Source: Candidatus Zixiibacteriota bacterium
GTDB taxonomy: Bacteria; Zixibacteria; MSB-5A5; GN15; JAAZOE01
Direction: 5' to 3'
NCBI GenBank assembly: GCA_030668485.1
Contig: DAOUTW010000051.1
Span: 1-32,690 of the forward strand
DNA length: 32,690 bases
The notes beneath the pieces are model-generated. The model saw only the letters and a list, made by a program, of their open reading frames with translations, was not told where the DNA came from and ran no database searches. A program made the translations under genes and the position numbers. Below, piece after piece: positions 1 to 32,690 of the stretch (its first letter is position 1; every line of letters starts with the position of its first letter).

Positions 1-2517
1 GCCGGCATAGACGGTAAAAGTCTCGGAATCACCAATCCGCGCCAGCCATTTGGGCAACGGATGCGGCAAGGCCGCAGTTTCACCATCATAGCCGCCGATA
101 ATATTGATTTCCACCTGATCGAGCATATAAAGGTGGCTGTGGTAATCGGTGGCGCTGGTTTCATGGTTTTCGTCGCCATTATCATCATATACCAGACGCC
201 CGAACCCGCTATAGGTAAACAGCGGACCGGAGATTCCGAGATAGTTGAATTCTTCGCCAAAACTCACGTGCGGCTGAATCAGCACCCTGGTATATTGACC
301 ATCGAATGAGTACCCGCACGAAAGGCTATCTCTATTGACCAGAAATTCGGGAATGATTTCCCCTTCGAAAACAAGAAAGATTGCATACATAGAATCAGAA
401 TGGGCTACGCCAACCGTTTTGGACACCAGGTCCTGGGTGAAAACCACGGGCTCCGATGAACTCGACGATTTTCCGAGATATGGCACTGCGTCGCCGCAGA
501 TGACACGATGCAGATAGAACAGATCATCCAATTTCAGATAAATACCGTCGGCGTCAACGTCGCTGGCCGAAACACTGGCCGAGACGTGATTACCGAAGGC
601 CTGAAATCCGCAGATAAAATAACTGGTAAACATCACCCAATCTGCTATTTCATAAGCAACGCGGTTGGCATTGATGTCACCGCGATCATAAATAAAAACG
701 TCACATACAATATCTACACCACCACTGTAGAAGTTGGCAAGGCGTGCCGGGTTGTCAGTAGTGTCGGCCAGGCATTCATCAGGTGCCCCAAGATAGGTGG
801 GAAACCCAGCTTGGGGATCGGCAATATTCTCCATTCCCTCACTATGACGCCGGTCATAAATGCCGTCCGAAACGGCCAATATGTCGCCGAACTCGCCGGT
901 GGCAATTGCATTATCACCACAGTCCTGCCAGTAAAATTGTACATCGGCAAAGGTGCATTTATGAGTTGTGTCATCTGTAATCCGTCCTTCAATGCTGAAT
1001 AAGGGTAAACCGTCAGGGAGCTTTAGCGCCAGAGGAGCATGAGGACCGTCATTGATATTGGCTACACCTACGATTCGGATCAGGCCACTGGGATCGGACA
1101 AACCGGTTGTATCCACACGGTAGCTGAAGTACTCCCATTCATACTCGCCGGGAGAATCAAACACTACGCCGGGGACGACGCCATTTATGGATATAGCGTT
1201 GACATCAAAACCAATTAGAAAGTCAAAACCATGGATTTGCTCGGTGCCGGTCACTTTAATTACTGGAATAGAGACGTCACTTCCCAATGGCAAACCAGGA
1301 TCATCCTCAAGGGTTTCTATCTCGATCAGAAACGGCGTTCCTTCCGAAGTGGTTATGCCGGTCCAGGTTAGGCCGTCCCAGCGGGCAATTCGATTGGCCG
1401 GTTTTCCTTCCACGGACTCAAATCCGCCTCCGGCTATCAGGTCGCCGCCGTATTCCGTCATAGTCATCACCCAGGGCGAAAAATATGCTTCGAGGTCCAT
1501 TCCACCTCCGAGAGCGCTCCAATAGCTCCCGTTCCAACTGGCAATTAAACTGGCGTCAACCGAACCGGCCGATGTAAAATTGCCACCCACAATAAGATCA
1601 TCATCATAAATTTGGAAGCTCCAGATTTGTCCATTGGATCCGGTCATATATTCTTCGACACCACCACCCAGTGAATGCCATGATGATCCGTTCCATGCTG
1701 CAATGTTGTTTACTGTATCCCCACTCACGGTTATAAAAATCCCGCCAGCAATAAGTTCATCATTGTAGGCGATAAGATCATAAATTCGCCCACCAATGGA
1801 ATCGGTGAAACTGAACCATGTATTTCCATCCCATGCGGCCAATCCGCCGTTAATTCTGGCAGTAGTGACGAGGACGCCGTCATATACTATCATTGCGTCC
1901 GCCGAGAAACCATCCTGTAAACTCATAGAATACCACGCGGTTCCGTCCCAGCGGGCGAAACTCTCGGAGGCCACACTGCCTGCGGAATCGAAGTATCCCG
2001 AAACGATCAGGTCTCCATCGTAAATGCAAAGGCTATTCACCCACGATTCGTGATAGAATCCAGAACCCAACGGCGACCATGAAGTCCCGTCCCAGGCGGC
2101 GATTTTTATGGCCTGATTTCCGCCGGCGATTTCAAATACTCCTCCGGCGATCAATTGCCCCTCATAAACGATTAAAGCGTAAACCTGATTATTCAGTCCA
2201 CCGCCCACGTCATGCCATTCACTCCCATCCCAGCGGGCAATACGCATGGTCGCCTTACCATCGGCGCTGGTGAATGATCCACCTGCGTATAGGTCGCCAT
2301 TATAGACAGCAGTGGCATAAACGTAGCCGAGGCATAGTCCGGTAAGGCATGGCGCATCAGGATCATCGGGGTTTCGATTCAGGATTTCATCAGCGCCCCC
2401 GGACTCGTCCGGTCGGGTGGCAATGTCATCATACATTTCGGCTGCGCTGATGAGTGGTGTTATTATCAATGCGGCAGCCATCAGAAATAGCCTGAGGTGG
2501 TTAAAATGAAAACTCAT
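1..2517 (-). CDS. Exported seven-module propeller protein with cohesin-like and dockerin-like regions (3' end off window)
   Basis: An open frame runs from ATG at 2517 to the window edge without a stop (839 codons seen), so the C-terminus is missing. GGAGGG lies just upstream of the ATG. Residues 1-26 form a signal peptide (MSFHFNHLRLFLMAAALII). Residues ~50-400 hold seven modules of about 40-53 residues with the pattern AGG.F......IA.WDG..W, which would suit a seven-bladed beta-propeller. Residues ~405-500 look cohesin-like (IHGFDFLIGFDV). Around residues 610-680 is a dockerin-like pair (GDINANR..YEIAD and SDVDADGI..KLDDLFYLHRVI). A further beta-rich region follows. Expected location is the cell surface or outside; the ligand is unknown. 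It is divergent from the regulator at 3117. Coding is well supported by the uninterrupted frame and repeats; the domain names are from motif reading only. Confidence 0.88.
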   Translation of the reverse strand, partial: MSFHFNHLRLFLMAAALIITPLISAAEMYDDIATRPDESGGADEILNRNPDDPDAPCLTGLCLGYVYATAVYNGDLYAGGSFTSADGKATMRIARWDGSEWHDVGGGLNNQVYALIVYEGQLIAGGVFEIAGGNQAIKIAAWDGTSWSPLGSGFYHESWVNSLCIYDGDLIVSGYFDSAGSVASESFARWDGTAWYSMSLQDGFSADAMIVYDGVLVTTARINGGLAAWDGNTWFSFTDSIGGRIYDLIAYNDELIAGGIFITVSGDTVNNIAAWNGSSWHSLGGGVEEYMTGSNGQIWSFQIYDDDLIVGGNFTSAGSVDASLIASWNGSYWSALGGGMDLEAYFSPWVMTMTEYGGDLIAGGGFESVEGKPANRIARWDGLTWTGITTSEGTPFLIEIETLEDDPGLPLGSDVSIPVIKVTGTEQIHGFDFLIGFDVNAISINGVVPGVVFDSPGEYEWEYFSYRVDTTGLSDPSGLIRIVGVANINDGPHAPLALKLPDGLPLFSIEGRITDDTTHKCTFADVQFYWQDCGDNAIATGEFGDILAVSDGIYDRRHSEGMENIADPQAGFPTYLGAPDECLADTTDNPARLANFYSGGVDIVCDVFIYDRGDINANRVAYEIADWVMFTSYFICGFQAFGNHVSASVSASDVDADGIYLKLDDLFYLHRVICGDAVPYLGKSSSSSEPVVFTQDLVSKTVGVAHSDSMYAIFLVFEGEIIPEFLVNRDSLSCGYSFDGQYTRVLIQPHVSFGEEFNYLGISGPLFTYSGFGRLVYDDNGDENHETSATDYHSHLYMLDQVEINIIGGYDGETAALPHPLPKWLARIGDSETFTVYAG

Positions 2518-3116
2518 AATCCCTCCTTCTAAAGTAATTCGGCGGTATGTAAGCTATTCCTTAGAGTATGGCTATAGCACTTTCCCTGACTTATTATAAG
2601 TCTGTAAACGAAATATGTATTCAACGACTTTTAGCGGTATTTGCAGTAATTGTAATATAGAGTTGATGACCCGTTTTGTCAAGGCCTTTTCCGGTGATGC
2701 TTTTGGCTCCATGACGACCCCTTTCTCAGTCATTCAACCTATCAAAAGTATCTCTTAATTCCTGCCCTGATTCTGTCCGTAAGGCTTTGACGGATCACAG
2801 TGTGATGTTACGTACCTCGTGAGACAGTTCTCAATATTATTATAACATATTTTTTGTCATCGAATACACTAATGCACTGGTTACCAACCGCATTAGAATA
2901 GCTCGATATTGTGAATCAATGGGCAATCCTTGTTATTCCAACCAAGTAGAGACAAGCCACATACTCAATGCGAGCATGGTTCCGATAATAGGAGACAATT
3001 ATTACCGCTTGTACACATATAGTCCATTTTTTGCTTGACAAAATAGCTGTTTGACTGTAATTTTCGATAAAATCAATATTAACGATAGCAGCGGCGAGAG
3101 ATACGGTATTATCTGC
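2518..3116. other. Divergent intergenic region, AT-rich, no gene seen
   Basis: This stretch separates the minus-strand propeller gene from the plus-strand HTH regulator. Short open frames exist but have no RBS, domain or codon signal. The right end carries TTGACA at 3035-3040 followed 17 nt later by the weak -10 TAATTT. I saw no tRNA, terminator or copy of the window's intergenic repeat. Confidence 0.6.
3035..3063 (+). promoter_or_regulatory. Possible sigma70 promoter for the HTH regulator
   Basis: A perfect -35 (TTGACA, 3035-3040) is followed after 17 nt by TAATTT (3058-3063), only a 3/6 match to the -10 consensus. TAAAAT at 3067-3072 is a better -10 but its spacing is too long. A promoter here argues against a TTG start at 3051 and for the ATG at 3117. 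Confidence 0.35.
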
Positions 3117-3881
3117 ATGCCGGAAAACGATCAACATAGTTTTAAAAAAGAGTTCTTTACCACCGGTGAGGTGGCGGAGTATTTTTCAGTAACGGCTGAC
3201 GCTGTCCGTAAGTGGTTGCGATCAGGGAAATTAAGTACTGAGATGACTCCCGGTGGCCATCACCGCATTCCCCGCATATCCCTATTGACATTTATTAGAT
3301 CCCGACAGGAAAAACAAGAGGCCCCTCCGAAGAAAAAGCTTTTTCAATATTGCTGGGAATTTCACGGGAGTTCTGAAGGTTTGCAGGATGGCTGCCGTCA
3401 GTGTGTTGTTTATCGGTCTCGGACCGGGAGATGCTTTGAATTGGCCAAACTTCCTGCCGAAACCGGGCATGCCAAACTCTATTGTACCAATACCTGCGAA
3501 GAGTGTGAATATTATGAAATGATTAGGGGGATGGACCCCAAACTGCTGATTGTTACCAACCGACCCGAGTCAAAGAAAGAACTGGAAAGCCAGGTCGAAG
3601 GTTGTGATTTTACGGTACGGTTTACTGCGACTCCATATAGTTGCTCCAGAGTGATTGAGTCATATTACCCTGATTTTATTATCGTGGATTGTTCACACGG
3701 TCCCGAATGCAGTCGCGACTTTATTAAGGATATCAGCGAAGACTTTCGCATACCCCTAACTCGTATTATCCTGGCCGGCAATCCGGAGCTGTTTCCCAAA
3801 GAGTGCGATAAAATGGTTTTTGCCTTCATCGTAGCCCCTTTTACCATGAAGGACCTGGCCGATTTGACCGAGGGGCGATAG
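3117..3881 (+). CDS. MerR/excisionase-type HTH regulator with Cys-rich segment and pseudo-receiver
   Basis: A 254-residue predicted cytoplasmic DNA-binding regulator. Residues ~12-62 are a MerR/excisionase-like winged HTH (FFTTGEVAEYFSVTADAVRKW, then PGGHHRIP). Residues ~75-135 hold seven cysteines (QYCWEF, DGCRQC, RCFE, YCTNTCEECEYY), suggesting a metal or Fe-S site. The last ~110 residues read like a response-regulator receiver: LLIVTN sits where the acidic pair should be, but FIIVDCSHG keeps the aspartate position. The acidic pair needed for phosphorylation is therefore lost, making it a pseudo-receiver. I prefer ATG 3117; an in-frame TTG at 3051 would add 22 residues but overlaps a possible promoter. 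It stands alone between two exported-protein loci. The target is unknown. Confidence 0.75.
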   Translation: MPENDQHSFKKEFFTTGEVAEYFSVTADAVRKWLRSGKLSTEMTPGGHHRIPRISLLTFIRSRQEKQEAPPKKKLFQYCWEFHGSSEGLQDGCRQCVVYRSRTGRCFELAKLPAETGHAKLYCTNTCEECEYYEMIRGMDPKLLIVTNRPESKKELESQVEGCDFTVRFTATPYSCSRVIESYYPDFIIVDCSHGPECSRDFIKDISEDFRIPLTRIILAGNPELFPKECDKMVFAFIVAPFTMKDLADLTEGR

Positions 3882-4159
3882 GCGAGGGTACGACTGCCGG
3901 ACTTTGCCGGCCATCCCATCTGTGATGTGAATATCATCGTCGGCTTGAAAAAATGTCAACTAATGGCTATTGCATTAAATATGGAGAAAAATGACCCAAG
4001 ATACTATCACAATCGGGTATTCAAGTTTACAATGTGTAGTCATATGCACGATTCGTGTTCTTTACATTATTTGTATATAAAATAGCATATGTTATAAATG
4101 TATGGGATTTACAAAGCAGAGAGTTTTGCAACTTTTTAATGATGTTGGGAGAGTCCAAA
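3882..4159. other. Intergenic region before the exported-protein operon
   Basis: AT-rich stretch without a convincing gene. An open frame continues upstream of the GTG at 4160 to about 4055, but the peptide there is not signal-like and lacks an RBS. No clear terminator for the upstream gene was found and no strong -35/-10 pair stands out. Confidence 0.5.
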
Positions 4160-6031
4160 GTGAAAAGTCCGCGATTTTATCTTGTTCTTTTTTCAGTCCT
4201 TTGGCTGTTGCTTACCATGGCGCCGGCCAATGCTACGGTTCACCATATCTGGATTGATAATTTTTCATTTTCACCGGAAGGGACGGTTGTCAATCCGGGT
4301 GATACAGTCAGGTGGCATCTTGTTCAGGGGATTCATACAACGACTGCTGATCCGTCATCACCACAATTCTGGGATTCGGGGATTATGTCGACCATTGGTG
4401 GCAAGTTTAGCATAATTGTAAATGATTCTCTTGGAGACTATCCGTATCATTGTGATTTGCATCCGGTGGCGATGTTGGATACCCTGCGGGTCTTTTCGCG
4501 GCCGGTGTTTTATGGTTTGGCTGTTTTCAATGAACATGCCAGTTCTACCATCATTGATCTTGGCGGTGGTTCAAAAAAAATGACTGCCACCAAATCTCCT
4601 CCCGAGTGGGGAGATATTTGGGGTTTTGACAGCCATCTGGGTGAGGCCGAAGGAGCCTCGGTCACCGTGATGGATTGGGATCCCGGCCTTTTTGCTCCCG
4701 AAGAATACCTCGATGCCGGATTGCTTGATCCCCTGGAACTCAAATCGGGTCCCGGTCCGTTTATCCGCATGACAATTAAACCGGGCAACCTGACCGAATT
4801 TTCAGTAAATATGGCGGATTTGGGGGCAACCGGATATGATGCGGTTTACTACAATGGCGAGATGGTAGTGGGATCTGCGTCCGGATTGATGGAAGTCATA
4901 GGATATACCACGGGAGCCCTGGGGCCTGTAAAACTTGCTCCATTGTATCCCATGAGCGGTATGCCGAAGGGTGTGATTTGGTTTGATAATGCCATTAATG
5001 TTACCATTCCCGGCGGGCCGACAGTCATGGCCGATCGCATCATATCTATGCCATATGATTTCGTATACGACCCGGCAACCAATTATGTGACCCATATACA
5101 AATACGAGCCAGCGCCGGAATTAGTGAATTCAGTATTTCCGGCGAAGAACTAATAATGTGGGATTTACGGCATCAGGCTAGAGGACAAGTTACTATTGGT
5201 GGAGGAACTGGCTCAGGTATCGGTTCGCTGGTTGTTTCCAACATCGGCTCCAGTGGGTTAGACGGTATAATGGTTCCCCTCAATAGCATCAATGGAGTTT
5301 CGGAGGATATAATAGCTTATAGCGCTCATTGGCATCCACCCGAACCGGGGCAGCCTGCTCCAACCGGAGCAGCGCTTAGTATTTTAATGGATGGGGAATA
5401 TCAACTGCAGGCAATAAAGGCGGGATCCGCCTGGGAGATTACGCCAGATTTCAACAGCCTCGGATCGCAGACCCATACCGTCAATCTCTATCTGGATGAA
5501 GTATTGAACGCTACCGCCTCCGGTGTTTCCGGCCTGGCAGCCGTGGCTTCGGAGGCCCCGACCGGTTTTTATGGAACTAATTATGATCAAGTCTTTATGA
5601 AAGCCGCGGAAACGATTGCATTCAGTATGAACTGGGAAAGTCTGATTTCGATAACAATAGCAGGTCAAAAAGCCCCCGTTACCGCTAACCGTATTGAGAT
5701 AATAGCTGAAAACCCGACAATGCCGGTGAATCCATTTAGCATGGCAAAACTCTCAGCCAAAGATATCGATGAGATCACCTTCACCGAAATGTCGGTATCA
5801 AGCGGCGGATGCTGCGATACACCCGGCGACGCCAACGATGACGGGTCGGCAAATGTCGGTGATGCCGTTTACCTGATAAGTTATATCTTCAAGGGTGGCC
5901 CGGCCCCGATCTGTCTGGATGAAGGGGACGCTAACGGCGACTGTGGCGTTAATGTCGGCGATGCCGTGTATATGATCAGCTATGTCTTCAAAGGTGGCCC
6001 GCCGCCGGTTTGTGGATGCGCAACGAATTAG
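4160..6031 (+). CDS. Exported cupredoxin-dockerin protein
   Basis: A 623-residue exported protein. I chose GTG 4160 because GGGAGAG lies 6 nt upstream and translation begins directly with a signal peptide (MKSPRFYLVLFSVLWLLL). Residues ~26-112 form a plastocyanin/amicyanin-like blue-copper domain: candidate ligands are His59 (GIHTTT), Cys98, His101 and Met105 (YHCDLHPVAM). The middle (~115-550) is beta-rich and unrecognised. The C-terminus has two dockerin-like repeats (GDANDDGSANVGDAVYLISY and GDANGDCGVNVGDAVYMISY), each followed by FKGGP, with Asp/Asn positions suited to calcium. First gene of an operon; the next starts 35 nt downstream. It may be an electron-transfer or copper module anchored through the dockerin. 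Copper binding is inferred from the motif only. Confidence 0.85.
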   Translation: MKSPRFYLVLFSVLWLLLTMAPANATVHHIWIDNFSFSPEGTVVNPGDTVRWHLVQGIHTTTADPSSPQFWDSGIMSTIGGKFSIIVNDSLGDYPYHCDLHPVAMLDTLRVFSRPVFYGLAVFNEHASSTIIDLGGGSKKMTATKSPPEWGDIWGFDSHLGEAEGASVTVMDWDPGLFAPEEYLDAGLLDPLELKSGPGPFIRMTIKPGNLTEFSVNMADLGATGYDAVYYNGEMVVGSASGLMEVIGYTTGALGPVKLAPLYPMSGMPKGVIWFDNAINVTIPGGPTVMADRIISMPYDFVYDPATNYVTHIQIRASAGISEFSISGEELIMWDLRHQARGQVTIGGGTGSGIGSLVVSNIGSSGLDGIMVPLNSINGVSEDIIAYSAHWHPPEPGQPAPTGAALSILMDGEYQLQAIKAGSAWEITPDFNSLGSQTHTVNLYLDEVLNATASGVSGLAAVASEAPTGFYGTNYDQVFMKAAETIAFSMNWESLISITIAGQKAPVTANRIEIIAENPTMPVNPFSMAKLSAKDIDEITFTEMSVSSGGCCDTPGDANDDGSANVGDAVYLISYIFKGGPAPICLDEGDANGDCGVNVGDAVYMISYVFKGGPPPVCGCATN

Positions 6032-6066
6032 ACCATGAGCAAACATCTTAGGATTAAGGAGAAAGT

Positions 6067-7644
6067 ATGAACAAGCGTTTAACTTCTGCCGCAGCGGTTT
6101 TGGCTGCGTTGGTTCTGATCGCTCCATATGCATTTGCATTGGCCCCCAATTTGATCAACATCCAGGGTGTCTTGACTGATGATGTTGGAACCCCGTTGGC
6201 CAATGGGAGTTACTCGGTGGTTTTCAGTATCTGGAGCGAAGAGGTTGATGGTGAAGCTTTATGGATCGAAGCTCATGATCCGGTCGAAACCGATGGATCG
6301 GGCGTTTTTTCAGTGGTATTGGGATTATCCACCACCATTAATCCGACAGTATTTGAGGATATCACGACGTGGTTGCAGATGAAGGTCGGAACCGATGACC
6401 CGATGTCTCCCCGGAGCCAGCTTACAGCAGTCCCTTACGCTATTCGATCGGGGGGGAATTGGTCAACAGAAGGCAATATTGAAACAACCAACAGTCATTT
6501 TCTCGGGACGACCAACCGCCAGGCACTGAATATCAAAGTCAATGATCAGCGTGTTTTGCGCCTGATACCTGCTCCGGATGATGGCAACCCTTATGATGAT
6601 GCTCCTAATATAATAGGAGGCCATTACAATAATAGCGTATCAAGTGATATTGATGGTGCGACAATCAGCGGCGGCGGGCTTTTAACTCTGAATGGCGATC
6701 TTCATAATGAAATCACCAAGAATCAGGGAACTATTGGCGGTGGGGCTGATAACAAAGTCCACGGATTTGCCGGAGTTGTTAGTGGCGGTTTCTCCAATTC
6801 TGCCAGCGGTGATTACAGCACGGTCGCCGGCGGTAAGGACTGTCTCGCCTCGGGAGATTATTCATTTGCGGCCGGATACATGGCCACTGCGGGTCACAAC
6901 GGGTCTTTTGTCTGGGGTGACAATACCGAAGCGACAGTGGCTTCGACAGAGGCAAATCAGTTTAAAATCAGAGCCTCAGGTGGTGTCGAAGTCGGTGGTG
7001 GCGTCGATGGGAACCTGAAAGTAATGGATGCCGCCCGTATCGGAGAAATTCAACTGAACGGCGCCAATCATGTCATCCGAATGGAAAATTCCTCGGGCGA
7101 ACTGACCATAAAGCATGACGCGGAAGCGAGCACGATTAAACTCTTTCCGGCCGGATCTTCGAGTGAGACAATCAGACTCAATGCCGTTTCGGGCGCAGTG
7201 ACGGCCGAAATGCTCAAACTTACCGGCGGTAGCGATGTCGCCGAACCATTTGAAATGACGGGCGATGTCCAATTAGATAAGGGAATGGTCGTTATTATCG
7301 ACGAGAATAATCCGGGACGAACAACAATTAGTAAAACCGCCTATGATTCGCGCGTTGCCGGCATTATCTCCGGAGCGGGAAATGTCAACCCGGGATTGAC
7401 TTTGAGCCAAGCGGGAATTCTGGACCGCGGGCAAAATGTCGCCCTGACCGGACGAGTTTATTGTCTGGCATCGGCTGCCAATGGTGCCATTAAACCGGGC
7501 GATATGCTGACAACATCAAATGTCCCCGGCCATGCCATGAAAGCAACCGACCGCAACCGTGCTTTTGGTGCTGTTATTGGCAAGGCAATGACTTCTCTTA
7601 ATTCGGGCGAGGGACTGGTTCTCGTGCTCGTCGGACTGCAGTAG
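6067..7644 (+). CDS. Exported YadA-head-like surface protein
   Basis: A 525-residue protein starting at an ATG with AAGGAGA 4 nt upstream. Residues 1-25 are a signal peptide (ending ALVLIAPYAFALA). Residues ~27-125 resemble a beta-sandwich stalk found in FCB and delta-lineage surface proteins (INIQGVLTDDVGTPLANGSY ... TAVPYAIR). Residues ~190-285 carry repeats like trimeric-autotransporter head modules (ISGGG, TIGGGADN, VSGGFSN, SASGDYSTVAGG). The last ~140 residues (from GGSDVAEPFE to GEGLVLVLVGLQ) form a domain with GRVYC and KPGDMLTTS motifs, also seen after tail-fibre-like regions. No transmembrane anchor domain of the YadA type is visible, so the secretion route is unclear. Second gene of the operon; the protease gene follows after 9 nt. 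Confidence 0.82.
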   Translation: MNKRLTSAAAVLAALVLIAPYAFALAPNLINIQGVLTDDVGTPLANGSYSVVFSIWSEEVDGEALWIEAHDPVETDGSGVFSVVLGLSTTINPTVFEDITTWLQMKVGTDDPMSPRSQLTAVPYAIRSGGNWSTEGNIETTNSHFLGTTNRQALNIKVNDQRVLRLIPAPDDGNPYDDAPNIIGGHYNNSVSSDIDGATISGGGLLTLNGDLHNEITKNQGTIGGGADNKVHGFAGVVSGGFSNSASGDYSTVAGGKDCLASGDYSFAAGYMATAGHNGSFVWGDNTEATVASTEANQFKIRASGGVEVGGGVDGNLKVMDAARIGEIQLNGANHVIRMENSSGELTIKHDAEASTIKLFPAGSSSETIRLNAVSGAVTAEMLKLTGGSDVAEPFEMTGDVQLDKGMVVIIDENNPGRTTISKTAYDSRVAGIISGAGNVNPGLTLSQAGILDRGQNVALTGRVYCLASAANGAIKPGDMLTTSNVPGHAMKATDRNRAFGAVIGKAMTSLNSGEGLVLVLVGLQ

Positions 7645-7653
7645 GGGGATGAC

Positions 7654-9282
7654 ATGATAACACATTTTGGAAGTTACATCCGGGCCGGTTCCACATGGCG
7701 GAAATTGATCATATTCTTTATCTGCCTGTGTTTGCTGCCGGCAGCAGCATTTGCCACAAAAATGGAAATGTCTGAAGTGCAATCGGCGGTTGAAACCTGG
7801 GTAAGGCAAGTGACCGCCGATGCCAGAGAAGATGCGGTTATTAGCAGTATTGAATCGTATCAACTTGATGGGCAGGAAGTCGCCTTTGTAGTTCAGCTTG
7901 ATGGCGGCGGATTTTGTCTGTGCGGAGCCGACGATATCGTCCTTCCGGTCTACTTTTACAGCCCGCACGGCACTTATGACGCCGATAATCCAGATATTCA
8001 GTATCTCCTCTGGGAAATATCTGAACGAACCAAATATTATACTCAGGGGTTGGCCGATAAAAATCCAGAGCTTGAACCTTATCGGGAAGAGCTTTTGAGC
8101 AGGTCCCAATATTGGCAGGATTTGATCGATGGCAAAATCCCGGCGACTGTGGGAGTTAATAAAGATGCTGACGCGGCTCCGACTCAGATGACGCTTGATG
8201 ATTTGTCGTGCACTTGGGGCCAGGGTTCGCCGTATAACGATGCTTGCCCCAATCTGACCCCCTCGGTTGATGAGCGTTGCCTGGTGGGATGCGTTGGTAC
8301 GGCCATGGCCCAAATTATGTATTACTGGAAATGGCCCAATTCCGGTCAGGGAACTGGTTCCACGACTTATAATTACAAGTGGACATCATCCTGGCAACCC
8401 GCCTCTTTGGCGACCAATCCGAATATCCCAGGCACCTCGACCTGGACCAATCGACTGAAATGGACGTCGACTAGCGGCGGACTCTTGCAGATGAATGGCT
8501 ACTGGGACGAAACTATTCTCAATCAGGCTGCGGCCATTAGCACCAATCCGGCTTATACCACCGCTCTGGCACTCCTCTGGCTTTCTCTTAGCCCAGGATC
8601 AACGACACTAAATGAAACCTTCGGTACGGCTGATTATGATTGGAGCATTATGGCGGATGTTCATACCGACCCGCCCGGCTCCGGAGCGGCTGAAGCGGCA
8701 GAGATATCCTACCATGCCGGCGTTTCGGTCGGGATGGATTATGGAGTAAATACCTCAGGTGCCTTCCGCGACAGCATAGCTCCAGCTTTTAGTGATCATT
8801 TCAGATACGACACCGATGCCGTTCTATTGACCAGGAATTCAAATACCATGATCTCCGAAATTCAATGGCTCCGACCGGTCGCCTTGGGAGGGAACTCCAC
8901 AGCCGGAGGCGGCCACCAGTGGGTGATTTATGGATATAATTCAACTAGCAGCCAGTTCAAGATGAATATGGGTTGGAGTAGTACCAGTGATGGCTGGTAT
9001 ACTGTTAGCAATATACCATCAGGCTTTAACCTCACACAGGATAATACGATTCATATTGCTCCGGAAGGCAACGTGAGGTTCGTGGGCAATACCGTTTCCG
9101 GAAATGGATCACCCGGTGATCCCTGCACAGACATAGAGGATGCTCTTGTGGTGGTTCCTGATGGAGGGACGTTAATCTTCAAGGCCGGTACCACCAACAC
9201 CTTTTCATCGTCTTCGCTGACAATCAGCGGAATAAACCTGACCCTCAAGGGTGAAGATGTCATAATTCAAAGGTCATACTGA
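7654..9282 (+). CDS. Exported C10-family (streptopain-like) cysteine protease
   Basis: A 542-residue secreted protease precursor. GGGG lies 5 nt before the ATG. A signal peptide (LIIFFICLCLLPAAAFA) is followed by a propeptide to about residue 165. The catalytic cysteine is Cys213 in GCVGTAMAQIMYYWKWP, matching the family pattern CVATATAQIM. The catalytic histidine is His421 in GGGHQWVIYGY, followed by MNMGWSSTSDGWY, the equivalent of the family's NWGW stretch. The Cys-His distance (208 residues) is well above that of streptopain, so the domain has an insertion. The last ~70 residues (VRFVGNTVSGNGSP ... IIQRSY) look like the start of a beta-helix region that ends early. There is no dockerin on this protein; the next gene, overlapping by frame, supplies one. 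Confidence 0.88.
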   Translation: MITHFGSYIRAGSTWRKLIIFFICLCLLPAAAFATKMEMSEVQSAVETWVRQVTADAREDAVISSIESYQLDGQEVAFVVQLDGGGFCLCGADDIVLPVYFYSPHGTYDADNPDIQYLLWEISERTKYYTQGLADKNPELEPYREELLSRSQYWQDLIDGKIPATVGVNKDADAAPTQMTLDDLSCTWGQGSPYNDACPNLTPSVDERCLVGCVGTAMAQIMYYWKWPNSGQGTGSTTYNYKWTSSWQPASLATNPNIPGTSTWTNRLKWTSTSGGLLQMNGYWDETILNQAAAISTNPAYTTALALLWLSLSPGSTTLNETFGTADYDWSIMADVHTDPPGSGAAEAAEISYHAGVSVGMDYGVNTSGAFRDSIAPAFSDHFRYDTDAVLLTRNSNTMISEIQWLRPVALGGNSTAGGGHQWVIYGYNSTSSQFKMNMGWSSTSDGWYTVSNIPSGFNLTQDNTIHIAPEGNVRFVGNTVSGNGSPGDPCTDIEDALVVVPDGGTLIFKAGTTNTFSSSSLTISGINLTLKGEDVIIQRSY

Positions 9283-9296
9283 TGAATGGAGAATCT

Positions 9297-9761
9297 ATGC
9301 TAAAATTCAATCTCATAACTGCGGTAATGGTTGTGATTGCTGTACTGGGATTTTTCTCCGGATCACTAGCCGCAGATCCCCAGACCGGGGAGCAGGTTCA
9401 GAATATAACAATTTCGGCTGGTGGAGCAGGGGGTAACTCCGCCAATTATGGTGCCTCCCTGACTCTGGGACAAATCACGACCGGCAAATGCGGGTCGGCT
9501 AATTTTGGTATGAATCAGGGATTCTGGTCCGGCATGTCGGGCGGCGGCGGTTGTTGCGATGCGCCCGGCGATGCCAACGACGACGGGACGGCCAATGTCG
9601 GTGATGCCGTCTACCTCATCAGTTATGTCTTCAAGAGCGGTCCCGCCCCGCCGTGTATGGAAAAAGGTGATGCCAATTGCGACAGCAGTGTCAATGTCGG
9701 CGATGCCGTTTATCTGATAAGTTATGTTTTCAAGAGCGGGCCCGATCCGTGTTGTCCGTGA
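9297..9761 (+). CDS. Small exported dockerin-like protein
   Basis: A 154-residue protein. An in-frame ATG at 9282 overlaps the upstream stop codon, but GGAG (9287-9290) sits 6 nt before ATG 9297 and translation then begins with the signal peptide (MLKFNLITAVMVVIAVLGFF). Residues ~30-80 are a glycine-rich module ending FGMNQGFWSG, a short beta repeat common in exported FCB proteins. The C-terminal half is two dockerin-like repeats (GDANDDGTANVGDAVYLISY and GDANCDSSVNVGDAVYLISY, each followed by FKSGP). With little else in the protein it may act as an adaptor for its operon partners. Last gene of the four-gene operon. Its 3' end and downstream DNA are duplicated in decayed form near 16769-16950. 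Confidence 0.85.
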   Translation: MLKFNLITAVMVVIAVLGFFSGSLAADPQTGEQVQNITISAGGAGGNSANYGASLTLGQITTGKCGSANFGMNQGFWSGMSGGGGCCDAPGDANDDGTANVGDAVYLISYVFKSGPAPPCMEKGDANCDSSVNVGDAVYLISYVFKSGPDPCCP

Positions 9762-9770
9762 GGGAGACAT

Positions 9771-9908
9771 GGATTCGAAATCTACTAAGTATCGGAATAT
9801 CGTGCGAATAGGCCGAAAATGACTGCGAAACATGATTTGGTGAATTTTGTAACTTATTGAGAATCAATTGATTATAAATAAGCTGGCCATAGTGGACTAT
9901 CTTAGAAC
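9771..9908 (+). repeat. Intergenic element, copy 1 (138 nt)
   Basis: It begins with GGATTCGAAA (9771-9780) and ends with the invariant 28-nt core at 9881-9908 (AGCTGGCCATAG ... CTATCTTAGAAC). The core holds the dyad ATAGT-GG-ACTAT. Copy 2 is similar along the whole length, including the preceding end of the dockerin gene. Right after the core this copy departs from the others (TTTTGGAAG instead of YGCSGC), which marks a probable left junction of the accessory block. Confidence 0.9.
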
Positions 9909-10004
9909 TTTTGGAAGGGAGGCGGCATAAACAATATCACTAATGTAAACTAGTTGAAATCCAGTAAGTCTCTATCAGACAACGCATTCTGTCGACTATG
10001 GGTC

Positions 10005-10029
10005 GGGGGTTCGATTCCCCCCCCCTCCA
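10005..10029 (+). repeat. tmRNA/tRNA 3'-end-like scar a (putative attachment site)
   Basis: GGGGG-TTCGATT-CCCCC makes a perfect T-arm (10005-10021), followed by an acceptor-like CCCCTCC and A. The preceding TATGGGTC resembles the segment before the T-arm in tmRNA. No matching 5' acceptor strand or cloverleaf is present upstream, so this is a fragment. Two related fragments lie at 11578 and 15090. Confidence 0.6.
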
Positions 10030-10232
10030 TTTATAACTTGTTGCAATACAAATAATTATACGGTTCATGGGTTCGGTGCTTACACCCCCACTCAATTTCA
10101 ATTATGATTGTATCAATAGGATGCTTTTTATCATGAAAAATATTTGGTTGTTTGTTTTCTCGAATACAAGTTATATTTTGGTATGATATTCAAAGGTCTT
10201 ATTAAGGAGGTTAGATAGTTATTAACCAACTG
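10030..10232. other. AT-rich leader with inverted repeat and possible promoter
   Basis: TATAACTTGT (10032-10041) and ACAAGTTATA (10166-10175) form an exact 10-bp inverted repeat about 125 nt apart. TGG-TATGAT at 10179-10187 resembles an extended -10. A strong AAGGAGG (10204-10210) follows, but no ATG/GTG/TTG sits at normal distance from it. This region directly follows scar a. Confidence 0.4.
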
Positions 10233-11327
10233 TTGAGAATTGCTGCATACATGGCCATCTTAGCACCAATCGCCGCATCGATCTGGTATGTGCCATTTCG
10301 TCTATCCCGCTTAATGAAACTGGAACAGGCCTGGCGACTCTATGTTGCGGTAGCGGTGACTGTACTGCTGAGTTTCACTGGAATGGCCGCATTCGCTACC
10401 TTTTCAAAGCCAGTACTCGACACACTGGCTACAGCGGCAGGTTTAATTTTTTATGTTCACATTATGCTTACAATATTGCTTCTTGTACTAGATGCCTTTC
10501 GGCTGCTGATCCACATTCCTGATAAAATGGGGGCATGGTTAGCCGTGGGGGTTGCTATATTACTTACGATCATCGGTGGTTGGCAGGCAAGCACTCTAAA
10601 TGTAGAAATTGTCGAGATTCCTATTGTTGGGCTCCAAGAAGACGTAACCATTATACATATTTCGGACACGCACATCGGTATGTATCGCGGTAGATCATGC
10701 TTGGACCGAATTGTGCGTGAGACCAACCGACTTAACCCGGATCTCGTTCTTATCACCGGCGACCTCGTCGACGGCAACAGTGCGTTGGAGCCGGGTGTGC
10801 TATCGCCATTGAGTGAACTAAATGCGCCTACCTATTTCACCACTGGTAACCATGAAGGCTACATTGATACTGAGCGGGCGCTTGAGATCATCACAAGCCA
10901 TGGAATCTGCATCCTGCACAACGAGGTTGTCGAAATCCATGGGCTTCAACTTGTCGGACTCGATTACATGAAGGCTGACGAAAATGCTATCCCCACACGC
11001 GAGGCGAACCGATTCACCATCAAAGAGGAATTACCCAAGATTCCGTTACTTGAAGAAAAACCAGTGATCTTAATGCACCATAGCCCGGTCGGGTTGGAGT
11101 ACGTTACCGCAAAAGGAGTTGATCTAATGCTTTCTGGACATACTCATGCCGGGCAAGCTTTCCCTGCTACCCTGTTTACGCCATTTGTGTTTCCACTCAA
11201 CAAAGGCCTATATAAAAAAGACAATACTTATTTCTTTGTTTCTCAGGGGGCGGGTACTTTTGGTCCCAGAATACGGCTGGGCTCTTCAAATGAGATTAAC
11301 TTGATGCGACTCAAAGCGCAAGATTGA
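10233..11327 (+). CDS. Membrane-anchored calcineurin-like metallophosphoesterase (YaeI/YkuE type)
   Basis: Residues ~1-125 hold about four hydrophobic helices. The metallophosphoesterase domain follows with all signature motifs: SDTHIG (~144), ITGDLVDG, TTGNHEGY (~205), MHHSP and SGHTHAGQ (~302). These residues bind two metals and hydrolyse phosphate esters; relatives such as YkuE/YaeI are membrane-associated, with lipid-type substrates proposed, and the substrate here is unknown. The start is uncertain. TTG 10233 is 22 nt from the strong AAGGAGG. ATT 10221 would be 10 nt away, in frame and just after a stop. ATG 10251 would trim six residues. The gene sits alone between scars a and b, suggesting accessory DNA. 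Confidence 0.82.
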   Translation: MRIAAYMAILAPIAASIWYVPFRLSRLMKLEQAWRLYVAVAVTVLLSFTGMAAFATFSKPVLDTLATAAGLIFYVHIMLTILLLVLDAFRLLIHIPDKMGAWLAVGVAILLTIIGGWQASTLNVEIVEIPIVGLQEDVTIIHISDTHIGMYRGRSCLDRIVRETNRLNPDLVLITGDLVDGNSALEPGVLSPLSELNAPTYFTTGNHEGYIDTERALEIITSHGICILHNEVVEIHGLQLVGLDYMKADENAIPTREANRFTIKEELPKIPLLEEKPVILMHHSPVGLEYVTAKGVDLMLSGHTHAGQAFPATLFTPFVFPLNKGLYKKDNTYFFVSQGAGTFGPRIRLGSSNEINLMRLKAQD

Positions 11328-11389
11328 TTGTTAAGAATGTCATCAGGATGAGACGATGCTCCGCCCACTCTACATACGCTTTCAAAACC

Positions 11390-11411
11390 GGTCACAATTT
11401 GCTGACAATAG
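11390..11411 (+). repeat. GGTCACAATTTG-type repeat, copy 1
   Basis: A 22-nt block starting GGTCACAATTTG and ending GACAATAG matches the block at 15037-15058 at 20 of 22 positions. Tandem half-units of this kind resemble integrase arm-type sites near attachment sites, but no integrase is present. Confidence 0.65.
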
Positions 11412-11577
11412 TGTGTATTCCCCTTTATTTTTTTGTGCCATATTTGTGCCATATTGAGGTCAAAACAAATAAAAACATACACAACCAAATAAAACCAAAT
11501 AAAAACTGGAATTTCTTGGGGATCAAGAAGATGCGTCGTAACGGGCAGTGACTCTATGGGTTACGGAAACAGCTTAT

Positions 11578-11600
11578 TTCGATTTCCCCCACCTCCACCA
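11578..11600 (+). repeat. tmRNA/tRNA 3'-end-like scar b with CCA
   Basis: TTCGATTT followed by CCCCCACCTCCACCA matches the T-loop, T-stem 3' strand, acceptor 3' strand and CCA end of a tmRNA/tRNA. The 5' strand of the T-stem is lost. It sits between the metallophosphoesterase and the GntR/metallopeptidase pair. Confidence 0.6.
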
Positions 11601-11843
11601 GTAACAACTGGTTTTCCGCTGTCGCCAGTATGACCATAATAAGTGCATCGTAAGTCAACGAAGAATTTAAAGCGGGGGCAGGCGTGAACATCCGCAGGCC
11701 ACTAAATCTGCCTTTGTAAGCCTATATCCCCCAATAACACCGGATACCGTGATACCGTTTTGGACACAATTTGACCACAGAATGTCGATAGTGATATAAG
11801 GCATAATTTGATCGTTCGCAAATCGAGGATTTCATGCTGGGGA

Positions 11844-12827
11844 TCAAACCAGCGGGCCGATCGGCATACCCAAAAACTCAGCAATCGTGTTCCATGCCCT
11901 TTTACAAATACTGAAGGTCACAACCATCACATTGGGATGACTGCGCCATTCTTTATCAAGATCACCCCAATCACGAGGCGATAGCAATACGGTGGTCAAT
12001 TGATCTTGGATCGTGGATCTTCTCCCCAATACGTCGGCTAGTGCATTCTCTATGTTGTCAACCGTCACTGTCGAAAGAGGCAAATCACTCATCAGTTTTT
12101 GAGCATCCTGTGCTATGTCTTGTGCCATTTGCTGTTCAGTTTCGAGAAAGATGATTGGCCCTTCTACATTGTCTATTCGTTGTCTCAAAAGCGGAGAAAC
12201 TTCAATAGGTATGGCAACTATCTCACATTCAATCTGAGGTTCAAGTGATAGTAACTCGGTATGGTGAAAGTGAGTGGTGATTGCCAACTTGATATGCGAT
12301 GGCCAATCCGATTGCTCGGCAACTACCTCGTCAACAGTCATCGGTAGAAGAGAAATTCCAAGCCGATCTCTGATCTCTCGCGCGTGACTCTCGGCCTGTA
12401 ATCGAGTACATTCGATAAAAGCGCAGGATGGGTGTTCATGATCGACAATCTCAGCCAGCCTGGTAATGTATCGCAGGACTGGCAGAGTAGCCAGACCAGT
12501 CGTTTTCGTTATGCCATCAGCAACATCTTCATACAGTGATTTTAATAAGGCGCGATGACGTGATATCCAGGCATTTGCGCCCTGCCTTCTAACGGTAAAG
12601 CCAGACTTTGTTTTGGACTGCACCAGCTTGTGAGAAACCAACATCTGATACGCCTCTTGAACGGTAGTTCGGCTGGCCCCAAACAGGTTTTCGGCCTTTC
12701 GTATGGAAGGTAGCCGCATTCCCTCTGGCCACTTGCCGGTGGCGATGAGATATAGTATATGGCGATAGAGGCTGTCCGCTGCGTTAACCCGTTGAAGATC
12801 AGGTATGATCTTCTGTATTTTTTCCAT
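11844..12827 (-). CDS. GntR-family transcriptional repressor
   Basis: A 327-residue protein. Residues ~15-80 are a GntR winged HTH (LYRHILYLIATGKWPEGMRLPSIRKAENLFGASRTTVQEAY), and the remaining ~240 residues form an unrecognised effector-binding region with alpha/beta character. ATG 12827 is preferred; GTG 12830 directly upstream is possible, and the RBS (GAAAG) is weak. It is divergent from the metallopeptidase-like gene at 13013. Between them a 19-bp palindrome (12878-12896) overlaps the -10 boxes of both divergent promoters, so autorepression plus control of the neighbour is the simplest model. The inducer cannot be read from sequence. Confidence 0.82.
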   Translation of the reverse strand: MEKIQKIIPDLQRVNAADSLYRHILYLIATGKWPEGMRLPSIRKAENLFGASRTTVQEAYQMLVSHKLVQSKTKSGFTVRRQGANAWISRHRALLKSLYEDVADGITKTTGLATLPVLRYITRLAEIVDHEHPSCAFIECTRLQAESHAREIRDRLGISLLPMTVDEVVAEQSDWPSHIKLAITTHFHHTELLSLEPQIECEIVAIPIEVSPLLRQRIDNVEGPIIFLETEQQMAQDIAQDAQKLMSDLPLSTVTVDNIENALADVLGRRSTIQDQLTTVLLSPRDWGDLDKEWRSHPNVMVVTFSICKRAWNTIAEFLGMPIGPLV

Positions 12828-12859
12828 CACTATCTTTCTGCAATTCTAATCCAAGAATA

Positions 12860-12888
12860 TTGACAATCATAATTTTCTGTCCTATATT
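12860..12888 (+). promoter_or_regulatory. sigma70 promoter for the HEGRH metallopeptidase-like gene
   Basis: TTGACA (12860-12865), 17-nt spacer, TATATT (12883-12888). Start of transcription is expected near 12895, giving a leader of about 118 nt before GTG 13013. The -10 lies inside the 19-bp palindrome. Confidence 0.75.
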
Positions 12889-12896
12889 ATAGGACA
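12878..12896. promoter_or_regulatory. Palindromic operator, probably for the divergent GntR protein
   Basis: TGTCCTATA-T-TATAGGACA is a perfect 9-bp inverted repeat around one base. It covers the -10 of both divergent promoters. A half-site with the same flank (TAGGACAGATGTT, 12975-12987) repeats TAGGACAAATGTT (12890-12902) nearer the plus-strand gene and could be a second weak site. Confidence 0.75.
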
Positions 12897-12914
12897 AATG
12901 TTATCGAAAAGCAA
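12886..12914 (-). promoter_or_regulatory. sigma70 promoter for the GntR gene
   Basis: On the minus strand TTGCTT (12914-12909) is followed after exactly 17 nt by a perfect TATAAT (12891-12886). The -10 lies inside the palindrome, back to back with the plus-strand promoter. Confidence 0.65.
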
Positions 12915-13012
12915 GAAATGTATTGGCTTAAGGTTGAAGAACACGAAACAAACAGAAGAATCTGGCGTATTAATTAGGACAGATGTTTGAATAGAATAGA
13001 TGGAGGTTTCTT

Positions 13013-14956
13013 GTGAAATATAGATCTAGAATCGCAATCGTTCTGGTTGTTGTGATTTTTCTAATGACCACCGCAAGAACCTTGGCGGGCATTCCTAGAA
13101 CTGGTTCTTGTGAAGAATTGAAGAATGCTGATGAGCTATGGTGGGCAGGACAGTTTCATGAAACTCACGAGTTATATGTGGAAGTCGCAGGTAGCGAGAA
13201 TCACACACTTCTGGATCGAGTTGGGGCTATGCAGCGCCTAGCACTTCAAGCGCGGCTCAAATATGAAAATGCCGATTCAGCGCTTTCATTGCTAAACCGC
13301 GCCGTGCAATTGGGGGAGGCCAGTGCGTTTTCCTTTGCTATGATGAGCAGGTTCGTATTGGAGGAAGGTCTTACCGATTCCGCCATGATCCTGGCCAAGT
13401 ACTCCCTGGCTGAAAGCCAGAAACTATCTGACAGCCTACAGGCTGTTCTTGCTCTTGGTTGGGCGGTTCTTGAGTTTGGGGAAGAAGCATACCTGACCGG
13501 TAATTCCATAGATACAATGATCCTCAGAGATGCCGCGCAGAAGCTCAACGCGGCGGGCCAACTCGTACCCTCTGAAATCGACTTCTGGGATTGCCTGCTG
13601 GGGGTTTCTTTGCTCCTTCGCGATGGTCCACTGGCGATGCACGCTTGGAAGCAGTATCTTGAAATGGGGCCAGAGGATTCTCTGTTCAATCTGGCAGGAG
13701 GATCGATATACGACTTACCAGAATTGCTTTCTTCCTGGAATGGTAATGACCTGGACGACAAGTCGCGCAGAGTCCTTTTAAAGGCCCTTTCCGCATCTCG
13801 AATGTTCGATTATGTTATATTAGTCGCTACTTCTCCGGGATTATCAGACGGGGCCGAGTTGGCTCGCGATCCGGAGATCGCCGACATATTGGACTACACG
13901 GAACTCGTAACACAAGCCCGATCGCTTATCAATCACATTTACAGGAAGCGGCTCATGGGAGATTCCACGATAGCCGCTGATATCCAGGAATTCCTAGGGT
14001 TGGCGTATAACTACTGGCAGTCACTCGATTATCCGGGGGAGCGACCCGAGTTCAGTACCGATGAGATCGGCGCGCAGCTATCCCGGAGGTGGGGGGCCAT
14101 ATTCTGCTCCGTAGATTTTTCTCCTGAAAGTTTCGATATGACGTGGGGACATGAAGTTCGAACTGAAATTCGGGAACTCGATCAGTATGAGCATCGGATT
14201 GATATCAAGTTTATAGATCTCGACCAGATGGTATCAACTGGTATGATGGCGTGGATAACTGATGGTGATGTTCAGATCGGAGGCTGGACACCGACCCCTG
14301 AAGCAGTCTATAGGATAAGGCCAGCCTGGAATAGATCAGGCACTCGTACCTGGGAATCGCTGACTTCTCCGGAAAAGCGGAAGCAAATTCAGGATCGTAT
14401 CTCCAGTTTACGCATGACCGATGACTCTCTGGCCAATGCTGATCCATACTCCAATCTTCCGGGCGCTGATCTTAGATTGCAGTATGCCACTCAGCAGAGA
14501 TTGCATGATTCAATGCTTTCAATTGGATACACCGGGAAAGTGCTGCGCCGAGCATTCATCGATGAGTACCAGCGTCTGAAATTTGAATCGTCTATAGTCG
14601 CTCACGAGGGACGACATGCGATCGACATGGCCTTTTATGGAGAAGAGTTCGAAACATGGGATGCCGCAAGGGTAGAAATGAGCGGTAAATTATCAGAAAT
14701 TCTTTTCTCACCGGATCCCTGGTTCACGGTTGGTAATTCGTCTGCTGTTTTTTATGCCGGTGACACTACTTCAGGGCATGGGGCCGCCAGCCGTCTGATG
14801 CGAAAGCAGCTTGTTGATTGGATGGATGAACATTCGGATAAGATTGATGGCTTTGACCATTCAAGGGCAACCCTACCACAGCTGGACCTTCTTACTACCG
14901 AGCAGTTGTTGGCAGCATTGAGGGAGTTGGATCCATTGGCCAAAGCCGGGCAATAG
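13013..14956 (+). CDS. Exported TPR-like protein with HEGRH metallopeptidase motif
   Basis: A 647-residue protein starting at GTG with GGAGG 6 nt upstream. Residues 1-25 are a signal peptide (IAIVLVVVIFLMTTARTLAG). Residues ~30-260 are helical and alanine/leucine-rich, like TPR repeats (ELWWAGQFHETHELY, ALSLLNRAVQLG). Near the C-terminus, AHEGRHAID supplies an HExxH zinc motif (His531, Glu532, His535), and Glu555 in RVEMSGKLSEI, 20 residues later, is a plausible third ligand of gluzincin type. I do not recognise the family. It is controlled by a strong promoter under the GntR palindrome and lies in the accessory block between scars b and c. It may be an exported peptidase; substrate unknown. 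Confidence 0.82.
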   Translation: MKYRSRIAIVLVVVIFLMTTARTLAGIPRTGSCEELKNADELWWAGQFHETHELYVEVAGSENHTLLDRVGAMQRLALQARLKYENADSALSLLNRAVQLGEASAFSFAMMSRFVLEEGLTDSAMILAKYSLAESQKLSDSLQAVLALGWAVLEFGEEAYLTGNSIDTMILRDAAQKLNAAGQLVPSEIDFWDCLLGVSLLLRDGPLAMHAWKQYLEMGPEDSLFNLAGGSIYDLPELLSSWNGNDLDDKSRRVLLKALSASRMFDYVILVATSPGLSDGAELARDPEIADILDYTELVTQARSLINHIYRKRLMGDSTIAADIQEFLGLAYNYWQSLDYPGERPEFSTDEIGAQLSRRWGAIFCSVDFSPESFDMTWGHEVRTEIRELDQYEHRIDIKFIDLDQMVSTGMMAWITDGDVQIGGWTPTPEAVYRIRPAWNRSGTRTWESLTSPEKRKQIQDRISSLRMTDDSLANADPYSNLPGADLRLQYATQQRLHDSMLSIGYTGKVLRRAFIDEYQRLKFESSIVAHEGRHAIDMAFYGEEFETWDAARVEMSGKLSEILFSPDPWFTVGNSSAVFYAGDTTSGHGAASRLMRKQLVDWMDEHSDKIDGFDHSRATLPQLDLLTTEQLLAALRELDPLAKAGQ

Positions 14957-15036
14957 TTTGTATGTATAAACGGAGATATGCTCTTACAAATTTAACAGCC
15001 ACCTATGTAATCTCGTTATCATAAGGTAACAAAAAC

Positions 15037-15058
15037 GGTCACAATTTGGTCACAATAG
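15037..15058 (+). repeat. GGTCACAATTTG-type repeat, copy 2
   Basis: Two direct half-units, GGTCACAATTT and GGTCACAATAG, lie side by side 31 nt before scar c. The block matches 11390-11411 at 20 of 22 positions; a diverged third copy starts at 11762. Confidence 0.65.
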
Positions 15059-15089
15059 GATGTAAGTCCTTGTGCCACAACGCGAGTAT

Positions 15090-15112
15090 GGGGTTCGATT
15101 CCCCCCACCTCT
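15090..15112 (+). repeat. tmRNA/tRNA 3'-end-like scar c
   Basis: GGGG-TTCGATT-CCCC forms a T-arm-like hairpin followed by CCACCTCT. The flank GAGTATGGGG resembles GACTATGGGT at scar a. It marks the right end of the GntR/metallopeptidase segment. Confidence 0.6.
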
Positions 15113-15242
15113 CTTAATTTTTGTACTATTCCCTTATATGCCTACTTGATAACAATTTAGGGGCTTGGCTGCCTGATATTTCCTCTCTTGTTAATCTATA
15201 GATATATTGTATCTTAGTGATATGAGAGTAATCCACCCAAAG

Positions 15243-15371
15243 GGTGGGCCTCCTGGAGGGAATAACACTCTCAACACAGCAGATGTCACTTACCTCATCG
15301 CTCGTATCTTTGCGGGAGGCCCTCTCATGTGTGTGGGACGATGGGGACATGAATGGAGTTTGAGGAGATGA
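15243..15371 (+). pseudogene. Decayed dockerin-repeat fragment
   Basis: Reading from 15243 gives a dockerin half-repeat (NNTLNTADVTYLIARIFAGGP) and then unrelated residues to a TGA at 15369-15371. Nothing upstream in frame continues it and no start or RBS fits. It is a remnant of a dockerin gene overlapping the start of the next gene. Confidence 0.65.
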
Positions 15372-16714
15372 AAACAGTATTTTCACATACAGCCTTTCTG
15401 TTTCTGCTTGCAACCACTATTGTGTGCCCCTCTGCCCGCAGCCAACCTGCAGACAGCAGCAAAGTATGGTACGGACCCAGCATGGGAAGCGCCGACATGC
15501 TGCAGTTATTCACCAACCCAACGCAGTGGGATTCCGCTAGATCAAGAATTGATGTGTTTCAATTTCTCACTCACCATGTTAATACATGGCCCTGTATGGG
15601 CGGCCTGTGCAACTCTAACACCCTTACCAATTTTGCTCAGGTTCAGGCGTTCACCAAATTGGATGAGTGGGGAATTGAAATTTGCATTGAGGGAGCGGGC
15701 ATCTTACCGCAAACGCCATTTGGAACGCCTGTGGATTGTAGTTTGGAGAGGCAAATCGCTGCGCAAAATGCTTTCAACTGGACAGTGGATGCAATTATCA
15801 ATGTGCAAGCTAATGGGGGAACAGTTCGCTATGTAGCCATAGATGAACCAATCAGAAGATGGTATTCCCCCATCTATCCTCCTTTAGATGGCCCCGAATG
15901 TAAAACTGAAGATTTAGCTGAAATTGCCGCCATGGTTGCGGACTTTATCACCCTGATGAATAACGCCGCTCCCTCCATCATTGTTGGCCAAATTATTCTC
16001 TATCCCGAGATAGATGTTGAAGGAATTAAAACATATGTGGCAGAGTTAGAAAACCTGGGCATTAATCTTCCATTCATACATCTGGATGTGCATGGACTCA
16101 GAATTATCGACTATGCGGGACCAATCTATGGTAGAGTAACCCTCGCCCAGCTAAAGGCAGATCTGCTGGAACTGGAAACTTTTCTTCATGCGCATAACAT
16201 ATCCTTTGCCCCCATCTTGATTGATCTTTCGTTCACGACCCAACTCTTCCAGTTTGGTCAGTACACTGATGAAGTCTATTACGAGGGCGCGATTGATTGG
16301 ATTAACGAGGTCAATTCAGCAATCGGTCAGCCAGATCATCTTATCTTTGAGAGCTGGGCAAGGCCGCAGTATTCAGACACCGATCTTGTAAGTGTGATAA
16401 CCCCTATTAACCTTCCAGAAAATGACACCTCTATTTTCAGCCATACACGCTTAATCAATGAAGGGTTGGCAATTTTCAATCCTCCACCTGGTTGTTGCTC
16501 TGATTTGGGAGGTGATGCGAATGATGATGGCGAAGCCAACGTCGGTGATGCCGTGTACCTGATCTCCTATGTCTTCAAGGGCGGCCCGGCTCCGCCATGC
16601 CTGGACGAGGGCGATGCCAATTTTGACTGCAACGTGAACGTTGGCGACGCGGTGTATATGATCAGCTATGTCTTCAAAGGCGGCCCGCCACCTGCATGCG
16701 GTTGTGTGGAATGA
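15368..16714 (+). CDS. Exported barrel-like (glycosidase-like) protein with dockerin
   Basis: A 448-residue protein from ATG 15368, with GGAG 9 nt upstream and an immediate signal peptide (MKTVFSHTAFLFLLATTIV); ATG 15353 would add five residues. Residues ~30-375 alternate strands and helices in a TIM-barrel-like way, with acidic motifs at strand ends (VRYVAIDEPIRRWY, then LIFESWARP near the end) where retaining glycosidases keep catalytic residues. The family is not recognised and the activity is a guess. The C-terminus is a two-repeat dockerin-like module (GDANDDGEANVGDAVYLISY, GDANFDCNVNVGDAVYMISY). It is flanked by two decayed dockerin fragments, so it seems to have entered a pre-existing dockerin locus. 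Confidence 0.82.
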   Translation: MKTVFSHTAFLFLLATTIVCPSARSQPADSSKVWYGPSMGSADMLQLFTNPTQWDSARSRIDVFQFLTHHVNTWPCMGGLCNSNTLTNFAQVQAFTKLDEWGIEICIEGAGILPQTPFGTPVDCSLERQIAAQNAFNWTVDAIINVQANGGTVRYVAIDEPIRRWYSPIYPPLDGPECKTEDLAEIAAMVADFITLMNNAAPSIIVGQIILYPEIDVEGIKTYVAELENLGINLPFIHLDVHGLRIIDYAGPIYGRVTLAQLKADLLELETFLHAHNISFAPILIDLSFTTQLFQFGQYTDEVYYEGAIDWINEVNSAIGQPDHLIFESWARPQYSDTDLVSVITPINLPENDTSIFSHTRLINEGLAIFNPPPGCCSDLGGDANDDGEANVGDAVYLISYVFKGGPAPPCLDEGDANFDCNVNVGDAVYMISYVFKGGPPPACGCVE

Positions 16715-16768
16715 GGGGTAGGGACAATACCGTGATATAGGGATAATCGACTCAGCCTAATTGGCGAT

Positions 16769-16804
16769 GTGTTCAGAAGTGGCCCGGAACCGTGTTTTCC
16801 GTGA
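16769..16804 (+). pseudogene. Decayed 3' end of a dockerin gene
   Basis: The frame reads VFRSGPEPCFP and stops, closely matching the end of the small dockerin protein (VFKSGPDPCCP, stop at 9761). Upstream sequence to about 16757 is alignable but frameshifted. The similarity continues through the stop (TGAGGGAGACA) into the intergenic element. Confidence 0.7.
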
Positions 16805-16813
16805 GGGAGACAG

Positions 16814-16950
16814 GGATTCGAAACATACTAAGCATATGATTAGCAGGCGATTAGGCCGAAAACGACAGCGAAATAAGACTTGGGGCGATTTGTAACTTAT
16901 TGAAAATCAATTAGTTAAAATAAGCTGGCCATAGTGGACTATCTTAGAAC
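16814..16950 (+). repeat. Intergenic element, copy 2 (137 nt)
   Basis: GGATTCGAAA at 16814-16823 and the invariant core at 16923-16950. Its middle (TAGGCCGAAAACGAC, TTTGTAACTTATTG) is clearly homologous to copy 1. It is followed by TGCCGCG, as in copies 3 and 4. Confidence 0.9.
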
Positions 16951-17072
16951 TGCCGCGTAGATATTGGCAAAAAATCCGCCCTAAATTTGGGCCGGTTGTT
17001 TTGAAAACACGCTTAATACTGAGGAAACTCGCATAGGTTGTTTTAGTTCAATTTTCTGGAAATAAAGAATCC

Positions 17073-17101
17073 TTGACAATTAACGATCTCAAGAGTAAAA
17101 T
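17073..17101 (+). promoter_or_regulatory. sigma70 promoter for the kinase/NtrC pair
   Basis: TTGACA (17073-17078), 17-nt spacer, TAAAAT (17096-17101). Expected start of transcription is near 17108, about 54 nt before the TTG start considered for the kinase. Confidence 0.7.
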
Positions 17102-17161
17102 ACCTGCATATATAAATACAAGTCGTTTTCTTCGAACGTCTTATTTGAAATTAGACTCGTC

Positions 17162-19501
17162 TTGCGTGGGGCATACTTGGACGGTCTCATTAAAACTGTC
17201 AGCTTGACAGATCCATTTAACACGGCGCATTGTTTATCCTGGATGAGCCTGATTCTGATGATCTTCTGGCTTGGGACATCAGCCAGCGCTATCGAGAGGA
17301 TGACAGTAGACGCCTCACAGGACACCAGTTATCTTTCGCACCGTTTCGCGGAAATTCCAGCGGGGGCCACTGCCTCAGCGAAAACAAAGAATCAATATCA
17401 CCCGGTTCGTATTTATTCCGAAAGTCCAGATATAAATGGAATAAGGTGGCTGATGACGGCAAGAAATTCTCCTCCGGGAAGAGACCTCCCCGCAATATTC
17501 GGTCGTCGAGATTTTCCGGATTTTGAAAAGAAGTTGGATGATGCCGTTCATCTGACAGTCAATGATTACATTCTCTATGATGATCTCGCTTCTGGATTAA
17601 AAGCCTTGGTCGGTGCAGGGTATAAGAATGATACCGCCTGCGTGTTCAAATTTTATCCCGAAGCGGACTCACTGCCTTTGACCGATCGGTTTATTGCAGC
17701 CGGCACGGATGCAACTGGTGACGGCCAATGGGAACCCTCGATTTATAGCGTCTTATCCGATGATTACGATTTGGATGGACAAGTGGAAGTGTTTTTTTAC
17801 ATGACGTCGCATCATGATGCAGGCCCCAGGCGGCTGTACTGCGTGGAAGTCGAAAGCCTTACTCTTGAGTGGGAGATAGATGTCGCAACCCAGATACCAA
17901 CCCATAATCAATTTTTTTTCAATTCAGATAGCCTAAGGGCGACTGTAGCTTTTGTGTCTATTCCGCATTTTCAGGGACACTCAGATGCGAATTTCGATGA
18001 AAATTTCGGGTATTTTTCAATAATTAATAACCGAGGTGAACTGGTCGTCAACAAAATTGGTACCATAGGGTCGGGAGCCATTCACTTAGTGCCCGGAGAA
18101 GCAGGTGAGTGTTATTATATTAGTCACCAGATACCGCTTACGGAGCCGGATAGTATACTCAGTCTTTCGAAATCGCAGTTGGAAGTGATGATCGATAATA
18201 AGTGGCGCATATCGAAGGTCGATCCAAATGGTAAAATCTTGAAAGTAAAAGAAATCGATCAAAAACCAATCTCTCTATGGCTGCAAACGTTTGGGCCCGA
18301 CTCAAGAATGCATCTGTATGTTCGTCATCCCTTTGGCGCCATGTCGGTATATGACTTGGATCTTTCTCTTAAAGGCATGTCACCGCCGTCCCGGATAGGA
18401 TCATACCTTGGGTCTCTAAATATGCCAGGTTACGAGAATGCGTGGGTATGTACTGATGGAATTTACTCGTCTGATCTCATAAAACTGATTCACTTTCCGC
18501 GGGAGGTGCATTACTTCGAATCATTGGTGGTGGATAGTAATAACTCCGTGACAACTCTGGTTATTGGCTGGACTAATGGTTGGGCTGTGGGACACCTTGA
18601 GAAGAGAAGTTCCCTGGATTTGCTTGCGGTATTTTATGTCAAGAACAAAGTTTATGGCCTTATGATACTTTCGAGTCTGTTGGCTGGGTTGGTGATTATG
18701 AATTTTTATAGGCGACGGGCAAAACATGATTATCAGACAATTACCCGACAGAAGGTGGAACTGGAAACGACTCACATGGCTCTAAAGAAGGCGCAGCAAC
18801 AAATTGTGGCTCAGGAGAAATTCAGACAGGCAAGAGATATCGCTGGAGGCTTCGCCCACGAAATTAGAAATGCTCTCTTCCCTGCCCGAAGCGCCCTCAA
18901 TAAGCTGACTTCAATCAACAAAACACCTCATCTTGATCCCGAACAAGTTAAGAGCCTCTCCAAATTCACAGATGAGGCTATTGTCCGGGCCATAGATCTT
19001 ACGAAAAAAGTATCTTGGTACAGCAATCTGGAATCTGCCAGGGCAATTGAGATAGTTGATGTGGATAAGGCCCTGAAGGAAGGGTTGAATGCAAACCAAA
19101 TGAGAATTGCCGAGAACAAAATTGCAATTGAGCGATCCGGCGAGTCCGATCATATCGTCGCAGGGAACCACGATCACCTGGTAATGGTTTTCAATAACCT
19201 GCTCATAAACGCTTTGGATGCATTGACAGGAGTGGATAAACCGCTTATTATAATAGAACAGAATGCCGATGATGGATTTCTCGCCGTCAGATTCACCGAT
19301 AATGGTCCTGGCATTCCTCCGGAGGACGTCAGCAGAGTGTTTGAGATGTTTTTTTCTACTAAGTCCGATACCGGTACGGGACTCGGACTGCCCATGGTTA
19401 AAAAGATTGTTGAAATGTATGGCGGTTCTGTAGAAGTAAAAAACAATCATGATAAGGGTACTTCATTTGAGTTGCACCTAAAGCTGATTTCTTCCGATTA
19501 A
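17162..19501 (+). CDS. Membrane sensor histidine kinase with FG-GAP-like sensor region
   Basis: Up to 779 residues. A hydrophobic signal/anchor (SWMSLILMIFWLGTSASA) precedes a ~450-residue predicted periplasmic region that includes DATGDGQWEPS and DYDLDGQVEVFF, motifs like calcium-binding FG-GAP/VCBS propeller repeats. One membrane helix follows (VYGLMILSSLLAGLVIMNFY, ~497-516), then a coiled coil, the HisKA box with His566 (GGFAHEIRNALF), the N-box NNLLINALDA, DNGPGI and GTGLGL. It should autophosphorylate and feed the NtrC-type protein 45 nt downstream. The start is uncertain: TTG 17162 and ATG 17243 both lack a good RBS. Confidence 0.86.
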   Translation: MRGAYLDGLIKTVSLTDPFNTAHCLSWMSLILMIFWLGTSASAIERMTVDASQDTSYLSHRFAEIPAGATASAKTKNQYHPVRIYSESPDINGIRWLMTARNSPPGRDLPAIFGRRDFPDFEKKLDDAVHLTVNDYILYDDLASGLKALVGAGYKNDTACVFKFYPEADSLPLTDRFIAAGTDATGDGQWEPSIYSVLSDDYDLDGQVEVFFYMTSHHDAGPRRLYCVEVESLTLEWEIDVATQIPTHNQFFFNSDSLRATVAFVSIPHFQGHSDANFDENFGYFSIINNRGELVVNKIGTIGSGAIHLVPGEAGECYYISHQIPLTEPDSILSLSKSQLEVMIDNKWRISKVDPNGKILKVKEIDQKPISLWLQTFGPDSRMHLYVRHPFGAMSVYDLDLSLKGMSPPSRIGSYLGSLNMPGYENAWVCTDGIYSSDLIKLIHFPREVHYFESLVVDSNNSVTTLVIGWTNGWAVGHLEKRSSLDLLAVFYVKNKVYGLMILSSLLAGLVIMNFYRRRAKHDYQTITRQKVELETTHMALKKAQQQIVAQEKFRQARDIAGGFAHEIRNALFPARSALNKLTSINKTPHLDPEQVKSLSKFTDEAIVRAIDLTKKVSWYSNLESARAIEIVDVDKALKEGLNANQMRIAENKIAIERSGESDHIVAGNHDHLVMVFNNLLINALDALTGVDKPLIIIEQNADDGFLAVRFTDNGPGIPPEDVSRVFEMFFSTKSDTGTGLGLPMVKKIVEMYGGSVEVKNNHDKGTSFELHLKLISSD

Positions 19502-19545
19502 CTAGTTTTATATTACTCCATAATTTCGTTTGACACAGGCGGATT

Positions 19546-20913
19546 ATGATAAAAGAGAATGAATACATAGTTCTTATTGTCGACGATGACAGGCACGTAT
19601 TGGAAGGTCTTCTTCTTCTGCTGGAAGACAGTTTTAAAACAATTAGTGCATCGTCGGGTCAACAAGCCATTGATCTGGTAAAGGGCGACGCTACTATCGG
19701 AGTCGTGGTGATGGACATTAAAATGCCGGGTATGAACGGTTTGGAGGCGGCTCGTGTTATAAGAAGCTTAGAACCGGATATCCCTGTGATATTCCACACC
19801 GGCTATCCGGGAGAGTATTCGGAAGAGGAAATAGACGCTACAGAAAATCCGTTCGAATATGTCCAAAAGGGGGAGTCGGTTTGTCGGCTGACTCGGGCAG
19901 TCAAAAACGCGATGGCTTCATTTTTGGCAAAAAAAGAGACAGTGCGCCTGTCTGAGTATGCTGAGCAGTCGTTTGGCCTGGCAGGAAAGTCAAACCTAAT
20001 GCAGGCAATCTACCGTACGATCAATAAAGTGGCACCTTCCGATACTAAGGTTATGGTCCTGGGGGAGACGGGCACAGGTAAAGAACTTATAGCACGAGCG
20101 ATACATGGACACAGTAATCGCTGTGAACAACGTCTTGCGATATTTAACTGCAATCATAAATCACCAGATCTTGTGGAATCGGAACTGTTCGGTCATGTTA
20201 AGGGAGCATTCACTGGTGCAGTTACAGATCATGTCGGCCTGTTCGAATATGCCAATGGTGGCACCGTGTTTCTGGACGAGATAGGTGATCTCGATATTAC
20301 TACACAAGCAAAGGTTCTCCGCGTTCTCGAGTCCGGTGAATATCAGACGATCGGCAAGTCACCTCAACTGAAGAAAACTAATGTACGTGTTATATGCGCC
20401 ACCCATCACGAACTTGAGCAATTGGTTCGGGAAGGCAAATTCCGCGAAGATCTGTATTATCGGTTGAAGGGTATCACCATTGTGATTCCTTCACTTCGTG
20501 AGCGGAAGGAGGACATTCCGCTGCTTGTCACGAAGTTTGCTGACCGTTTCACTATTGAACAGGATCGTTCACCCGTCTATTTCGACCAATCCGCAATTCG
20601 CGCCCTGCTTGATTATGAATGGCCGGGAAACGTGCGGCAGTTGTTGGATACGGTTGAATCGCTGATTGTACTGACCGACTCGGAAATCATCATCGGCAGA
20701 GACGTTGAGAACTACTTGGGCTCGAAAGCAGCTCTTAATGATGAATCCTGGAAAAGCCTAGCCGCACGAATCGACGAATTCCGTAAAACCTGCATTATCG
20801 AGGCTCTCAGTGAGACTGATGGCAATCAGCGTGCGGCAGCACGTCTTTTGCAGGTAGATCCCGGTAACCTCAGCAGGTGGATCAAGGCATTTAAAATCGA
20901 TTCTTGTAAATAA
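19546..20913 (+). CDS. NtrC-family sigma54-dependent response regulator
   Basis: A 455-residue activator with the full three-domain layout. The receiver (1-120) has acidic residues Asp13/Asp14, phosphoacceptor Asp57 (VVMDIKMPG) and Lys in YVQKGE. The AAA+ domain (~140-380) has Walker A GETGTGKE (173-180), an intact GAFTGA loop (220-225) that contacts sigma54, and Walker B GGTVFLDEIGDL. The C-terminal Fis-type HTH is GNQRAAARLLQVDPGNLSRW. It is encoded right behind its likely partner kinase. The next gene has a near-perfect sigma54 promoter, so that gene is its most obvious target. Confidence 0.93.
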   Translation: MIKENEYIVLIVDDDRHVLEGLLLLLEDSFKTISASSGQQAIDLVKGDATIGVVVMDIKMPGMNGLEAARVIRSLEPDIPVIFHTGYPGEYSEEEIDATENPFEYVQKGESVCRLTRAVKNAMASFLAKKETVRLSEYAEQSFGLAGKSNLMQAIYRTINKVAPSDTKVMVLGETGTGKELIARAIHGHSNRCEQRLAIFNCNHKSPDLVESELFGHVKGAFTGAVTDHVGLFEYANGGTVFLDEIGDLDITTQAKVLRVLESGEYQTIGKSPQLKKTNVRVICATHHELEQLVREGKFREDLYYRLKGITIVIPSLRERKEDIPLLVTKFADRFTIEQDRSPVYFDQSAIRALLDYEWPGNVRQLLDTVESLIVLTDSEIIIGRDVENYLGSKAALNDESWKSLAARIDEFRKTCIIEALSETDGNQRAAARLLQVDPGNLSRWIKAFKIDSCK

Positions 20914-21035
20914 CACAACAATCACACAGCTCCGCATTGCTTTATAAACAACACCTTCCGGCATGACACTTCGCCGCCAACCTCTAATCTATTGTATTGT
21001 ATCCAGTTATTACGTGCGCTGAATTGTTCGAGTTT

Positions 21036-21051
21036 TGGCATAAGTGTTGCA
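21036..21051 (+). promoter_or_regulatory. sigma54 (-24/-12) promoter
   Basis: TGGCAT-AAGTG-TTGCA: the GG and GC pairs are exactly 12 nt apart, as in the consensus TGGCAC-N5-TTGCA. Transcription should start near 21062, 72 nt before ATG 21134. I could not pick out a convincing enhancer palindrome in 20914-21035. Confidence 0.8.
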
Positions 21052-21133
21052 TAAGGACTATCAGCATGCTACAAACAATGCCATAATAGAAGAAGCTCAA
21101 GGCAAAGATGATGTAAACAGAAAGGAAAGAAAA

Positions 21134-22876
21134 ATGCGCAATGACAAAAGTTCTATTTGGGGGTTAATCATTGCAACACTGATCGTTTGTATGATAGGAA
21201 GCACGGCCATCGCAGATGATTTGTCTTCAAATTCAAACATGCTTATCACTAAGGGGGCTCCCAGCAGTTCCGTCCGAAATTGGGATATTTACATGACCTC
21301 TCCATATGGTTCCACCGAGGTTCTTTTATTTGACGATTCCTGGGAGACAAGGGAGGTGAAATGGTCTCCTGATATGTCAAAAATAGTGTTTATCACATAT
21401 ACATCTGAACCTCCTGCAGCCTATGAACTCTTTGTGATGGATGCCGATGGTGGATCGGTCGAAAGGTTGACTTTCTATGGCGATAGTTGGGGGCCGGCCA
21501 GCCCACGGTGGCGGGATAATTCAACAATTTGGTGGGTTAGGACAGGAACCGGAGATCTGTATCGAACCACCTTGGATGGTTTACCGGACAGCGTTATTTA
21601 TGAAGCTCCCCCCGGAACTTCGCTGGGGCAGATCGATGTCAATGACTCGTTGGTTGTTTACAGTCGTCAGTCCACCAGTTCGGCGAGTACCTTCGATCTG
21701 TATCTTAACAATCTTTCCTTCACAAATGAGAGGAGAATTACAAACAATTCGAGATCAGATGTCGGGCCGGGCTTCTCACCCGATGGGCAGTATGTAGTTT
21801 ATCGGGGATCCAGTGCCGCGAACGGATACAGTGCTCCGCAGAATATTTTCAAAGTAAATATCGGATCATTAGTTGAGTCTCAGCTTACCTATGCATCGGG
21901 TGGTGTGACATATGGCGTCCCGGTCTGGGCACCCGATGGAACTAAGATCGCATGCTATGGTTATGCTGGCTACCAACACGAAATCTATACGATGAATCCT
22001 GATGGAACTGAGTTGATGAACTATACTAACACGCCAGATCTTAGCGAGGTTTTATGGGATTGGCAATTAACCCCAATGCTATTTGTGAATCTTGATATCA
22101 AGCCCGGATCATGTCCTAATCCCCTCAATGTAAAATCACCCGGCGAGGACTGGCTTTGGGTTGGTGATGAAGATGAAGAGCAAGACGCCGACGCCACCTC
22201 AACCGTGATGTCAAAACCAAAGCAGAATCGTCATAAAAAGGCGGTACTGCCGGCCGCAATCCTCGGATCAACTGATGTTGATGTCATGGAAATTGACCTC
22301 AATACAGTCATGCTGAATGGTGTTCCGGTTCTGCGTTGGGCCTATGAAGATGTTGCTACGCCGATGAGTGATGATTCCGAAGAGTGTGAATGTAATTCCG
22401 ATGGTCCGGATGGGTACACCGATCTGACGCTTAAATTCCTCAGGGATGAAATTATCGCATCATTGGGTGAGGTTTACGATGGGCAGGTCATCTCTTTGAC
22501 TTTCAGCGGTCAATTAATCGACGGCACACCGTTTGAAGGTTCTGACTGTATTCTTATCATTGCCAATGAGGCCAATATGGTGGATGGAAATATCGATGGG
22601 CCAGTCGTTGATGTCAACAACTATCCTAATCCGTTCAACCCGACAACGACTCTCAGCTTTGCTTTGGAAACGGCCTCACATGTCAGGCTTGATGTGTTCA
22701 ATATCACAGGGCAACTGGTGACTACTCTGGTGAATAAGTATTATGAAACAGGGCGTCATTCAGTGATGTGGGATGCCAAAGACAATGATGGTCGTCAGGT
22801 TTCGAGTGGCATCTACTTCTATCGTGTTGAAGCCGACGGTTTCTCTCAGAGCAAAAAAATGGTTCTCCTCAAATAG
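21134..22876 (+). CDS. Exported TolB/WD40-like propeller protein with C-terminal sorting tail
   Basis: A 580-residue protein. ATG 21134 is chosen because AAAGGAAAG lies 5-7 nt upstream, the signal peptide (IWGLIIATLIVCMIGSTAIA) follows, and the sigma54 promoter lies downstream of earlier in-frame ATGs. Residues ~40-310 carry TolB-like blades (WSPDMSKIVFIT, FSPDGQYVVYRG, WAPDGTKIACYG). Residues ~320-480 form a beta domain with acidic stretches and DGPDGYTDLTLKF, seen in many exported proteins. The last ~85 residues are a FlgD-like/type IX sorting-like tail (YPNPFNPTTTLSF ... SSGIYFYR ... SKKMVLLK). Probably surface-bound or secreted. It is expected to depend on the upstream kinase/NtrC pair. 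Confidence 0.9.
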   Translation: MRNDKSSIWGLIIATLIVCMIGSTAIADDLSSNSNMLITKGAPSSSVRNWDIYMTSPYGSTEVLLFDDSWETREVKWSPDMSKIVFITYTSEPPAAYELFVMDADGGSVERLTFYGDSWGPASPRWRDNSTIWWVRTGTGDLYRTTLDGLPDSVIYEAPPGTSLGQIDVNDSLVVYSRQSTSSASTFDLYLNNLSFTNERRITNNSRSDVGPGFSPDGQYVVYRGSSAANGYSAPQNIFKVNIGSLVESQLTYASGGVTYGVPVWAPDGTKIACYGYAGYQHEIYTMNPDGTELMNYTNTPDLSEVLWDWQLTPMLFVNLDIKPGSCPNPLNVKSPGEDWLWVGDEDEEQDADATSTVMSKPKQNRHKKAVLPAAILGSTDVDVMEIDLNTVMLNGVPVLRWAYEDVATPMSDDSEECECNSDGPDGYTDLTLKFLRDEIIASLGEVYDGQVISLTFSGQLIDGTPFEGSDCILIIANEANMVDGNIDGPVVDVNNYPNPFNPTTTLSFALETASHVRLDVFNITGQLVTTLVNKYYETGRHSVMWDAKDNDGRQVSSGIYFYRVEADGFSQSKKMVLLK

Positions 22877-22929
22877 GGGGGAAACAATTGAGGAGGCCTG
22901 AGTCAACCCAGGGTTGATTAGGCAAAAAG

Positions 22930-22967
22930 CCCGGCGGGGTTCGTGCTCTCCCTGCCGGGTGTTTTTA
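22930..22967 (+). terminator. Rho-independent terminator
   Basis: CCCGGCGGGG (22930-22939) pairs with CCCTGCCGGG (22950-22959) with one G-U pair and a 10-nt loop, followed by TGTTTTTAT. It ends the transcript of the exported propeller gene. Confidence 0.9.
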
Positions 22968-23013
22968 TATTATGAATTAACAAATATTAAGTTCCTCTGG
23001 TCAAGGCAAACAG

Positions 23014-23151
23014 GGATTCGAAATCTCTAAACAATTGTTAGTCATGCGCTCGGAATAAAATATCACGTGAGACATAATTTGACGGCATGAGTAAGTAATT
23101 GATATGTAATGCCTTACAAGATTAGCTGGCCATAGTGGACTATCTTAGAAC
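23014..23151 (+). repeat. Intergenic element, copy 3 (138 nt)
   Basis: GGATTCGAAA at 23014-23023 and the invariant core at 23124-23151. The middle has diverged strongly from copies 1 and 2, yet the length is the same. It begins about 50 nt after a strong terminator, so it is not simply read through from the upstream gene. It is followed by CGCCGCCT. Confidence 0.9.
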
Positions 23152-23277
23152 CGCCGCCTGATAAAACTGACAGGGCCTACGAGACGATTTCCGCAACTGT
23201 GTGATCGCCAACTCACCTGCGTCAATCCCGGTAGAAGATGATATTATTGGGTAATTCTGGAGAAAAATAGCTCTTTT

Positions 23278-25488
23278 TTAGTCATTTTCGCCATGATGTG
23301 GACGTTTAATATCTTCGCTTGTTTTCTCGGTATCGGCCACAGGAAAATGCTTCAAGGGAACAACCTTGAGCGGGCATTCTTCTTCGTCGGATTTGCGATG
23401 AGCATGCCCCCATATGTTTTCAATTGCCCGCCCGGCATTGCGATGGATATTCTCCTCCCCGATTTTTGCCAGAAGACCGGTCCGTCGCATGGCATCAATC
23501 ACGACATCATTGAGGCCACTCATGGAAACACCCAGACCTTGTTCGCGAAGACGGCCAACCAGGCCTGCCAGTGTCTCCTCACCCGAGGCATCCAATTCAT
23601 TGATTCCATTGCCGACAATCAGGACATGTCGAAGTTCCGGCATTGCGCGAACCGTCTCCAAAACCTGGTCTTCAAGATAGCTGACATTGGCAAAAAAGAT
23701 TGATCCCGAATAACGGATCACTGCAATATGCCGGCATTGATCGAGATCAAAACGGAGGCGATTACGATAAGTCCCGTCCGGATGAAGCGACAACATTGAA
23801 ATTGCCGGTTTCATATTGCGGACAAGATATACCAGTAACGACAAGGCGACGCCGATAATGATTCCCCGGTCGAGATGAGGAGCAAACGCCAGCGTAAACA
23901 CAAAACTGATAATGCCGATAATGCCGTCAAATTTCTGAACCCGCCAGGCATGGACGAAAGTCTTCACATTCAGCAAGCCTACCACCGCCATCATGATAAT
24001 GGCGGCCAGTACTCCCTGTGGAAGGTGATATAAGAAGGGAGTGAAGAACATCAGGGTGATAACGACAACCAGACTGCTGAAAACACTCGAAAGCCCGGTC
24101 ACCGCACCGGCCTGAAGATTTACTGCCGATCTGGAGAACGATCCTGAAACGGCATAACTCTGTCCGAATGAGCCAACAATATTTCCGATGCCCTGACCGA
24201 TCAGTTCCTGATTGGGATTGAGGCGCTGGCCGGTTTTGGCCGCCATCGCCTTGGCAATGGAAATGGCCTCCATGAAACCCAAAAGAGATATAATCATGGC
24301 CATTGGTATCAGGCCTACAGCCGTGGAAATCGTGATAGAAGGAGTCTTCAGGGCCGGCAGGCCACTTGGGATATTACCTACCACCGCCCCGCCTCCCGTC
24401 ATAGTCAAAGATGCGGTATCCAGGGCGTTGTTTCCGACTTTAAGGCGCCATATATGCCCGGTGGTCTCGCTTCCTGACGGAAGTTCAGACGGGCGATAGA
24501 AAAGAAGGCTGCCATCGGGCTGATTTATCGCCTGAAAAAAGAATCCTCTCAGTTCCGTTCGATATTCATGGATTTGTTCCTTGAGACGGTTTATCTCTGA
24601 ATCGACAATGTGAAGCTTATATCCCGCCTGAATAGCGTCGCGTGATTCCATCCCCTGATCTCCTACAACGGTTTCATAATCATTCCGGAGGAGAACGCGT
24701 TCATCGCATTCGCGGATTAATCCATCACAGGCGGCATCAAATTCATTTACCAGACGGTGAAAAGGAGGCGATTGAATCTGATTGACATTCACCTGGCTAT
24801 TATGCTCAAATCCGGTCAGCCATGAAATCAGGGTTGTTACAACCACCGCCACCAGAACACAGGGGATACGGCGGCTGAGACGCCTCAGTATTATCATTAT
24901 CGCAAAAGCGAGAACCGCCAGCCCAAGAGTCGGCCAATGAGTATAGGACACAGCCGCCTTCAAGACATTATGGATAGTCTCGTAGTGATGGGCGGCGCTA
25001 TCGACGTAGACGCCGAAAAGTTTGGACAACTGAGAACTGGCTATTATCAGGGCCGCCGCATTGGTAAAACCGTTGACCACGGGATGAGAGAGAAAATTAA
25101 CGATCAAGCCGAGTCGCAGGATACCCAGTGCAAGCTGAAAAACGCCTACCAGCAGCGCCAGAATGATAGCATAGGCTATATATGCCTCACTCCCCGACGT
25201 CGCCAGCGGCTCGAGTGCCGTTGCGGTCATTAGGGAAACAACTGCTACCGGACCGGTCGCCAACTGCCGGCTGGAGCCAAAAAGGGCGGCAACCATCGGA
25301 GGCAAAAAAGCGGCATATAAACCATAGTAGGCGGGAAGGCCGGCCAATTGGGCGTATGCCATCGACTGCGGCACCAATACCAATGCGACTGTCAGACCGG
25401 AAATCAGGTCGGCGCGGAGTTTATCCGCGGAATAATCTTTAATCCAACCCAGGAAGGGAAAAATGCGCTCAATCGCTATTACAGCCAC
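23278..25488 (-). CDS. SulP/SLC26-family anion transporter with STAS domain and large extra loop
   Basis: A 736-residue inner-membrane transporter, starting at GTG 25488 with GAGGAA upstream. The SulP core is clear (GLTVALVLVPQSMAYAQLAG, ATGPVAVVSLM, FSRSAVNLQAGAVTG). The C-terminal STAS domain (~555-690) has the loop NELDASGEETL. Between GFE (~226) and the conserved VGNIPSGLP (~372) lies an insertion of ~140 residues, charged and partly helical (EINRLKEQIHEYRTELRG), with two cysteines. By the 7+7 helix topology it follows helix 7 and should face the periplasm. Substrate (sulfate, bicarbonate or other) cannot be told. It is downstream of the CBS gene in the same direction and divergent from the phosphorelay. 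Confidence 0.9.
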   Translation of the reverse strand: MAVIAIERIFPFLGWIKDYSADKLRADLISGLTVALVLVPQSMAYAQLAGLPAYYGLYAAFLPPMVAALFGSSRQLATGPVAVVSLMTATALEPLATSGSEAYIAYAIILALLVGVFQLALGILRLGLIVNFLSHPVVNGFTNAAALIIASSQLSKLFGVYVDSAAHHYETIHNVLKAAVSYTHWPTLGLAVLAFAIMIILRRLSRRIPCVLVAVVVTTLISWLTGFEHNSQVNVNQIQSPPFHRLVNEFDAACDGLIRECDERVLLRNDYETVVGDQGMESRDAIQAGYKLHIVDSEINRLKEQIHEYRTELRGFFFQAINQPDGSLLFYRPSELPSGSETTGHIWRLKVGNNALDTASLTMTGGGAVVGNIPSGLPALKTPSITISTAVGLIPMAMIISLLGFMEAISIAKAMAAKTGQRLNPNQELIGQGIGNIVGSFGQSYAVSGSFSRSAVNLQAGAVTGLSSVFSSLVVVITLMFFTPFLYHLPQGVLAAIIMMAVVGLLNVKTFVHAWRVQKFDGIIGIISFVFTLAFAPHLDRGIIIGVALSLLVYLVRNMKPAISMLSLHPDGTYRNRLRFDLDQCRHIAVIRYSGSIFFANVSYLEDQVLETVRAMPELRHVLIVGNGINELDASGEETLAGLVGRLREQGLGVSMSGLNDVVIDAMRRTGLLAKIGEENIHRNAGRAIENIWGHAHRKSDEEECPLKVVPLKHFPVADTEKTSEDIKRPHHGEND

Positions 25489-25620
25489 TTAAATTCCTCA
25501 GAATGACACTTTGGGCCTCATGACGAAGTCATCTCTCAAGCCCGGTGTGTATAGAATGAATTTTGACGATTGCAAAAAAACAACTCCTTGCCCTAAATCG
25601 TCCTTAACTGCGAACAATGA

Positions 25621-26166
25621 TCACCTTTGCATTTCATCCGGTGGGATTATCAATTTGGCGATTCGGTGAAGTACTTCGGTCGATCGCGCCATACCCACCA
25701 CCGCCCCGTCCTTGATGATCGGGACGATGCTGACATCATTAATTGCCATGAAATTGGCTACTTCCAAAAGCGGCTTATCATAAGCGAGGGTAACACGTAT
25801 CGGCGTCATGATCTCGCTGACCATACGCTCGGCATGAAGATCCAGCTCCTCAATCGAACCCTGAGTTGTCGCGTTCGGTGAACGGAGATCGCGATGGATT
25901 CCGGGATCTTCTTCGCCCTTTCTTTCCCTGGACTCCTGCATCGCGTCCGGGCTCAGCCCGCGCAATAGATCCCGCCTTCTGACCATTCCCATAAGACGAT
26001 ATTCCTTGTCAAAGACAAGGACCACCCGTGGCAAAGATTTTCGGCCACCTACTTCAAATTGGGTCTTTTCCATTTCGATGATCGCCTGCCGGAGTGAAAA
26101 CCAATGAGGAACATGCGGGTATCTATCCAGATGTATCATTATATCTTCGGCATGAATGTTCTCCAT
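25621..26166 (-). CDS. Tandem CBS-domain protein
   Basis: A 181-residue cytoplasmic protein. ATG 26166 is chosen because GGAG lies 7 nt upstream; a longer frame to 26247 lacks an RBS. Residues ~5-75 (AEDIMIHLDRYPHV ... LVFDKEYRLMGMVRRRDLLRG) and ~120-175 (VSEIMTPIRVTLAYDKPL ... VPIIKDGAVVGMARSTEVL) are the two CBS motifs, joined by a charged linker. CBS pairs bind adenosyl nucleotides and regulate partner proteins; the SulP gene 132 nt downstream on the same strand is the likely partner. Confidence 0.85.
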   Translation of the reverse strand: MENIHAEDIMIHLDRYPHVPHWFSLRQAIIEMEKTQFEVGGRKSLPRVVLVFDKEYRLMGMVRRRDLLRGLSPDAMQESRERKGEEDPGIHRDLRSPNATTQGSIEELDLHAERMVSEIMTPIRVTLAYDKPLLEVANFMAINDVSIVPIIKDGAVVGMARSTEVLHRIAKLIIPPDEMQR

Positions 26167-26438
26167 AGCTCTACTCCTAAGACTTCGGGTCAAGCCAATG
26201 AGCCCTAAAATAGCGTGCCCGAAAGTGGCGAGCAAGCTTTTTTTCATCTAACTAACATTATATACAGCCAACGATAATACACCACCAATTAAGTATTGTA
26301 TTATTTGCCGAACATTGCGGTTCATCGAAAAAAAATAGTTATTCTCAGCTTGCTTCAGCATGTTTTAGTACTTGCTTATCACGGAGACAGTACATAATAT
26401 GCATTGACGCCCCACAGGGGTATTTTAGGGAGACAACT
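26167..26438. other. Divergent control region between CBS/SulP and phosphorelay genes
   Basis: A 272-nt AT-rich gap that should hold promoters for both directions. I found no sigma54 signature and no clear palindrome; a short open frame extends the CBS gene upstream but lacks an RBS. Confidence 0.4.
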
Positions 26439-27653
26439 GTGGCGATAATTTCAATTTTCAGCGGTTCTTTCTGCGGTGCCGATGAGGTGGTCGAACAGGT
26501 AACCAAACAGCTCGGCTACGAATACATCGACGGCAAAGTCTATGAGGAAACGGAAAAACGGTACAATATAAAGAAGGACAGGCTTGAACGATCCCTCTGC
26601 GGAGGGGAATCACTTCTTAACAGTCTCACTCACGAGCGAGAGAAAAACATCGCATGCCTTAAAATCGTGCTGGCCGAATTGATTCTGTCCGATGACGTCG
26701 TTATCTTTGGTTGTGCCTCCCACCTTTTGCCCCGAACCATTCCGCATATACTGCGGGTCTGCCTTATCGCCAATCTCGATTACCGGATAGAGCAGGCGAT
26801 GAAACTGCGTTCAACGTCGGAAAAGGAAGCACGTAAAATCATTCATAATGACGATAAGAAAAATTACGACTGCACTGACAGCCTCCTCGATAAAGAAGCT
26901 TATGATGAGGAACTATACGACATTCTAATTCCCATGAACGATACATCGTTTGAAAAAGCAGTCGAAATGATTTGCGAATATGCCCGGAGCGAACCGGTCC
27001 GAACCACTGAGCGTTCGCTTCAGACGGCCCGCGACTTTGTCCTGGCATCACAGGTCAGCCTGGCCCTGGCTGGGGCCGGCCACGATGTCGAGGTTCATGC
27101 CGAAAACAACCGGATCATCTTGCTGATTAACGAATACATGGTCCGCATGAAACACCATCAGGAAAAACTGATCGAAATAGCATCGGCTGTTCCGGGGGTG
27201 GAGGAGGTCAGCGCCCGCATCGGTCCAAAGTATGATGCGCCGACAATCAACCCCTGGTCGGATATCGATGGGCCGCCCAAATTCCTCCTCGTCGATGATG
27301 AAAAGGAATTTGTTCAGACCCTGTCGGAAAGGCTTCTGAGCCGCGATATGGAATCTGCTGTCGCCTACGATGGCGAGCAAGCGCTTGACATGCTGCAAAA
27401 AAACGCTCCCGAAGTCATGGTCCTTGACCTGATGATGCCGGGGATAAACGGTATCGAAGTGTTGCGCCGGGTTAAAAGGGATCACCCCGAGGTGGAAGTT
27501 ATTATCCTCACCGGGCATGGATCGGAATATGAACGGACGGAGGCCGAGGAATTGGGCGCCTTCGCCTATCTTGAAAAACCCGTTAATATCGATCATCTGG
27601 CGAAAGTCATGAAAGCCGCGTATAAAAAGGCCAACGAGAGGAAATCGGGCTGA
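26439..27653 (+). CDS. Cytidylate-kinase-like / BON-like / receiver fusion protein
   Basis: A 404-residue protein from GTG 26439 with GGGAG upstream. Residues ~1-185 resemble the cytidylate-kinase-like family (IISIFSGSFCGADEVVEQV, LGYEYIDGKVYEE, VVIFGCASHLLP, RVCLIANLDYRIEQAM), but the nucleotide loop lacks the usual GKS/T, so kinase activity is doubtful. Residues ~200-265 look BON-like (VEVHAENNRIILLINEY, AVPGVEEVSARIG). Residues ~280-400 are a complete receiver (FLLVDDEKEF, VMVLDLMMPG, ILTGHG, YLEKPV). First gene of a plus-strand cluster with a kinase, two lone receivers and a degenerate kinase. It may sense a nucleotide or stress and act as a phosphorylated output. Confidence 0.83.
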   Translation: MAIISIFSGSFCGADEVVEQVTKQLGYEYIDGKVYEETEKRYNIKKDRLERSLCGGESLLNSLTHEREKNIACLKIVLAELILSDDVVIFGCASHLLPRTIPHILRVCLIANLDYRIEQAMKLRSTSEKEARKIIHNDDKKNYDCTDSLLDKEAYDEELYDILIPMNDTSFEKAVEMICEYARSEPVRTTERSLQTARDFVLASQVSLALAGAGHDVEVHAENNRIILLINEYMVRMKHHQEKLIEIASAVPGVEEVSARIGPKYDAPTINPWSDIDGPPKFLLVDDEKEFVQTLSERLLSRDMESAVAYDGEQALDMLQKNAPEVMVLDLMMPGINGIEVLRRVKRDHPEVEVIILTGHGSEYERTEAEELGAFAYLEKPVNIDHLAKVMKAAYKKANERKSG

Positions 27654-27706
27654 CGACAGGATCAAATTCCAGGTAACGGGAGTAAATAGAGACAGTTATC
27701 TACCAG

Positions 27707-29413
27707 ATGAAAAGTCAGGGAAAAAATACTCAGGAAACCGCATTGCCTCCGGAATTGGCGGGAACTCAATTCCCTAAATATCGCAGGCTGCGGCGCAATG
27801 TCATCCTCATCACGGCATTGGTCGCCATTACCCCGCTGGTCGTTCTAACAATTATCAACTATCTGCAGGACAGGGAGGCCTACCGGGTTGAAAGTCACTA
27901 TGGCGTAGCCCAGATACTGTCCAACACCAAGCGTACTCTGGAGTCAGTGGTTGAGGAACGGCGCTCGGCTTTGGCGCTGGTCATCAGTGAGCGGTCGTAT
28001 CATGAATTGAATAGCGACTCTTCCCTGGCGTTCACTCTCCGTAATCTCAAAAATTCCTTCGGGGGATTCATAGACCTCGGCCTGATCGATTCCAAGGGAA
28101 ATCAATCGTTTTACACCGGGCCATACGATCTTAAAAACCGAAGTTACGAGGACCAGGAGTGGTTTCATGAGGTTGTTTTGCGCGGATCTCATGTTAGCGA
28201 TGTATTCATGGGCCACCGCAATTTTCCCCACTTCGTAATCGCCAATAAGCATGAACATGAATTGGGGGATTTCTACATTATCAGGGCCACGCTCGACATG
28301 GAATTGCTCAACCAACAAGTATATTCCCTAAGCCTTGATCGCAATACCGATGCGTTTATTATCAATAAAGATTCTATCTTGCAGACGGCTTCGATCTTTT
28401 TCGGACCGGCCTTGAGAAAAGCCCCCATTGAAATACCTACCCTTTTCGGCGATCGCGAACTTGTGGAGGAGCACCGGGACTATGGCGACTGGGTTGTCTC
28501 AGGTTACTCGCAAATTAAAGGATCGCCTTTTACTCTGGTTGTCATCAAGCGTCTTGAGGGGTATTTTAGTCATTGGCTTTCTCACCGGGCTCAGATTTTG
28601 TGGTTTCTGGCACTCAGTACTACGCTAATCTTGCTGGTCATAGCCTATAGTGCCAATCACATGACCAAACGGCTTCGCAAAGCTGATCTGAGGCGCGCCA
28701 AGGAATTTCATAATATTGAGTATACCAACAAAATGGCGACTATTGGACGGATGGCGGCCAGCGTGGCTCATGAAATCAATAATCCCATGGCAATCATTAA
28801 TGAAAAAGCCGGTCTCATACAGGATTTAGTCGGGTTTTCAGAGGAGTTTCCCCAGAAACAAAAAATGCTCGGCCTTGTGGATTCCATTGTCTCTTCTGTC
28901 GAGAGATGTAGCAAAGTTACGCACCGTTTGCTCGGATTTGCCAAGCGAATGGAAATACGTCGCGAGTCAATCAATATTCGCGAATTACTCGACGAAGTCG
29001 TCGGCTTCCAGCGAACCGAAGCTCGCCATCGGAATGTTGAAATCATTTACAATTTCCCCGATAACTTGCCTAACATCAGTAGTGACCGCGGCCACCTGCA
29101 ACAGGTGTTTCTGAATCTCGTAAATAACGCCTTCGCAGCCATCGACTCCGAAGGAAAGGTAGAAATTTCCGTCACATCACCGGATCATTCTTCGATCGCC
29201 GTCGCCATAAAGGACAATGGAGCAGGTATCCCGCAGGAAGACCTTCAACATATTTTTGAACCGTTCTTTTCCACGAAAAGAGAATTTGGCACTGGGTTGG
29301 GGTTGTCAATTACTCGAGATATTGTAGCCCGCCTGGGAGGCAAAATAGATGTCGCCAGCGAGGTCGGCAAAGGAACCTGCTTTACAATCACCCTACCCCA
29401 TCAAAGCGCATAG
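27707..29413 (+). CDS. Cache-type sensor histidine kinase
   Basis: A 568-residue membrane kinase. Helix 1 (~33-53, LITALVAITPLVVLTIINYL) and helix 2 (~297-318, ILWFLALSTTLILLVIAY) bracket a periplasmic region with dCache-like character (FGGFIDLGLIDSKGNQSFYTG, DQEWFHEVVLRG, SDVFMGHRNFPHFVIA). The kinase core has His355 (SVAHEINNPMAII), N-box NLVNNAFAAI, DNGAGI, FEPFFSTK and GTGLGL, all intact. The RBS is weak. It probably phosphorylates the lone receiver 14 nt downstream and possibly the receiver of the upstream fusion protein. The ligand is unknown. Confidence 0.9.
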   Translation: MKSQGKNTQETALPPELAGTQFPKYRRLRRNVILITALVAITPLVVLTIINYLQDREAYRVESHYGVAQILSNTKRTLESVVEERRSALALVISERSYHELNSDSSLAFTLRNLKNSFGGFIDLGLIDSKGNQSFYTGPYDLKNRSYEDQEWFHEVVLRGSHVSDVFMGHRNFPHFVIANKHEHELGDFYIIRATLDMELLNQQVYSLSLDRNTDAFIINKDSILQTASIFFGPALRKAPIEIPTLFGDRELVEEHRDYGDWVVSGYSQIKGSPFTLVVIKRLEGYFSHWLSHRAQILWFLALSTTLILLVIAYSANHMTKRLRKADLRRAKEFHNIEYTNKMATIGRMAASVAHEINNPMAIINEKAGLIQDLVGFSEEFPQKQKMLGLVDSIVSSVERCSKVTHRLLGFAKRMEIRRESINIRELLDEVVGFQRTEARHRNVEIIYNFPDNLPNISSDRGHLQQVFLNLVNNAFAAIDSEGKVEISVTSPDHSSIAVAIKDNGAGIPQEDLQHIFEPFFSTKREFGTGLGLSITRDIVARLGGKIDVASEVGKGTCFTITLPHQSA

Positions 29414-29427
29414 ATGGAGACGAAAGC

Positions 29428-29796
29428 ATGCCCAAATTTCGAGCACTGCTGATTGACGATGAGGAAGAACTTGTCAGCACATTAGTCGAGCGGCTCGGTT
29501 ATAGAGACATCGAATCCGACTATGCCCTGAATGGCCAGGAAGCGCTTCACAAGATGACCGAGAATCACTATGATGTGGTGGTGCTCGACTTGAAACTGCC
29601 GGGTATGGACGGACTGGAGGTTCTGCGGCGAATCAATCAGGCTTATCCCAATATACCGGTTCTACTCATCACCGGTCATGGATCACCGGCCAGCGAAATA
29701 AATAATAAGCCGGACGGCGCCTACGATTATCTTGCAAAACCGATCAATCTCGAAGACCTGATAACCCATATGCAACATGCTATTCAGCATAATTAG
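29428..29796 (+). CDS. Single-domain response regulator (receiver only)
   Basis: A 122-residue receiver without an output domain: LLIDDEEEL, phosphoacceptor in VVVLDLKLPG, ITGHG, and YLAKPI with the conserved lysine. GGAG lies upstream. It is translationally close to both neighbours, and the next gene begins at the very next base. It most likely relays phosphate between the kinase upstream and other receivers of the cluster, or acts by protein binding. Confidence 0.9.
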   Translation: MPKFRALLIDDEEELVSTLVERLGYRDIESDYALNGQEALHKMTENHYDVVVLDLKLPGMDGLEVLRRINQAYPNIPVLLITGHGSPASEINNKPDGAYDYLAKPINLEDLITHMQHAIQHN

Positions 29797-30471
29797 ATGG
29801 TAGGAATGGAAAATAATTCGAAACATCAAGCGAAATCGCCAGGGGATGACGGTCTGGCCTTCATGGGAACCATTACCGCCTCCGTTTCTCATGAACTCAA
29901 CAATGTCATCGCAATCATGGATCAGACTACAGGGCTTTTGGAAGATAAACTATCCGGTGCCGGGGATGAGGTTCGGATTCCCTCGGAAAAACTTGAGAAA
30001 ATCGTGACATCCCTGCAAAATCAGGCGGCAAGGGGACTGGCCATCATCAAAAGTCTGAATCGATTTTCTCACAGCGCCGATCATACCAGATGCAGATTCG
30101 ATGTCGGCGAGACGCTGCAAAATCTGGTCCAGCTAACCACTCGTCTGGCAACCATGAAGGGCGCTTCCCTTGATGCCAACCTGCCGAATACGCCTGTTGA
30201 GATTGAAAGCAACCCATTCCGTCTCCAGCAGGCCGTTTTCCAGGCCATTAAAATGGCTCTGGAGAATGCACAAAAAGGCGATGTGATAAACATCGCTTTG
30301 GGACAGTCGGACCACCTTGTGAAAGTCACAGTCGATGGTCCAGGGATAATATCAAACACCAAAGATATCGATCCATCCGAGTTACAAACGATAATAAGTC
30401 GGATGTCGGGAGAAGTTAATATTGAACATGCTGATCAGCGGCTTTGCATCCACCTCAGTTTTCCTGGATGA
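29797..30471 (+). CDS. Degenerate histidine-kinase-like protein
   Basis: A 224-residue soluble protein. The dimerisation/phosphoacceptor helix is intact (GTITASVSHELNNVIAIMDQ), and the ATPase-like half follows (FRLQQAVFQAIKMALENAQ at the N-box place, VDGPGI at the G1 place). The N-box asparagine pattern is altered, and the F-box and the GTGLGL lid are missing. It may therefore fail to bind or hydrolyse ATP, and act as a phosphotransfer or scaffold protein that keeps the H-box. The ATG directly abuts the previous stop codon, indicating coupled translation; no separate RBS is seen. Confidence 0.82.
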   Translation: MVGMENNSKHQAKSPGDDGLAFMGTITASVSHELNNVIAIMDQTTGLLEDKLSGAGDEVRIPSEKLEKIVTSLQNQAARGLAIIKSLNRFSHSADHTRCRFDVGETLQNLVQLTTRLATMKGASLDANLPNTPVEIESNPFRLQQAVFQAIKMALENAQKGDVINIALGQSDHLVKVTVDGPGIISNTKDIDPSELQTIISRMSGEVNIEHADQRLCIHLSFPG

Positions 30472-30543
30472 GCAGACTAGTTCGTCTTGATGGCACAATT
30501 TGATATTGAATTTTTGGATATGCAAAATTAGAAAGGAATTAAT

Positions 30544-30975
30544 ATGGCAACAGCGAGCGTTTTAATTGTCGATGACGAGATCGAATTCTCCGCTGCAATC
30601 GCGGAAAGGATGATAAATCGCGGCTTGACTGCCGATACCGCCGAAAGTGGTATGCAGGCATTGGAAATGTTAAAGGGAAAATCATACGACGCCATCATCC
30701 TGGATATGGCCATGCCGGAAATGGACGGCTTTGAAACCCTCAAGCAAATGCTGGAATTCGATAAAGACCTTCAGATAATATTTTTGACCGGCCAGGCGAC
30801 GGTTCAGAAAGGCGTTGAGGCCGTCAAATTAGGAGCTGTCGATTTTATGGAAAAGCCGGCCGACATCGCCACTCTCATCGGAAAGATAACCGAAGCGCAA
30901 CAGAAAAAGGTGCAGCTCTTCGAGGAAAACCTTCAGAACAAGATGTCTGATATCTTGAAAAAGAAGGGATGGTAA
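30544..30975 (+). CDS. Single-domain response regulator with helical tail
   Basis: A 143-residue receiver: VLIVDDEIEF, phosphoacceptor in IILDMAMPEMDG, FLTGQA and FMEKPA. A ~30-residue charged helical tail follows (EAQQKKVQLFEENLQNKMSD). GAAAGGA sits 6 nt before the ATG. It is the last gene of the phosphorelay cluster. Without a DNA-binding domain it presumably works by protein contact, perhaps on the divergent SulP/CBS pair; this is inference. Confidence 0.88.
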   Translation: MATASVLIVDDEIEFSAAIAERMINRGLTADTAESGMQALEMLKGKSYDAIILDMAMPEMDGFETLKQMLEFDKDLQIIFLTGQATVQKGVEAVKLGAVDFMEKPADIATLIGKITEAQQKKVQLFEENLQNKMSDILKKKGW

Positions 30976-31177
30976 ACCGGACAGTTATTCCCGGAAGGTT
31001 CAGTCATCTGTAAGGCCGATAAGCTCCACACCCTCCATCAGACATGCATTACTTTCATACGTCATACGCTGAATTCTGTCATCAATTAAATCGCATCATG
31101 AGTGATGAATTTTGGATTTTGAAACCGAAAAAGATATGCCTGTGGCAACATATCCTCATGTGCGACAGTTACTTATA

Positions 31178-31212
31178 ATAAATAAGCTGGCCATAGTGGA
31201 CTATCTTAGAAC
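31178..31212 (+). repeat. Intergenic element, copy 4 (core only)
   Basis: The invariant core lies at 31185-31212. Together with the preceding ATAAATA it matches copy 1 exactly over 35 nt. The GGATTCGAAA box is not found at the expected distance (about 31075), so only the 3' part is conserved. Orientation is the same as the other copies, but the adjacent exported-protein gene is on the opposite strand. Confidence 0.88.
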
Positions 31213-31298
31213 TGCGGCCTAACCCTGAGATTCTGCCTGGAGCGGGAATAATATCGGTTAAGTGGTTAATATACAGTCAGTTCCATGCCTTATGAAGA

Positions 31299-31326
31299 AA
31301 AAGGCTGGCAAAAAGCCCAGCCTTTT
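31299..31326 (-). terminator. Terminator for the repeat-rich exported protein
   Basis: AAAAGGCTGG (31299-31308) pairs perfectly with CCAGCCTTTT (31317-31326) across an 8-nt loop. On the minus strand the hairpin ends in a T-run (TTTTTCTT); on the plus strand it ends in only four Ts, so it may also work weakly from the left. Confidence 0.8.
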
Positions 31327-31351
31327 CCGTACCCTGATATTATCTTTTGGC

Positions 31352-32690
31352 CTATTTTAGCAGGATCATTTTCTTGGATTCAAGAAAATCGTCAGTCTTC
31401 ATCATATATAAATAGATTCCAGATGGTACTTGCGTACCGAAGTCATCTTTTCCTTTCCAAAATACTGAATGAATACCCGCAGAAAATTGTCTATCTACAA
31501 GTACCTTGATTCTCGAACCAAGCAAGTTAAATACTTCGATTCTTACATGACTGGTTCGTGGTATAGTGAATTCGATACGAGTCTCAGGATTGAAGGGATT
31601 CGGATGGTTTTGATATAGAGCATAGCGATTGGGCAAAATATCAGCCTCGTTATCCGTTACATCGGTTTGAATCTCAATATTCGCTATGATGTCCTTTTTA
31701 CTAACCATAGTTATTGTCAGTGGGTTATTAAGTGTATCAGTATCCGGGACATCTCCCGACCATTTCTTAAAAATATACCCCTGAAAAGGATTGGCTGTTA
31801 CTTGCACAGACTGATTACTGGCATACCAGCCTTCTTGAGGCGTTACAGTCCCCCAATCAACATTATTGACCGAGGCGGTCAGCTGATATTCGGTCGTGAA
31901 ATAGGCCGTGCAGGTGGTGCCCCCAGTGACTGTAATCTGGTGGTTCTGATTGCCACCGTCACTCCAGTGGTCGTAGACAAACTGCGTTCCCGTTGCTCCT
32001 GCCTGAGGGGAAGGCGCTCCAATATTGTGAGTCGAACCATCTTCCCAGGTAAATGTCTTGGGCGAGTCATAATTGTTGCCGTCTACTGTAACCTGACGAC
32101 CGGAGGGGTCAGTGGTTATAGTCACCTGATATGTCTGCTTGACGAAATTAGCGATTGCATTTTTCGGTTCATTCATCGTCACCCAGGTTGGGTTGCTCGT
32201 TCCTGAGGCACCGCCGGACCAGTGAGAGAACTTCCAACTCTGGTTCGCATTAGCGGTAACCTGGACGGATTCATTATTCGGATACCAGCCTTCCTGAGGT
32301 GTGACAGTCCCCGTGCCGTTCGGATTAACTGAGGTCGTCAATCGATACTCGGTATTATAGTAAGCCGTGTAGGTAGCGTTACCGGTGACTGTGATTTGGT
32401 GGTTCTGATTGCCGCCATCACTCCAATTATCGAAAACATACTGCGATCCTGTTTCTCCTGCCTGAGGGGAAGGCGCTCCAAGGTTATGAGTCGAACCATC
32501 TTCCCAGGTAAATGTCTTGGGCGAGTCATAGTCGCTGCCGTCCACACTGACCTTTCGACCGGAGGGATCAGTGGTAATAGTCACCTGATATGTCTCTTTA
32601 ACAAAATTGGCAACTACGTCTTTCGGCCCACTCATCGTCACCCAGGTTGGGTTGCTCGTTCCTGAGGCACCGCCGGACCAGTGAGAGAAC
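31352..32690 (-). CDS. Repeat-rich exported protein with C-terminal sorting tail (5' end off window)
   Basis: The frame is open to the right edge (445 residues seen), so the N-terminus and signal are missing. An ATG at 32641 is internal: the preceding codons are a repeat copy. The protein holds about two and a half repeats of 153 residues built from divergent InlB-B-type modules (YQVTITTDPSGRKVSVDG, FDNWSDGGNQNHQITV, GTVTPQEGWYPNNESVQVTA, WKFSHWSGGASG). The last ~85 residues form a FlgD-like/type IX sorting-like tail (HPNPFNPETRIEF ... SGIYLYM ... ESKKMILLK). Such repeats form beta-rich stalks; it is probably a surface adhesin or the stalk of a larger enzyme. A terminator follows the stop. 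Confidence 0.88.
   Translation of the reverse strand, partial: FSHWSGGASGTSNPTWVTMSGPKDVVANFVKETYQVTITTDPSGRKVSVDGSDYDSPKTFTWEDGSTHNLGAPSPQAGETGSQYVFDNWSDGGNQNHQITVTGNATYTAYYNTEYRLTTSVNPNGTGTVTPQEGWYPNNESVQVTANANQSWKFSHWSGGASGTSNPTWVTMNEPKNAIANFVKQTYQVTITTDPSGRQVTVDGNNYDSPKTFTWEDGSTHNIGAPSPQAGATGTQFVYDHWSDGGNQNHQITVTGGTTCTAYFTTEYQLTASVNNVDWGTVTPQEGWYASNQSVQVTANPFQGYIFKKWSGDVPDTDTLNNPLTITMVSKKDIIANIEIQTDVTDNEADILPNRYALYQNHPNPFNPETRIEFTIPRTSHVRIEVFNLLGSRIKVLVDRQFSAGIHSVFWKGKDDFGTQVPSGIYLYMMKTDDFLESKKMILLK

Follow-up and report, generated by a model that had tools for sequence, protein, structure and literature searches.

A SulP transporter beside a putative multistep phosphorelay: a gene cluster of Zixiibacteriota that recurs in other phyla

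We identified five signalling genes on the forward strand that face, in a divergent arrangement, the genes for a SulP-family transporter and a CBS protein on the reverse strand of the window, that is, the whole 32,690-nucleotide stretch analysed (Table 1). This gene content and layout agree with an earlier note on this DNA, except that the transporter, which does carry a STAS domain, lies outside the interval 25,621 to 30,975 in which it had been placed. None of the seven cluster proteins has a DNA-binding domain above the Pfam cut-off. Elsewhere, positions 17162-20913 of the window encode an NtrC-type kinase together with a sigma-54 response regulator. Scanning the window for sigma-54 sites yielded 9 matches, where shuffled sequences averaged 15, and none between the divergent genes.

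Table 1. Genes and features of the cluster in the window
Feature	Position	Strand	Basis
SulP/SLC26-family transporter with C-terminal STAS domain, 736 aa	23278..25488	-	Pfam PF00916, PF01740; NCBIfam TIGR00815
SulP insert, residues 226-366, about 141 residues	24391..24813	-	SulP alignments, AlphaFold2
Protein with two CBS stretches, 208 aa, accessory	25621..26247	-	Pfam PF00571
Cytidylate_kin2-like/BON-like/receiver fusion, 404 aa, receiver site intact	26439..27653	+	Pfam, AlphaFold2, alignment
Cache-type sensor histidine kinase, intact catalytic residues, 568 aa	27707..29413	+	Pfam HisKA, HATPase_c, dCache_1
REC2, single-domain receiver, 122 aa	29428..29796	+	Pfam
HKdeg, His32-bearing phosphoacceptor helices plus a decayed ATPase half, 224 aa	29797..30471	+	Pfam, alignment
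REC3, receiver with conserved C-terminal tail, 143 aa	30544..30975	+	Pfam, alignment

The transporter matches PF00916 (E 2.6e-106) and PF01740 (E 5.3e-12), both above the curated Pfam cut-offs, and TIGR00815 of NCBIfam (446 bits against a cut-off of 380), and its top Foldseek matches are SLC26 members. The insert is skipped in the alignment with AtSULTR4;1 and is left uncovered by all of the best 22 matching stretches. AlphaFold2 models it as two long helices (241-278 and 283-314) plus strands, its charge and hydrophobicity profile marks it as charged, and it is probably extracytoplasmic. The protein resembles SulP group Ci, which the accessible text of Marietou et al. (2018, PMC5840216) presents as proteins of about 710 amino acids from sulfate reducers that carry an insertion when compared with Rv1739c and PA1647. 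However, the group Ci insertion is given there as about 90 amino acids with an extra transmembrane helix, whereas the present one is about 141 residues long and modelled as charged helices. The same text describes high-affinity sulfate uptake as switched with sulfate supply, and states that, among the numerous candidates, the actual sulfate carriers are unclear. Judging from the dsrA association presented below and from published clade arguments, the substrate here is most likely sulfate.

The fusion reported in the earlier note stands at both of its ends, as both Cytidylate_kin2 (PF13189, E 1.1e-22, 81.4 bits against a cut-off of 28) and Response_reg (E 2e-27) exceed the Pfam cut-offs. PF13189 matches all 23 of 23 fusion homologues at E ≤ 1, and the kinase-like part matches by profile 3fdi, an uncharacterized protein, and 3hdt, a putative kinase. 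The BON domain was dropped as a firm assignment: PF04972 has no Pfam match in the window protein and is found in 7/23 homologues at E ≤ 1 (best 0.012), below the Pfam cut-off. AlphaFold2 models residues 191-261 as alpha-beta-beta-alpha-beta, an order that we take to fit the BON fold; in fold searches with the model of the whole fusion, receivers were among the matches listed. The receiver residues D286, D287, D330, T358 and K380 are conserved in 55/55 sequences. The four best matches of this receiver in the genome, among 54 other receiver matches, are REC2, two receivers of a sister cluster described below and REC3, the last (67.0 bits) scarcely ahead of the fifth (65.6). No literature on a kinase-like/BON/receiver fusion was found in the material covered, mostly open-access titles and abstracts.

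The Cache kinase is intact, as first described, with HisKA and HATPase_c found, H355, N474, D503 and G505 conserved in 54/54 sequences, and a dCache_1 match (E 4.7e-9, 36.6 bits) below the Pfam cut-off of 45. In REC2, D10, D11, D54, T82 and K104 are conserved in 32/32. The claim that the receivers of the set lack DNA-binding domains was borne out by Pfam, and to that extent REC2 and REC3 are the two output-less receivers described; REC3, however, is not bare, and its form of 143 residues ends in a conserved tail (A118 in 30/30, I137 in 27/30, G142 in 24/30 and W143 in 25/30). The collected REC2 and REC3 proteins measure 116-167 amino acids, except for fusions of 344 and 325 amino acids. The latter (L110), which ends in a REC3-like receiver, was checked as a candidate HKdeg::REC3 fusion and is not one.

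HKdeg matches HisKA and part of HATPase_c, both under the Pfam cut-off. The label ‘degenerate kinase’ suits the partial HATPase_c and the lost ATP boxes, but undersells the protein: its phosphoacceptor helix is strongly conserved, and from its sequence HKdeg looks like a histidine phosphotransferase. His32, Asn36, Gly46, Asp50, Arg79, Phe90, His92 and Arg116 are conserved in 44/44 sequences; mean column identity is 0.66-0.74 over residues 17-48 versus 0.26-0.39 over residues 145-224, and past residue 141 no column is conserved at ≥85%. The set used for residue conservation leaves out short or low-score members, identical sequences and loci L062, L063, L065 and L066; A3, A4 and A5 take in 39/44, 44/45 and 50/55 collected members. 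The Cache kinase encoded in the same cluster aligns with HKdeg along the length of the latter (hhalign 99.7), and in ‘Candidatus Desulfobia pelagia’ (L127) REC2 and HKdeg form a single frame of 344 amino acids that matches HKdeg with an hhalign probability of 100.

With ChpT, Spo0B and PhyT, HKdeg shares phospho-His helices, a non-working ATPase domain and a place in a relay, proposed in its case. Its 18 profile matches in the PDB are ordinary kinases or their parts, plus two designed or unrelated proteins, and neither ChpT nor Spo0B is named among them. Alternatively, HKdeg may be a phosphatase or a sequestering receiver scaffold, which would leave a pathway of two steps, from kinase to receiver, and a sink. 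The phospho-His is followed by Glu33 (41/44) and the invariant Asn36, and a Glu/Asn pattern in this position is associated with phosphatase activity in kinases of this kind; PhyT, moreover, was at first taken for a phosphatase (PMC5898713). We nevertheless regard this alternative as unlikely, given that the phospho-His is itself invariant and that ChpT and PhyT, whose ATPase domains have also decayed, are described as phosphotransferases in the accessible literature, in which PhyT showed no phosphatase activity in vitro.

Within Zixiibacteriota, the phylum of the window, 25 of 132 genomes carry the fusion: 23 at E ≤ 1e-50, the window genome included, and two with interrupted copies, namely G092, where a contig ends within the gene, and G128, where it is split into two overlapping frames. 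Its N-terminal part was also matched in 35/297 sampled genomes from the phylum of Desulfoferrobacter suflitae (query residues 1-275, covering the region before the receiver; E ≤ 1e-49; frames of 359-533 amino acids; centre genome included). The earlier note had let its reading turn on whether the neighbourhood is conserved in other genomes. It recurs in genomes of the phylum as well as in named loci of other groups, and thus is not due to chance; across several phyla the order of its genes varies. No SulP gene was detected in 6/25 phylum loci and 8/37 named loci, several of which end at contig ends, and counts of presence, based on BLAST bit thresholds and best-hit labels with contig-end loci kept, are lower bounds. 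Such gaps could mean that the transporter and the signalling set are unrelated neighbours merely travelling together. We find this highly improbable in view of the recurrence in several phyla and gene orders, and of the DASS-like transporter that some loci have next to these signalling genes. At L042, L099 and L100, the fusion is adjoined by a DASS-like transporter and a CBS gene; the contigs of L042 and L099 end soon after it, so a SulP gene could lie beyond, and the DASS of L100 is assigned by BLAST only. The CBS gene was counted in 5/25 phylum loci and 7/37 further named loci, with weaker matches in L124 and L138 falling under the counting threshold. It is therefore accessory, and CBS, one of the output targets suggested in the earlier note, is unlikely to be a general target and was rejected as such.

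Comparable sets had been suspected in Deltaproteobacteria, and we found them there, Desulfobacteraceae among the matches. The accessible text of PMC11887813 (2025) describes Desulfobacteraceae clusters in which SulP or DASS transporters, formed abundantly and constitutively, stand beside Cache histidine kinases, response regulators and TetR or CBS proteins, as they do here, and from gene content we infer the identity of its SulP cluster with the present one. As far as that text goes, its authors propose promoter-level control of transporter formation, in which Cache kinases would sense sulfate and response regulators of the WalR type act on the transporter-gene promoters, with TetR or CBS proteins as a second level. 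The matching gene content speaks for this model, as do TetR regulators, which account for 7/7 tested Deltaproteobacterial genes adjoining the set (six of them precede SulP, and one, at a locus that lacks SulP, precedes the fusion), so that these loci have a further, transcriptional layer of control exerted by a different protein. The NtrC-type pair could likewise provide a transcriptional output. However, TetR is a separate regulator and is absent, by Pfam, from the window's cluster genes, and in contrast to the published WalR-type regulators the receivers here are short and lack DNA-binding domains, both in the window and in Deltaproteobacterial loci, where such a domain was found neither in five receivers checked nor in one receiver::HKdeg fusion. 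We therefore doubt that promoter control accounts for the set. The constitutive formation reported in the accessible part of PMC11887813 fits post-translational control, and relative to that account the kinase-like fusion, the phosphotransferase-like remnant and the REC::DASS protein are described here. In contrast to the published promoter-control model, these parts argue for a protein-level output. The accessible text of PMC10102598 does not describe the cluster's gene set.

The same genome contains a sister cluster comprising a Cache kinase, a CBS protein, a receiver fused to a DASS transporter (REC::DASS), a receiver and an antiporter. Its kinase is the best match of the window kinase in the genome (221 bits over residues 21-564), the next-best match reaching 122 bits over residues 320-566. 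With nine candidates scored per genome, REC::DASS was found at full length in at least 29 of the 132 phylum genomes (at least 32 places), and D8, D9, E10, D53, T81 and K103 of its receiver are invariant in 31 sequences, one of them partial (617 amino acids). It also occurs in Electryonea, the sole full-length copy from eight named genomes searched, and its linker matches 1/297 genomes of the phylum of D. suflitae, in which the SulP set is more frequent (35/297 by the N-terminal part of the fusion); REC::DASS was accordingly rejected as a general feature of sulfate reducers. Counting against the relay proposed below, no receiver is fused to SulP among the loci seen, and DASS is an unrelated transporter family. 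As in the SLC5/STAC histidine kinases, a signal domain is covalently joined to a transporter, but in the accessible text of PMC9100948 the joined part is a kinase and here it is a receiver. Mostly open-access titles and abstracts were covered for receiver-transporter fusions, and none was found. The fusion supports the suggestion, made from the window alone, of a protein-level output acting on the transporter.

Conversely, the transporter may be a sensor input, its insert contacting the Cache kinase and reporting transport while the receivers act elsewhere, for example on enzymes of sulfate reduction. Co-sensing by a transporter and a kinase is a known principle (BceAB-BceS, UhpC), and the charged insert with its modelled helical hairpin is present in SulPs of the cluster. 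The insert was matched in 29/132 phylum genomes at 31 places, 20 at a cluster but 11 elsewhere, and G069 and G124 have it while lacking the cluster; together with the receiver fused to DASS, which points to the transporter as output, this makes a sensor role quite unlikely in our view.

Within the window's phylum, the cluster is associated with dsrA. At E ≤ 1e-15, dsrA was found in 25/25 fusion carriers versus 28/107 other genomes, and at the curated cut-off of the model in 23/25 versus 24/107; G107 and G126 were dropped as weak. Carriers G041 and G122 have it only as fragments, that of G041 possibly being dsrB. At E ≤ 1e-3, 6/14 control genomes also gave matches, all of them under the cut-off. 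About 0.9 kb separates the fusion gene from dsrA in G078. Of the 53 genomes with dsrA at E ≤ 1e-15, 15 lack both the cluster and a full-length REC::DASS, which counts against the proposal.

Given the two natural fusions, REC2::HKdeg and REC::DASS, we propose with moderate confidence that the cluster forms a multistep phosphorelay regulating, at the protein level, the uptake of an anion, most likely sulfate, by the neighbouring transporter; the earlier interpretation is supported in part. The Cache kinase would sense a small periplasmic molecule, probably sulfate, autophosphorylate, and phosphorylate the receiver of the fusion and/or REC2. HKdeg, which keeps the phospho-His, would pass the phosphoryl group on from REC2, and REC3 with its conserved tail would act on SulP, perhaps through the STAS domain. 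The kinase-like/BON-like part of the fusion may feed in an intracellular, perhaps nucleotide-related, signal.

We speculate further, at slightly less than even chances, that in those Zixiibacteriota that have dsrA, and probably also in set-carrying sulfate reducers from other phyla, the relay ends on the transporter, with REC3 (for SulP) or the receiver of REC::DASS gating sulfate entry by phosphorylation. To our knowledge, few two-component systems act straight on a transporter, and REC::DASS offers a one-protein test case for gating by a receiver. Putative relay proteins without DNA-binding parts beside a transporter suggest that sulfate-respiring bacteria may control sulfate uptake through its proteins alongside changes in gene expression. 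Sulfate respiration begins with sulfate uptake, and, if the proposal is true, that step would be under direct, transcription-independent two-component control.

The window is a complete contig (G000:C44) of a 4.5-Mb genome, and the cluster has the divergent layout described in the earlier note, the SulP and CBS genes lying on the minus strand, opposite five plus-strand signalling genes. Pfam searches revealed Cytidylate_kin2 and receiver domains in one protein (hereafter the fusion) and HisKA and HATPase domains, plus Cache below cut-off, in the histidine kinase. The BON part also claimed for the fusion has weak domain support, and the predicted structure (mean pLDDT 89.1) contains a compatible alpha-beta-beta-alpha-beta segment. 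The remaining genes encode two single receivers (REC2 and REC3) and a kinase remnant (HKdeg), a putative histidine phosphotransferase.

Features of the window
Feature	Position	Strand	Remark
Peptidase C10 family protein	7654-9282	+	
Histidine-kinase-ATPase-domain protein (779 aa) and sigma-54-type response regulator (455 aa)	17162-20913	+	Upstream of cluster
Flanking frame	21044-22876	+	C-terminus KMVLLK
SulP	23278-25488	-	
CBS protein	25621-26247	-	
Five signalling genes	26439-30975	+	
REC2	29428-29796	+	Plain receiver (Pfam)
HKdeg	29797-30471	+	Weak HisKA/HATPase signal (Pfam)
REC3	30544-30975	+	Plain receiver (Pfam)
Flanking frame	31352-32689	-	C-terminus KMILLK; visibly repetitive
27-base sequence, four copies without mismatch	9882-9908, 16924-16950, 23125-23151, 31186-31212	+	

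The ends of the two flanking frames resemble C-terminal sorting tails. The 27-base copies are spaced ~6-8 kb apart and two bracket the cluster; no further copies with <=2 mismatches were found elsewhere in the genome searched, all four being on the window contig.

The kinase-like/BON-like part of the fusion was matched in 23 of 132 genomes of the window's phylum, assigned to Zixiibacteriota from named relatives of the cluster (E<=1e-50, window genome included), in open frames that run on into the receiver, and interrupted copies in two further genomes (G092 and G128) bring the loci to 25. By BLAST thresholds, at least 24 of these carry the kinase, 19 SulP, 18 HKdeg, 16 REC2, 13 REC3 and 5 CBS. 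A scan of named genomes gave 45 loci, 37 of them not duplicating the phylum set, with (same type of threshold) the fusion in at least 33, the kinase in 31, SulP in 29, HKdeg in 26, REC2 and REC3 in 16 each, a DASS-like transporter in 9 and CBS in 7. Record titles include Zixiibacteriota, Electryonea, Hatepunaea, Deltaproteobacteria and one Nitrospirae fragment. The neighbourhood is thus conserved in other genomes, and the comparable deltaproteobacterial sets suspected earlier do exist, for example in Desulfoferrobacter suflitae DRH4, Desulfobulbaceae and Desulfocapsa. Fusion residues 1-275 were matched in 35 of 297 sampled genomes of the D. suflitae phylum (E<=1e-49). In Deltaproteobacteria a gene of 190-210 aa often comes first, followed by SulP, the fusion, the kinase, REC2, HKdeg and then REC3; the first gene of such sets encodes TetR in all seven tested (six before SulP, one, L137, before the fusion). 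At three loci (L042, L099 and L100) the genes beside the fusion encode a CBS protein and a DASS-like transporter, and no SulP was found in the locus stretch examined.

In PMC11887813, gene clusters of SulP and DASS transporters are reported together with Cache kinases, response regulators labelled WalR type, TetR and CBS; because this content fits the deltaproteobacterial loci here, the association of SulP with signalling is already published. The model proposed there is promoter control, and the same paper describes the transporters as abundantly and constitutively formed. None of the papers listed by our literature searches deals with the kinase-like fusion, with the phosphotransferase-like protein or with a receiver-transporter fusion. 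ChpT and PhyT are precedents for a phosphotransferase-like HKdeg.

Signalling residues are strongly conserved. The fusion receiver keeps D286, D287, D330, T358 and K380 in 55/55 sequences, REC2 the matching sites in 32/32, and REC3 D10, D11, D54 and K104 in 30/30 (T82 in 29/30), with a conserved tail (W143 in 25/30). Kinase H355, N474, D503 and G505 are invariant (54/54). In HKdeg, H32, N36, G46, D50, R79, F90, H92 and R116 are retained in 44/44, and past residue 141 no column reaches 85% conservation. Cys12 of the kinase-like domain, present in 48/55 fusions, sits in a loop that presumably corresponds to the P-loop position. A Cys-Pro at SulP residues 705-706, C-terminal to STAS, is invariant across 44 aligned cluster SulPs; together these cysteines may point to a sensor of redox state or sulfide.

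SulP residues ~226-366 are skipped in the AtSULTR4;1 alignment, the only one shown, and lie outside the best-matching stretch of all 22 solved SulP/SLC26 sequences. Among five models (best mean pLDDT 80.0, others 61-74), the best gives this insert blocks of pLDDT 83-94, with helices at 241-278 and 283-314, then strands. Since the helix ahead of it is preceded by RRLSRR, the positive-inside rule would place the insert outside the cytoplasm. It was matched at 31 places in 29/132 genomes (20 at a cluster, 11 elsewhere), and an insertion in SulP group Ci was already noted by Marietou et al. (PMC5840216).

A second cluster, on contig C137 of the same genome, combines a Cache kinase and a CBS protein with a DASS transporter that carries a fused receiver (REC::DASS, 677 aa), a further single receiver and a sodium/proton antiporter. 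Its kinase is the closest in the genome to that of the window, the match spanning the sensor region, and the best four of 54 other receiver matches to the fusion receiver all lie in the two clusters, the fourth leading the fifth narrowly (67.0 vs 65.6 bits). Full-length REC::DASS occurs in at least 29/132 genomes, at no fewer than 32 places (64-90% identity to the C137 copy), with a receiver site invariant across 31 sequences; it is also found in Electryonea, and its linker was matched in 1/297 genomes of the D. suflitae phylum. At locus L062 a sodium/proton exchanger with a TrkA-N domain follows the REC::DASS cluster (6080-7783, minus strand), where it might conceivably be ion-coupled to a sodium-driven transporter. 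A further fusion occurs in Candidatus Desulfobia pelagia (L127), where REC2 and HKdeg share a single 344-codon reading frame.

Among genomes of the window's phylum, the sample for this comparison, dsrA was matched at E<=1e-15 in 25/25 carriers (two as fragments) versus 28/107 others (Fisher 1.5e-12), at the model's cut-off in 23/25 versus 24/107 (p 1e-10) and, counted by genus at E<=1e-3, in 20/20 versus 21/65 (p 1.9e-8), p-values that overstate the association because the genomes are related. For aprA, 19/25 carriers versus 25/107 others exceed the cut-off, and the remaining carriers have fragments (G061, G097 and G122) or weak matches (G018, G075 and G091). In L052 (G078:C1, ~441300-445700) the cluster adjoins dsrAB with a short CBS gene between, ~0.9 kb separating the fusion gene from dsrA. 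REC::DASS is associated too (dsrA match in 28/29 genomes). Neither cluster nor REC::DASS was found in 15/53 dsrA genomes; the module is therefore not obligatory.

The absence of DNA-binding domains, the two natural fusions, the DASS-like transporters beside the same signalling genes and the conserved phospho-His of the remnant lead us to favor, by a modest degree, a phosphorelay that acts on the transporter at the protein level, for which we infer the ligand, the order of flow and the effect on transport.
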